A stretch of 51,305 nt of DNA from assembly GCA_017416795.1 (NCBI GenBank), contig JAFQBD010000010.1:1-51305 (forward strand). Reading direction: 5' to 3'. Within the stretch, counting starts at the first letter, position 1. Every line of letters begins with the position of its first letter. This stretch comes from Bacillota bacterium. GTDB taxonomy: Bacteria; Bacillota; Clostridia; Peptostreptococcales; Anaerovoracaceae. Made by a program: the position numbers and the translations under genes. Below, piece by piece: positions 1-51,305 of this stretch. A model generated the notes under the pieces. That model saw only the letters and a program-made list of their open reading frames with translations. It was not told the DNA's origin and searched no databases.

Positions 1-233
1 GAGTTGAATACAACTATGCCTGCCTCTGCACATTTGTCCAGAGGGATGTTGTTTACTCCTGCACCGGCTCTTCCTACGGCCAGAAGGTTTTCGGAAAGCT
101 CCATTTCGTGCATGTCATAGCTTCTTAAGATGATGCCGTTGGCTTCGTTTATATCCTCTACTACTGCATATGCATCTGTGAGGCGACCGAGGCCGACCGG
201 CGAAATTTTGTTTAAAGTTCCGATTTTATACAT
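1..233 (-). CDS. serA: D-3-phosphoglycerate dehydrogenase, N-terminal part (runs off the left edge)
   Basis: The first 77 residues of a minus-strand gene are visible; the rest lies outside the window. The protein begins MYKIGTLNKISPVGLGRL and contains the segment RAGAGVNNIPLDKCAEAGIV, which is characteristic of the short clostridial phosphoglycerate dehydrogenases, in the region just before the Rossmann NAD-binding domain. SerA oxidises 3-phosphoglycerate to 3-phosphohydroxypyruvate, the first step of serine synthesis, in the cytosol. The start ATG (complement of 231-233) has a good ribosome binding site, GAGGTGAG, about six bases upstream. It diverges from serC, which performs the next step, so the 160-base gap between them should hold control sites for both. 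The assignment rests on the N-terminal sequence and on the neighbour; the catalytic part cannot be seen. Confidence 0.88.
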   Translation of the reverse strand, partial: MYKIGTLNKISPVGLGRLTDAYAVVEDINEANGIILRSYDMHEMELSENLLAVGRAGAGVNNIPLDKCAEAGIVVFN

Positions 234-254
234 TGATACTCACCTCTTATATTT

Positions 255-270
255 TTGATTTTAAAATCAA
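255..270. repeat. Perfect 16-bp palindrome in the serA-serC gap
   Basis: TTGATTTTAAAATCAA is a perfect palindrome 22 bases upstream of the serA start codon. It lies in the probable 5' leader or promoter of serA and could be an operator. AT-rich palindromes also arise by chance, so the role is unproven. Confidence 0.35.
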
Positions 271-299
271 ATGTTTTGAATTATCTAACATTATAGCAC

Positions 300-328
300 T
301 TTACGGTGTTAGGGTAAAGTGGTATAAT
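300..328 (+). promoter_or_regulatory. Promoter of serC
   Basis: TTTACG at 300-305 and TATAAT at 323-328 are 17 bases apart, and the TG at 320-321 makes an extended -10. Transcription would start near 335, about 70 bases before the serC start codon. A repeated motif overlaps the -35 box and recurs downstream (see the operator entry). Confidence 0.65.
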
Positions 329-362
329 TACTGTTAATGATTTATACGGTTTGACCGTAAAG
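303..362 (+). promoter_or_regulatory. Pair of direct-repeat sites, candidate operators for serA/serC
   Basis: ACGGTGTTAGGGTAAAG (303-319) and ACGGTTTGACCGTAAAG (346-362) match at 13 of 17 positions and are 43 bases apart, about four helical turns. The second contains the inverted repeat TACGGT-TTG-ACCGTA. The first overlaps the serC -35 box and the second sits just after the predicted transcription start, the arrangement expected of a looping repressor. No regulator gene is visible nearby, so the binding protein is unknown. Confidence 0.4.
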
Positions 363-405
363 ATTTACTCAAGGGGAGAATAAAATATAAGTGGAGGTGA
401 CCAAA

Positions 406-1494
406 TTGAGTAACGGAAGAGCATTTAATTTTTCGGCAGGACCATCAATGCTGCCACTGAACGTTATTGAAGATGCTGCGGCTAATCTTGCAAATTATCA
501 GGGCTGCGGTGAATCAGTAATGGAAATGAGTCACAGATCCGCTGAATTCAAGGCTATTTTGGAAGATGCTGAGAAGAACCTCAGAGATATCATGAACATC
601 CCTGACAACTATAAGGTTATGTTCATCCAGGGCGGTGCGACACTGCAGTTCGCTATGATCCCGCTGAATCTGCTGAGAAATTCCGGCAAGGCTGATTACA
701 TCGTATCCGGCACATGGGCTAAGAAAGCTGCGAAGGAAGCACAGAAATTCGGTGACATCAAGATCGTAGCTTCATCAGAAGAGGATACATTCACATACAT
801 CCCTGAAGTCAAGAAAGAAGACTTCAGACCTGATGCAGACTATGTACATATCACATTCAACAACACTATCTACGGAACTCATTATCCGTATATTCCTGAT
901 ACAGGCGATATTCCGCTGGTTGCTGATATGTCATCATGCATCCTTTCGGAAGAAGTTGATGTAAGCAAGTTCGGTCTTATCTATGCAGGCGTACAGAAGA
1001 ATATCGCTCCTGCAGGCGTTGCTATCGCTATCATGAGAGAAGACCTGATCGGATTTGCCAAGGATACAGTGCCTACTTATCTTGATTACAAAGTGCATGC
1101 AGATAACGGATCGACATACAACACTCCTAACTGCTTCGGCATATATATCTCAGGGGAAGTGTTCAAGCATATCAAGAACATAGGCGGCATAGCTGCAATC
1201 AATAAGATCAACGTAGAAAAAGCACAGAAACTGTATGATTACATCGATAGCAGTGAGCTTTATACGTGCCCTGTAAGAGAAAAGGACAGATCTCTGATGA
1301 ACGTAGTATTCGTTACAGGAGATGCAGATCTTGATAAGAAATTTGTAGCAGAAGCTAAGGCTAACAACATGCATAACCTCAATGGACATAGATCCATCGG
1401 CGGTATGAGAGCCAGCATCTACAATGCTATGCCAATGGAAGGCGTTGATGCGCTTATCGAATTCATGAAGAAGTTCGAGGAGGAAAATAAATAA
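406..1494 (+). CDS. serC: Phosphoserine aminotransferase
   Basis: This class V PLP aminotransferase converts 3-phosphohydroxypyruvate and glutamate to O-phosphoserine and 2-oxoglutarate (serine synthesis; also used for vitamin B6 in some bacteria). The N-terminus FNFSAGPSMLP and the segment YAGVQKNIAPAG are hallmarks; the lysine in VQKN (about residue 198) should bind PLP. Near the C-terminus, GHRSIGGMRASIYNA is the phosphate-binding HR..GG.RAS signature of SerC. At 362 residues it has the usual family length. I place the start at TTG 406 because the ribosome binding site GGAGGTGA ends five bases before it; the in-frame GTG at 391 overlaps that site and lacks its own. The stop overlaps the next gene by one base, so the two are translationally coupled. 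Confidence 0.95.
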   Translation: MSNGRAFNFSAGPSMLPLNVIEDAAANLANYQGCGESVMEMSHRSAEFKAILEDAEKNLRDIMNIPDNYKVMFIQGGATLQFAMIPLNLLRNSGKADYIVSGTWAKKAAKEAQKFGDIKIVASSEEDTFTYIPEVKKEDFRPDADYVHITFNNTIYGTHYPYIPDTGDIPLVADMSSCILSEEVDVSKFGLIYAGVQKNIAPAGVAIAIMREDLIGFAKDTVPTYLDYKVHADNGSTYNTPNCFGIYISGEVFKHIKNIGGIAAINKINVEKAQKLYDYIDSSELYTCPVREKDRSLMNVVFVTGDADLDKKFVAEAKANNMHNLNGHRSIGGMRASIYNAMPMEGVDALIEFMKKFEEENK

Positions 1495-2705
1495 TGAAAT
1501 ATCTCATCTTAGTTCCCGACGGTGCAGGTGACGAGGTCATCGAAGCGCTGGGAAACAAGACTCCGCTTGAAGTGGCGGAAATGCAGACCATAAATGAGCT
1601 TGCTCATAAGGGTACTGTCGGTATGGTAAAGACTATACCGCCGGGAGTTGCTCCTGGAAGCGATGCAGCTAATCTTTCTGTTATGGGATACGATCCTGCG
1701 ATCTATCTGACAGGAAGATCACCACTGGAAGCAGCGAGTATCGGTATCGAAATGTCAGATACAGATGTGGCATTCAGAACAAATATAATCACGCTGGCAG
1801 GCGAAGGTGAATATGAAGATCTGACCATCAAAGACCATAGCTCCGGCGATATCACTACAGAAGAAGCAGATCAGCTGATCAAGGCTGTAGATGAAGCTCT
1901 CGGAACTGATATGATCAAGTTCTATACAGGTGTCAGCTACAGACACTGCATGATCGTGCATAACGGAGAAACTGATTATGATCTGACACCGCCTCATGAC
2001 GTTCTCGATCAGAGAGCGGGAGATCACCTTCCAAAGGGTGAAGGCTCAGAGTTCATCACTGAAATGATGAAGAAGAGCTATGAGATCCTCAAGGATCATC
2101 CTGTAAATAAATCGAGAATAGAAAGAGGATTGAATCCTGCCAATACAATTTGGATCTGGGGACAGGGCAAAAAGCCTAGCCTCTCATCTTTCTATGATAA
2201 GTATGGCATCAAAGGCACTGCTATTTCAGCAGTAGACCTTATCAAGGGTATTGCCATCTGCGCAGGCCTCAACTCTGTAGATGTAGAAGGAGCTACAGGC
2301 ACGCTCCATACTAACTTTGACGGTAAGGCGGAAGCTGCCATCAGAGAATTCAGAGACGGTAAAGACTTCGTATATATGCATCTTGAAGGACCGGACGAAT
2401 GTTCCCATCAGGGAGATAGAGACGGTAAGATCGAGTGCATGAAGAGTATAGATCAGAAAGTCCTGAAACCTATCCTTGATTCGCTCAAGGAAGATGGTGA
2501 AGACTACAGAGTGCTGGTGGTTCCTGACCACAGGACACCGCTTGCTATCAGAACGCATTCGGCAACACCTGTTCCGTTTGTGATCTATGACAGTACTGAT
2601 GAACAGCCTTACGATGAGGCAAAATCATTCTGCGAAAAAGCAGGAGAGAAAGGAATGTATTTTGACAGTGGTTTCGAACTGGCAGACTATTTTTTCAAAA
2701 AATAA
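1494..2705 (+). CDS. apgM: Cofactor-independent phosphoglycerate mutase (archaeal ApgM type)
   Basis: A 403-residue alkaline-phosphatase-superfamily enzyme that interconverts 2- and 3-phosphoglycerate without 2,3-bisphosphoglycerate. The N-terminal LILVPDGAGD holds a metal-binding aspartate; PGSDAANLSVMGYDP holds the catalytic serine region; the segments HLEGPDECSHQGD and VVPDHRTPLAIRTHS near the C-terminus carry the other metal-ligand Asp and His residues. Length fits the archaeal-type family (about 400) rather than the 510-residue GpmI. Members are sometimes named homoserine kinase-like, but that label is not supported here. The ATG overlaps the serC stop, with AGGAGG upstream inside serC. 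With serA and serC next door, it supplies or drains 3-phosphoglycerate, the serine precursor. Confidence 0.9.
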   Translation: MKYLILVPDGAGDEVIEALGNKTPLEVAEMQTINELAHKGTVGMVKTIPPGVAPGSDAANLSVMGYDPAIYLTGRSPLEAASIGIEMSDTDVAFRTNIITLAGEGEYEDLTIKDHSSGDITTEEADQLIKAVDEALGTDMIKFYTGVSYRHCMIVHNGETDYDLTPPHDVLDQRAGDHLPKGEGSEFITEMMKKSYEILKDHPVNKSRIERGLNPANTIWIWGQGKKPSLSSFYDKYGIKGTAISAVDLIKGIAICAGLNSVDVEGATGTLHTNFDGKAEAAIREFRDGKDFVYMHLEGPDECSHQGDRDGKIECMKSIDQKVLKPILDSLKEDGEDYRVLVVPDHRTPLAIRTHSATPVPFVIYDSTDEQPYDEAKSFCEKAGEKGMYFDSGFELADYFFKK

Positions 2706-4107
2706 AAAAAGATTAGCATCAGTGATATTAGCAGCGGCGTTATTCCTCACAGGGGTAGCGCCGTCTTTTGCTGCGAAATCTGATGAGGCGGAAATCAAAC
2801 CTTCTGCAAAGATCAGCTGGGAAGATGCTCCGGCTATCGAGGGGACATCTGCGATCCTCATGGATGCAAAGAGCGGGGAGATCCTCTATGAAAAGAATGC
2901 ATATGAGAAGAGGGATCCGGCAAGTGTCACAAAGATATTGACATGTCTTGTTGCGCTGGAAACGTTGGAGCTTGATGAGAAAATAACTTCGACAATAGAA
3001 CAAGATCCTGCATCCAGCGGAACCAGCATATTGATGAAGAAGGGTGAAGTGTTCACCGTAGAACAGCTGCTTTATGCTCTTATGCTTCCTTCTGCAAATG
3101 ATGCTGCGGTAGCTCTTGCAGAGGCATCGGGAGGTTCTGTGGAGAACTTCTGTGAGATGATGAATGAGCGTGCAGCAAGATGCGGTGCCAAGGATACTAA
3201 CTTTACTAACCCTAACGGATTCAATGAACCTATCCAGCCTAAACACAAGACTACGGCTTATGACCTGGCGATGATCACTAAAGAAGCGATGAAAAACAAG
3301 ACATTCAGAGAAATCGTTTCTACTGTAGATTACTACATCCCTAAGACTAATATGTCCAAGAAACGAGCTTTCAGAAACAGTAATAGATGCATTTCTGATG
3401 GTGTCAGCAAGGTGAAGCTTCCCGATTATGTTGAGAATAAAGGCTTCTATAGATATGAACCGGCTATTGGAGTCAAAACAGGATATACAAGTACTGCAGG
3501 CAGCTGCTTTGTGGGATGGGCAGAAAAAGATGATACTGACATGATCGTAGTCGTACTCAATTCAAGCACATATGAGAGCAGATTCGAAGATGCTATCGCA
3601 TTGTGGGATTACGGCTTTGAAAAGTATTATACATATAATGTCGCTTCAGCTGGTGAGATACTCGATGAATTCCGCATAAAACATGGTGCTAAAGGTGAAG
3701 TGACAGTGACCTTGAACGAAGATCTGGGTGTCACACTCAACAAAGAAGACAAGGATCCGGATATAAATACAAAGATAGAGCCTTATGACAGAAAAACAAA
3801 AGCGCCTGTTAAAGAAGGGGATGAACTGGGAACCATAACTGTATATAAGGGCGACGATGCAGTTGAGCAAAGAATTTTGATCGCTGCGGAAAACGTGGAA
3901 AAAGGCGGGGTGCTGTCTTACATAGGAGTTCCTGATGAAGACGTGCCTATGTTCCTTATCGGCATCGTGATAGCTTTGATACTGATATTCGTTATTTACA
4001 ACGTATACAGAAGATATCAGTATAAGCAGAAAAAACGCGTACGAGCACAGATAAACAGGGATGCCAGAAGAAGAGAATGGGACAAGGAGAAGAATCCATT
4101 TGACTGA
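2662..4107 (+). CDS. D-alanyl-D-alanine carboxypeptidase (peptidase family S11, DacF/PBP5-like)
   Basis: Removes the terminal D-alanine from peptidoglycan stem peptides outside the cell. The mature part carries the three active-site motifs of S11 penicillin-binding proteins: SVTK (in PASVTKILT), SAN (in PSANDAAVA) and KTG (in GVKTGYTS), followed by a PBP5 C-terminal beta domain. The N-terminus has a basic stretch (KNKKR) and a hydrophobic signal sequence ending in APSFAA. Near the C-terminus is a transmembrane helix (LIGIVIALILIFVIYNVY) and a basic cytosolic tail, so it is probably bitopic instead of anchored by an amphipathic helix. I choose TTG 2662 as the start because AAAGGA lies seven bases upstream; an in-frame ATG at 2587 has no such site. 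The gene overlaps the end of apgM by 44 bases and the start of uvrC by 8. Confidence 0.88.
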   Translation: MTVVSNWQTIFSKNKKRLASVILAAALFLTGVAPSFAAKSDEAEIKPSAKISWEDAPAIEGTSAILMDAKSGEILYEKNAYEKRDPASVTKILTCLVALETLELDEKITSTIEQDPASSGTSILMKKGEVFTVEQLLYALMLPSANDAAVALAEASGGSVENFCEMMNERAARCGAKDTNFTNPNGFNEPIQPKHKTTAYDLAMITKEAMKNKTFREIVSTVDYYIPKTNMSKKRAFRNSNRCISDGVSKVKLPDYVENKGFYRYEPAIGVKTGYTSTAGSCFVGWAEKDDTDMIVVVLNSSTYESRFEDAIALWDYGFEKYYTYNVASAGEILDEFRIKHGAKGEVTVTLNEDLGVTLNKEDKDPDINTKIEPYDRKTKAPVKEGDELGTITVYKGDDAVEQRILIAAENVEKGGVLSYIGVPDEDVPMFLIGIVIALILIFVIYNVYRRYQYKQKKRVRAQINRDARRREWDKEKNPFD

Positions 4108-5959
4108 TATCAAAGAAAGTTTAAAAAATCTTCCCGATAAGCCGGGAGTATATATGCATAAAGACAGTCTTGGCAACATCATATATGTTGGCAAGGCTGT
4201 TTCTCTTAAAAACAGGGTCCGACAGTATTTTCAGTCCAAGAGAAATATGCCGCCAAAGGTGCGAAGCATGGTCGATAGTATAGCTGAATTCGAATACATC
4301 ACTACAGGCAGTGAGATGGAGGCCCTGATTTTAGAATGCAATCTTATCAAGAAGCACAGGCCTAAATATAACGTGCTCCTGAGAGATGATAAGACTTATC
4401 CATATATCAAGATAACTAATGAGGAATATCCTCGGATCATCAAGACGAGGATAGTCAAAAAAGACGGCGGCAAATACTTCGGACCGTACAGCGATGCAGG
4501 GGCAGTCAACAAGATAGTCGATCTGCTCAACGACAGCTTCGCACTGAAGAGATGCTCGGCAGTGGCTTTCCCGCCCGGATTCAGACCGTGCCTCAATTAT
4601 CATATCGAACAGTGCAGAGGTATATGCAGCGGCACTGTAGATCCGGGAGAATACGAAGAAGCTGTCGAAGGCGCAAGAGAATTCTTAAGCGGCAAGAATA
4701 AAAAAATAATAGCTAAGCTGGAAGAAAAGATGACCGCGTCAGCAGAGAAACTGGACTTTGAGCAAGCAGCCGTATACAGAGATTATATCGAAGCGGCCAA
4801 AGCACTTTCTGCGACCCAGAGAGTCGTGATGCAGCACAGCAATGATGCAGATATAGTCATCCCGGCCAAAGGCCACGATGAAGTCCACATGGTCATATTC
4901 TTCGTGAGAGACGGTAAGCTTGTAGGCAGGGAAGCTTATGAGCTCGAAGCCGGACATGAGACCGAGAGAAAGGAATTGATATCGGCATTCCTGAATCAGC
5001 ATTACAGCAGGCTCCCCAATATACCTAAGGAAATCTTAGTGAGAGAACTGCCGGATGACAGCCATATTCTCGAAGAGTATCTTACGGAACTTGCGGGACA
5101 TAACGTGAAACTTACATGTCCTCAGCGCGGCGAGAAAAAGGCGCTGATCGACATGGCGTCAAGAGATGTCATCGAGATGGTTAAACCGATAGATGATAAG
5201 GCAACTGCCGCCAAGAAACGAGAAAATGATCTCGGTGCGGATATCTTCTCTGTCCTTAAAGACATGGGAAAGGCAGCCGGCGAATATGACGGCAGGCAGT
5301 ATCGCGCAGAAGCGTATGATATATCGAATACCAACGGTGTGGATACAGTCGGTGCCATGGTCGTATTCGAAGGGCTCAAGGCTGATAAGAAGAGTTACAG
5401 GAAATTCAAAGTGAGGACTATCGATGGGCAGGATGATTACGGATCCATGAAGGAAGTACTGTCAAGAAGGTTCAACAGAGTCTTTCAGGGCGATGAATCA
5501 TTTGAGATCCTTCCTGATATAATATTTATGGACGGCGGAAAAGGCCATGTTTCTACGGCTCTGGAAGTTCTCGATGCAGCAGGCTTCGACATCCCTGTAG
5601 TCGGTATGGTGAAGGATGATAAGCATAGGACAAGGGCGCTCGTGTACAGAAAAGGTCAGGAGACATACGAAGAAATACCCCTTGCCGGAAAAAACATGCT
5701 GTTTAAATACATCGGCAGGATGCAGGAAGAGGTGCACCGATTCGCGATAGAATATCACAGGAAAGTAAGAAGCAAAAATGCCGAAATTTCCGTTCTGGAT
5801 GAAATACAGGGAATAGGACCGGCGCGAAGAGCTGCCCTGCTGAAGCACTTCAAGAGCGTAGATGCGGTAAAGGCAGCAAGCCTTTCTGAAATCGAGGAAG
5901 TACAGGGCATGACGACAGCTGCCGCAATGAGCGTGTGGAGCTTCTTTCACAAGACTTGA
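4100..5959 (+). CDS. uvrC: Excinuclease ABC subunit C
   Basis: UvrC makes both incisions around DNA lesions in nucleotide excision repair with UvrA and UvrB. Domains in order: GIY-YIG nuclease at about residues 12-95 (GVYMH, YVGKA), a cysteine-containing linker, a UVR motif for UvrB contact near residues 195-235 (EKLDFEQAAVYRDYI), the RNase H-like nuclease (YDISNTNG, FMDGGKGH) and a C-terminal helix-hairpin-helix pair (IQGIGPARRAALLKHF). At 619 residues the length is normal. The start is set at TTG 4100, ten bases after AAGGAG; the frame is open further upstream into the carboxypeptidase gene but the family begins at LPDKPGVY. The gene closes a run of coupled genes from serC. Confidence 0.96.
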   Translation: MTDIKESLKNLPDKPGVYMHKDSLGNIIYVGKAVSLKNRVRQYFQSKRNMPPKVRSMVDSIAEFEYITTGSEMEALILECNLIKKHRPKYNVLLRDDKTYPYIKITNEEYPRIIKTRIVKKDGGKYFGPYSDAGAVNKIVDLLNDSFALKRCSAVAFPPGFRPCLNYHIEQCRGICSGTVDPGEYEEAVEGAREFLSGKNKKIIAKLEEKMTASAEKLDFEQAAVYRDYIEAAKALSATQRVVMQHSNDADIVIPAKGHDEVHMVIFFVRDGKLVGREAYELEAGHETERKELISAFLNQHYSRLPNIPKEILVRELPDDSHILEEYLTELAGHNVKLTCPQRGEKKALIDMASRDVIEMVKPIDDKATAAKKRENDLGADIFSVLKDMGKAAGEYDGRQYRAEAYDISNTNGVDTVGAMVVFEGLKADKKSYRKFKVRTIDGQDDYGSMKEVLSRRFNRVFQGDESFEILPDIIFMDGGKGHVSTALEVLDAAGFDIPVVGMVKDDKHRTRALVYRKGQETYEEIPLAGKNMLFKYIGRMQEEVHRFAIEYHRKVRSKNAEISVLDEIQGIGPARRAALLKHFKSVDAVKAASLSEIEEVQGMTTAAAMSVWSFFHKT

Positions 5960-6054
5960 GAGAGGAAATTTGTTGGAATATTCTGTTGCGAAACGGAAAA
6001 CATAATGGTATAGTAAGGCTAATAAACCGATATTTTTGATTACGGAGGAATGAA

Positions 6055-6327
6055 ATGGCAGATAAGAAAGAATTATACGGATACGAAGAAGAAGATATCC
6101 TGACTCTGGAATTTGACGACGGCGTTGAAGAAGAATGCGGTATCTTAGGCGTATTCGATGCACTGGGCAAGGAATACATAGCCCTGAACCCTCTCGGAAC
6201 TGAGGATGTATACATTTATGGATACAAGGAATATGATGAAGATTATGAACTGATCGACATCGAAGACGAAGAAGAATTCAACAAGGTAGTTGCTGAATTC
6301 GAAAAGCTGGCTGTAGAAGAAGCATAA
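6055..6327 (+). CDS. DUF1292 family protein
   Basis: A 90-residue, strongly acidic protein of the DUF1292 (YrzB-like) family, widespread in Firmicutes and without a known biochemical role. Recognisable features are the LTLEFDDGVEEEC opening strand pair, the YIALNPL segment and an acidic tail. It has no signal peptide or membrane segment and should be cytosolic. A clear ribosome binding site, GGAGGA, precedes the ATG, and a strong terminator follows, so it may be transcribed alone or read through from uvrC 96 bases upstream. Confidence 0.8.
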   Translation: MADKKELYGYEEEDILTLEFDDGVEEECGILGVFDALGKEYIALNPLGTEDVYIYGYKEYDEDYELIDIEDEEEFNKVVAEFEKLAVEEA

Positions 6328-6361
6328 GCTTATTTCAGTCAAAAACTAAATTTTAAAGACG

Positions 6362-6397
6362 AAGCTCTTGGTACTTATAAAGTGTCGAGAGCTTTTT
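6362..6397 (+). terminator. Intrinsic terminator after the DUF1292 gene
   Basis: AAGCTCT (6362-6368) pairs with AGAGCTT (6388-6394), and an inner ACTT-ATA-AAGT continues the stem through a few wobble pairs. A short T run follows. Confidence 0.7.
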
Positions 6398-6432
6398 CAT
6401 TTTCACTTTACGTTTAGTTTACCTTGGTTTTG

Positions 6433-6490
6433 TATAATTATATATCAGACTATTTATTCTAGGTTTTGCCGCCCGAGAAGCGGTTTTTTG
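6433..6490 (+). promoter_or_regulatory. -10 box and short hairpin with U run in the leader of the flavoprotein gene
   Basis: TATAAT at 6433-6438 suggests transcription from about 6445; no good -35 is visible. About 25 bases later CCGC (6469-6472) can pair with GCGG (6480-6483), directly followed by six T, a small terminator-like hairpin. The overlapping CGCC and GGCG (6490-6493) could form an alternative pairing. This 140-base leader may control the downstream gene by attenuation, but it matches no riboswitch I know. Confidence 0.3.
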
Positions 6491-6584
6491 GCGAAACATA
6501 TGGTTTTTTAAAAGGAGATGATATATAATTAATTATTAAAATAAAAAAATAAAATGGGGAAATCTGTTTTGATTTGGAGGGACC

Positions 6585-7970
6585 ATGAAGAAGTATGACA
6601 TCATAATAGTTGGAGCCGGAGCTAGCGGCGTTTTTATGTCTTATGAACTTGCGAAGCTGAATGCAGATGCTAAAGTTCTTATGATCGACAAAGGTGCACC
6701 TTTGCACAAGAGACAATGTCCTATCAAGCTTGGTGCAAAGAATTGCGTCAAGTGTTCACCATGCCATATCATGAATGGTTATGGCGGAGCGGGAACGCTT
6801 TCGGACGGGAAGTATAATATCACGACTCAGTTCGGCGGCGATCTGCATGCTTACGTAGGGACTGATAAAGCAATGGAGCTGATGGAATATGTTGACGAAG
6901 TGCTTTGCAGCATGGGCGGAGCTGATGCCAAGCTGTATTCGACTGCAAGCTCAGACCTGAAGACTATGGCACTAAGAAATGACCTTCACTTGCTGGAAGC
7001 CAAGGTAAGACATCTGGGAACTGACAGAAACGTGAAGATCCTGGGCAGGATGTTTGAATTCTGTGAGGAAAAGATCGAAACCAAGTTCTATACTGCTATA
7101 GCCGATGTCGATATGGCTGATGACGGCAGCTTTATCGTGAAGACTGAAGACGGCGAGGAATTCGGATGCAGCGATCTTATCCTGGCGACAGGAAGATCAG
7201 GATCCAAATGGGGCGCCAAAGTATGTGATAAATTCGGTATCAAACAGAAGAAAAACAGGGTGGACATCGGCGTCAGAGTCGAACTGCCTGCTGAAATCTT
7301 CAAACATATAACTGACGATGTATACGAAAGTAAGATCGTGTACAAGACCGATAAATATAATGACATGGTCAGAACATTCTGCATGAATCCTTATGGAGAA
7401 GTAGTTGCAGAAAATACTAACGGCATCGTTACGGTAAATGGTCACAGCTATGCAGACCCTGCACTGCGAACAGAAAACACTAACTTCGCATTGCTGGTAT
7501 CAAACAAGTTTACCGAACCGTTCGAGGATAGTAATGAATATGGTGAATCCATCGCGAAGCTGTCGAACATGCTTGGCGGAGGTGTTCTCCTCCAGAGATT
7601 CGGAGATCTCGTAAAGGGCAGAAGATCCAGCGCAAGACGTATGGAAAAATGCTTCACGCGCCCTACCTTACAGGCTACTCCGGGAGATTTGAGCCTTGTA
7701 ATACCTAAAAGACAACTGGACAACATAATAGAGATGATATATGCACTTGACAAGATCGCGCCGGGAACAGCGAACGAAGATACGCTGCTCTATGGTGTGG
7801 AGGTCAAGTTCTACAACTCCAAGATAGAAGTTGATGAGAACCTGAAGACGAAGGTAGACGGTCTGTATGCACTTGGAGACGGATCGGGAGTTACCCATTC
7901 GCTTTCACAGGCATCAGCCAGCGGAGTGTATGTAGCTAGAATAATGGCGGAAAAGTACGGCTGCAGATAG
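6585..7970 (+). CDS. FAD-dependent dehydrogenase, COG2509 type
   Basis: A 461-residue flavoprotein. The N-terminus YDIIIVGAGASGVF is a Rossmann dinucleotide-binding motif for FAD, and the C-terminal GLYALGDGSGVTHSL is the second FAD contact (GD motif). Between them lie the COG2509-type marks: a cysteine-rich segment CPIKLGAKNCVKCSPC followed by GGAGTLSDGK, and LATGRSG. Four closely spaced cysteines could serve redox or metal binding; the family has no settled substrate. It has no signal peptide. A GGAGG ribosome binding site sits six bases before the ATG. It is followed 47 bases later by a cysteine-rich C_GCAxxG_C_C protein, which makes a joint redox function possible but unproven. Confidence 0.85.
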   Translation: MKKYDIIIVGAGASGVFMSYELAKLNADAKVLMIDKGAPLHKRQCPIKLGAKNCVKCSPCHIMNGYGGAGTLSDGKYNITTQFGGDLHAYVGTDKAMELMEYVDEVLCSMGGADAKLYSTASSDLKTMALRNDLHLLEAKVRHLGTDRNVKILGRMFEFCEEKIETKFYTAIADVDMADDGSFIVKTEDGEEFGCSDLILATGRSGSKWGAKVCDKFGIKQKKNRVDIGVRVELPAEIFKHITDDVYESKIVYKTDKYNDMVRTFCMNPYGEVVAENTNGIVTVNGHSYADPALRTENTNFALLVSNKFTEPFEDSNEYGESIAKLSNMLGGGVLLQRFGDLVKGRRSSARRMEKCFTRPTLQATPGDLSLVIPKRQLDNIIEMIYALDKIAPGTANEDTLLYGVEVKFYNSKIEVDENLKTKVDGLYALGDGSGVTHSLSQASASGVYVARIMAEKYGCR

Positions 7971-8017
7971 TCAGCCAAAGGGAATCTTTAAAAGGTGAGC
8001 AAGAAAGGTAGGTAGCA

Positions 8018-8425
8018 ATGTCAGAAGCAGCAAAAAAAGCACTTGAAAATCACGATAAGGGATATAATTGTGCCCAGGCTGTAGCGTGTGCATTCGCGGA
8101 CAGAATGGGAAAAGATGAGAAAGAAGTTTTTGAGATCATGGAGGCCTTTGGCTTCGGGATGGGCACTATGGGAACATGTGGTGCCGTATCCGCTATGGCG
8201 GCCGTAGTAGGGATGGCAGAGTCGGATGGGGCTCTTGACGGACCTAAGACTAAAAAGGCCAGCTATAAGGCTATGAAAGAACTGACCAACAAATTTATTG
8301 AAAAAAACAGCTCTGTGGTTTGCAGAGAATTAAAGGGTGTAGACTCAGGGCAGATGCTGAGAAGCTGTAACGGATGCATTCAGGATGCAGCTGAAATCGT
8401 GGAAGAGTATCTGAACAATAAATAA
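8018..8425 (+). CDS. C_GCAxxG_C_C family protein
   Basis: A 135-residue protein with the spaced cysteine pattern that names this family: NCAQAV near residue 18, GTCGAVSAM near residue 52, a later VVCRELKG and a final SCNGC. Family members are small, usually cytosolic, and are often found beside redox enzymes or transporters; the function is not established. There is no signal peptide. The gene sits between the COG2509 flavoprotein and the first acyl-CoA synthetase, with only 12 bases to the latter, so the three are probably one transcript. Confidence 0.85.
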   Translation: MSEAAKKALENHDKGYNCAQAVACAFADRMGKDEKEVFEIMEAFGFGMGTMGTCGAVSAMAAVVGMAESDGALDGPKTKKASYKAMKELTNKFIEKNSSVVCRELKGVDSGQMLRSCNGCIQDAAEIVEEYLNNK

Positions 8426-8437
8426 GGAGGGACAGAG

Positions 8438-10174
8438 ATGAATAGCAAGAAATACAAAGACGTCTTATATCAGATGAGATATATCAATGACCTTAGAGAT
8501 ATGGTCCATTCAAGTGCTGAAATGTTCGGAGACAAGACATCATTTTTGGTAAAAGATAAGCCAAGAGGTGAGTACAGACCGATAACATTCAATCAGCTGA
8601 AAAGTGATATAGACCATCTGGGAACTAAGCTTGTAGAAATGGGTCTTAAGGATAAGAAGGTAGCGATCATAGGCGAGAACAGCTACAAATGGGTAGTGAC
8701 ATATCTGGCTGTTACCAACGGTACAGGTGTTATAGTTCCTCTTGACAAGGAACTTACAGGTATCGAGATAAGAAACTTGCTTGAAAGAGCGAAGGTAGAC
8801 GCTATCGTATTTTCAGGCAAGATGAAGAAGAAACTCATTGCTGATATAGAGGCAGTGGGAGGTATCGATATCAAGATAGACATGGATGCCAAGGAAGATG
8901 AAGAAGGCACCATCAGATGGGACAGCCTGCTGGAAGAAGGAAAAGCTCTGCTTGATGGTGGAGATAAGCGCTTCGTAGAAGCTGTGATAGACAGAGAAGC
9001 TATGTGCACTTTGCTCTTTACTTCCGGAACTACAGGACAGTCAAAGGGCGTAATGCTCTCTCATAAAAACATTTCAGCAAATGTTTACAACATGTCAAAG
9101 TATGTGAATATCAGAAGAGGCGGCGGACTTTCCGTACTTCCTATGCATCACACATATGAACTGACATGCCATGTATTCACTGCTATTTATCAGGGCGTAT
9201 TCGTTGCTATTTGCGAAGGACTCAGATATATCCAGCCAAACTTAAAGGAAAGCGGTGCATCAGTAATGCTGGGCGTGCCTATCGTGTTCGAGACTATGCA
9301 TAAGAAAGTCTGGAAACAGGCAGAAGCTTCAGGCGCTGCAGATAAGATGAAGAAGATGATGGCGCTTAGCAGAAGGACTAAGATGTTCAATCAGCCTAAG
9401 GTGATGAGAAAAGTGTTCGATAAGATCCACTCAAGCCTCGGCGGCAACATCGACCTCTTCATCGCAGGCGGTGCGGCCATCAATCCTGATGTTATCAGAG
9501 ATTATGAAGCCCTCGGCATCCCGATGATACAGGGCTATGGAATGACTGAAAACGCACCTATCATTGCAGTTAATAAAGATTATTACAGCAAGGCTGATTC
9601 AGTTGGCATGCCACTTCCGGGTACTGAAGTGAAGATCATAGATCAGGACGAAGAAGGCGTAGGAGAGATCATCGTCAAAGGTCCGTCTGTTATGATCGGC
9701 TACTACGATAATCCGGAAGCTACTGAAGAAGTGCTGAAAGACGGCTGGCTCTATACAGGTGACTACGGCAGATTCGATGATGAAGGGTTCCTTTACCTCT
9801 GCGGAAGAAAGAAGTTCGTTATCGTTACCAAGAACGGTAAGAATATCTTCCCTGAAGAAATCGAAGCGCTGCTGATGGAAGAGCCGTTTATTGAAGAAGT
9901 TCTGGTTTACGGAACTGTCGACAAGAGTGACGGAGATGTTATCGTAAGGGCTGAAGTGTTCCCTAATTACGATGCCCTTAAGGAACAACTGGGCGAGATC
10001 ACTGAAGACGGGATAAAGGATGCTATCAAGGCTTGCATCGAGAACGTCAATGACAAGATGCCGACATATAAGAGAGTAAAACGATTTAAACTTCGTGAAG
10101 AAGAATTTGAAAAGACAAGCACTCGTAAGATCAAGAGAGCGGGTGGATCGATCAGAGAAGAAGACGAAGAATAA
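8438..10174 (+). CDS. Long-chain acyl-CoA synthetase (AMP-forming), paralogue 1
   Basis: A 578-residue ANL-superfamily adenylating enzyme that should activate a carboxylic acid with ATP and load it onto CoA. Key motifs are the P-loop LLFTSGTTGQSKGVMLSHKN near residue 193, the adenine-binding GYGMTENAP, the TGD of WLYTGDYG, the hinge CGRKKFVIV and the catalytic lysine region KTSTRKIKR at the C-terminus. It lacks signal or membrane segments. The ribosome binding site is AAGGAGGG. It is more divergent from the two downstream paralogues than they are from one another: its N-terminus lacks their shared CKESRPI-type segment. The substrate cannot be told from sequence; long-chain or aromatic acids are both possible. 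Confidence 0.88.
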   Translation: MNSKKYKDVLYQMRYINDLRDMVHSSAEMFGDKTSFLVKDKPRGEYRPITFNQLKSDIDHLGTKLVEMGLKDKKVAIIGENSYKWVVTYLAVTNGTGVIVPLDKELTGIEIRNLLERAKVDAIVFSGKMKKKLIADIEAVGGIDIKIDMDAKEDEEGTIRWDSLLEEGKALLDGGDKRFVEAVIDREAMCTLLFTSGTTGQSKGVMLSHKNISANVYNMSKYVNIRRGGGLSVLPMHHTYELTCHVFTAIYQGVFVAICEGLRYIQPNLKESGASVMLGVPIVFETMHKKVWKQAEASGAADKMKKMMALSRRTKMFNQPKVMRKVFDKIHSSLGGNIDLFIAGGAAINPDVIRDYEALGIPMIQGYGMTENAPIIAVNKDYYSKADSVGMPLPGTEVKIIDQDEEGVGEIIVKGPSVMIGYYDNPEATEEVLKDGWLYTGDYGRFDDEGFLYLCGRKKFVIVTKNGKNIFPEEIEALLMEEPFIEEVLVYGTVDKSDGDVIVRAEVFPNYDALKEQLGEITEDGIKDAIKACIENVNDKMPTYKRVKRFKLREEEFEKTSTRKIKRAGGSIREEDEE

Positions 10175-10212
10175 TAAATAAACCTTAAGTATACGAAAGA
10201 AGAGGGAAACGT

Positions 10213-12009
10213 ATGAGGAATGAAAATATGAAGAAAAAAATGGAATGGGCTGAGGGACTGGTAGCCAAGATCAATGCAGACCCGAGACCTTGTGTAAAAT
10301 ACAAGGAAAGCCGTCCTATCGCAGACCTGAAGCATATGATTGAAACTACAGTTGAACTCTATGGAGATAACGTGGCTTTCATGCAGAAGGACAGCAACAG
10401 TGAGCCATACAGAAGTATAACTTACAAAGAAGCATTCGCAGATATCAACGGACTGGGAACAGCGCTGATCGCTAAGGGTCTCAAAGATAAGAGAGTGGCT
10501 GTTATCGGTGAAAACTGCTATCAGTGGGCGATCTCATATCTGGCTGCCGTATGCGGTGTTGGTGTTGTAGTACCTCTCGATAAGGAACTGAATGCAGAGG
10601 AACTGAAGCAGCTGGTCATCAGAGCAGACGTTGAGTGTGTTCTTTTCCATAAGAAACACGAAGCTATGTTCAAGGAAATGAAGGCTTCAGGAGACACTAA
10701 GCTGGACGTACTTGTGAACTTTACAGCAGAAGAAGAGAATGACGGTGTATATTCACTGGCACAGCTTGTTGAAGAAGGAAAGAAGCTCGTTGAAGAAGGA
10801 AACAGAGAATTCCTCGATGCAGATATAGACAATGAAACTATGGGTATCCTCCTGTTCACTTCAGGAACAACAGGAACACCTAAGGGCGTAATGCTGTCAC
10901 ACAAGAATATCTGTGCTGACCTGATGATCGCACCTACAGTATTCAAGGTAAAGGAAGACGATATATTCTTCTCAGTACTGCCTCTTCACCATACTTATGC
11001 ATGCACATGTGACTTCCTGATGCCAATGTACAAGGGCGTTACTATCGCATATTGTCAGGGTCTCAAGTACATAACTAAGAATCTGGCTGAAGTCAGACCT
11101 ACTATGTTCCTGGGCGTACCTGCTATCTTCGAAAAGCTGTACAACACTATTTGGAAGAATGTCAAGAAACAGGGCAAGGAAGACCTGCTTAAGAAGGTCA
11201 TCAAGATCAATCGCAAGACTAAGAAAGTCGGCATCGATATCGGACCTATGTTCTTCAAGAAGATCACTGCAGTATTCGGCGGCAGAATGAGATGTCTCAT
11301 CTGCGGCGGAGCAGCTATCAGCCCTGAAGTACTGGATGGTATCATGGACTTCGGTATCCTGGCACTGCAGGGATACGGACTTACAGAATGTGCGCCGATG
11401 GGAGCACTCAACCCTGATACAGCACCTAACTCATCATCTATCGGTGTTAGATTCCCTGGTGCTGACTTGAAGGTAGTTGATGTCAACGAAGAAGGAATCG
11501 GAGAAATCTGTGTATATGGTGACAACATCATGCTGGGATACATGGATATGCCTGAAGAAACTGCAGCAGTTATTGATGCAGAAGGTTGGTTCCACACAGG
11601 TGACATGGGATATATCGATGAAAACGGTTATGCATATATCACAGGAAGAAAGAAGAACGTTATCATCACTAAGAACGGTAAGAACGTATATCCTGAAGAA
11701 CTGGAATATCAGCTGTCACTGATCTCATTCGTTGAAGAATCATTCGTATTCGAAGGCGAAAGTGAAAAGGATGATACTACTATAGTAGCTTCCATCAAGC
11801 TGGATCAGGAAACTATGGAAGAGATCCTGGGCGCTGAATATACAGAAGAACAGGCCAAAGAACTGGTGTGGAAGGAAGTTGATAAGATCAATGCTGATGC
11901 ACCGTTCTACAGAAAGATAAAGAAAGTAATCATCAGAAAGTCAGAGTTCATCAAGAATTCTTCAAAGAAGCTGATCAGATTCGCAGAAGAAAACAAGAAG
12001 GAGGACTAA
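10213..12009 (+). CDS. Long-chain acyl-CoA synthetase (AMP-forming), paralogue 2
   Basis: A 598-residue acyl-CoA synthetase with the P-loop LLFTSGTTGTPKGVMLSHKN, the GYGLTECAPMG motif, WFHTGDMGYID, and the GRKKNVIITKNGKNVYPEE hinge. It is closely related to paralogue 3 (both contain KESRPI near the N-terminus, QGYGLTECAPMGA, and a C-terminal SSKKLIRFAEENK or SQKLIRFAEENK), indicating tandem duplication. Codon use here is regular and biased, as in well-expressed genes. The stop is three bases before the racemase-like gene, whose ribosome binding site lies within this gene's last codons, so the pair is coupled. An in-frame ATG at 10228 is an alternative start. Confidence 0.88.
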   Translation: MRNENMKKKMEWAEGLVAKINADPRPCVKYKESRPIADLKHMIETTVELYGDNVAFMQKDSNSEPYRSITYKEAFADINGLGTALIAKGLKDKRVAVIGENCYQWAISYLAAVCGVGVVVPLDKELNAEELKQLVIRADVECVLFHKKHEAMFKEMKASGDTKLDVLVNFTAEEENDGVYSLAQLVEEGKKLVEEGNREFLDADIDNETMGILLFTSGTTGTPKGVMLSHKNICADLMIAPTVFKVKEDDIFFSVLPLHHTYACTCDFLMPMYKGVTIAYCQGLKYITKNLAEVRPTMFLGVPAIFEKLYNTIWKNVKKQGKEDLLKKVIKINRKTKKVGIDIGPMFFKKITAVFGGRMRCLICGGAAISPEVLDGIMDFGILALQGYGLTECAPMGALNPDTAPNSSSIGVRFPGADLKVVDVNEEGIGEICVYGDNIMLGYMDMPEETAAVIDAEGWFHTGDMGYIDENGYAYITGRKKNVIITKNGKNVYPEELEYQLSLISFVEESFVFEGESEKDDTTIVASIKLDQETMEEILGAEYTEEQAKELVWKEVDKINADAPFYRKIKKVIIRKSEFIKNSSKKLIRFAEENKKED

Positions 12010-12011
12010 CA

Positions 12012-13100
12012 ATGGCTGCCGACAGAAACCCTAAGCTCATAATTGACCTTAATAAACTGAGAAACAATATTGACAAAGTGCAGAATATGTGCCGAGATGT
12101 AGGCGTTGAGATCGCAGGCGTTATCAAGGGTTTCACAGGCCTTCCTGAAGTCGCGGCTCAGTTTGAAAGATGCGGCTGTAAGTTTATAGCTTCTTCAAGA
12201 ATAGAACAGCTTGAAGCTGTTAAGGAGTACGGTATCCAAACTCCACTTATGATGATCAGAATACCGATGCTCAGCGAAGCGGCAGACATCGTAAGAGTTA
12301 CTGACATAAGTTTAAACAGCAGCGTTGAAGTACTCAGGGAGTTGAACAAGCAGGCAAGACTTCAGGACAAAAACCACAAAGTCATCCTTATGGCGGATCT
12401 GGGAGATCTGAGAGAGGGCTTCTGGGATAAGGAAGAAATGCTTGAAGCCGCACTGATGGTCGAAAACGATCTTCATAACCTGGAGCTGGCAGGCGTGGGA
12501 ACTAATGTTGGCTGTTATGGCGCTATAGCACCTACTCCTGATAAATTGAATGAACTGGTTGCTATCGCAGAGATGATCGAGGAAAAAATCGGAAGAGAGC
12601 TGGAATTCATATCAGGAGGAGCCACAAGCTCACTCACCACTATGATCGATGGCGAGCTTCCGCCAAGGATCAATATGCTTCGTATTGGCGAAGGAATAAT
12701 ACTGGCTATCGACCTGCAGGAATATTGGGGATATGACATGAGTTATCTTTACAAGGATGTATTCACTCTCAGAGCAGAAGTCCTGGAGGTAAGAGACAAA
12801 CCGACTCATCCTGTTGGTAAGATCATGATCGACTGCTTCGGCAAGACTCCTACATACGAAGATCGCGGCATCAGAAGAAGAGCATTGGTAGGTATCGGCA
12901 GAGTAGATTACGGCTCACCTGATGACCTTGTTGCCAAGGATGCGAATATTTCTGTTGTTGGTGCATCGAGCGACCATACTATCCTGGATGTGGAAGACGC
13001 AGGGGATATCCGTGTCGGCGATACTGTAGACTTCAAGGTTTGTTATGCGAATTTAGTGTATTTGACAAGTTCAGATAATATAAACAAGATTTACATTTAG
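12012..13100 (+). CDS. Alanine/ornithine racemase family PLP enzyme
   Basis: A 362-residue fold-type III PLP enzyme. The N-terminal PKLIIDLNKLRNNI and VIKGF are the racemase PLP site (the lysine in VIKG should bind PLP); GGATSSLTTM and the phosphate-cup segment MLRIGEGI follow, then a beta domain. The length and the VIKG variant point to the alanine/ornithine racemase group (as in Stickland-fermenting clostridia, where D-ornithine enters fermentation) more than to standard Alr, which typically has a KANAYGHG motif that is absent here. It lies between two acyl-CoA synthetase paralogues and is translationally coupled to the first. Whether it acts on ornithine, another amino acid or a product of the synthetases is open. 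Confidence 0.75.
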   Translation: MAADRNPKLIIDLNKLRNNIDKVQNMCRDVGVEIAGVIKGFTGLPEVAAQFERCGCKFIASSRIEQLEAVKEYGIQTPLMMIRIPMLSEAADIVRVTDISLNSSVEVLRELNKQARLQDKNHKVILMADLGDLREGFWDKEEMLEAALMVENDLHNLELAGVGTNVGCYGAIAPTPDKLNELVAIAEMIEEKIGRELEFISGGATSSLTTMIDGELPPRINMLRIGEGIILAIDLQEYWGYDMSYLYKDVFTLRAEVLEVRDKPTHPVGKIMIDCFGKTPTYEDRGIRRRALVGIGRVDYGSPDDLVAKDANISVVGASSDHTILDVEDAGDIRVGDTVDFKVCYANLVYLTSSDNINKIYI

Positions 13101-13144
13101 CAAATAAATATTGAAAATATTATGATGAACAGGAAGTGATAAAA

Positions 13145-14956
13145 ATGAGAGAAGAAGGATTGTCTCAAAAGCAAGTAGAAGCTATCAAGTGGGCAGAAGA
13201 AACTGTTGCGAAAGTAAATAATGATCAGAGAGCTTTTGTTAAATGTAAAGAAAGCAGGCCTATAACTGACCTTAAAAATATGCTGGAGACTAGCGCTGAA
13301 CTGTTTGCAAACAATGTGGCATTTCTTCAGAAATACTCACGCAAGGATCCATATACTGAAATCAAATATTCTCAGGTTATGGAAGATGTCAATGGTCTAG
13401 GTTCTGCTCTTGTGGCACGAGGACTTAAGGGAAAACGTGTTGCTGTCATAGGAGAAAACTGTTATCAATGGGCAGTATCTTATCTTGCGGTAGCATGCGG
13501 TACAGGTATCGTCGTTCCTTTGGACAGAGAGCTGAATGCAGAAGAACTGAAGAATCAAATAATCAGAGCTGAAGTCTCAGGTGTACTTTTTGCTAAAAAG
13601 CATGAAACTGTATTCAAACAAATAAAAGAAGATGGAGATACGCCGCTTCAGGTGCTTGTGAATTTCAATACTGATGAGGAAACTGATGAGGTGTGTTCAT
13701 TTTCGCAGCTTATCGAAGAAGGTAAAAAACTGATCGAATCAGGAAACAGAGATTTCTTGGATGCAGAGATCATATATGATGAAATGGGGATACTGTTGTT
13801 TACTTCGGGAACTACAGGTAAGGCCAAAGGTGTTATGCTTTCCCATAAAAATATTGTAACAGAGTTGATGGTAGCACCTACTATATTCACGCTGAATCCT
13901 TGGGACAGATATCTTTCTATACTTCCTTTGCATCATACTTACGAATGTACTTGCGGATTTTTAATGGCACTTTATAAGGGCTCATCAGTTGCATATTGCG
14001 AAGGTCTTAAATATATTACAAAGAACTTAAAAGAAGCACAGCCGACAATGATGCTCGGAGTGCCGGCACTTTACGAAAAACTTTATAGTACCATCTGGAA
14101 GAATATCAGAAAGCAAGGGAAAGAAAAACTTCTTAAAAAAATCATAAAAGTAAATAATGTGACCAAGAAGGTAGGTATCGATCTCGGTAAAATCTTCTTC
14201 AAGCAGATACTTGAAGTGTTTGGTGGAAGGATGAAAACCATGATTTGCGGCGGTGCTGCGATTAATCCTGATATCTTGAACGGTATACGTGATTTCGGAA
14301 TAAATGCGCTGCAGGGATATGGTCTTACCGAATGTGCGCCTATGGGTGCATTCAATCCGGAGGATTGTCCTAATGCAGAGTCTGTTGGGGTTCCGTTTCC
14401 GGGCCTTGAGATCAAGGCAATAAACCACAATGATGAAGGCATAGGAGAAATTTGCGTAAAAGGCGATCATGTTATGATGGGATATTATCAGATGCCTGAA
14501 GAAACAGCAGAAGTGCTGGATGCAGATGGATGGTTCCATACGGGAGATTTGGGATATATCGATAAAGATGGCTATACATATCTGACGGGAAGAAAAAAGA
14601 ATGTTATAATAACAAAAAATGGTAAGAACGTTTATCCTGAAGAAGTGGAATATCTCATATCAAATATCGAATTCGTTGAAGAAAGCTTTGTGTTTGCTCA
14701 AGATGCGGAGCGCGCAGATGATACAGTGATAGTTGCCTCTGTCAAAGTGGATAAAGAGGCCATCTCTGAGATATTGGGGACTGAGTATGGGGAAGAAGAT
14801 GTCAAGAAACTTGTTTGGAGTGAGATAGACAAGATAAATGACGATGCACCTCCATACAGAAAGGTGAAGAAACTCATTATCCGAAAGACTGACTTCGTTA
14901 AGAATACATCTCAGAAACTTATAAGATTTGCGGAAGAAAACAAAAGAGAAGATTAA
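13145..14956 (+). CDS. Long-chain acyl-CoA synthetase (AMP-forming), paralogue 3
   Basis: A 603-residue ANL-superfamily enzyme with LLFTSGTTGKAKGVMLSHKN, GYGLTECAPMGA, WFHTGDLGYID and GRKKNVIITKNGKN. It is a close paralogue of the synthetase at 10213. I place the start at ATG 13145: AGGAAG lies ahead at a normal distance, whereas the in-frame GTG at 13136 is inside that site. Its codon use is noticeably less biased (more TTA/TTG, AAA, CTT and ATA codons) than paralogue 2, so the two copies differ in expression level or age. A strong terminator follows. Substrate unknown. Confidence 0.88.
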   Translation: MREEGLSQKQVEAIKWAEETVAKVNNDQRAFVKCKESRPITDLKNMLETSAELFANNVAFLQKYSRKDPYTEIKYSQVMEDVNGLGSALVARGLKGKRVAVIGENCYQWAVSYLAVACGTGIVVPLDRELNAEELKNQIIRAEVSGVLFAKKHETVFKQIKEDGDTPLQVLVNFNTDEETDEVCSFSQLIEEGKKLIESGNRDFLDAEIIYDEMGILLFTSGTTGKAKGVMLSHKNIVTELMVAPTIFTLNPWDRYLSILPLHHTYECTCGFLMALYKGSSVAYCEGLKYITKNLKEAQPTMMLGVPALYEKLYSTIWKNIRKQGKEKLLKKIIKVNNVTKKVGIDLGKIFFKQILEVFGGRMKTMICGGAAINPDILNGIRDFGINALQGYGLTECAPMGAFNPEDCPNAESVGVPFPGLEIKAINHNDEGIGEICVKGDHVMMGYYQMPEETAEVLDADGWFHTGDLGYIDKDGYTYLTGRKKNVIITKNGKNVYPEEVEYLISNIEFVEESFVFAQDAERADDTVIVASVKVDKEAISEILGTEYGEEDVKKLVWSEIDKINDDAPPYRKVKKLIIRKTDFVKNTSQKLIRFAEENKRED

Positions 14957-14967
14957 TAGAAATGATA

Positions 14968-14994
14968 AAGTGCAGCTTTAAACTGCACTTTTTT
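14968..14994 (+). terminator. Intrinsic terminator after the acyl-CoA synthetase cluster
   Basis: AAGTGCAG (14968-14975) and CTGCACTT (14983-14990) form an 8-bp stem with a 7-base loop, followed by TTTT. It ends the operon that began upstream of the flavoprotein or first synthetase. Confidence 0.9.
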
Positions 14995-15027
14995 CATAAT
15001 TGATATTCATGTGTATATAATATATTA

Positions 15028-15048
15028 GACAACCGTAGCAAGGTTGTC
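15028..15048. repeat. Inverted repeat upstream of the greA promoter
   Basis: GACAACC (15028-15034) and GGTTGTC (15042-15048) are perfect inverted arms around seven bases, ending five bases before the greA -35 box. There is no T run, so it is not a terminator; an operator is possible. Confidence 0.4.
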
Positions 15049-15053
15049 AATCG

Positions 15054-15082
15054 TTGACAAACAAGCGGTTATAAAGTATAAT
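15054..15082 (+). promoter_or_regulatory. Promoter of greA
   Basis: A consensus sigma-A promoter: TTGACA at 15054-15059, a 17-base spacer, and TATAAT at 15077-15082. Transcription should start near 15089, about 30 bases before the greA start codon. Confidence 0.85.
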
Positions 15083-15120
15083 ATTTCGATACGACAATAG
15101 GTCGAAAGGAGATTTATTAA

Positions 15121-15606
15121 ATGACAGATTTTATGAACGAAGAAATGCTGTTAACTAAAGAGGGATATGACAAGATCGTAGCTGAGCATGAAGAACTGGT
15201 TTCTGTTAAAAGAGCGGAAGTCGCTGAAAGGATCAAGGAAGCTATCTCATATGGAGATATTTCCGAAAACGCAGAGTACGATTCAGCTAAAAACGAACAG
15301 GCTGAGCTGGAAGAAAGGATCTATACTCTTGAAAATATGATCCGTAAGGCTAAGATCGTACAGGAAGATGATGTTAAGGGAGACGTTGTAAATGTTGGCC
15401 TTAAGGTAAAGGTCAAGGACCTGGATATGGATTTTGAAGAAGAATTCTCTATCGTTGGAGCGACTGAATCAGACCCGTTCAACGGTAAGATATCAAATGA
15501 GTCTTCAGTAGGAAAAGCACTTATTGGCCACAAAGTTGGCGATAAGATAGCTGTAGAAGTGCCTGACGGTACTGTTAATTATGAAATCATTGAAATAATC
15601 AAATAA
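15121..15606 (+). CDS. greA: Transcription elongation factor GreA
   Basis: GreA binds the RNA polymerase secondary channel and stimulates cleavage of backtracked transcripts. The 161-residue protein has an N-terminal coiled coil (LTKEGYDKIVAEHEELVSVK through the following helix) with the acidic tip GDISENAEYDSAKNEQ, and a C-terminal FKBP-like domain with SPIGKAL-like SSVGKALIGHKVGD. The length is typical. The ribosome binding site AAAGGAG lies nine bases before the ATG; an in-frame ATG four codons later is a weaker alternative. In this genome greA heads an operon with two aminoacyl-tRNA synthetases; a greA-lysS pairing is common in bacteria. Confidence 0.96.
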   Translation: MTDFMNEEMLLTKEGYDKIVAEHEELVSVKRAEVAERIKEAISYGDISENAEYDSAKNEQAELEERIYTLENMIRKAKIVQEDDVKGDVVNVGLKVKVKDLDMDFEEEFSIVGATESDPFNGKISNESSVGKALIGHKVGDKIAVEVPDGTVNYEIIEIIK

Positions 15607-15636
15607 ATAAATCAACTAAAGAAGAGAGGTGTTTTT

Positions 15637-17664
15637 ATGCATTGGGCCGAAAGAATAGCTGACGAGATCATTAGAAAAAAACCCGACAAAGAACAATACG
15701 TATGTGCTGCCGGAATCAGCCCTTCCGGATCTATCCACATAGGTAACTTCAGAGACATTGCAACAGCACTGTTTGTTTGCAAAGCTCTCATAAAGAAAGG
15801 CAAAAAAGCCAAGCTTCTGTTCTCATGGGACGAATTCGACAGATTCCGTAAGGTTCCTAAGAACGTTCAGGATGTAGACCCTGAAGGTAAGTTCGAAGCA
15901 TATATTGGACAGCCATATACATCAGTACCTAATCCATTCGATACAGAACATGAAAACTATGCTAAGTACTTCGAAGCTGAATTCATGGAACAGATGGAAA
16001 GATTCGGTATCGAAATGGACTATAGATATCAGACAGAAATGTACACATCAGGAAAGTACAAAGATGATGTCATTGAAGCCATCTCTAAGAGAAAAGAAAT
16101 CTTCGATATCCTGGACAGCTTCAGAACTCAGGATGCAGAAGAGGGCGAACGTGATGCATACTTCCCTGTAAGCATTTTCTGCCCTGTATGCGGCAAGGAC
16201 ACAACTAAGATCAATTCCATTTCAGATGATAATACAGTAGCTGAATACGAATGTGAATGCGGACATACAGGAACATTTGACTTTAAGACAGACTTCAACT
16301 GCAAGCTTGCTTGGAAGGTTGACTGGCCAATGAGATGGAGATATGAAGGCGTTGACTTCGAACCTGCAGGTAAAGACCACGCATCTCCTGGCGGAAGCTA
16401 TGACAACAGCGGGGTTATCAGCAAAAAGATCTTCAACTATGAAACTCCGACATACCAGGGATATGAATTTATCGGTATCAAGGGCGTGGCAGGCAAGATG
16501 TCCGGTTCATCAGGTCTCAATCTGACTCCGGGAACACTGCTGAACATCTACGAGCCTGAGATCATCCTGTGGCTGTACTCCAAGACAGACCCTAAGAAGG
16601 CATTTGATTTCTGCTTCGACGACGGCATCCTGCGTCAGTATTTCGAATTCGACAAGATGTACAATGATTACAAAGCAGGAAAGACTAATGAACATAACAC
16701 ATCTGTTATGGAATACTGTCTTATCGAAGGAAGAGAAATCAAAACTGTTCCAATGAGTCTTCTCGTTCAGCTGGGATCTATCGTAGACTTCAATGTTCCT
16801 ATGATGGAAACAGTATTCGAAAAGATCGGAACACCGTATAAGTATGAAGATTTCGCACAGAGACTGGAACTGGCTAAGTACTGGCTGTACCAGTGTGCAC
16901 CTGAATCAGCTAATAAACTGAGAGATTACAGAGATTTCGCTTTATACAATACATTCTCAGAAGAAGAAAAGAAAGAAATCGCATTGCTGTACGATTACAT
17001 CGCTGCAGGTGAGTACGATCTCGATTCCCTGAACACTAAGCTGTATGACATCCCTAAGGAAGTCTTCGGATACGATGTAGAAAATCTGAAGCAGATCCAG
17101 GGACAGTTCTTCAAGAACGTGTACAAGCTTCTCATCAGCAAGGAGAGGGGTCCTAGACTCTATCTGTTCCTCTATGCTATCGATAGAGAAAGATTCATGC
17201 ATCTGCTTGACTTCTCACATCCACAGACTGAAGAAGAATTGGCTATAATCAAGGCGGAAGCGGAAGCAGAAGCTGCAGCTAATGCTCCTAAGGTTAGAGA
17301 ATATGGTGAACCTGATGAAGTTAAGCCTATCGTTGAACCTAATATCAACGTAGATCAGTTCTTTGCAATGGATCTGAGAGTATGTAAGATCATCAAGTGC
17401 CAGGAAATCAGAAAGGCGCACAGCAACTATAAGCTGACTCTCTTCGACGGTCTGAAGGAAAGAGTGATCGTTTCAAGCATCAAGGCTGATTACACTCCTG
17501 AAGAACTGATCGGCAAGAAGATCATCGTTGTTGCTAACCTGGAACCTGCAAGACTTACAGGCGTAACAAGCGAAGGTATGCTGCTGGCAGGAACTAACAA
17601 TGCCTGCGGATGTCAGGTGATCTTCGTTGATGACATCGTTCCTGAAGGAACAAGGATCTGCTAG
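15637..17664 (+). CDS. lysK: Class I lysyl-tRNA synthetase with C-terminal tRNA-binding domain
   Basis: A 675-residue enzyme that charges tRNA-Lys. It is the class I form, normally archaeal and found in scattered bacteria: HIGN (residues 34-37) is the HIGH motif and KMSGS (from about 287) the KMSKS motif, with a zinc-ribbon insert (CPVCGK ... CECGH) near 182-207. From about residue 569 to the end is an added EMAP/Trbp111-like OB-fold domain (INVDQFFAMDLRVCKI ... GMLLAG), the same type as at the C-terminus of bacterial MetRS. An alanine/glutamate-rich linker joins the two. The fusion should strengthen tRNA binding. The gene follows greA by 30 bases and precedes asnS by 12. Alternative: a class II LysRS elsewhere could coexist; this cannot be seen here. 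Confidence 0.92.
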   Translation: MHWAERIADEIIRKKPDKEQYVCAAGISPSGSIHIGNFRDIATALFVCKALIKKGKKAKLLFSWDEFDRFRKVPKNVQDVDPEGKFEAYIGQPYTSVPNPFDTEHENYAKYFEAEFMEQMERFGIEMDYRYQTEMYTSGKYKDDVIEAISKRKEIFDILDSFRTQDAEEGERDAYFPVSIFCPVCGKDTTKINSISDDNTVAEYECECGHTGTFDFKTDFNCKLAWKVDWPMRWRYEGVDFEPAGKDHASPGGSYDNSGVISKKIFNYETPTYQGYEFIGIKGVAGKMSGSSGLNLTPGTLLNIYEPEIILWLYSKTDPKKAFDFCFDDGILRQYFEFDKMYNDYKAGKTNEHNTSVMEYCLIEGREIKTVPMSLLVQLGSIVDFNVPMMETVFEKIGTPYKYEDFAQRLELAKYWLYQCAPESANKLRDYRDFALYNTFSEEEKKEIALLYDYIAAGEYDLDSLNTKLYDIPKEVFGYDVENLKQIQGQFFKNVYKLLISKERGPRLYLFLYAIDRERFMHLLDFSHPQTEEELAIIKAEAEAEAAANAPKVREYGEPDEVKPIVEPNINVDQFFAMDLRVCKIIKCQEIRKAHSNYKLTLFDGLKERVIVSSIKADYTPEELIGKKIIVVANLEPARLTGVTSEGMLLAGTNNACGCQVIFVDDIVPEGTRIC

Positions 17665-17676
17665 GAGAATAGATTA

Positions 17677-19071
17677 ATGAATGATATTCAGATAAGAAGT
17701 CTTTTTAGAAAAACTGAAAAATATGCGGGCAGCGAGATAGTTGTTCGAGGCTGGATCAGAACGAATCGTGGATCAAACAAGTTCGGGTTCATTGAGCTCA
17801 ATGACGGGACATTTTTCAAATCAGTTCAGGTAGTATATGAAGCTGATAATCTGGAAAACTTTGCGGAAATTTCCAAGGCGCCTATTGCAGCGGCACTCAT
17901 GGTTAAGGGTGATTTCGTTCTTACTCCTGATGCAAAGCAGCCTTTTGAGATCAAGGCGAAAGAAGTCGTTATCGAAGCAAGTTCAGATGCTGATTACCCT
18001 CTTCAGAAGAAGAGACACAGCATGGAATTCTTGAGAGAAATAGCACACCTGAGACCTAGAAGTAATACTTTCTCTGCAGTATTCAGAGTAAGATCAGTTG
18101 TGGCTTATGCCATCCATAAGTTCTTCCAGGAAAGAAACTTCGTATATGCACATACTCCGATAATCACAGGAAGCGATGCTGAAGGTGCAGGCGAAATGTT
18201 CAGAGTGACTACCCTGCCTATGGATGAACTTCCGAGAACTGAAGACGGAGCTATCGATTACAGCAAGGACTTCTTCGGAAAAGAAGCCTCTCTGACAGTA
18301 TCAGGACAGCTTGAAGCGGAAACTTTCGCACTGGCATTCAGGAATGTATATACATTCGGACCTACATTCCGTGCGGAAAACTCACATACAGCAAGACATG
18401 CATCCGAGTTCTGGATGATCGAGCCTGAAGTTGCATTTGCCGATCTTAACGATAATATGCAGCTGGCTGAAGATATGATAAAGTACATCATCAGCTATGT
18501 CCTTGAAAACTGTCCTGAAGAAATGGAATTCTTCAATAAGTTCATGGATAAGGGTCTTCTGGAAAGACTCAATAATCTTGTGAATGCAGACTTCGCCAGA
18601 GTGACATATACAGAAGCAGTTGAACTGCTTCAGAAGTCAGGTAAGAAGTTCGAATATCCTGTTCAGTGGGGCATCGATCTTCAGACGGAACATGAACGTT
18701 ATCTGACAGAAGAAATATACAAGGCTCCTGTATTCGTAACAGACTATCCTAAAGACATAAAAGCGTTCTACATGCGTCTCAACGACGACGGTAAGACAGT
18801 TGCTGCATGCGACCTGCTTGTACCTGGTGTTGGTGAGATCATCGGCGGAAGCCAGAGAGAAGAACGTTACGATGTGCTCAAGGCAAGGATCGAAGAAATG
18901 GGTATGGATGAGAAAGATTACTGGTGGTACATGGATCTGCGTAAGTACGGCGGCGTAAAACATGCCGGATACGGACTTGGATTCGAACGTATCATAATGT
19001 ATCTGACAGGAATGGAAAATATTAGAGACGTTCTGCCGTTCCCTAGAACGCCGGGAGTCGCGGAGTTTTGA
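17677..19071 (+). CDS. asnS: Asparaginyl-tRNA synthetase
   Basis: A 464-residue class IIb synthetase that charges tRNA-Asn. It has an N-terminal OB-fold anticodon-binding domain ([23 protein letters not shown]), and a catalytic core with motif 2 ([16 protein letters not shown]) and motif 3 ([29 protein letters not shown]). The [19 protein letters not shown] block separates it from AspRS. Length is typical. It sits 12 bases after lysK and closes the operon; a candidate promoter TTGACA begins just after its stop for the downstream riboswitch unit. Confidence 0.96.
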
Positions 19072-19125
19072 TGATTGACATGTTTTAAAGCATGTGATAC
19101 TGTATTTATACAATTAAATCACTTC

Positions 19126-19284
19126 CATGTTCTGCTAGCAATAGCAGCGAAGAGGGAAGCCGGTGAGAATCCGGCACGGACCCGCCACTGTAATTCGGGA
19201 GTTTGAAATCAGGCCGCAAGGCAGCCACTGAGAAATCGGGAAGGTGATATCAGATGAAGATCGATAAGTCAGGAGACCTGCATG
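19126..19284 (+). ncRNA. Cobalamin riboswitch 1 (aptamer, approximate limits)
   Basis: The leader of the first DUF4430 lipoprotein gene holds the conserved elements of the B12 element in order: GAAGCCGGTGAGAATCCGGC (from 19157), GCCACTG twice (19184-19190 and 19224-19230), GGGAAGG (19238-19244) and the B12 box AAGTCAGGAGACCTGC (19266-19281). A transcription terminator lies about 70 bases downstream, before the gene's ribosome binding site, so ligand binding should favour termination. The ends of the aptamer are estimated. A TTGACA at 19075, directly after the asnS stop, may be the -35 of its promoter, but the -10 is weak. Confidence 0.95.
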
Positions 19285-19350
19285 AGGAGACACTTGACAA
19301 GGTACCACGGGAAAATGGTATGGCGGTGATTCGCATAATACAGATAATAC

Positions 19351-19384
19351 GGACTGTACATAATATAAGTACAGTCCATTTTTT
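19351..19384 (+). terminator. Terminator of the riboswitch 1 expression platform
   Basis: GGACTGTAC (19351-19359) and GTACAGTCC (19369-19377) form a perfect 9-bp stem with a 9-base loop, then a T run to 19384. It precedes the lipoprotein ribosome binding site, the usual position for a riboswitch-controlled terminator. Confidence 0.93.
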
Positions 19385-19423
19385 ATGGCTTATATTGATT
19401 TGATCGCAAGGAGGAAAAGAAAA

Positions 19424-19846
19424 ATGAAAAAAGTATCAGTAGTTTTGATGGCACTTATTATGATGTTCGCTATGGCAGCATGTGGAGGCAGTTCAGATGC
19501 ACCTGCAGGTGATGCTGCTATGATCGATGTAACTATCGAGATCGATTTTCCTGATGTTGACGGGCAGCCTGATGTAGAAGACTATAAGTTCCAGATCCCT
19601 GAAGGCTCAACTGCTCTTGATATGCTCAACTTATATGCAGAAGCAGAAGGTGTAGAAATCGTTATGTCCGATACAAGTGCTACAGCATACGTTACTTCTA
19701 TCGGAGGCGTTGCTGAAACAGATGGTGCAGGCTGGGTATATGAAGTAGACGATGAAATGACACTCGATGCTGCTGATGAACATATCGTTAAGCAGGGTGC
19801 TGAGATCACATGGGAATATATGAGCTGGGATGAGATGGGAGACTAG
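19424..19846 (+). CDS. DUF4430 lipoprotein 1, putative corrinoid-binding protein
   Basis: A 140-residue lipoprotein: a lysine start, a hydrophobic signal and the lipobox region FAMAACGGS, so the mature protein should be attached to the outer face of the membrane. The rest is a single DUF4430 domain, recognised by the segment GSTALDMLNLYAE and by GAGWVYEVDDE ... GAEITWEYMSW near the C-terminus. DUF4430 is related to the beta domain of animal intrinsic factor and transcobalamin. The start is ATG 19424, nine bases after AAGGAGG; an in-frame ATG at 19385 lies in the terminator region and has no site. With a cobalamin riboswitch upstream and an ECF transporter 12 bases downstream, I infer that it captures cobalamin for the transporter. 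Confidence 0.85.
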   Translation: MKKVSVVLMALIMMFAMAACGGSSDAPAGDAAMIDVTIEIDFPDVDGQPDVEDYKFQIPEGSTALDMLNLYAEAEGVEIVMSDTSATAYVTSIGGVAETDGAGWVYEVDDEMTLDAADEHIVKQGAEITWEYMSWDEMGD

Positions 19847-19858
19847 GAACGGTAAACG

Positions 19859-20749
19859 ATGAGTAACAGTACGTTTGCAACATATCACCCAATAATAAAT
19901 TTCGGATTTTTCTGCGGAGTCATAGGCCTGGGGATATTTCTGATGCACCCCGTGTTTTTGGCAGTAGGAATGGCGGCATCACTTATCTACGCGCTGATGC
20001 TGGGAGGGAAAGGAACGCTTAAATTCTTTCTCAGCTTTATGCTGCCCGTGATCCTGTTGATAATAGTTATAAATCCTATTTTTAACAGCAGGGGAGATAC
20101 GATACTTTTTTATCTTGGGAGTAATTACGTAACACTTGAAGCGTTGGCATACGGCATGTGCATCGCTTTCATGCTTGCATCGGTGATAATGTGGTTCTCA
20201 TGTTATAACAACATAATGACCAGCGATAAATTCATCTATCTGTTCGGTCGTATCATGCCGGCAATATCCCTCATATTCTCGATGGTAATGCGCTTTGTAC
20301 CAAACTATAAGATGCAGATCAAGAAGATCTCAGATGCGCAGAAATGCATAGGCAGAGATGTTTCCAACGGTACTGTGATGCAAAGGGCGCGTCACGGAGC
20401 GAAGATAATTTCCGTGATGTTTACCTGGGCTTTGGAAAATGCCATTGATACGGCAGATTCCATGAGATCGAGAGGCTATGGACTAAAAAACAGAAATACG
20501 TTTTCCATATATCGATTCGACAGGAGAGATGCAGCGGCAGGCATAGTGATGCTGGCAGCAGCTTGTGTAGTAATAGCGGGAGCAGCTTCAGGCAAATGCT
20601 CCATAGAATTTTATCCGAATATAGTTATGACTGAAATGGATGCCTTCGGGATAGCAGTATATGCGGCATATTTAGTGCTCTGCTTTTTCCCTATCGCTAT
20701 AGAAGTAAAGGAGGTGCTGACATGGCGACTTATGCAGTCAAGAATCTGA
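19859..20749 (+). CDS. ecfT: ECF transporter transmembrane component EcfT (CbiQ family)
   Basis: A 296-residue polytopic membrane protein with about five to seven hydrophobic segments. It is the scaffold of an energy-coupling factor transporter, linking two ATPases to a substrate-binding S component. Two cytosolic coupling-helix motifs are recognisable: DAQKCIGRD near residue 160 and ADSMRSRGYGL near residue 200, where the short S-R-G takes the place of the usual A-R-G. Its 3' end overlaps the ATPase/S fusion gene by 28 bases, and the AAGGAGG of that gene lies inside it, which points to fixed stoichiometry. Being under riboswitch 1, this is likely a dedicated cobalamin (group I-like) module, not the shared EcfT of the genome. 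Confidence 0.9.
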   Translation: MSNSTFATYHPIINFGFFCGVIGLGIFLMHPVFLAVGMAASLIYALMLGGKGTLKFFLSFMLPVILLIIVINPIFNSRGDTILFYLGSNYVTLEALAYGMCIAFMLASVIMWFSCYNNIMTSDKFIYLFGRIMPAISLIFSMVMRFVPNYKMQIKKISDAQKCIGRDVSNGTVMQRARHGAKIISVMFTWALENAIDTADSMRSRGYGLKNRNTFSIYRFDRRDAAAGIVMLAAACVVIAGAASGKCSIEFYPNIVMTEMDAFGIAVYAAYLVLCFFPIAIEVKEVLTWRLMQSRI

Positions 20750-23277
20750 CCTTTACATATCCGGGGAAGACTGAACCGGCATTAAAAGATGTAACATTGA
20801 ATATAGAGATGGGAGAATTCATAGCCGTATGCGGCCAGTCGGGATCGGGCAAAAGTACTCTGCTGAGAAACTTGAAACCTATCTTGGCACCTCACGGAGA
20901 CAGACAGGGCGATATCTTGTTTTACGGAGAGCCGATAGAGAATATGAGCCAGCAGAGACAGGCGGCGAGGATCGGTTATGTGCTGCAGAATCCGGACAAT
21001 CAGATCGTAACAGATAAAGTGTGGCATGAGCTGGCATTCGGTCTTGAAAGTCTTGGTCTCGATACTAAGACAATAAGACTGCGTGTTGCAGAAATGGCCA
21101 GCTTCTTCGGCATACAGAGCTGGTTCCACAAGGATGTCGATCAATTGTCCGGCGGACAGAGGCAGCTTTTGAACTTGGCAGCAGTAATGGTTATGCAGCC
21201 TGATGTGCTTATTCTCGACGAACCTACATCACAGCTGGATCCTATCGCTGCCGGAGATTTTCTTGAAACGGTGGGAAAAATAAACCGAGAACTTGGTACT
21301 ACTGTAATAATCACGGAACACAGGCTGGAAGATGTGCTGCCGATGGCAGACAGAGCTATCGTGCTTGATAAGGGAAAGGTGATCGCAGATGATATACCGG
21401 CCAATGTAGGAGCCATATTGGCCAAGGGAAACCACCCTATGTTCATGGCCATGCCTACGCCTTTGCAGGCATATGCGATCCTTTATCAAGAAGGAATCGG
21501 CAAAAATCTTGCGTGTCCCGTAAATGTAAGGGAAGGGCGCAACTGGCTCACTGATCTTTTGCGCGGGGAAGAACTGGTTAAAATAAAACTCCCTGCTGAC
21601 GAAGAAAAAGAGCCTGCTGAAGATCCTGTGATAGAAATGAAGGACGTATGGTTCAGATATGAAAGAAGTGAACCTGATGTAGTGAAGGATCTTTCTCTCA
21701 AGGTTTATCCGGGAGAAATGTTCTGTCTCGTAGGAGGCAACGGTACCGGTAAGACTACGACTCTGACGCTGGCAAGCGGTATCAGAAGACCTTATCGCGG
21801 CACCGTGAAGCTTAAGGGGAAAGCTATAGATAAATATAAAAAGAACGAGATGTTTGATGGAGTCCTGGGCGTATTGCCTCAAAATCCACAGAGCATCTTT
21901 GTTGAAAAGACGGTCAAAAAGGATCTTCTGGAAATCTTTGAAGGGCGTGATCTAAATGAGGAAGAAAAGTATGCAAAGGTCAGAGCTGCTGCTGAGATGG
22001 TTGAGATTGGTCATCTTTTAGACATGCATCCTTATGACCTTTCCGGGGGAGAACAGCAAAGGGCAGCTCTTGCTAAAGTCTTGCTTCTCGAGCCTGAAAT
22101 ACTGCTTCTCGATGAACCTACTAAGGGACTGGACAGCAGCTTTAAAGCAAAGCTTGCAGACGTGTTGAAAGGTCTTCAGGCAAAAGGCATGACGATCCTC
22201 ATGGTATCTCATGATGTGGAGTTTTGTGCCAGATACGGCGATAGATGCGCCATGTTCTTTGACGGCAAGATCGTAACGACCAATGCTCCGAGATCATTCT
22301 TTTCGGGCAACAGTTTCTATACTACTGCAGCCAACAGGATGTCCAGGCACATATTTGAGAATGCAGTCAATGTGGATGATATCGTGGAGCTTGTGAGAGA
22401 AAACCTTGGCGGATGCAATGGGCACAATGGTGTTTCTGATGATGATAGCCCGATTGAAATGCGATCACAGAAAACCATAGAACCATTGAAAATCCAGCGC
22501 ATAGAAGAATCGCCTATTGACGATAAAAGTCGAAATGCCGAACCTGAGATATCGTGTGAATATATAGAGTCGAAGAGAAGTCATAAGGCGATCTTTGATG
22601 CCGCTATGCTGCTTGCAGCAGTACTGACCATATGGGTGGGCTTCTTCAAGCTTCAAGGAGACCATTATTTAGCAGTGTGCATACTGTTGATAATTTATGC
22701 TATGGTTCCGTTCTTTGTAAGTTTTGAACAGAGACGGCCAAAGGCGCGAGAGATAGTCATACTTGCCGTGCTCATTGCGGTGGCGGTAGTTGGCAGAGCA
22801 GCATGCTTCATGCTGCCTAACTTCAGTCCTATGCTGGCGATCGTAGTGATATCTGCGGTGGCATTAGGTAAGGAATCCGGATTTTTGCTTGGTGCGATCT
22901 CTGTTCTGGTTTCGAACTTCTTGTTCGGTCAGGGACCGTGGACTCCATGGCAGATGATAGCAATGGCGATAGTAGGTTATTTAGCAGGCCTGATATTCCA
23001 TAAGCACGCAAATAAGGTGAACAAGTATGTGCTGATCGTATTTGGTGCTGTAGCTACATTCTTCATATACAGCGGCATAGTAGATATCTGGTCTATATTC
23101 TTCATGATGCCTGAAGTGTCGTGGAAGAATGCTCTTATAGTATATGGGGCAGCTGTTCCTATGAACTTGATGCATACGGCATCTACAGTGATTTTCATAT
23201 TCATTTTAGGAAAGCCGATTCTGGGTAAGCTTGAAAGAGTGAAAGAAAAGTACGGAATGGATGTCTATTCTGCTTAA
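20722..23277 (+). CDS. Fused ECF ATPases EcfA-EcfA' with S component (putative cobalamin ECF transporter)
   Basis: An 851-residue fusion of three transporter subunits. The first ATPase has Walker A GQSGSGKST (residues 38-46), signature LSGGQRQ (about 141) and Walker B VLILDEPTSQLD. The second has GGNGTGKTTT (about 338), LSGGEQQRAAL (about 440) and ILLLDEPTKGLD. After a polar linker (about 575-625) come about six membrane segments to the end, including FGQGPWTPWQM, resembling ECF S components of vitamin transporters. Both ATPases look intact. With EcfT this single chain would supply every remaining part of an ECF importer. The substrate, cobalamin or a precursor, is inferred from riboswitch control and from the DUF4430 lipoproteins. 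The start ATG follows AAGGAGG by six bases. Confidence 0.9.
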   Translation: MATYAVKNLTFTYPGKTEPALKDVTLNIEMGEFIAVCGQSGSGKSTLLRNLKPILAPHGDRQGDILFYGEPIENMSQQRQAARIGYVLQNPDNQIVTDKVWHELAFGLESLGLDTKTIRLRVAEMASFFGIQSWFHKDVDQLSGGQRQLLNLAAVMVMQPDVLILDEPTSQLDPIAAGDFLETVGKINRELGTTVIITEHRLEDVLPMADRAIVLDKGKVIADDIPANVGAILAKGNHPMFMAMPTPLQAYAILYQEGIGKNLACPVNVREGRNWLTDLLRGEELVKIKLPADEEKEPAEDPVIEMKDVWFRYERSEPDVVKDLSLKVYPGEMFCLVGGNGTGKTTTLTLASGIRRPYRGTVKLKGKAIDKYKKNEMFDGVLGVLPQNPQSIFVEKTVKKDLLEIFEGRDLNEEEKYAKVRAAAEMVEIGHLLDMHPYDLSGGEQQRAALAKVLLLEPEILLLDEPTKGLDSSFKAKLADVLKGLQAKGMTILMVSHDVEFCARYGDRCAMFFDGKIVTTNAPRSFFSGNSFYTTAANRMSRHIFENAVNVDDIVELVRENLGGCNGHNGVSDDDSPIEMRSQKTIEPLKIQRIEESPIDDKSRNAEPEISCEYIESKRSHKAIFDAAMLLAAVLTIWVGFFKLQGDHYLAVCILLIIYAMVPFFVSFEQRRPKAREIVILAVLIAVAVVGRAACFMLPNFSPMLAIVVISAVALGKESGFLLGAISVLVSNFLFGQGPWTPWQMIAMAIVGYLAGLIFHKHANKVNKYVLIVFGAVATFFIYSGIVDIWSIFFMMPEVSWKNALIVYGAAVPMNLMHTASTVIFIFILGKPILGKLERVKEKYGMDVYSA

Positions 23278-23306
23278 GCAGATAGCAAGTCAAAACTTAA
23301 TAATGT

Positions 23307-23503
23307 GAACGAGACAAATCGGAAGCCGGTGAAAATCCGGCACTGTGTCTCAGCAACCGTGAAATCAACGAAAAGATAAGCGTGACAGAATGATCTGTCC
23401 GCAGCCACTGAGGATCTGACCTTGGGAAGGCATCTTAGTAGGTACGTGAAGTTTATCGAAGCAACTTCATGAGAAAGATAAAGTCGGTAGACCTGGCTCG
23501 TTC
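23307..23503 (+). ncRNA. Cobalamin riboswitch 2 (aptamer)
   Basis: A second B12 element in the 394-base gap after the ECF fusion gene. Conserved parts in order: GGAAGCCGGTGAAAATCCGGC (split as GGAAGCCGG and AAAATCCGGC around 23321-23341), GCAGCCACTGAGG (23401-23413), GGGAAGG (23424-23430) and the B12 box AGTCGGTAGACCTGGC (23482-23497). The closing stem P1 is visible: GAACGAG (23307-23313) pairs with CTCGTTC (23497-23503). It differs much from riboswitch 1 outside the conserved core, so the two are not a recent duplication. It should control the second DUF4430 lipoprotein and the large surface protein. Confidence 0.94.
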
Positions 23504-23551
23504 GAAAGGAAGTCTTCTGAGATAGGACGCCGACGGATATGTTTGATCTAT

Positions 23552-23584
23552 ATAACAAATATAAGCGATGCTTGTATTTGTTAT
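23552..23584 (+). promoter_or_regulatory. Strong hairpin between riboswitch 2 and its terminator
   Basis: ATAACAAATA (23552-23561) and TATTTGTTAT (23575-23584) form a 10-bp stem, capped by an inner AAGC-GAT-GCTT. There is no T run directly after it. It is probably part of the riboswitch expression platform, though its pairing partner in the alternative fold is not clear. Confidence 0.55.
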
Positions 23585-23605
23585 GTTGAGTCATATATTA
23601 AGCGG

Positions 23606-23631
23606 CCGCATCTTTTGAAGATGCGGTTTTT
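23606..23631 (+). terminator. Terminator of the riboswitch 2 expression platform
   Basis: CCGCATCTT (23606-23614) and AAGATGCGG (23618-23626) form a 9-bp stem with a TTG loop, followed by TTTTT. It lies about 40 bases before the lipoprotein start codon. Confidence 0.9.
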
Positions 23632-23671
23632 CATATTTTTGAGAAGTTTAACTAAAAAGGAAGGACGTGAC

Positions 23672-24262
23672 ATGAACGAAAAGAAAATGAGAAAACGAAA
23701 TTTTACATTCGCTGCATTATTGCTGATCATGGTATTTGCCCTTTGCATGACGCTCATATCGTGCGGAGGAAGTGAAACCGATGATGTCGCCAAAAACGAG
23801 GTAAAGGCGGAACAGACTGCAGAGGGCAATGCCGACAGCAAAGACACAAAAAACGAGCAAGATGAAGAAGCGGCAGTAAAGAAGGAGGATAAGAAAGAAA
23901 CTGCTCAAAAAACAGAAAGTCAGAAAACAACACAGAAGTCTGAGCAAGCAACTCAAAAAGAAACTCAAAAGCCTACTCAAGCAAAGCAGGTTTGTTATAT
24001 CTCCATAGAAGGATATTGCAGCGGTAAGGAGATAAGCTTGCAGGGCGGCGATACGGCTTACAGTGTGCTTTGCAGATCGGGTGCCAGTGTATCAGGCTCA
24101 GGTAATTATATAAAAGGTATAAATGGGCGATTTGAATTCGATGAGGGCCCTACCAGCGGATGGGTATATTACGTCAATGGAAGCAAACCATCTGTAGGAT
24201 GTGGAAGCTGCTCGATAAAGGCAGGGGACAGCATCAAATGGGATTATGTGACTAGCTATTGA
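23672..24262 (+). CDS. DUF4430 lipoprotein 2, putative corrinoid-binding protein
   Basis: A 196-residue lipoprotein with a basic N-terminus, hydrophobic signal and lipobox LISCGGS. Residues of about 35-105 are a long low-complexity spacer rich in Lys, Glu, Gln and Thr, likely a flexible arm that reaches through the cell wall. The C-terminal DUF4430 domain contains GDTAYSVLCRSG, GPTSGWVYYVNGSKP and GDSIKWDYV; it has four cysteines (CYIS, YCSG, LCRS, and GCGSC), which lipoprotein 1 lacks. The start is ATG 23672 with AAGGAAGG upstream; the open frame further upstream runs through the riboswitch and is not coding. It is 39 bases ahead of the large surface protein and under riboswitch 2. Role inferred as for lipoprotein 1. 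Confidence 0.85.
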   Translation: MNEKKMRKRNFTFAALLLIMVFALCMTLISCGGSETDDVAKNEVKAEQTAEGNADSKDTKNEQDEEAAVKKEDKKETAQKTESQKTTQKSEQATQKETQKPTQAKQVCYISIEGYCSGKEISLQGGDTAYSVLCRSGASVSGSGNYIKGINGRFEFDEGPTSGWVYYVNGSKPSVGCGSCSIKAGDSIKWDYVTSY

Positions 24263-24301
24263 TGGGTAATTTGATAAGCATAAAATGAAAGGAGAACATA
24301 T

Positions 24302-27151
24302 ATGAAAAAACGTATTTTTACATGGCTTGCTGCTTTCGTAGTGGCATTGACCATGGTGATGGGAGGAAGCCAGACAGTGTTTGCTGCAGGAAACACAGGT
24401 TATCTGGATTGGTCATGGCAGCCGCCGACTAAATCCCACGAATGGGGCACTTACGGTATAACTTCGCCTGCCCATAAAGGGACTTTTGCGTATGTCGTAT
24501 CGTATGACACTATTTACAAGATAAAGGATAGCAGCGGTCAAATGATAGACTCTGCTGACCTTGGAGGTAATGTTATGTGGAGCAAGCACGCGCCTACTAT
24601 TGCAGGAAGCAAGATTTTCGTTCCACTGGCAGATTCTAAAATCGCAGTGTTAGACATCAGCAATACTAATTCTATTGAGCTGATCAAGACCATAACTTAT
24701 GCAGAAGGACAGAAAGATTATCAGAGTAATGTGCGCGCTTTTTATGACAAGGACAGTAATGCTGTATATCTTGGATCATGGGGCGGTACTAAGCTCGGCA
24801 CGTATGTAAAGATAGATGTTAATACTTATGAAGTTACAAAGATCGCTGATGGCAGAGGGTTCTACTATGCAGGTGCTGCAGCGGTAGGAGACTATATCGT
24901 GTTCGGCTCAGAAGCTGTTGGTGATGATGCCGTGCTTTATGCGTATAACAAGGTGAACGGTAAGACTACAAGTAAGACTATAGCAGGATCTGGATCTATA
25001 AGGGCATCGGTAGTGGCAGATAACGGCACATGTTATTTCGTATCAAATAATGGCAATCTCTATAGTGCAGTCATAGATGCTGATGGCAATATAAGTGAAA
25101 CTCTTATTGCTGATGTAGGATATGCATCAACTTGTACTCCGCTTGTTTATGATGGTTATCTGTATGTTGGATATCAAGTAAGTGAAGGCTTTGATTCAAA
25201 GGGCGGCGTAAAAGCATTTGATCTGGCAAATATCACGGCCGAACCTAAAACTTTCGCTGATGTGCCCGGCCCTGTAGCAACGCTGTACCATCCTGCCAAC
25301 AGACCATCAGACAAGGCTGTATATGCTACATATAACAATATGCCGGGCGGAATATGGGATGTTACTAACGGACAGGCATATTTCACACCGGAGGGAGATA
25401 TGGAACAGTACTGTATGTCAACAATAGTTGATACTGCTCAGAGAATGTTCTATATGAATGACAGCGGCAATCTTATGGCAGTCAAGAATACAAGCTCAAG
25501 CACAGCTGCCATGTATAAGGTGACTGCATCTGCAGGCGAAGGCGGTAAGGTTAGCCCTAGCTTTGTGAACGTTAAAGAAAACGGAACAGCAACTTTCTAT
25601 TTTAATGCTGAACCGGGATATAAGGTAGCGTCGATAAAGGTGAACGGAGCTGAACAGGAACTTAGTTCAGGCGTTGTAAGTTCGTTCGCAGTGAAGAAAG
25701 TGGCTAAAGATACTAAAGTGGAAGTTGAGTTCAAAAAAGCTGTAGTGGCTGAAAAGGCTATTGAAGTTTCCGTACAGCAGGGAAATAAATTCTGTTTAGC
25801 ACATGAAAAACTCAACGTTAAGTCTGATCTGGCAGAAACTAAGGGCTATACCGATGCAGTGGATATAGAAACAGTATCTGCGCTTGACGCACTTGTAGCA
25901 GCTCATATCCACGTATACGGAAATGATGCAGATCTCAGTCCGTATCTTACTATGTCAGGCGGAAATCCATCCGTAGTGATGGGGTACAAAGGGCCTGCTT
26001 ACTCTTCAGGTTTCGCAGTAAATGAAAACTATGCAGCTGATGCAAAGGGCACAGGGTATAATGTGAACCAGGCACCGCTCGCCGCAGGAGACAGAGTGGA
26101 TTTCTTCTGGTATGAAGATGCGAACTATATGGATACTGTAACAGCCTTTGCTGATAAAGATGGGAAGATATTTTCAAAAACAGTGAAGGAAGGCGAAAAC
26201 CTTGAACTCACTATGGTCGGTTATCCGATCATGTATTACGGATGGATGCCTGAAGGACCTATAGCAGGAGCAGAAATCGTTGCACTGGAAAAGCAGGCTG
26301 ACGGAAGCTATGTGACAGGCGATGCTTTGAAAGACAATGAAGGGGATGCCTTAGTAACAGATACTGAAGGTAAAGCAACTATCAAGCTTGAGCCGGGGAA
26401 ATATTATCTTACTTTAGACAAGGGTGAATATTCTTCTAAAATCATAATGCCTTGGCTGGAAGTGACAGTTGAATGCGATCCGCATGACTTTGAAAACGGA
26501 GTTTGCAAGGACTGTGGAGAACTGCAAGTTATAGAAGATACTCAGATCGTTAAAGAAACACTTAGCGCTGTTCCGGAGGAATTGAGCGGCAAGTTCAATG
26601 ATGTAGATGCGTTAAAGGCAGAGCTTATCAGTCGTGTGATCGCTGTCTCAGGATATTCGGCAGAAAATACTGAATTCTATGATGTGAAGCTGCAGTTCAA
26701 ATATGATGGTAAGTGGATCGATGCTACGGAAGCAAATTTCCCTAAAGAAGGAATAACTGTTGAGTTTTCTTATCCGGATGGAACGGATAGTGAAACTCAT
26801 GACTTTGCTATCAGCCATATGTTTACTGTGACATCCGATCGTCTCGGAACTGTTGCGGGTGAAACAGAGCAGCCTGAAGTAACTGAGACAGAAACCGGTC
26901 TCGAGGCAACTTTCAACGGTCTTTCACCTGTATCCATCTCATGGACAGAAACTGCAGCCGATGATGGTGCGGGAGTAGGAGCCGGAAACGATGGACAAGT
27001 AAATGATGAGTCCGATAATGAACCTAAAGAAAAAGCAGAAGAAGCAACAGATACAGGAGACGACTTCAACGCGTTACTGTTTGGCATTATAGCACTTACA
27101 GCATTTGCAGCGGCAGCAGCGACAGTATTCTACAGAAGAAAAACAAACTAA
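24302..27151 (+). CDS. Large secreted surface protein: propeller-like, InlB-type repeat and DUF4430-like regions
   Basis: A 949-residue protein with a signal peptide ending FAAG. Residues of about 30-395 look like a beta-propeller of PQQ/WD-like blades (repeated segments such as TIAGSKIFVPLADSKIAVLD, AVGDYIVFGSEA, PLVYDGYLYVGYQV). About 400-475 is a divergent InlB B-repeat (VTASAGEGGKVSPS ... VEVEFKK). About 480-735 resembles a long DUF4430-type region (VSALDALVAAHIHVYG ... AGDRVDFFWYED). A short HDFENGVCKDCGE motif (H, C, C) follows, then another beta domain, and near the C-terminus an acidic stretch, DTGDD, a hydrophobic helix and RRK: a wall or membrane anchor without a proper LPXTG. Under riboswitch 2, behind lipoprotein 2. 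I infer a surface corrinoid receptor; no direct proof. Confidence 0.75.
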   Translation: MKKRIFTWLAAFVVALTMVMGGSQTVFAAGNTGYLDWSWQPPTKSHEWGTYGITSPAHKGTFAYVVSYDTIYKIKDSSGQMIDSADLGGNVMWSKHAPTIAGSKIFVPLADSKIAVLDISNTNSIELIKTITYAEGQKDYQSNVRAFYDKDSNAVYLGSWGGTKLGTYVKIDVNTYEVTKIADGRGFYYAGAAAVGDYIVFGSEAVGDDAVLYAYNKVNGKTTSKTIAGSGSIRASVVADNGTCYFVSNNGNLYSAVIDADGNISETLIADVGYASTCTPLVYDGYLYVGYQVSEGFDSKGGVKAFDLANITAEPKTFADVPGPVATLYHPANRPSDKAVYATYNNMPGGIWDVTNGQAYFTPEGDMEQYCMSTIVDTAQRMFYMNDSGNLMAVKNTSSSTAAMYKVTASAGEGGKVSPSFVNVKENGTATFYFNAEPGYKVASIKVNGAEQELSSGVVSSFAVKKVAKDTKVEVEFKKAVVAEKAIEVSVQQGNKFCLAHEKLNVKSDLAETKGYTDAVDIETVSALDALVAAHIHVYGNDADLSPYLTMSGGNPSVVMGYKGPAYSSGFAVNENYAADAKGTGYNVNQAPLAAGDRVDFFWYEDANYMDTVTAFADKDGKIFSKTVKEGENLELTMVGYPIMYYGWMPEGPIAGAEIVALEKQADGSYVTGDALKDNEGDALVTDTEGKATIKLEPGKYYLTLDKGEYSSKIIMPWLEVTVECDPHDFENGVCKDCGELQVIEDTQIVKETLSAVPEELSGKFNDVDALKAELISRVIAVSGYSAENTEFYDVKLQFKYDGKWIDATEANFPKEGITVEFSYPDGTDSETHDFAISHMFTVTSDRLGTVAGETEQPEVTETETGLEATFNGLSPVSISWTETAADDGAGVGAGNDGQVNDESDNEPKEKAEEATDTGDDFNALLFGIIALTAFAAAAATVFYRRKTN

Positions 27152-27204
27152 TGAATTATCTGTAAATAGAACATGTAGTTCAAATGAAAACCTATGAAAT
27201 AGCG

Positions 27205-27237
27205 AGCCTTTTGCAATTTTTGTAAAAGGCTTGTTTT
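27205..27237 (+). terminator. Intrinsic terminator after the surface protein gene
   Basis: AGCCTTTT (27205-27212) pairs with AAAAGGCT (27224-27231), extended by a few inner pairs, followed by TTGTTTTAT. It separates the riboswitch 2 unit from the aldehyde dehydrogenase. The rest of the 319-base gap holds one further weak hairpin and a promoter. Confidence 0.8.
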
Positions 27238-27330
27238 ATAACGAAGTTTCAAAAAGCCTACCGATGATGGCAAAGCAGCGAAGCTGGCTTTTTATAGCAA
27301 ACTAGTACAGCAATAGTGCCTGCCTACGCC

Positions 27331-27360
27331 TTGACAACGTTTTGCAGACAGTGTTAAAAT
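27331..27360 (+). promoter_or_regulatory. Promoter of the aldehyde dehydrogenase gene
   Basis: TTGACA at 27331-27336 and TAAAAT at 27355-27360 are 18 bases apart. The leader to the ATG at 27471 is about 100 bases, with no recognised riboswitch. Confidence 0.65.
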
Positions 27361-27470
27361 ATAGTCAAATTGGGTTAATATTAAGATCATTACGCAGCTT
27401 AATGATTTTAATAATTTCGCAAGAATAAAAAAAGAAAGAATAGTTAAAAGAAAAAAGGAGATTGATAAAC

Positions 27471-28823
27471 ATGACTGTTCAGAACAAAATCGAAAGAGCA
27501 AGAAAAGCAGTAGCTGAAATCAGCAATTACACTCAGGAACAGGTTGACAAGCTGGTATACGAAGGTGCTAAGATCATCTACAAGAACGCAGAACCTTTAG
27601 CAAGACTGGCAGTTGACGAAACAGGCCTCGGCAGCTACGAAGACAAAATCTGCAAGAACACTGATACTCCAACAGCTTTCTGGGATTACCTGAAAGATAA
27701 GAGATCAGTTGGTATCATCAACGAAGATCCATCACAGGGTCTGATCGAAGCTGCACACCCAATCGGAGTTATCGGTGCTATCACACCTGCAACTAACCCT
27801 ACAGTAACTCCACTCGGAAACTTCATGCACGCAGTTAAGGGTAAGAACGCTGTAATCATCTCACCTGCTCCACGTGCAGAAAAGACTTCAACTGAAACTG
27901 TAAACCTGATCAGACAGGCTCTGAAGGCTTGTGGCGCTCCAGAAGACCTCGTTCAGATCATCAATGACGTAACTATCGAAAAGTCACAGGAACTGATGGC
28001 TAACTGCGACCTCGTTATCGCTACAGGCGGTGCTGGACTGACTAAGGCTGCTTACTCATCCGGAACTCCTGCTTACGGCGTAGGCCCAGGAAACCCTCCA
28101 GCAATCCTTGACAGAGGATATGACCTGAAGGACGCTGCAGAAAAGTCAATCGTAGCAGTATGCTCAGACAACGGTATCCTGTGTGACGGTGACAACCTGC
28201 TTCTGTACCCAGAAGAAGTTGAAGCTGATTTCTTCGCAGAACTGAAGACAGCTGGCGCTGTTATCTTCGAAGACGCTGCTGACGTTGCTAAGTTCAGAGA
28301 CGCTCTGTTCGAAGACGGACACATCAACTCAGGTCTGGTTGGTAAGGACGTTGACGTTATCGCTGAAGCTGCTGGATTCGCAGTACCAGAAGGAACTAAG
28401 GTTGTTGGTCTGAAGGTTGACGCTATCGGAGCTGCTGACGTTCTTTGTAAGGAAATCATGGGACCTGTAGTGATCCTGAAGAGCTATGACACATTCGAAA
28501 ACGCTGTTGAAATGGCAGTAAGAAACATGGAAGAAGCTGGCGGAACTGGACATACAGCTGGTCTGTTCACAAACGACGAAGAACATGTTCTGTATGCCGG
28601 AGCTAGAATCCCAGTTGCAAGAATGCTGATCAACCAGCCTACACCAGATGCATGGGGTCCATCATCAAACGCTCTGTCACCTGCTGTATCAGAAGGTTGC
28701 GGAACTTGGGGTAACAACATCCTGGCTGGAAACGTTGACTACATCCACATGGTAAACGTTTGCAAGATCGTTAAGCCTCTGGACATCGAACTTCCTGACG
28801 GAGCAGTTCTGTTCGCTGACTAA
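27471..28823 (+). CDS. CoA-acylating aldehyde dehydrogenase
   Basis: A 450-residue member of the aldehyde dehydrogenase superfamily, of the CoA-acylating group (acetaldehyde, succinate semialdehyde and related dehydrogenases; EutE, SucD and AdhE N-terminal type). Such enzymes convert an acyl-CoA and NAD(P)H to the aldehyde, or the reverse. The segments HPIGVIGAITPATNPT and VIISPAPRAEKTS form the cofactor site, and SDNGILCDGDN holds the expected catalytic cysteine (residue 238). Strong codon bias suggests high expression. I start at ATG 27471, ten bases after AAGGAG; the in-frame TTG at 27462 abuts that site. Flanked by its own promoter and terminator, so monocistronic. With a 3-aminoacyl-CoA ammonia-lyase 0.8 kb away, a fermentative role is likely; the exact substrate is unknown. 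Confidence 0.87.
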   Translation: MTVQNKIERARKAVAEISNYTQEQVDKLVYEGAKIIYKNAEPLARLAVDETGLGSYEDKICKNTDTPTAFWDYLKDKRSVGIINEDPSQGLIEAAHPIGVIGAITPATNPTVTPLGNFMHAVKGKNAVIISPAPRAEKTSTETVNLIRQALKACGAPEDLVQIINDVTIEKSQELMANCDLVIATGGAGLTKAAYSSGTPAYGVGPGNPPAILDRGYDLKDAAEKSIVAVCSDNGILCDGDNLLLYPEEVEADFFAELKTAGAVIFEDAADVAKFRDALFEDGHINSGLVGKDVDVIAEAAGFAVPEGTKVVGLKVDAIGAADVLCKEIMGPVVILKSYDTFENAVEMAVRNMEEAGGTGHTAGLFTNDEEHVLYAGARIPVARMLINQPTPDAWGPSSNALSPAVSEGCGTWGNNILAGNVDYIHMVNVCKIVKPLDIELPDGAVLFAD

Positions 28824-28871
28824 TTACAGTCAATACAGATAACTTAAAAAATCATCATTGAGTTATGTATG

Positions 28872-28902
28872 AAAGACGGACAATTTTATTGTCCGTCTTT
28901 TT
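28872..28902 (+). terminator. Intrinsic terminator after the aldehyde dehydrogenase
   Basis: AAAGACGGACAA (28872-28883) and TTGTCCGTCTTT (28889-28900) form a perfect 12-bp stem with a 5-base loop, followed by TT. The next gene's ribosome binding site begins directly after it. Confidence 0.9.
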
Positions 28903-28919
28903 AAAGGAGATGTTAGTTT

Positions 28920-29480
28920 ATGACTGCAGATGTTAGATACAGTCAGATCTACTTTGTGAATATAATAGTGGAAAATGATTGGGGATATCACCTTGAATCA
29001 CTGTGGTATGGATCAGATTCAAAGAATCTGGCGCTTATGATCATGGATGTCATGAATTCATGGTATGAACCCAATAAAGATGTTCTCGGGCAAAGCATCA
29101 GAGATTTTCATGAGAAGCTGGAAAAGGCGGCAGACGAAGAGAATCCTGTTCCGCTTTCATTCAAAGAACTGAACGGTGAGATATTTCATGAAAACGGACT
29201 TAAGATGACGATCGAAGCTACGAATAACCTCGCAGAGATGTACGCTTTCGTATTCAATGAATCCTTTGAGATCTTCGCTGTAAACGGAGAAAAAGCTGAA
29301 GATTTTAACAGCGTTGCAGAGTATGTAGATTACATCGAAAACGATTGCAAGGCCGATGAAATGATAGTGGCAGCATTAAGATCAAAGGATGAAAATGATA
29401 TAGCCGCGGCACTGTACAGGATAGATGTTAAATACAATTACTCGGGACGTCACTATATACCTCAGGGCCCTAGAAATTAA
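28920..29480 (+). CDS. Protein of unknown function, 186 residues
   Basis: I do not recognise this protein. It is soluble, acidic and rich in aromatic residues (WGYHLESLWYGSD, MNSWYEPN), with no signal peptide or membrane helix and no cysteine pair that suggests metal binding. The middle part contains FHENGLKMTIEATNNLAEMY and the end YNYSGRHYIPQGPRN. The reading frame is supported by a good ribosome binding site (AAAGGAG, nine bases before the ATG) and by codon use like its neighbours. It begins 18 bases after the terminator of the aldehyde dehydrogenase, so it depends on read-through or a promoter inside that gene. The sensible reading is a conserved hypothetical. Confidence 0.65.
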   Translation: MTADVRYSQIYFVNIIVENDWGYHLESLWYGSDSKNLALMIMDVMNSWYEPNKDVLGQSIRDFHEKLEKAADEENPVPLSFKELNGEIFHENGLKMTIEATNNLAEMYAFVFNESFEIFAVNGEKAEDFNSVAEYVDYIENDCKADEMIVAALRSKDENDIAAALYRIDVKYNYSGRHYIPQGPRN

Positions 29481-29500
29481 ATGGATTTCAAACTAATCCA

Positions 29501-29529
29501 TTGACAGTAAAGGAACGAGGGTGTATTAT
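29501..29529 (+). promoter_or_regulatory. Promoter of the ammonia-lyase gene
   Basis: TTGACA at 29501-29506, a 17-base spacer and TATTAT at 29524-29529 make a near-consensus promoter. Transcription should start at about 29536, inside the inverted repeat described next, and leave an 80-base leader. Confidence 0.75.
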
Positions 29530-29532
29530 AAA

Positions 29533-29558
29533 TATGTACGTAAAAAGCGTTGTACATA
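29533..29558. repeat. Inverted repeat at the transcription start of the ammonia-lyase gene
   Basis: TATGTAC (29533-29539) and GTACATA (29552-29558) are perfect inverted arms separated by 12 bases and cover the predicted start of transcription. They could be a repressor operator or a 5' mRNA hairpin. Confidence 0.45.
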
Positions 29559-29618
29559 CAAAATACAGCGTAAAAATTATAAAATTTAATTTCTTAAAAA
29601 TTTAGGAGGATGATTAAA

Positions 29619-30137
29619 ATGGCAGCTATTAAGACAGTTTTAGAATGCATCATGGAAAGAGAAAACAACCCTAAGATGATCGGTTCATACGTAAACCTGA
29701 AGGCAAGAATGTCAGCTGGCGATGCTCACTATGCTGGTGAACTCGTAGAAGGCGCACACATCGTAACTGCATGGGGAGACGTTGGTACAGAACTGGCTAT
29801 CAGACTTCACGGTGACGAATCACTGTTCGTAGGATACGAAGAAGTTAGATACACTGCTCCAGTATTCGCAGGCGACTGGATGGAATACGGCGGATACATC
29901 GAAAAGGTTGGTAACACTTCATTCAAGTGCAAGTTCTTCGCTTACAAGTGGATGAGAGATTCAAAGGATGAAAACGGCAACGTAATCAACGGATCAGGCG
30001 CTGAAATGATCAACCCACCTGAACTGGCTGCATACGGAACTGGTACTCTGATGGTTAAGAAAGAACTGCAGAGACCTGAATTTGCTGACCCTGATTTCGT
30101 AGCTGACGCAAAAGCTTACAGAGAAGCAAACAAATAA
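29619..30137 (+). CDS. 3-aminoacyl-CoA ammonia-lyase (beta-alanyl-CoA / 3-aminobutyryl-CoA type)
   Basis: A 172-residue single hot-dog-fold protein. The pattern ARMSAGDAHYAGELVEGAHIV, WGDVGTEL, GDESLF.GYEEV and APVFAGDWMEYGGYIEKVGN matches, from memory, the clostridial beta-alanyl-CoA ammonia-lyase and the lysine-fermentation enzyme Kal. These remove ammonia from a 3-aminoacyl-CoA to give the enoyl-CoA (acrylyl-CoA or crotonyl-CoA). The C-terminal extension (NPPELAAYGTGTLMVKKE) is more like the beta-alanyl-CoA enzyme than the shorter Kal. I start at ATG 29619, nine bases after AGGAGG; an ATG at 29610 touches that site. Codon bias and a strong promoter suggest high expression. No other lysine-fermentation gene (kamA, kce) is in the window, so the substrate is undecided. 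Confidence 0.75.
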   Translation: MAAIKTVLECIMERENNPKMIGSYVNLKARMSAGDAHYAGELVEGAHIVTAWGDVGTELAIRLHGDESLFVGYEEVRYTAPVFAGDWMEYGGYIEKVGNTSFKCKFFAYKWMRDSKDENGNVINGSGAEMINPPELAAYGTGTLMVKKELQRPEFADPDFVADAKAYREANK

Positions 30138-30178
30138 GATCGAGTTTCCGGTGTGAAACATTCTTAGACTTGATTATG

Positions 30179-30208
30179 AAGACGGACGATTTATCGTCCG
30201 TCTTTTTT
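30179..30208 (+). terminator. Intrinsic terminator after the ammonia-lyase
   Basis: AAGACGGACGA pairs with TCGTCCGTCTT around a TTTA loop (30179-30104 region of the stem, ending at 30204), followed by T residues to 30208. The core of the stem, GACGGAC/GTCCGTC, is the same as in two neighbouring terminators. Confidence 0.9.
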
Positions 30209-30278
30209 CATGTAGCTGTAATTCTTTGAAGTATGGTGAAAAACCTCAAAAACTGCCCTTTGCGAGGAATTAAATATG

Positions 30279-30307
30279 TTGCTATGCCATAATTAGAATG
30301 ATATAAT
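30279..30307 (+). promoter_or_regulatory. Promoter of the EF-G-like gene
   Basis: TTGCTA at 30279-30284 and TATAAT at 30302-30307 are 17 bases apart, and TG at 30299-30300 gives an extended -10. The leader to the ATG is about 35 bases. Confidence 0.7.
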
Positions 30308-30347
30308 GGTGATATCTTTAGGAAATATTTTAGGAGGTCTTAATTAG

Positions 30348-32291
30348 ATGAAAGGCTATAAGAGCGAAAACATTAGAAACATTGCACTTGTAGGACATGG
30401 CGGCAGCGGTAAAACTACATTTTTAGAAGCTGCTCTGTTGGCTACAGGAGCTATCAGCAGACTTGGTAAGGTAGAAGACGGAAATACAGTATCTGACTAT
30501 GATAAGATGGAAATCGAAAAGGGATATTCCATCAGTACATCTGTAATACCGGTTGAATATAACAAAGTAAAGATCAACTTCGTTGACACTCCGGGATTCT
30601 TTGACTTCGTTGGAGAAGTAAACTCAGCAATGAGAGCAGTAGAAGCTGCAGCTATCGTAGTTGACGCATCAGCTGGTATCCAGGTTGGTACAGAAAAAGC
30701 TTGGAACTCATGCAAGCAGTTTGGAATTCCTAAGTTCTTCCTCATCAACAAGACTGACAAAGAAAACGTTGATGTAGAATCACTGATCGAAGAACTGAAA
30801 GATAAGTTCGGAAGCTCAGTAGTAACTCTTGATGACAGAGAAGCTCTGGAAGAAGAAGTTGCAGGAACTGACGAAGAACTGATGGACATCTATCTGGAAA
30901 CTATGGAACTGACAGACGAACAGTTTGCTCTCGGTCTCAGCAAGGGTATCGGCAGCGGAGCTATCGTTCCTGTATTCGCTTGCTCAGCTATCACAGGCGA
31001 AGGCGTTAAAGAAGCTCTGGAGCAGTTCGTAAGCTACGTTCCTAAGGCAACAGACCATGAAGCTTACGCTGCTAAGAACGACTCAGACGAAGATATCGAA
31101 GTAGTAGTAGATGCAGCAGGCAAACCTGCAGCATTCGTATTCAAGACAATCGCTGACCCATTCCTGGGCAAGATTTCACTGGCTAAGGTGATCTCAGGTA
31201 CATTAAAGGCAGGTCAGGAAGTATATAATGCCAGAGCAGAAAAGGCTGAAAAGCTGGGCGCTATGTTCTTCATGAGAGGTAAACAGCATGAAGATGCTGC
31301 TGCAGTAGAAGCAGGCGACATCGTTGCTATCGCTAAGCTGCAGTACACTAAGACAGGTGACACTCTCTGCGAAAAGGCTAACATCGTTAAGTTCCCTGAA
31401 GTTGAATTCCCTAAACCATCACTGTATCAGGCAGTAGAACCTGCTAAGAAGGGTGATGACGAAAAGGTTGGTTCAGGTCTCCATAAGCTGATGGAAGAAG
31501 ACCCATCATTCGTTCTTGAAAGAAACGTTGAAACTCACCAGACTCTGCTGGGCGGACAGGGCGAGATTCAGCTGAACATCATCAAAGATAAGCTTAAGGA
31601 TAAGTTCGGTGTTGACGTTGTTCAGATTCCTCAGAAGATCGCTTACAGAGAAACTATCAAGGGTAACGCTGACGTTCAGGGTAAACATAAGAAACAGTCA
31701 GGCGGTGCAGGACAGTACGGTGACGTTCATATCAGATTCTCACCTGCTCAGGAAGACTTCGAATTCTCAGAAGAACTGTTCGGCGGATCAATTCCTAAGA
31801 ACTACGTTCCTGCGGTAGAAAAGGGACTGAGAGAATCCATGGAAAAGGGTCCTCTCGCAGGATGCAGAGTAGTTAACATCAAGGCAGTTCTCTACGATGG
31901 ATCATACCACGATGTAGACTCCAACGAAATGGCATTCAAGATCGCTGCTTCACTGGCATTCAAGAAGGGTATCGCAGAAGCTAAGCCTTGCCTGCTGGAA
32001 CCTGTAATGAAGCTGGAAATCGTTGTTCCTGACGAATACATGGGCGACGTAATGGGCGATATGAACAAGAGAAGAGGCAAGATCCTCGGTATGGAACCAC
32101 TGGCAGGCGGCGGACAGAAGCTGATGGCAGAAGCTCCACAGGTTGAACTCTTCGACTATGCTATCATCCTCAGATCCATGACTCAGGCTAGAGGCGCATT
32201 TACTATGGAATTCGAAAGATATGAAGAAGTTCCTGCTCAGATGGCTCAGAAGATCATCGCTGAATATCAGGCAGAACAGGAAGCTAAATAA
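30348..32291 (+). CDS. Elongation factor G-like translational GTPase
   Basis: A 647-residue EF-G paralogue. The GTPase domain has GHGGSGKTT (G1, residues 17-25), DTPGF (G3) and NKTDK (G4); domain II and the C-terminal domains III-V follow, including GKHKKQSGGAGQYGDVHIRF of domain IV. Canonical EF-G has GHIDAGKTT and about 690 residues; the GHGGSGKTT form and the shorter length mark the EF-G-like subgroup found beside true FusA in many bacteria, whose role on the ribosome is not settled. The ATG is preceded by AGGAGG, and codon bias is strong. It stands alone between its promoter and terminator. Confidence 0.88.
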   Translation: MKGYKSENIRNIALVGHGGSGKTTFLEAALLATGAISRLGKVEDGNTVSDYDKMEIEKGYSISTSVIPVEYNKVKINFVDTPGFFDFVGEVNSAMRAVEAAAIVVDASAGIQVGTEKAWNSCKQFGIPKFFLINKTDKENVDVESLIEELKDKFGSSVVTLDDREALEEEVAGTDEELMDIYLETMELTDEQFALGLSKGIGSGAIVPVFACSAITGEGVKEALEQFVSYVPKATDHEAYAAKNDSDEDIEVVVDAAGKPAAFVFKTIADPFLGKISLAKVISGTLKAGQEVYNARAEKAEKLGAMFFMRGKQHEDAAAVEAGDIVAIAKLQYTKTGDTLCEKANIVKFPEVEFPKPSLYQAVEPAKKGDDEKVGSGLHKLMEEDPSFVLERNVETHQTLLGGQGEIQLNIIKDKLKDKFGVDVVQIPQKIAYRETIKGNADVQGKHKKQSGGAGQYGDVHIRFSPAQEDFEFSEELFGGSIPKNYVPAVEKGLRESMEKGPLAGCRVVNIKAVLYDGSYHDVDSNEMAFKIAASLAFKKGIAEAKPCLLEPVMKLEIVVPDEYMGDVMGDMNKRRGKILGMEPLAGGGQKLMAEAPQVELFDYAIILRSMTQARGAFTMEFERYEEVPAQMAQKIIAEYQAEQEAK

Positions 32292-32322
32292 GCCGAAAGA
32301 CAAACTAAACAGAACATATCAG

Positions 32323-32350
32323 AAGACGGACTTTGCGGTCCGTCTTTTTT
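32323..32350 (+). terminator. Intrinsic terminator after the EF-G-like gene
   Basis: AAGACGGAC (32323-32331) and GTCCGTCTT (32338-32346) form a 9-bp stem with a 6-base loop, followed by T residues. Confidence 0.9.
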
Positions 32351-32376
32351 CTTGTATTAAAGACGGCAACAACCAC

Positions 32377-32405
32377 TTGCATTTTGATCATTGATAGGGT
32401 ATATT
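32377..32405 (+). promoter_or_regulatory. Promoter of radA
   Basis: TTGCAT at 32377-32382 and TATATT at 32400-32405 are 17 bases apart. The predicted start of transcription is about 30 bases before the radA ATG. Confidence 0.6.
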
Positions 32406-32440
32406 ATAAAAAAAGAACAAATGTTTGCAAAGGAGCAAGT

Positions 32441-33904
32441 ATGGCTAAAAAGGCTAAAACAGTATTCATGTGTCAGGAATGCGGATATGAAAGTCCTAAG
32501 TGGATGGGTCAATGTATCTGCGGTGCATGGAACTCAATGGTAGAAGAAAAGGTCGTTGAGATAGACGAGAAGGATAAAAGACGCAGGACATCTATAGGTG
32601 CAAAGGGCACAGCCGGTGGCGGTCTCGGTGCTTCAGGCATAGCGGAAGGCGTGCGCGCAGGTCGCCCTGCCAAGCTGTCTCAGATCGATTCCGGAGAAAA
32701 AGAACGTATCGATACAGGTATCGGCGAGCTGAACAGAGTGCTGGGCGGAGGCCTCGTTCCCGGATCGTTGACGCTTATATCGGGTGAACCCGGAATCGGC
32801 AAATCCACCATTATCATACAGGCGGCAGCCAATATAGCGGCGACACAGGGAACGGTTCTCTATGTCTCGGGCGAAGAATCAGAAGAGCAGATCAAGATGA
32901 GGGCTGACAGGGTGTGCAGGCAGCTGCCTGATAGTTTGTTCATATTAGCTGAAACCAATATGGAGAATATAGATGCTGTATGTCAGCAGATAAAGCCGGC
33001 ATTCCTTATAATAGACTCGATCCAGACTATGTACAGTGCAGAACTGGACTCTGCACCGGGAAGTGTATCTCAGGTACGTGCCTGCGGCAATGATCTTATG
33101 AGAATAGGAAAGATGCACAACATACCTATCTTTATCGTAGCCCATGTTACTAAGAACGGTGATCTGGCAGGTCCGAGAATAGTAGAACATATGGTAGACT
33201 GTGTGCTTAGCTTTACAGGAGACAGAAGCCATGAGATGAGGATACTCAGAGCTCAGAAAAACAGGTTTGGCACCACCAGTGAGATAGGTGCATTTGAGAT
33301 GGCAGAAGAAGGTCTTATTGAGATCGAGAATCTTTCGGGAACACTTCTTGAGGAAATGGGAACGGGAAGTGAAGGCGCAGTCGCCACAGCCGTTTACGAA
33401 GGGACCAGACCTCTCGTTCTGGAGGTGCAGGCGCTCACCTCGCCGACGAATATCGGATTTGCGAGAAGAACATCGATAGGTGTCGAAAACTCCCGTCTAA
33501 ACATGATTTTAGCCGTTCTGGAGAAGAAGATGGGGCTCAAGTTCATCGATCAGGATGTATATGTCAATATCGTTGGAGGTCTTAGACCTGAGGGAACATA
33601 TACCGACCTGGCAGTTGCTATGGCTGTGTACTCGTCATACAGAGGCAAGCCTCTTGGAAGCAATACGGTCGTACTTGGAGAAATCGGACTGACAGGTGAT
33701 CTAAGAGCTGTTCAGAACGGTGAGAAAATACTTAAAGAAGCCGTCAAGCTGGGTTTTGAACGAATAGTGCTTCCGGTGAAAAATGCGGACAGATTGAAGA
33801 AAGTTGTGGCGGATGTCAATGCATCGAGGAAAGACGCAGGTTCAAGGCCTGTCAAAGTTATCGGCATGAAGAATATAGCGGAGATGAGAAATTTGTTCGA
33901 ATAG
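32441..33904 (+). CDS. radA: DNA repair protein RadA
   Basis: A 487-residue RecA-like helicase that promotes branch migration in recombination. It has an N-terminal zinc-finger segment, Walker A GEPGIGKST, the RadA motif KNRFG (in AQKNRFGTTSEIGAFEM), and a C-terminal Lon-like domain (YVNIVGGLRPEGTYTDLAVAMA). Start ATG 32441 has AAAGGAG six bases upstream; the frame is open upstream through the preceding terminator but that part is not coding. One oddity: the second half of the zinc knuckle reads GQCICGAW, a C-x-C spacing where the family has C-x-x-C, and the region between it and the ATPase is unusually glycine- and alanine-rich. Two terminators isolate the gene. Confidence 0.94.
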   Translation: MAKKAKTVFMCQECGYESPKWMGQCICGAWNSMVEEKVVEIDEKDKRRRTSIGAKGTAGGGLGASGIAEGVRAGRPAKLSQIDSGEKERIDTGIGELNRVLGGGLVPGSLTLISGEPGIGKSTIIIQAAANIAATQGTVLYVSGEESEEQIKMRADRVCRQLPDSLFILAETNMENIDAVCQQIKPAFLIIDSIQTMYSAELDSAPGSVSQVRACGNDLMRIGKMHNIPIFIVAHVTKNGDLAGPRIVEHMVDCVLSFTGDRSHEMRILRAQKNRFGTTSEIGAFEMAEEGLIEIENLSGTLLEEMGTGSEGAVATAVYEGTRPLVLEVQALTSPTNIGFARRTSIGVENSRLNMILAVLEKKMGLKFIDQDVYVNIVGGLRPEGTYTDLAVAMAVYSSYRGKPLGSNTVVLGEIGLTGDLRAVQNGEKILKEAVKLGFERIVLPVKNADRLKKVVADVNASRKDAGSRPVKVIGMKNIAEMRNLFE

Positions 33905-33945
33905 AAAGAACCATATAAAAGATATAAATGAATATTGCATATTAA

Positions 33946-33984
33946 AATAGGATGTGTCGATCTGACACATCCTATTGATTTTTT
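33946..33984. terminator. Bidirectional terminator between radA and the permease cassette
   Basis: AATAGGATGTGTC (33946-33958) and GACACATCCTATT (33964-33976) form a perfect 13-bp stem with a 5-base loop. Six T follow at 33979-33984 on the plus strand and an A run precedes it, so it can end both radA and the converging minus-strand operon. Confidence 0.9.
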
Positions 33985-33997
33985 GCTTATGTACTTC

Positions 33998-34141
33998 TTA
34001 TCTGTTAGATAACATTTCAAAGAGATCTTTGAATGTCATTGTAGGATCATCGAATGCGTTCTGCATCACATATGCTCCGAGGCCGAGAGTGGCAACTACG
34101 ATAAGAAATATAAATGCTATAGTTCCGGTGAATCTACCCAT
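33998..34141 (-). CDS. Small membrane protein, 47 residues, end of the permease operon
   Basis: A 47-codon gene that follows the permease by one base. The translation, read from the complement, begins MGRFTGTIAFIFLIVVATLG and ends DLFEMLSNR: one hydrophobic helix (about residues 6-26) followed by a short acidic and polar tail. Its start codon directly follows the permease stop, which suggests translational coupling; no separate ribosome binding site is clear. The bidirectional terminator begins 14 bases after its stop. The position and coupling make it a likely small accessory subunit of the transporter, though I know of no family to assign it to. Confidence 0.65.
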   Translation of the reverse strand: MGRFTGTIAFIFLIVVATLGLGAYVMQNAFDDPTMTFKDLFEMLSNR

Positions 34142-34142
34142 C

Positions 34143-35702
34143 TTAGAATAACCATGATCCAGCGAACAGGATTACGCCGATAGCAGCGAAGATGTAAGCG
34201 CCGATTCTCCATCTCTTGTACTGAGCATCAAGAGCAGCCTTTTCTTCAGCAGTAGGTTCTACTGTAGCCAGAGCCAGAGCTTCGAGGTCGATAGCTTCCT
34301 GAGGGATAGGTCTCTTTCTTACATACAGTACATAGTACAGGATAGCGATTACGTCCCAACCGATGTTGAACCAGATAGCAACTGGGTCATAAGCCAGGAT
34401 CAGCAGAATAGCAAATGCGATGATTGAGAACCAACCGCCGAATGTGCCGGCAGGACATCTCCAAGGTCTGTGGAGATCAGGTTCCTTCTTACGCAGTGCC
34501 AGGAATGACCAGAATCCGATGATGTAAGCCTGGATCTGGTTGTAAGCGCACATCATAGCAACGATCTTGATTGATCCAGTCAGGATGAAGAAGATTCCGA
34601 GAACGCCGCACAGTACAACTGCTCTGTGAGGGCTCTTGTGCTTAGGATGTACAGCACCGAAGTACTTAGGGAAGTTGCCGTCCTGAGCCATGATGTACAT
34701 GTAACGAGCAGGACCAGCGATACAAGGGTTCATTGTTGAGAAGTCACCACCGAGAGTGATACCCAGACACAGGATGATCAGTGGCAGACCAACGATACCT
34801 GCATACTGCATAGCTTCTGCATAAGGAGCAGCTGCTGTGTAGAGGTCAGGAATGTTTTCTGCTGGAGTCAGTGCGCACAGGAACCACTGGAATAACAGGT
34901 TAACTGCCAGTACGCAGAAAGGTGAGATCAGCAGAGCTCTAGGAATAGTGATCTGAGGGAACTTAACTTCTGAACCCATACCTACGATTGTTTCGTATCC
35001 GAAGAAGCACCACAGTACGAGCAGAACTGCCTGAGCGAATGCGTTAACGCCTGCAGGGATACCAACGCCTGCAACCATTTCAGTTACGCCTGAGAAATCA
35101 GCCTTAGCGATTACTGTAGCGAACCATACCAGTGAGCATGCCCAGAAGAAGAACATGAAGAAGTTCTGAGTCTTACCGTTCATTTCGATACCTCTGTATG
35201 AGATAACTGTGAACAGGATGAACAGACCGATTGCCGGCAGAGTCTTCCACAGGAAGATGTCGGCAGGAACTGCGCCGTTGAAGAAGTCGAACAGTGAGTA
35301 GTCACCGTTGTCAACAGGAACGTTGCAGCCCAGTGCGTTCAGCAGTCTTACGAAGTAGTTTGAGAAAGCCATAGCTTCTGATGCACCGATACCAACCTGA
35401 GCCAGAGTGTAGTTCCAGCTTTCGAATACCGCTACAGGATAGTTGATAGCTCTCTTAGCGAATGAATAAGTACCACCGGCGAGTGGCAGTGCAGCACCCA
35501 GTTCACCGTACATTGCGCATGGGAACAGGATCAGTACGAATGCGATCAGTGATGCGATGATTACTGTACCACCCATCAGACCTACGATCTGTGAACCAAC
35601 TGTGAACAGACCTACGCCGATTACAGCTCCGGCTGTAATAGTAACGCATTCTGCGAGGCCCAAAGATCTGCTCAGAGATTGAGCTTGTACTTTGTTTTCC
35701 AT
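34143..35702 (-). CDS. Amino acid permease, APC superfamily
   Basis: A 519-residue transporter with about twelve to fourteen membrane segments. The opening LAECVTITAGAVIGVGLFTVG is the APC superfamily substrate-binding helix 1 (with the GAVIGVG unwound stretch), and FFGYETIVGMGSEVKFP matches the conserved helix 6 E/E-V-K pattern. The frame is open another 99 codons upstream, but ATG at 35702 has a perfect AAGGAGG eight bases before it, and the upstream part overlaps the neighbouring small gene. Codon use is highly biased. It belongs to a three-gene minus-strand cassette with 105-aa and 47-aa membrane proteins, and diverges from an AraC regulator. Substrate unknown; an amino acid or amine is expected. 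Confidence 0.88.
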   Translation of the reverse strand: MENKVQAQSLSRSLGLAECVTITAGAVIGVGLFTVGSQIVGLMGGTVIIASLIAFVLILFPCAMYGELGAALPLAGGTYSFAKRAINYPVAVFESWNYTLAQVGIGASEAMAFSNYFVRLLNALGCNVPVDNGDYSLFDFFNGAVPADIFLWKTLPAIGLFILFTVISYRGIEMNGKTQNFFMFFFWACSLVWFATVIAKADFSGVTEMVAGVGIPAGVNAFAQAVLLVLWCFFGYETIVGMGSEVKFPQITIPRALLISPFCVLAVNLLFQWFLCALTPAENIPDLYTAAAPYAEAMQYAGIVGLPLIILCLGITLGGDFSTMNPCIAGPARYMYIMAQDGNFPKYFGAVHPKHKSPHRAVVLCGVLGIFFILTGSIKIVAMMCAYNQIQAYIIGFWSFLALRKKEPDLHRPWRCPAGTFGGWFSIIAFAILLILAYDPVAIWFNIGWDVIAILYYVLYVRKRPIPQEAIDLEALALATVEPTAEEKAALDAQYKRWRIGAYIFAAIGVILFAGSWLF

Positions 35703-35779
35703 AAGAAAAACCTCCTTAAAATAGTGAAAATAATTAAGATATAAAATAAATATAAACTTTGACCATTTATAATTATTTC

Positions 35780-36097
35780 CTATTGTTGCATCTTTCTCTG
35801 TTTCCAGCTCTTGAGGAACGGGAACATGAATACGATGGTAGGGATGTTGAATGTGAGCCACATCCTCAGACAAAAATTGATAAGGCCGACATGTTCTCCC
35901 GGACCTACTACGAAGAACGGTCTTACTGCCATGATAGTAGCAGCTATGAGGCATAATCCCGGAAGTACCAGTCCCATATATACATTTGGTCTGTCGCACA
36001 TATATTTCTGCAGAGTCACTACAATAAATATAGCGACTAACGCTGCTGGAAATATCAATATCATTTTATCGGGATCCATACCCATTACTGCCTGCAT
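35780..36097 (-). CDS. Small membrane protein, 105 residues, upstream of the permease
   Basis: A hydrophobic 105-residue protein with three likely membrane helices (MILIFPAALVAIFIVVTL, VYMGLVLPGLCLIAATIMAV, FNIPTIVFMFPFLKSW) and a short basic tail (KSWKQRKMQQ). It is translated from ATG 36097 behind AGAGGAAA and lies 77 bases upstream of the permease. I do not recognise a family. Genetic position recalls small accessory proteins that accompany some sodium-solute symporters, but the sequence is not clearly one of them. It diverges from the AraC regulator across a 202-base gap. Confidence 0.7.
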   Translation of the reverse strand: MQAVMGMDPDKMILIFPAALVAIFIVVTLQKYMCDRPNVYMGLVLPGLCLIAATIMAVRPFFVVGPGEHVGLINFCLRMWLTFNIPTIVFMFPFLKSWKQRKMQQ

Positions 36098-36221
36098 GAT
36101 TTCCTCTTTTCTATATGAAAATATTCGCGAAATTTTCTAAAAATTATGTAAAAAATATCCATTTTCTTACCAATTTAATTTTACACTTTTAGCCATATAT
36201 TTGACTAGGAAAAAACGGAAG

Positions 36222-36250
36222 TTGACAGGGGAAATATCAGGTATTATTAT
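36222..36250 (+). promoter_or_regulatory. Promoter of the AraC-type regulator operon
   Basis: TTGACA at 36222-36227 and TATTAT at 36245-36250 are 17 bases apart. The leader to the ATG at 36300 is about 45 bases and holds a GGAGGG ribosome binding site. Confidence 0.75.
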
Positions 36251-36299
36251 GAAAGTGAGATAAAAGCATGTTCCGATTTATACTATTCGGAGGGAACGA

Positions 36300-37205
36300 A
36301 TGTCGTTTGTAATAAGCAGTAAACAACATCTGGCTCCTACGGAAGATAGGATCCAATACGAGCCTATGATGTTCGAAGTTGAGGGGGTGTCATTCAATAG
36401 ACTGGATATCTCATTCGGACATCCGCTTTATACTGCTGCTATAGATATGTATTATATTACTCTCGATGAAGGACACAGTGAAGGACGATATATTCCTATA
36501 GTTCCGGACGGATGCATGGCACTCGTGTTCAAGGGGAATAAAATCGATGATGAACCTTCGGAAGGATTCCTTTGCGGAGCTATAGATGAAATCAAAAAAA
36601 TACTTATTGCACCTGAAGATTACTATGTTTTCATCAGGTTCATGCCGGGTACGGGATATTCGCTGATAAAGAACGGAAAAAATGCGGGAAGCATTGCAAA
36701 TACAGCGGTTCCGATCCGCGGCGGTGTGATGGGCGAAGAACAGATGCTGCCTGTTTTGGAAAGAGATATCAAGCTGGAAGAAAGGGCTGGACTGATCTCT
36801 AAAATAGTAAGAGTCAATCTTCAGAATGAGCATGAACGATACATAGTCAAGTATTGTACCGAAAGGATATTCCAGACGCAGGGGAATGTCAGGGTGGAAG
36901 AACTTGCTTATGAAACAGGATTCACTTCCAGACATATCGGTAAACTATTCGAAAAATGCATAGGTGTTTCGCCTAAACTTTATTCGCAGATCATAAAGCT
37001 CCAGACCTCTATGGAGAAAATAATAGAAAACAATGATAAAAAGCTTATCGAGATAGCTTTGGACAGCGGCTTTTTCGACCACGCTCATATGAACAGGATG
37101 TATAAGAAGCTTATCGGGATCTCTTCGGGAGAATTCAAAAAAAATATGTTTTCAAAGGTAGACTATACTTTGATAGATGATTACATTTCCGTCGATGAAA
37201 CATGA
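36300..37205 (+). CDS. AraC family transcriptional regulator
   Basis: A 301-residue regulator. The N-terminal part carries the VPDGCMALVFKG segment typical of the DUF6597-type sensor domain of this family; the C-terminal part is the paired helix-turn-helix DNA-binding domain (VRVEELAYETGFTSRHIGKLFEKCIGVSP and IEIALDSGFFDHAHMNRMYKKLIGISSGEF). No signal peptide. It overlaps the start region of the FGGY kinase by a few bases and diverges from the permease cassette, so it most likely controls both sides in response to a substrate of the pathway. Confidence 0.87.
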   Translation: MSFVISSKQHLAPTEDRIQYEPMMFEVEGVSFNRLDISFGHPLYTAAIDMYYITLDEGHSEGRYIPIVPDGCMALVFKGNKIDDEPSEGFLCGAIDEIKKILIAPEDYYVFIRFMPGTGYSLIKNGKNAGSIANTAVPIRGGVMGEEQMLPVLERDIKLEERAGLISKIVRVNLQNEHERYIVKYCTERIFQTQGNVRVEELAYETGFTSRHIGKLFEKCIGVSPKLYSQIIKLQTSMEKIIENNDKKLIEIALDSGFFDHAHMNRMYKKLIGISSGEFKKNMFSKVDYTLIDDYISVDET

Positions 37206-37222
37206 CGAGGGGAGGAAAGGAA

Positions 37223-38722
37223 ATGGCAAAGAAAAAGTATTACATTGGTCTTGACCAGGGTACTACAGGTACTACGACTCTGCTTCTTGACGAAAACTGG
37301 AACACTATCGCCAGAGGCTACAAGGAACATACCCAGTATTACCCTAAACCGGGCTGGGTAGAACATGATCCTATCGAATTGTGGCAGAGAGTTACAGAGT
37401 CCATGAACATGGCTCTCCAGCTGGGAGGAGTATCAGCAGATCAGGTTGCATGCATCGGTATCGACAACCAGGGTGAAACCTGCATGCTTTGGGACAAGAT
37501 CACAGGAGTGCCTGTCTACAATGCTATCGTATGGCAGGACAGAAGAATGGCAAGATATGCCGATGAACTTACTAAGGAATACGGAGAATTGATCCGCGAG
37601 AAGACAGGTCTGATGGCAGACTCATACTTCAGCGGACCTAAGATGAAGTGGATCATAGATAACGTAGACGGTGTTAAAGAAAAGATCAACGAAGGCCGTA
37701 TCTTAGCGGGAACGCTTGACTCATGGCTCATCTGGAAGATGACTCATGGTAAAGTGCACGTAACTGACTGTTCAACAGCATCAAGAACTATGATGTTCAA
37801 CATCCATACAGGCAAATGGGATCAGGACATCCTGGATATCCTGGGAGTACCTGCCAGCATCCTGCCTGAGATCTGTGACAGTGCACAGATCTACGGATAT
37901 ACAGATCCGCTGGATTTCATCGGAGCTAAAGTTCCGATCTCAGGTTCCGTAGTTGACCAGCAGGCAGCACTTTTCGGCCAGGCATGTTTCTCGCCGGGAA
38001 CTATCAAGTGTACATACGGAACAGGATGCTTCATGCTGATGAACACAGGTAAGAAAGCTGTTTACTCTAAGAACGGACTTCTTACTACAGTCGCTTGGAG
38101 ACTTAACAAAGAAATGTCATTCGCTCTCGACGGCGGTATATATATCACCGGTGCTGCTACACAGTGGCTGAGAGACGGGATCAAAATCATAGATAATGCG
38201 GCACAGACAGAAATGATGGCTTACAATGCCGGAAATAACGGCGGAGTTTACTTCGTTCCTGCATTCTCAGGTCTGGCTGCACCTCACTGGGATTCCTATG
38301 CTAGAGGAACTATGGTAGGTATCACAGGAGGCACTACAAGAGAGCATATCGTAAGAGCGACTCTCGAATCGACTGCATATCAGGTAAAGGATAACCTGGA
38401 TGTTATGAATCTGGACGCAAGCATGCCGATCACTATCTTAAGAGCAGACGGCGGTGCTACAGCCAACAACTTCCTGATGCAGTTCCAGTCCGACCTTATC
38501 GGAATCCCTGTAGACGTTCCTGTTATCAAGGATACTACAGCACTGGGAGCAGCTCAGCTGGCAGCTCTCGGAGCAGGTGAATTCGACAACATCGCACAGC
38601 TGGAAGGCAACTGGAAGCTGGCTAAGAGATACGAGCCTAAGATGAGCGTAGACGAAAGAGAAACGCTTCTCTATAACTGGCACAGAGCTGTAGAAAGAGC
38701 TAAGAACTGGTCAGAAGAGTAA
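37223..38722 (+). CDS. Glycerol kinase-like FGGY carbohydrate kinase
   Basis: A 499-residue kinase, close in length and sequence to glycerol kinase: N-terminal phosphate loop GLDQGTTGTTT, PKPGWVEHDP, AIVWQDRR, GTGCFMLMNTG and FVPAFSGLAAPHWD. Of the glycerol contacts known in E. coli GlpK (Arg84, Glu85, Trp104, Tyr136, Asp246, Phe271), all but one are kept; the arginine is a glycine here (IDNQGET, Gly84). This suggests either a weak glycerol kinase or a kinase for another polyol or hydroxylated compound. The start is ATG 37223, after AAAGG; the gene lies directly after the regulator and 74 bases before a class V aminotransferase. Confidence 0.8.
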   Translation: MAKKKYYIGLDQGTTGTTTLLLDENWNTIARGYKEHTQYYPKPGWVEHDPIELWQRVTESMNMALQLGGVSADQVACIGIDNQGETCMLWDKITGVPVYNAIVWQDRRMARYADELTKEYGELIREKTGLMADSYFSGPKMKWIIDNVDGVKEKINEGRILAGTLDSWLIWKMTHGKVHVTDCSTASRTMMFNIHTGKWDQDILDILGVPASILPEICDSAQIYGYTDPLDFIGAKVPISGSVVDQQAALFGQACFSPGTIKCTYGTGCFMLMNTGKKAVYSKNGLLTTVAWRLNKEMSFALDGGIYITGAATQWLRDGIKIIDNAAQTEMMAYNAGNNGGVYFVPAFSGLAAPHWDSYARGTMVGITGGTTREHIVRATLESTAYQVKDNLDVMNLDASMPITILRADGGATANNFLMQFQSDLIGIPVDVPVIKDTTALGAAQLAALGAGEFDNIAQLEGNWKLAKRYEPKMSVDERETLLYNWHRAVERAKNWSEE

Positions 38723-38796
38723 TGCAAAGCGCAGTCTGCGCATTTGCAAAGTTAATGGTATATAATTAAACTTTTTAAATCGAAAGGAAGAAAAAA

Positions 38797-39888
38797 ATGA
38801 GCGCACCTAAATTATTCAGCCCGGGCCCAATCATGGTAAAGGAAAACGTTAGAGCAGCACTGGCTCACTATGACATCTGCCACAGAGGAGCAGAATTTGA
38901 AGAACTGTTTGCAAGAGCTACAGAAAAGATCAATAAGCTGTTCAAGGCAGACGATTCATACAGATCAGTGATCATCTCCGGATCCGGAACATCATCAAAC
39001 GAAACAGTACTTTCATCCATCTTTAATGAAGGTGAAAAAGTAATGCTGATCAGAAACGGCGTTTTCGGTGAAAGACTTCTCGAAATCATCCAGAAGTATG
39101 AAATTCCGCTGGTTGACTGCGAATTCGAATGGGGCGAATACCCATCAATCGAAAAGATCGAAGAAATGCTGGCAGCTAATCCTGAAGTTAAGACAGTTGC
39201 TATGGTATTCCACGAAACTTCAACAGGTATGGTAAACCCTGTTAAGGCTGTTGGTGAAGTTGCTAAGAAATATAACAAGTGGTTCTTCGTTGACTGCGTA
39301 TCAGCGGCAGCAGGAGAACTGATCGACGTAGTAGATATGAACATCACATTCGCTACATCAGTAGGCGGCAAGTGCCTGGGCGCATACCCTGGTTCAGCTT
39401 ACATCTGCGGTAAGAGAGAAGCTTATGAAACTCTGACTCCTGCAATGGGCAAGAACGTTTATCTGAACCTGGCTAAGCACTATGCAGCAGCAGAAAAGAA
39501 CAACCAGACTCCTAACACTCCTAACGTTAACCTGTTCTGGGCACTGGACGTTGCTCTTGATAACGCTCTGGCTGACGGCGGTGTTGAAGCAAGGGTTGCA
39601 AGATATAAGGAATGTGCAGGCATCCTGAGAAAAGGAATGCAGGATATGGGTCTGAAACTCCTGCTGGATGACGAAGAAAAGATGGCAAACACAGTAACAT
39701 CAGTATTCCTGCCTGAAGGAAGAGACCTGAAGCAGTTCCTGGTTGATCTGGAAGCTAAGGGATATGTAGTATACAGCGGTAAGGGCAAGTATGAAGAAAT
39801 GGGAATGTTCCAGGTAGCTAACATGGGTGAAATCTATCCTGAAGATTGCTACGAATTCCTCGAAGTACTGAAGACAGTTATCGCATAA
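38797..39888 (+). CDS. Class V PLP aminotransferase (alanine-glyoxylate / 2-aminoethylphosphonate type)
   Basis: A 363-residue fold-type I aminotransferase. FSPGPIMVKENVRAAL and ICHRGAEFEEL near the N-terminus, the PLP aspartate in FVDCVSAAAGE and the PLP lysine in VGGKCLGAYPG (residue 192) are characteristic. The family uses alanine, serine, glyoxylate, pyruvate or 2-aminoethylphosphonate; no phosphonatase gene is nearby, so I keep the call general. It has an AAAGGAAG ribosome binding site and its own -10 (TATAAT at 38761), with an imperfect palindrome at 38723-38748 between it and the kinase. Codon use is highly biased. It may work with the kinase and the permease on the same nitrogen-containing substrate. 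Confidence 0.85.
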   Translation: MSAPKLFSPGPIMVKENVRAALAHYDICHRGAEFEELFARATEKINKLFKADDSYRSVIISGSGTSSNETVLSSIFNEGEKVMLIRNGVFGERLLEIIQKYEIPLVDCEFEWGEYPSIEKIEEMLAANPEVKTVAMVFHETSTGMVNPVKAVGEVAKKYNKWFFVDCVSAAAGELIDVVDMNITFATSVGGKCLGAYPGSAYICGKREAYETLTPAMGKNVYLNLAKHYAAAEKNNQTPNTPNVNLFWALDVALDNALADGGVEARVARYKECAGILRKGMQDMGLKLLLDDEEKMANTVTSVFLPEGRDLKQFLVDLEAKGYVVYSGKGKYEEMGMFQVANMGEIYPEDCYEFLEVLKTVIA

Positions 39889-39889
39889 A

Positions 39890-39915
39890 TAAAAAACAGC
39901 CGCATCGCGGCTGTT
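39890..39915 (-). terminator. Terminator, minus strand, after the histidine kinase gene
   Basis: AACAGCCGC (39895-39903) and GCGGCTGTT (39907-39915) form a 9-bp stem with a 3-base loop. The A run at 39891-39896 gives a T run on the minus strand, so this stops the two-component operon. Confidence 0.8.
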
Positions 39916-39959
39916 ATGGATCAGCTATGACGAACAATTGATCATAGATACTCCCCTCG

Positions 39960-39995
39960 AAAGAGTCCATGCGTATTTGGTGCATGGACTCTTTT
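39960..39995 (+). terminator. Terminator after the aminotransferase gene
   Basis: AAAGAGTCCATGC (39960-39972) and GCATGGACTCTTT (39982-39994) form a 13-bp stem with a 9-base loop and a short T run. With the preceding hairpin it separates the converging genes. Confidence 0.85.
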
Positions 39996-40000
39996 CACAT

Positions 40001-41437
40001 TTATTTACCTGTTTTTACATATGGCAGTTCGAACCAGAAAGTGGTTCCTTTACCTTCTGTACTTTCTACCCCGAAATCCACTTTGTGGAGAGTGAGGATC
40101 TCTTTTACGATGCTGAGACCCAGACCGCTTCCTTCTGCAGGACGGGCCATGTTGGAGCTGGCTCTGTAATATCTTTCCCATACATGATCAAGCTCTTCGG
40201 CTGCGATGCCTATGCCGTGGTCTTCGATCTTACACAGTACTACACGACCTTTTCTCTTTATAGTTACGTTTACTGTTTTGTCTTCGCCGGCGAACTTGAT
40301 GGCGTTGGTAAAGAGATTGGAAATGACTTGTTTTATCTTCTCTTCATCTCCGTTGACGATAAAGTTTACCTTGCTGTTGAAATTGAATGTATAACCCTCG
40401 TCAATTTCCATTATCTTATAAGTGTTTATGATGCTTTCGGCAGCGTGAGTGATATTGAAATCGCTCTTTTCCAGCACCATCTTTCCTGACTGGAGTCTCG
40501 ATATGGACAGCAGGTCTCCTACGAGGGAGTTGAGTCTGTCCGTTTCGTCTATTATTACTTGCAGATGTTGTTCCCTCTTGGCAGGATTGTCACCGCTGAG
40601 GTCTCGAATCATCTCTGCATATGACTTTATCATAGTGAGCGGAGTCCGCAGGTCATGGGATACATTGGCGATAAGGTCCTTTTGGAGCATATCGGATTTT
40701 TCCAGTTCGATAGATGCCTGGGTAAGCGTATCTGCCAGATTGTTGATCTCGGTATAATGTCCGCCTCTGAAGATGATGCCGTATTCTCCTCGTCCCAGCC
40801 TTTCTGCTGATCTGGTAATGGTTCTGATCGGTCTTGTGATCCTTATACTCAGATAGAATGAGATGAGGCATGCCACCAGCAGCGATATGAACGTAACGTA
40901 AACCAGCTGGTTGGTCAGGATATCTATGGTCGAAGATACAGGCCAAAGCGGTGAGAAGATGTATATGAGCAACGGAGATTTGTCCTTTGCTTTCAGCAGG
41001 GCACCGTATGCGAGAACATCCTTCGAGTCATCGGCGCTCTTTATCCTGAGATAAGCCGAATCACTGTTTTTCTTCAGCATGGCGTTGTTGACAGTGTCGA
41101 TCTGATCGGCATAATACTGGGCGCCTGTAGCGTCTTCGGAAGGCTTGAAATACATAGTCTTACCGTCGTAAGAGACTACATAGATGAACATATCGTTGGA
41201 GTTGGATATGTTTTCTACTGACTTGAGGAATTTGCCGGTGTTCTTCTGCTGATAATCGATCTCTATTGATTTGGCTACGCGCTGTGTCTGTTCATCCTTC
41301 ATGACATCGTAGAAATTATTGAGGAACAGCACCTGCAGCACCCAGAGAAGTATCATCAGAAAACCTGCAAACAGTATGAAATAAAGCCATGTCTTGAACT
41401 TTATGCTGTTGTGGTCAAGTCTGATGTTAAGCTTCAA
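40001..41437 (-). CDS. Sensor histidine kinase
   Basis: A 478-residue membrane sensor kinase. Two transmembrane helices (WLYFILFAGFLMILLWVLQV near residue 17 and VYVTFISLLVACLISFYL near 183) flank an extracellular sensor domain of about 140 residues. Then come a HAMP domain, the phospho-acceptor helix (NVSHDLRTPLTMIKSYAE) and the ATPase domain with N box (ISNLFTNAIKF), DHGIGI and GSGLGLSIVKEI. All catalytic motifs are intact. The start overlaps the end of the response regulator gene by 11 bases, which implies joint translation. The signal is unknown. Confidence 0.92.
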   Translation of the reverse strand: MKLNIRLDHNSIKFKTWLYFILFAGFLMILLWVLQVLFLNNFYDVMKDEQTQRVAKSIEIDYQQKNTGKFLKSVENISNSNDMFIYVVSYDGKTMYFKPSEDATGAQYYADQIDTVNNAMLKKNSDSAYLRIKSADDSKDVLAYGALLKAKDKSPLLIYIFSPLWPVSSTIDILTNQLVYVTFISLLVACLISFYLSIRITRPIRTITRSAERLGRGEYGIIFRGGHYTEINNLADTLTQASIELEKSDMLQKDLIANVSHDLRTPLTMIKSYAEMIRDLSGDNPAKREQHLQVIIDETDRLNSLVGDLLSISRLQSGKMVLEKSDFNITHAAESIINTYKIMEIDEGYTFNFNSKVNFIVNGDEEKIKQVISNLFTNAIKFAGEDKTVNVTIKRKGRVVLCKIEDHGIGIAAEELDHVWERYYRASSNMARPAEGSGLGLSIVKEILTLHKVDFGVESTEGKGTTFWFELPYVKTGK

Positions 41438-42098
41438 ATTTATAACCTACCCCTCTTAATGTCACGATATATTCTCTGTATTTACCAAGGTTGTTTCTCA
41501 GATTTTTGATATGAGTGTCGATCGTTCTGTCATCTCCGAAGAAGTCGTACCCCCAGATATCAGAAAGCAGCTTATCTCTTGAAAGTGCGATATTTTTGTT
41601 TTCTACCAGATAAAAGAGAAGATCGTATTCCTTAGGTGTCAGATCTACTTTTTCTCCGTCTACAACGACTGTCCTTGCCGGGATGTTGATCTCAAGGCCA
41701 TCAAATGTCATTACCTTTTCGCTCGGCTTTTCAGCAGCGTTGTTTCTTGCAAGAACGGCATTTACTCTTGCCATCAGTTCCTTCGGGCTGAACGGTTTGA
41801 CAACGTAATCATCTATCCCAAGCTCGAAGCCGAAGAGTTTGTCGTATTCTTCGCTTCTGGCGCTGAGCATGATGATAGGGATGTCCTTTATTTTTTTTAT
41901 TTCCTTGCATGCCGAAAAACCATCCAGCTTCGGCATCATTATATCCATTATGATGAGATCATAGTCGTTGAGTTTGCAAAGTCCGACTGCAGTCATACCG
42001 TCTGCTGCTTCTGCAACCTCGTGACCATTGAATTCTGAGTATTCTCTGATGACTTCCCTGATTTTCTGTTCGTCATCTGCGATCAATATTTTAGCCAT
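41427..42098 (-). CDS. Response regulator, OmpR/PhoB family
   Basis: A 223-residue regulator. The receiver domain has the acidic pair in ILIADDEQ, the phosphorylated aspartate in LIIMDIMMPKLDG, the serine/lysine switch (MLSARSEE, VVKPF), and the C-terminal winged helix is of the OmpR type (LTPKEYDLLFYLVENKN ... VTLRGVGYKFE). It is the partner of the overlapping kinase. Its start has GGAGGAG seven bases upstream. No target site is recognisable, and it may act on its own operon. Confidence 0.93.
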   Translation of the reverse strand: MAKILIADDEQKIREVIREYSEFNGHEVAEAADGMTAVGLCKLNDYDLIIMDIMMPKLDGFSACKEIKKIKDIPIIMLSARSEEYDKLFGFELGIDDYVVKPFSPKELMARVNAVLARNNAAEKPSEKVMTFDGLEINIPARTVVVDGEKVDLTPKEYDLLFYLVENKNIALSRDKLLSDIWGYDFFGDDRTIDTHIKNLRNNLGKYREYIVTLRGVGYKFEA

Positions 42099-42230
42099 GA
42101 TTCTCCTCCTCTTATCAGTCTTTTATGACTTTAGCATATATCAAATATAAGTTTTCGATGTGTCGCGTTTGTGAATGTTATGTGTTGTTCGAAATATTCA
42201 AATCATTTGTAAACATTGTACCACAATCTG

Positions 42231-42259
42231 TTGGCTGGGTACAGGAATTGTGATATAAT
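42231..42259 (+). promoter_or_regulatory. Promoter of the CarD-like gene
   Basis: TTGGCT at 42231-42236 and TATAAT at 42254-42259 are 17 bases apart; TG at 42251-42252 makes an extended -10. The leader is about 35 bases. Confidence 0.6.
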
Positions 42260-42298
42260 AACAAATAAGTATGGCTAAGTGTAGCTTGGAGGTCCTTT

Positions 42299-42772
42299 AT
42301 GTACAAGATCGGGGATAAAATCTTATATCCCATGCATGGAGCTGGGACTATAGAGAAAATCGAATCCAGAGAAATACTGGGGCAGGTCAAGGATTATTAC
42401 ATCCTTAATATTTCATGCGGAGGCATGGGTCTTATGCTGCCTGTAGACAGCTGTGACAAGATAGGAGTAAGACCTATAGTGTCTGCCGAAGAGATGGAAC
42501 ATGCATTTTGCATCTTGGGAGAAGAATCCACGAAAATGGCCGACAACTGGAACAAGAGACAGCGGGAAAACATGGACAAGCTGAAGACCGGGAAGATCGA
42601 GATCACGGCGGAGATAGTAAGAAATCTTACAAGAAACGATCGTGACAGGAAGCTTTCTGCAGGAGAAAAGAAAATGCTCAGCAATGCCAGACGTATTCTC
42701 GTGAGTGAAGTGATGCTTGTTAAGGGTATCGATTCAGAAGAAGCGCTTGCTCTTGTAGAGGCTGCTATTTGA
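42299..42772 (+). CDS. CarD family transcriptional regulator
   Basis: A 157-residue protein. The N-terminal MYKIGDKILYPMHGAGTIEKIE with YYILNI is the CarD/TRCF RNA polymerase-interacting domain; a mostly helical C-terminal part (KLSAGEKKMLSNARRILVSE) follows. CarD-type proteins bind the RNA polymerase beta subunit and stabilise open promoter complexes, often on rRNA and growth-linked promoters. It lies 73 bases upstream of the yacL-like gene, and carD-yacL-ispD is a common arrangement in Firmicutes. The GGAGG ribosome binding site is next to its ATG. Confidence 0.9.
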   Translation: MYKIGDKILYPMHGAGTIEKIESREILGQVKDYYILNISCGGMGLMLPVDSCDKIGVRPIVSAEEMEHAFCILGEESTKMADNWNKRQRENMDKLKTGKIEITAEIVRNLTRNDRDRKLSAGEKKMLSNARRILVSEVMLVKGIDSEEALALVEAAI

Positions 42773-42845
42773 TGGAACCGGGCATACAGACATACTTATA
42801 CTGAGGAGAATCCTCAGAAAAATCCAGAGGAAAGGAGGGAAAAAC

Positions 42846-43958
42846 ATGCTGACAAAACTGGTTAGAACAGCACTTACTTTTGCCGGCGGAGTAGTTGGGT
42901 ACGGCGTTTATTTATTACTGGATTTTCTGGTAAGACTTTCAGGCCACGATCTTCAGGAAGGTCTTAATACGATCGAAGAAATATTTATGGCCGCATTTTT
43001 CGTAATTATTTTCGCAATTATATTTTTCAGACTGACACCTGCGCTCAAAAACCAGAGCAAAAAAGTAGCTAACGATATCGAAACCGACCTTCAGAAAATG
43101 TCTGCGAATGATTTGGTTCTCGGGACTATAGGTCTTATCGCAGGGCTCATTATCGCCTTCTTGATAAGCCAGATCTACGTAGGCATCAAGATCCCTTACG
43201 TTGATGTCATCCTCAATATTATTACTTACATCATACTGGGATATGTTGGGATCGTTATTGCTACCAGAAAAGGAAAAGATATCAGAACTTCATGGCTCAT
43301 GTCTAAGAAAATATCATCGGTCGGCGGCAAGGGCGGCAAGAATAAGTCGGATGCTACACCGAAGATATTCGATACAAGCGTCATCATCGACGGCAGGATC
43401 TCTGACATCATGAAGACAGGCTTCCTTGAAGGACCTATCGTGATACCGGAATTCGTTCTGGTGGAACTGAGACATATCGCAGACTCTTCTGATGCGCTTA
43501 AGAGAAACAGAGGCAGAAGAGGATTAGATATCCTCAACAAGATACAGACTGAATACGGAGTTGAGATCTACAACACAGTGGGAGACAAGGCTCTCGAAGA
43601 GATCCCTGAAGTTGATGCCAAGCTGCTTAAGCTGGGACAGATGATGGGCGGTAAAGTAGTCACTAACGACTACAATCTCAACAAGGTTGCAGGCATCAAA
43701 GGCGTTGAAGTCCTGAACATCAATGAACTGGCAAACACTCTCAAGCCTGTAGTGCTTCCGGGAGAAGAAATGATCCTGGCACTCGTTAAAGAAGGGAAGG
43801 AAAGCAATCAGGCAGTAGCATATCTTGACGACGGCACTATGATCGTCGTTGAGGAAGGCAAGAAGTATATAGGACAGACTATCAAAGTCATTGTTACAAG
43901 CGTTCTTCAGACTGCTGCAGGCAGGATGATATTCGCCAAACCGGCAGGAATCAGATAG
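42846..43958 (+). CDS. PIN-TRAM domain membrane protein (YacL-like)
   Basis: A 370-residue protein with about four N-terminal membrane helices (residues 5-150), followed by a cytosolic PIN domain ([11 protein letters not shown], with the acidic cluster completed by [12 protein letters not shown]) and a C-terminal TRAM domain ([19 protein letters not shown]). The PIN acidic residues predict RNase activity; the YacL family has no firmly established substrate. The start has AAGGAGG. It lies between carD and ispDF, the order seen in many Firmicutes. Confidence 0.92.
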
Positions 43959-43990
43959 TCGGTATTTTGATACCGGACAGGAAATATCAT

Positions 43991-45232
43991 ATGTATAACG
44001 ATAAGAAAACTGCAGTGATAATAGCTGCAGCAGGTATGGGGCGCCGTCTTGGCGGTCCCATACCTAAGCAGTTTATGGATATCGGCGGACAGCCGGTCAT
44101 AGCTAAGACACTTAAAGTCTTCGAGGCTATGGATGAGATCGACCATATATTCATCGTGACAAACGAAGACTATATGGACCACTGCGAGAATATCACAAAA
44201 GAATACGGAATTTCTAAACTTGCCGCCATAGTCTGCGGCGGAGCCGAGCGGCAGGATTCTGTCTACAATGCACTCAAAACTGTGGCAGAGACCGGTGAAA
44301 CAAGTAATGGATATGGCATCGACGGAGCATGCGGAAGCTCGGTGGAATACGTTCTGATCCACGACGGCGCAAGACCGTTCGTAACGCCTGAGGTCGTACT
44401 AAATGTTCTCGAAGGCGTCGTGCAAAGGGGCGCGGCCGTAGCCTGCGTACCGATGAAGGACAGCCTGAGGCGTGCATCTGCAGCCGGCCATGCCGGCAGA
44501 GATGAGATCGGCGGAGCCGATCGTGATGCGTCAGCTGCCGGGGGCAGCTGCGCTGTAGACCGTAGAGAATACTTTGCGGTCCAGACACCTCAGGGCTTTC
44601 GTACAAGTGCGATTTTGCATGCCTATGAGAAGGCTTATGAAGAAGGGTATTACGGGACTGACGACGCTTCACTTGCCGAGAGGGCAGGGTTGGATGTTGC
44701 GATAGTAGAAGGAGATTATGCTAATATCAAGATAACTACCAGGGAGGATCTTCCTATGGAGTACAGAGTTGGGACAGGATTCGATGTCCATAAATTCGAA
44801 GAAGAAAGGAAGCTGATATTGGGCGGTGTTGATATCCCTTATGAGAAGGGACTTGCCGGCCACTCGGATGCCGATGTGCTGGTGCATGCACTTATGGATG
44901 CGCTTCTCGGAGCAGCCGCGATGGGAGATATCGGCAGACATTTTCCGGATACCGATCAGAAGTACAAGGGTATATCGAGCCTTAAACTTCTGGAACATGT
45001 AGGCTCGCTTTTGTCAGATGAGGGGTACAGCATCGGCAATGTGGATGTGACAGTAATCGCACAGGCACCGAAGATCGCACCTCATATCGAGGCGATGCGA
45101 GACAATATAGCAGAGACATTAAAGCTCGAAAAGAGCAGAATAAATATAAAAGGAACTACTACCGAAAAGCTTGGATTCACCGGACGAAAGGAAGGTATAG
45201 CAGCTGAGGCAGTATGTGCGCTTTACAGATAA
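43991..45232 (+). CDS. ispDF: Bifunctional IspD-IspF (methylerythritol phosphate pathway)
   Basis: A 413-residue fusion. IspD (about 1-255) makes CDP-methylerythritol: [19 protein letters not shown] is the CTP-binding loop, followed by [11 protein letters not shown] and AVQTPQGF. IspF (from [15 protein letters not shown], about 256-413) makes methylerythritol cyclodiphosphate: zinc ligands in DVH and [11 protein letters not shown], and the end [18 protein letters not shown]. Within IspD a run of about 25 residues between MKDSLRRAS and YFAVQ ([20 protein letters not shown]) is unusual and more GC-rich than the rest. The start is ATG 43991, behind CAGGAA; an in-frame TTG at 43967 is not supported. 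proS follows 12 bases later. Confidence 0.93.
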
Positions 45233-45244
45233 GGAGACGGACTA

Positions 45245-46972
45245 ATGAAATTATCAAAAATGCATTTAAAGACTTTAAGAGAAGTTCCTAACGAAGCGGA
45301 GATCCCAAGCCATATCCTGATGATGAGAACAGGAATGATCAGAAGACTGGCTTCCGGCGTGTATGGCTTCATGCCTTTGGGATGGCGTTCTATTCGTAAG
45401 GTTGAAAATATCGTACGTGAAGAAATGGATGCTGCAGGCGGACAGGAGATCCTCATGTCAGCAGTACAGCCTGCTGAACTTTGGCAGGATTCCGGCAGAT
45501 GGTATGCATACGGACCTGAACTTTGGAGAGTAAAGGACCGTCACGGCAGAGATTTCTGCCTGGGACCGACAGCAGAAGAAATCTTTACTGACATCGTTCG
45601 TACAGACGTGACTTCTCACAGACAGCTGCCTATGAATCTCTATCAGATCCAGACTAAGTACAGAGACGAAGCGAGACCTAGATTCGGACTTATGAGATCG
45701 AGAGAATTCATCATGAAGGACTCTTATTCATTCGACAAGGACTATGAAGGTCTGGATAAGAGCTATCAGGAAATGTACGATGCATATACTAAGATCTTTA
45801 CAAGATGCGGACTTACATTCAGACCTGTAGAAGCTGATACAGGAGCTATCGGCGGAAGCAACTCTCACGAATTTACAGCATTCTCAGAAGTGGGCGAAAG
45901 TGAGATCGCATTCTGCGAACATTGCGACATGGCGGCAACAGTAGAGCGTGCAGAATGTGTTGATGCACCTGCATCCGATGCAGAAATGCTGGCTCTTGAA
46001 GAAGTCCACACTCCTGAAACTAAGACTATCGAAGAAGTTGCAGCTTTCCTGGGGGTAGAAAAATCTCAGACAATGAAGGCTCTGCTCTTTGTGACATATG
46101 ATGAAGAACAGAAAGAAAACGGTTATGTTGCTGCATTCATCAGAGGCGACAGAGAACTGAACATGATCAAGCTGGTCAATGCTCTTGATATCCCTGAACA
46201 TTCCATCGAATTCGCTGATGAAGAAAAGATGGGAGCATCATGCGGATGCGTAGGCGGTTTCACAGGTCCTATCGGACTGCATGACTGCAAGATCGTTGTA
46301 GATAGCGAGCTGGTTGGCCAGAAGAATCTGGTTGCAGGCGCTAATAAAACTGATTACCACATTAAGAACGTGAACTATGGCAGAGATTTCGAAGGTGATA
46401 TCGTAGTAGACATCAAGAATCTGCTCGAAGGAGATCCTTGTCCTGTATGCGGAGCACCTGTAAAGCACACTCGCGGTATCGAAGTTGGTCAGGTATTCAA
46501 GCTGGGAACTAAGTACTCCGAATCAATGGGAGCTACTTACAAAGATGAGAATCAGCAGGATCAGCTGATCGTTATGGGATGCTACGGTATCGGTATAACA
46601 AGAACAGTAGCTGCAGTTATCGAGCAGCATCACGATGAAAATGGTATCATCTGGCCTATGTCAGTAGCACCGTACCACGTGATCATCACTGTTATGAAGC
46701 CTGATGATGAAGTGCAGGCAGAAGTAGCAGAAAAGATCTACGCAGATCTTCAGAAGGCCGGAGCAGAAGTCCTGCTGGATGATAGAAAGGAACGTCCGGG
46801 CGTTAAGTTCAAAGACGCTGACCTCTTAGGTATCCCTATCAGGATCACAGTAGGAAGAGGAGCTGCAGACGGCATCGTTGAATATAAGATGAGACGTGAT
46901 GCAGACAAGGTGGAACTTGGTGTAGAAGAAGCGATCACTAAGGCAATAACTACTGTCAACGAAGAAAAGTAA
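45245..46972 (+). CDS. proS: Prolyl-tRNA synthetase
   Basis: A 575-residue class II synthetase of the bacterial (long) type, with the editing INS domain inserted between motifs 2 and 3. Motif 2 is RDEARPRFGLMRSREFIMKD, the INS domain includes the segment VEKSQTMKALLF and the anticodon-binding domain is at the C-terminus (VAPYHVIITVMK ... LDDRKERPGVKF). It starts at ATG 45245 after AAGGAGA. Editing of mis-charged Ala-tRNA-Pro is expected. No T-box precedes it; it is transcribed with ispDF. Confidence 0.96.
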   Translation: MKLSKMHLKTLREVPNEAEIPSHILMMRTGMIRRLASGVYGFMPLGWRSIRKVENIVREEMDAAGGQEILMSAVQPAELWQDSGRWYAYGPELWRVKDRHGRDFCLGPTAEEIFTDIVRTDVTSHRQLPMNLYQIQTKYRDEARPRFGLMRSREFIMKDSYSFDKDYEGLDKSYQEMYDAYTKIFTRCGLTFRPVEADTGAIGGSNSHEFTAFSEVGESEIAFCEHCDMAATVERAECVDAPASDAEMLALEEVHTPETKTIEEVAAFLGVEKSQTMKALLFVTYDEEQKENGYVAAFIRGDRELNMIKLVNALDIPEHSIEFADEEKMGASCGCVGGFTGPIGLHDCKIVVDSELVGQKNLVAGANKTDYHIKNVNYGRDFEGDIVVDIKNLLEGDPCPVCGAPVKHTRGIEVGQVFKLGTKYSESMGATYKDENQQDQLIVMGCYGIGITRTVAAVIEQHHDENGIIWPMSVAPYHVIITVMKPDDEVQAEVAEKIYADLQKAGAEVLLDDRKERPGVKFKDADLLGIPIRITVGRGAADGIVEYKMRRDADKVELGVEEAITKAITTVNEEK

Positions 46973-47003
46973 ATAACCGGAATGACTTTGACGAGGAAAT
47001 GAA

Positions 47004-47639
47004 ATGAGCTTTATTTCTTTGATGGAAATCATCGGCACCGTGGCTTTCGCAGTCTCCGGTGCCCTTGTTGCGATAGAGAAAAAACTTGATATTTACGGAG
47101 TGACTTTTCTGGCTATAATCACTGCGGTAGGCGGCGGTGTCATCAGAGATATCATAATAAATCTGCCGCTTCCTGTTGCATTGTCAGATCCTGTATATGT
47201 TGTGATCTGTATAGCGACTGCAGCAGTAGTTATCTGCTTCTATAAGTGGGTGAAGAAAGTGAACGGACTTGTGGTGGTATTCGATGCTGTGGGTCTTGCG
47301 GCTTTTACGGCGATAGGGGCCAAGGCGGCGCTGAGCAATGATGTTTATACTCCGTTCGTGGTAATAACGCTGGCCTTACTTACGGGGACAGGCGGCGGAG
47401 TACTGCGAGACTTGTTCGCACGAGAGATCCCGTTTGTCTTCAGAAAAGAAGTGTACGCGACTGCCTGCATAATAGGTGCTGTTGCATTTTTGCTGTCATA
47501 TCCTCATGTAGGCACAGAAGGCGCGATGTACATATGCTTCGGCGTGACACTTGCTATAAGGCTCATATGTGTTAAATTCAACTGGAACCTGGCAACGGTA
47601 AGGATCGATGAAACAAAGGAAAACGAAAAAACTGAATAG
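47004..47639 (+). CDS. UPF0126 / TRIC-like membrane protein (YicG family)
   Basis: A 211-residue integral membrane protein with about seven helices, made of two similar halves: VGGGVIRDIIINLPLP and TGGGVLRDLFAREIP are the paired GGG-[VI]-[IL]-RD motifs of the UPF0126 family, which has the fold of trimeric intracellular cation channels. Family members have been linked to small-solute or cation passage; the physiological role here is not known. Ribosome binding site GAGGAAA precedes the ATG. The end overlaps the first chromate transporter half by 32 bases. Confidence 0.85.
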   Translation: MSFISLMEIIGTVAFAVSGALVAIEKKLDIYGVTFLAIITAVGGGVIRDIIINLPLPVALSDPVYVVICIATAAVVICFYKWVKKVNGLVVVFDAVGLAAFTAIGAKAALSNDVYTPFVVITLALLTGTGGGVLRDLFAREIPFVFRKEVYATACIIGAVAFLLSYPHVGTEGAMYICFGVTLAIRLICVKFNWNLATVRIDETKENEKTE

Positions 47640-48222
47640 CTGTTTCGGGCTTTTTTGGGAATTCTTAAAGATCGGCCTTTTTACCATAGGCGGAGGTATG
47701 GCGATGATCCCCCAGCTTCAGCAGATCGTAGTCGATAAGAAGTGGCTGGAGGAAGATGAGATGATAGACTGTATCGCCATAAGTCAGGCTCTGCCCGGAA
47801 TCATTGCGATAAATGCAGCCACATATATAGGCATGAAAGTACGAGGATTCAGAGGAGCTCTGTCAGCGACTTTGGGAGTGATCCTGCCGTCGTTTGTGAT
47901 AATCATTGCTGTTGTGACATTGCTGGATTCTATCGGTGAGAACACTTATATACAGGGGGCTTTCATCGGGATCAAAGCTGCTGTTTGCGGGCTTATCCTG
48001 GTGACGGTGGTGCGAATGGGAAAGAAGATCTTAAGATCGGTATTCGCATGGATCTTGGCTATCCTGTCTTTTATAGCGATAGTAGGATTTGGCATCAATG
48101 CCATCTGGGCGATACTTGCAGGTGCTATAGCAGGGATCGTATATAATATCGTTAAGCTGAGCGGAGGGCAAGATTGCGCTTTGCATGATGCGCCGGAGGC
48201 GGATAAGGAGGTGGACGAATGA
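47608..48222 (+). CDS. Chromate transporter family protein, half 1
   Basis: A 204-residue membrane protein of the short-chain chromate ion transporter (CHR) family: FLKIGLFTIGGGMAMIPQLQ and AISQALPGIIAINAATYIG are the conserved glycine-rich loop and the helix 2 motif. Short CHR proteins occur in adjacent pairs that form a heterodimer, and half 2 follows with a four-base overlap, which supports this. Despite the name, the native substrate is rarely chromate and could be another anion such as sulfate. There is no selective context here. Confidence 0.87.
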   Translation: MKQRKTKKLNSCFGLFWEFLKIGLFTIGGGMAMIPQLQQIVVDKKWLEEDEMIDCIAISQALPGIIAINAATYIGMKVRGFRGALSATLGVILPSFVIIIAVVTLLDSIGENTYIQGAFIGIKAAVCGLILVTVVRMGKKILRSVFAWILAILSFIAIVGFGINAIWAILAGAIAGIVYNIVKLSGGQDCALHDAPEADKEVDE

Positions 48223-48788
48223 TACTCGTATATCTCTTTACCATGTTTTTCAGGATAGGACTGTTCGGATTCGGCGGCGGACTTGCGATGCTGCCGTTGA
48301 TATTCCAGAGTGTTCAGAGTTTTGGGATCATGACAGCAGAGGAATTCTCGAATCTGGTGGCTCTTTCTCAGGTGACACCGGGGCCGATGGCGGTAAATGC
48401 GGCGACTTATGTGGGTTTTAACTATGCGGGACTTCCGGGGGCGATGGTAGCGACGCTGGGAGTATGTCTGCCGGCATTTATCCTGATGATGATCGTCTAT
48501 CATTTCGTTAAGAAATTCAATGACAGCCGTATCGTTCAGGGCGTGCTTGGCGGGATAAGACCTGTGACAGTTGCATTGATTGGTGCCGCCGTGATATTTG
48601 TAAGCGAGACTGTACTTGCAGCAGGTCCTCTGATTTCTAAGAAACTTTTAGAGACGGGATTTGATTACTTCAATTTGATCCCGATATGTATTTTCGCAGT
48701 GACTGTCATCCTTGTCGGCAAGTTCAAGATGAAGCCGATACGGGTCATGATATTGATGGGAATAGCAGGGGCGTTGTTGTGCAGTTGA
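48219..48788 (+). CDS. Chromate transporter family protein, half 2
   Basis: A 189-residue partner of half 1, with FRIGLFGFGGGLAMLPLIFQ and ALSQVTPGPMAVNAATYVG. It starts at ATG 48219, overlapping half 1 by four bases, with AAGGAGG before it. The helix 2 motif SQVTPGPMAVNAATY of this half and SQALPGIIAINAATY of half 1 are the typical difference between the two halves. About six membrane helices are visible. Confidence 0.87.
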   Translation: MILVYLFTMFFRIGLFGFGGGLAMLPLIFQSVQSFGIMTAEEFSNLVALSQVTPGPMAVNAATYVGFNYAGLPGAMVATLGVCLPAFILMMIVYHFVKKFNDSRIVQGVLGGIRPVTVALIGAAVIFVSETVLAAGPLISKKLLETGFDYFNLIPICIFAVTVILVGKFKMKPIRVMILMGIAGALLCS

Positions 48789-48821
48789 ATCGGATGATGC
48801 TTAAGTAATAGGAGCAATGAT

Positions 48822-49274
48822 ATGTGGACAGGCGGAGTAAGAGTCATAGTTTTAGATGAAGAAGGAAAGATGCTGCTGGTAAAGCAGCACCATGAAGATA
48901 AAGACATATGGATGGCTCCCGGCGGCGGTATCGAAGAAGGTGAAGGTGCCAGACAGGCGGCTGCCCGCGAAGTGAAGGAAGAAACAGGACTGGATGTTGA
49001 AGTCGGAAGACTCGTGTGGCATGTCGAGGAAGTGTCAGAGCGAGGCCAGAGGTTCGTTGATTTCTTCCTGGCTGAGGTGGTCGGTGGAGAACTGGGACTT
49101 GGCACAGATCCGGAATTTGACGAAAACGGTCAGGTGCTGAGAGAAGTGAAATTCCTGACACGAGAAGAAATAAAGGAAATCAAATACCTTTATCCGGAAT
49201 ACCTTCGCGATGAATTCTGGGCGGTACATGAAGCAGGTTATATGGGCTATAATGCCTTTAAAATAAGAGACTAA
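48822..49274 (+). CDS. Nudix hydrolase
   Basis: A 150-residue hydrolase of nucleoside diphosphates linked to another moiety. The Nudix box (G-x5-E-x7-REV-x-EE-x-G) is intact: GGGIEEGEGARQAAAREVKEETGLDV, with the usual glutamates for magnesium. The substrate cannot be predicted. The N-terminal WTGGVRVIVLDEEGKMLLVKQ is the usual beta strand pair before the box. It begins 33 bases after the transporter gene and has a GGAG ribosome binding site. Confidence 0.88.
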   Translation: MWTGGVRVIVLDEEGKMLLVKQHHEDKDIWMAPGGGIEEGEGARQAAAREVKEETGLDVEVGRLVWHVEEVSERGQRFVDFFLAEVVGGELGLGTDPEFDENGQVLREVKFLTREEIKEIKYLYPEYLRDEFWAVHEAGYMGYNAFKIRD

Positions 49275-49342
49275 ATGCTGATCGAAAACGAATGAAGATA
49301 ATGGACATTCGTGAGTAGACATAACTTTAAGGAGGGAAAATA

Positions 49343-49825
49343 ATGAAATACGTAATTTTTGAAATGGAAAACGGCGATAAGATGAAAGGCGAACTTTACC
49401 CTGAGATCGCACCACAGACAGTAGAAAACTTTGAAAAGCTGGTAAACGACGGCTTTTATGACGGACTTATCTTCCACAGAGTAATTCCGGGATTCATGAT
49501 CCAGGGCGGATGTCCTAAGGGCAACGGAACAGGCGGCCCGGGCTGGAACATCAAGGGAGAATTCTCAATGAACGGATTCGAAAACAACCTGAAGCACACA
49601 AGAGGCGTGCTCTCAATGGCAAGATCAATGATGCCTGACTCAGCAGGATCACAGTTCTTCATCATGGTAGCAGACGCTCCGCATCTCGATGGACAGTATG
49701 CATCATTCGGTAAGATCATCGAAGGTATGGAAGCAGCAGATGCCATCGTAATGACTAAGAGAGACATGATGGATAAGCCTAAGACACCACAGAGAATGAA
49801 GAAGGTAACTATAGTAGAGGAATAA
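49343..49825 (+). CDS. Peptidyl-prolyl cis-trans isomerase, cyclophilin type
   Basis: A 160-residue cytosolic cyclophilin. IFHRVIPGFMIQGGCPKGNG, the FH and Q-G-G of the active site, and GSQFFIMVADAPHLDGQYASFGKI are typical, including the conserved hydrophobic pocket and the missing signal peptide. The gene has AAGGAGG six bases before its ATG and is highly codon-biased. The IS element is inserted 55 bases after its stop and does not disrupt it. Confidence 0.94.
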   Translation: MKYVIFEMENGDKMKGELYPEIAPQTVENFEKLVNDGFYDGLIFHRVIPGFMIQGGCPKGNGTGGPGWNIKGEFSMNGFENNLKHTRGVLSMARSMMPDSAGSQFFIMVADAPHLDGQYASFGKIIEGMEAADAIVMTKRDMMDKPKTPQRMKKVTIVEE

Positions 49826-49890
49826 GATCGTATAGTCAAGTTAAACAAGTGGTTGTCAACGAAGCAGAGTGGAAATATACTGACCCCCAA

Positions 49891-49931
49891 AAGTTGGACC
49901 TAAAATCCAACTTAAGGGAGGTCAGTTTTTT
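49891..49931 (+). promoter_or_regulatory. Hairpin that covers the transposase ribosome binding site
   Basis: AAGTTGGA (49891-49898) pairs with TCCAACTT (49906-49913) around a 7-base loop, and the flanking TGACC (49881-49885) can pair with GGTCA (49920-49924), reading across the terminal sequence. The orfA ribosome binding site GGGAGG (49916-49921) lies in the outer stem, and a T run precedes the ATG. A transcript that reads in from outside would hide the site, and the T run after the stem could also stop such transcription. Confidence 0.65.
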
Positions 49932-50504
49932 ATGTCTAAAAAATATGATTTTGAATTCAAACTAAAAGTGGTAGAAGAATATTTGTCTGGAAAAGGCGGA
50001 CTAGAATACCTGTCAGCAAAATATTCATTAACGTCTCATACACTTTTAAAAAGATGGGTGGCCACTTACAAGAAACATGGTGCACAGGGACTTCTTCGAA
50101 GCCGGAAGAACAAGAAATATGACTTGCAGTTCAAACTCGATGCAGTACAATGGTACTTAACAACAGAGATATCATATGACGAACTCGCACAACAACTAGA
50201 TGTTTCTAACCCATCTCTTCTTTGTCAGTGGGTTTCAAATTTTCGTAAGTATGGAATTGATGGTATCTCTGATAAACCGAAAGGAAGACCATCTGCAATG
50301 CCAAAGAAAAAAGAGTTACCAGTAGCAAATTCCATAGAACATGAATCCTCTGATGCAAAGAGAATCAAAGAGCTGGAAGAAAAGGTTTTACACTTAGAAA
50401 TAGAGAATGCATTTTTAAAAGAGTTGAGGAGACTGCGTCTGGAAGAGGAAGCAATGAAAAAATCGCAAGAATTATCTGCAGTCTCCGAAGAGAATACAGA
50501 TTAA
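49932..50504 (+). CDS. IS3-family transposase OrfA (helix-turn-helix protein)
   Basis: A 190-residue IS150-group OrfA with two helix-turn-helix regions: KLKVVEEYLSGKGGLEYLSAKYSL with LKRWVATYKKHG, then QFKLDAVQWYLTTEISYDELAQQLDVSNPSL with CQWVSNFRKYG. A leucine-rich coiled coil (IKELEEKVLHLEIENAFLKEL) follows, used for multimerisation. It should bind the IS ends. Near its 3' end is a run of six A (50457-50462) for frameshifting into orfB. Alternatively, only OrfA is made from normal translation. Confidence 0.9.
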   Translation: MSKKYDFEFKLKVVEEYLSGKGGLEYLSAKYSLTSHTLLKRWVATYKKHGAQGLLRSRKNKKYDLQFKLDAVQWYLTTEISYDELAQQLDVSNPSLLCQWVSNFRKYGIDGISDKPKGRPSAMPKKKELPVANSIEHESSDAKRIKELEEKVLHLEIENAFLKELRRLRLEEEAMKKSQELSAVSEENTD

Positions 50505-51305
50505 AAGATATTCTTGCGGTTACAGGTTTCCCTAAATCCACATATATGTACTGGCAAAAGCGTTTCGATAGAGAAAATCCTGATGCTGTGCTAGAAAGTA
50601 AAATCCTTCAAATCAGGGAAGAAAACAAAGATTATGGATATCGCAGGATACATAAGGAGTTATTAAATTATGGCGTTGCAATCAATCGTAAGAAAGTCCA
50701 TCGTCTCACTAAAAAGCTTGGTATTCAAGTAACTTCATTTACCAGAAAAAGCCGTAAATACAGTACTTACAAAGGCAAGGTTGGTACAGTGGCTCCTAAC
50801 AGAATTCATAGAAGATTTAATACCTGTATTCCACATCAAAAAATCACTACAGATACTTCTGAATTTAAGTACTATGAAAAGGATGACAAAGGCAGAATTG
50901 TAATCAAGAAGCTTTACTTGGATCCGTTTATGGATATGTACAATCTTGAAATCATAAGTTATAGGATATCAAAACAACCAAATGCTGAAGTTATCATGTC
51001 TGGTTTGAAAGAAGCGATCGATAAAACAAATGATTGTAAATACAGAAGAACTTTCCACTCTGATCAGGGTTGGGCGTACCAGATGAAAGCATATGTACGA
51101 GAATTGAAAAGCAACCAGATATTTCAGAGTATGTCCAGGAAAGGAAATTGTTTTGACAATTCTCCAATGGAAAACTTCTTCGGAATTCTAAAGCAAGAAA
51201 TGTACTATGGAGAAACATATTGCAGCTTTGAAGAACTAAAAACTGCAATAGAAAAATACATTAGATATTACAACGAAAAAAGAATCAAGGCAAAACTGGG
51301 ATGGC
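50457..51305 (+). CDS. IS3-family transposase OrfB (integrase domain), cut by the window edge
   Basis: The frame -1 to orfA is open from before the A run through to the end of the window, about 282 codons from 50459. It contains the IS3 HTH_21 region (DYGYRRIHKELLNYGV), then the three catalytic residues: the first D in TTDTSEFKYY, the second in FHSDQGWAYQ, and the E in NSPMENFFGILK; the spacing between second D and E is normal. No good ATG precedes it, so it is probably made as an OrfAB fusion by a -1 shift on the A run at 50457-50462. Nothing suggests it is inactive, but the last residues lie outside. Confidence 0.9.

Follow-up and report, generated by a model that had tools for sequence, protein, structure and literature searches.

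A stretch of 51,305 nt from a Bacillota genome (contig JAFQBD010000010.1, hereafter the window) carries an ECF transporter with a CbrT-like S domain, flanked by cobalamin riboswitches and accompanied by two DUF4430 lipoproteins and a surface beta-propeller protein. It is quite probable that this is a corrinoid importer whose lipoproteins and propeller are predicted to catch corrinoid outside the cell and probably hand it over to the membrane complex. The observations comprise the genes, the anatomy of riboswitches and hairpins, the affinity of the S domain to CbrT, a conserved gene neighborhood and a transcobalamin-like model of a fused bacterial relative. The locus belongs to a predicted, uncharacterised kind of system.

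Table 1. Features of the locus; all coordinates are positions in the window.
Feature	Position	Strand	Evidence
Cobalamin riboswitch aptamer 1	19109..19299	+	cmscan RF00174 109.5 bits, E 1.3e-26, full-length match
Terminator-like hairpin, switch 1	19351..19377	+	fold -14.4 kcal/mol, z -4.7; then T run
DUF4430 lipoprotein A	19418..19846	+	PF14478 50.6 bits; 142 aa if start is 19418
EcfT transmembrane coupling protein, CbiQ family	19859..20749	+	PF02361 35.6 bits (cut-off 25)
EcfA-EcfA-S fusion, CbrT-like S domain about aa 640-851	20722..23277	+	TIGR04520, PF12822, PF07155
Cobalamin riboswitch aptamer 2, divergent with insertions	23275..23510	+	cmscan RF00174 40.2 bits, E 8.7e-7
Terminator-like hairpin, switch 2	23604..23628	+	fold -14.9 kcal/mol; then T run
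DUF4430 lipoprotein B	23672..24262	+	PF14478 66.4 bits; 196 aa
949-aa surface protein	24302..27151	+	propeller, middle module, C-terminal membrane segment
Likely terminator 3' of surface-protein gene	27202..27234	+	hairpin and short T run, z -4.5 (fold of 27160-27240)

The initial annotation had named an EcfT, an ATPase-ATPase-S fusion and two DUF4430 lipoproteins, the second followed by a 949-residue surface protein. All were confirmed, the transporter proteins and both lipoproteins by profile scores over the cut-offs, and the surface protein was found to consist of a propeller and a further module. The parts of an ECF transporter are complete (EcfT, two EcfA ATPase domains and an S component), all of them over their cut-offs. 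The fusion matched TIGR04520 at 357.6 bits, summed over two stretches (cut-off 315), PF00005 was above its cut-off in two stretches, corresponding to the two ATPase domains, and the S domain matched PF12822 (41.4 bits, cut-off 30.7) and PF07155 (49.1 bits, cut-off 26.7). Comparison of the S-domain profile with the PDB gave 6fnp_A (CbrT) as the best match (E 1.3e-19, 74.1 bits), the next being 4hzu_S (1.3e-5, 28.3 bits) and RibU 3p5n (4e-4, 23.4 bits). By profile similarity, the S domain is nearer to CbrT than to the other solved S components, and corrinoid import by an ECF transporter with a CbrT-like S part is supported by these sequence matches. The paper describing 6FNP reports that ECF-CbrT transports both cobalamin and cobinamide (PMC5997447). 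The host for testing ECF-CbrT was E. coli delta-FEC, which has no B12 importer of its own. A cobalt importer of the CbiMNQO type under B12 control would agree with the match of EcfT to CbiQ and with the cobalt ATPase subfamily model cbiO, which scored over its cut-off, but it is very improbable, as the S domain resembles CbrT, the matches listed for the locus include none of the CbiM type, the CbiQ model TIGR02454 scored 21 bits against a cut-off of 111.8, and no corrin-ring methylase was found that would use the cobalt (see later).

Both aptamers exceed the RF00174 gathering score of 31.5, and a search of the whole genome found no matches other than this pair. Each is followed by a terminator-like hairpin and a T run, in agreement with the initial annotation, and for neither hairpin was any of 200 shuffled sequences equally stable (0/200 in both cases); a pattern scan for terminators picked up the hairpin of switch 2 only, and not that of switch 1. 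Ligand-dependent control by both aptamers is predicted. The two switches had been taken to head two separate units, and here the second unit is in doubt. Since the stop codon of the fusion gene marks the start of aptamer 2, and a promoter scan found none on the + strand from 21394 to 23701, aptamer 2 could act as a second, in-line attenuator within a single operon instead of heading its own unit. This is a weak reading, because the same scan was also blank before aptamer 1, ahead of which TTGACA can be read at 19075-19080.

The lipoproteins are the only DUF4430 proteins found in a search of the whole genome, and both are well above the PF14478 cut-off of 23.8 bits. Lipoprotein A has an AGGAGG ribosome site and a signal peptide with a cysteine, and lipoprotein B an L-I-S-C lipobox and a long charged linker, the lipobox-type signals of both having been read from the sequence by eye. 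Lipoprotein A deviates from the family at nearly invariant positions, with A for S162, D for N169 and A for D186 (numbering of lipoprotein B), which weighs against the reading given at the outset. No HMM match to an alpha/alpha toroid was present between 15601 and 31000 of the window; a toroid was found in 14 of the 23 loci searched (22 relatives and the window). For the fused bacterial relative (L066), the five best Foldseek PDB matches of the structure model were all transcobalamin, with modest E values (9e-5 to 5e-4) and an rmsd of 11-14 Å, and transcobalamin was absent among the 50 VIA matches listed. The model supports a transcobalamin-like character for this relative. The search of open-access literature turned up no experiments that tested a bacterial DUF4430 protein.

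The surface protein gave no Pfam match at E <=0.1. Its layout is a beta-propeller (aa ~26-400), a conserved middle module (aa ~487-724) and a C-terminal membrane segment. Among the matches listed, the best alignments of the propeller were to BamB, YxaL and designed propellers, and BtuG was absent among the best 50 matches of both propeller lists. The middle module matched DUF4430 weakly, at an E value of ~0.3 with its own HMM and at an hhalign probability of 22% over 26 columns only. At a related locus (L048), the gene after the propeller gene is itself a DUF4430 gene (26.2 bits, cut-off 23.8). The middle module is uncharacterised, and its identity as DUF4430 is a candidate assignment only. 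The sorting-signal model NF058571 scored 14.1 bits on the surface protein, below its cut-off of 29, although the genome search did find one sortase gene.

A survey of the gene neighborhood, proposed with the initial annotation as a check, revealed that the gene order is conserved. Of the 22 relatives anchored on the ECF fusion, 20 have a DUF4430 gene of the same orientation upstream in the same gene run, and in 17 of these it directly adjoins EcfT. A cobalamin riboswitch is present in 12/22, always on the gene strand. DUF4430 matches occurred in 149 of 297 genomes. A second set of loci was made up of one locus per genome, the best match, for the 60 distinct genomes at the head of that list, a choice that favors strong DUF4430 matches. 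EcfT was found in 35 of these 60 loci, a CbrT-like S component in 31 and a cobalamin riboswitch in 25; within the stretches taken, of which 13 are shortened by contig ends, 35 had no riboswitch. One member of this set (L074) coincides with L048 in the ECF-anchored sample. The riboswitches at the DUF4430-anchored loci numbered 29, every one of them on the gene strand (29/29), against ~0.83 expected. The background was at least 303 riboswitches in 151.3 Mb, a lower bound with at most eight candidates scored per genome and with one genome (G215) entered as zero, it not being among the rows with a match; doubling the background raises the expected number to 1.7. These counts support an association of DUF4430 with the CbrT-like ECF transporter and with cobalamin riboswitches that is far beyond chance.

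The same survey bears on an alternative, to which we give appreciable but clearly less than even credence, in which the ECF transporter takes up corrinoid unaided, like ECF-CbrT, and the surface proteins (the DUF4430 lipoproteins and the propeller) have some other task that involves no docking on it, such as retaining corrinoid within the cell wall, removing it from other carriers or adhesion. The import function would be the same as in the preferred reading, and the difference lies in the hand-over. ECF-CbrT, once purified, was able to take up cobalamin, which is bound by its S component (PMC5997447). The ECF genes of two of the 22 loci, L060 and L050 (the latter on a short contig), have no DUF4430 nearby, and 25 of the 60 DUF4430 stretches have no EcfT. 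Against this stands the regular position of DUF4430 upstream of the transporter genes, most often next to EcfT.

The genome (99.96% complete) encodes five proteins with a B12-binding domain, four of them named by the NCBIfam scan and the fifth situated in L014. Lysine 5,6-aminomutase and OraE score over their NCBIfam cut-offs, and the MetH-like and MtgC-like proteins below theirs. The genome has B12-dependent enzymes, and no corrin-ring methylase (PF00590) was found in it. The absence of BtuF and BtuCD genes, as originally reported, holds for the locus, where no FecCD permease or Peripla_BP_2 protein was found among the eight locus and flanking proteins (for the fusion, among the best 25 of 33 families), but not for the genome as a whole: one FecCD-family permease is encoded on another contig, along with an ATPase and a binding protein, so that a role of DUF4430 in place of BtuF stays a prediction. 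This second system could be the real cobalamin importer, leaving the locus in the window to import some other corrinoid, or a precursor, for example cobinamide. The best NCBIfam match of its permease is a BtuC model (201 bits, below the cut-off of 334, with FhuB about equal), and the genome has CobU, CobS and a histidine phosphatase with which cobinamide could be salvaged. We consider this alternative improbable, as the binding protein is nearest in the PDB to an iron-complex protein (4hn9, E 2e-36; BtuF 5e-7), its NCBIfam scores are all far below cut-off (PGF-CTERM-type 67, IsdE 57 and BtuF 43 bits), and both cobalamin riboswitches found in the genome sit at the window locus.

Under the preferred reading, plentiful adenosylcobalamin would cause both switches to terminate transcription. 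Under scarcity, the lipoproteins would be made and their beta-grasp domain would grip cobalamin or cobinamide, with the propeller protein perhaps acting as a second jaw, a role that the alpha/alpha toroid would fill in relatives. The corrinoid would then be released to the CbrT-like domain for ATP-driven import, and would supply lysine 5,6-aminomutase, ornithine 4,5-aminomutase, the MetH-like methionine synthase and the MtgC-like corrinoid protein, with CobU and CobS rebuilding cobinamide. Binding by the lipoproteins and hand-over to the S domain are predicted as likely. ECF transporters are generally regarded as operating without an extracellular binding protein, and a hand-over from a binder would therefore be unusual. 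A stricter version, in which the importer has its own binder and the DUF4430 lipoproteins, bacterial kin of the beta domain of intrinsic factor, grip the corrinoid against a surface propeller that replaces the toroid jaw of transcobalamin, dock on the CbrT-like domain and deliver their cargo, is offered tentatively and is on balance unlikely. If it were true, ECF transporters would include a class reliant on a binding protein, and the B12 carriers of animals would have an extant equivalent in bacteria.

The original inference of corrinoid capture and ECF import is well founded, both import by a CbrT-like ECF transporter and the association with DUF4430 being borne out, but its core is not new. 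The pairing of such binders with an ECF importer had been thought uncharacterised, and B12 scavenging was already predicted for such proteins in operons with CbiO-like and CbiQ-like genes by Burroughs et al. 2007 (PMC1796856). This analysis adds the CbrT identity of the S domain, the counts of riboswitches and the propeller as a partner, with no toroid beside it in four of six loci. One survey of genomes from the gut found known B12 importers in no more than about half of the variants auxotrophic for B12, and its authors describe identifying the B12 transport systems of numerous genomes as an open problem (PMC6593275). Should the DUF4430 proteins bind corrinoid, they would help to fill this gap and would show an externally fed ECF transporter, and the 2007 proposal that animal B12 carriers derive from such bacteria would become testable. 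The locus is a compact test case, with one genome, one switch pair and one importer.

Several known systems share parts of this arrangement. The operons of Burroughs et al. also combine extracellular beta-grasp proteins (SLBB, i.e. DUF4430), often with a second paralogue, with an ATPase and a CbiQ-like gene; they include beta-propeller and toroid partners, and occur in low-GC Gram-positives that usually lack key B12 synthesis genes (PMC1796856). The available text of that paper names neither an S component nor riboswitches, whereas the window locus has a CbrT-like S domain fused to both ATPases, two riboswitches and no toroid gene that could be found. Animal transcobalamin, haptocorrin and intrinsic factor share the DUF4430 domain, which is C-terminal in TCN proteins (PMC4350170), but the proteins of the window have this beta domain with no toroid found and are predicted lipoproteins rather than secreted carriers. 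BtuG of Bacteroides is likewise a surface beta-propeller beside a B12 importer, but its partner is the outer-membrane BtuB (PMC6977713), and the window propeller aligns best, among the matches listed, with the other propellers given above. BtuCDF resembles the proposed system in joining an external binder to an ATP-driven membrane importer, but it is of the ABC type and uses a FecCD permease together with a Peripla_BP_2 binder, neither of which was found at the locus. ECF-CbrT of Lactobacillus delbrueckii (PDB 6FNP) is similar in its S-domain profile and in having two ATPases and EcfT, but there CbrT is a separate S protein whose module is common to several S components (PMC5997447), while in the window the S domain is fused to the ATPase pair and surface lipoproteins are encoded alongside.

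Two cobalamin riboswitches, both above the RF00174 gathering score of 31.5, precede the genes listed in the table, and folding placed a stable hairpin followed by a T run 3' of each aptamer. The two-riboswitch arrangement described in the initial annotation was thus borne out, with two DUF4430 (PF14478) lipoproteins, EcfT, the fusion and the surface protein all present.

Features of the cobalamin locus (forward strand)
Feature	Position	Score (bits)	Context
Cobalamin riboswitch 1 (RF00174)	19109-19299	109.5	
DUF4430 lipoprotein A	19418-19846		downstream of riboswitch 1
EcfT	19859-20749		downstream of riboswitch 1
Fusion gene encoding both ECF ATPase domains plus the S domain	20722-23277		downstream of riboswitch 1
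Cobalamin riboswitch 2 (RF00174)	23275-23510	40.2	
DUF4430 lipoprotein B	23672-24262		downstream of riboswitch 2
949-aa surface protein	24302-27151		downstream of riboswitch 2; likely terminator after gene

Aptamer 2 starts where the fusion gene's stop codon lies. Since a promoter scan listed none just upstream, it may be a second, in-line attenuator; the scan was also blank before aptamer 1, which weakens this suggestion. Three consecutive cobalamin riboswitches lie near DUF4430 genes in two related loci (L049:5157-6354 and L076:4477-6730), the L049 trio comprising one high-scoring and two low-scoring examples, much like the combination of one high-scoring and one divergent in the window. Upstream of the locus are genes for three AMP-binding acyl-activating enzymes (8438-14956), the last two of which are separated by an alanine-racemase-like gene. 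They are followed by a class I (archaeal-type) lysyl-tRNA synthetase (15637-17664) with a C-terminal stretch that resembles the MetG beta domain for tRNA binding, at 107.4 bits narrowly short of the 116.65 cut-off. Directly past the locus are an acetaldehyde-dehydrogenase-like gene (27462-28823) and a 3-aminobutyryl-CoA ammonia lyase-like gene of lysine fermentation (29610-30137; 118 bits against 160); genes of >95% identity to these flank the corresponding locus in one relative (L047).

A profile of the S domain, built from 23 sequences (the window and 22 relatives), matched CbrT best among solved structures (6FNP chain A, E 1.3e-19), with the next relatives at 1.3e-5 and 4e-4, and the QG-WT--QM loop is invariant. 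The S domain is fused to the ATPases in 13 of the 22 relatives and encoded separately in nine. 6FNP is the ECF-CbrT B12 transporter, for which cobalamin and cobinamide transport is reported (PMC5997447), and work on gut genomes (PMC6593275) names CbrUVT among transporters of B12.

Gene neighborhoods were surveyed in two samples picked by different proteins, with one locus in common (L074 = L048). The 22 loci fetched through the fusion protein are mostly from metagenome-assembled Bacillota/Clostridia, together with Candidatus Colimonas and four Paenibacillus. DUF4430 lies upstream on the same strand in 20 of these, immediately before EcfT in 17 of the 20, and is absent nearby in L060 and in L050, a short contig; 12 of the 22 carry a gene-strand cobalamin riboswitch (14 in total). 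DUF4430 occurs in 149/297 genomes of the host's order. The DUF4430-anchored sample took the best match per genome for the first 60 distinct genomes listed, 13 loci being cut short at contig ends, and includes EcfT in 35, an ATPase pair in 34, a CbrT-like S domain in 31 and a cobalamin riboswitch in 25. Its 413 kb hold 29 riboswitches (about 0.83 expected), all 29 on the DUF4430 strand. The association of DUF4430 genes with an ECF importer is conserved.

An alpha/alpha toroid protein was found in 14 of 23 ECF loci (relatives plus window), a propeller protein in six, both in two and neither in five; the DUF4430-anchored counts were 45/60 for a toroid protein and 3/60 for a propeller. In L066, toroid and DUF4430 are joined in one protein, with 1,074 homologues at E 1e-3 among 7,995 candidates scored; PF14478 is present in 119 of 120 among the matches listed. 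When its predicted model (mean pLDDT 70.6, pTM 0.56) was compared with the PDB by Foldseek, transcobalamin took all of the top five places, over 628-657 columns. Given the modest E-values (9e-5 to 5e-4), the high rmsd (11-14 A) and the toroid enzymes forming the 50 VIA matches listed, the model supports a two-domain resemblance to transcobalamin but falls short of proving the same arrangement.

The assembly (1.94 Mb, 99.96% complete) yielded no further cobalamin riboswitches or DUF4430 genes in genome searches. Of five B12-binding domains, four are in named proteins: the lysine 5,6-aminomutase beta subunit and OraE, over their cut-offs, and MetH-like and MtgC-like proteins, below theirs. The alpha subunit gene adjoins that of the beta subunit, and this B12-dependent aminomutase is on a contig other than the window's. 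De novo corrin synthesis looks absent, as no PF00590 methylase was found in the genome while 14/14 control genomes matched. PF00590 also takes in RsmI, a near-universal rRNA methylase, and the blank covers even this. CobU, CobS and a histidine phosphatase are grouped on another contig, so that cobinamide could be completed to a cobamide.

The claim that BtuFCD is lacking holds at the locus but may not hold genome-wide, as one FecCD permease was found, accompanied by an ATPase and by a binding protein closer to iron-complex proteins than to BtuF, no model reaching its cut-off. Next to this permease (L011, C60:14000-25000) is a protein of 1,524 aa that combines propeller repeats of the regulator type with a molybdopterin-oxidoreductase-like domain; a small lipoprotein-like protein nearby shares that domain.

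Overall, corrinoid import through this locus is a well-supported prediction, in which the DUF4430 lipoproteins would bind corrinoid and may, in place of BtuF, hand it to the ECF importer; searches of open-access papers showed no experimental test of any bacterial DUF4430 protein. The pairing itself had already been predicted. Burroughs et al. 2007 (PMC1796856) describe a clade of transcobalamin-like proteins in low-GC Gram-positives, partnered by toroid and beta-propeller proteins and in many cases by a second paralogue. The predicted operons also contain genes for a CbiO-like ATPase and a CbiQ-like protein, and the bacteria usually lack key B12 synthesis enzymes. The authors propose B12 scavenging, and acquisition of these proteins by animals from such bacteria. 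Added here are a genome in which the pair at this locus are the only cobalamin riboswitches detected, the recognition of the importer as CbrT-like, the riboswitch link by counts, and the propeller partner.
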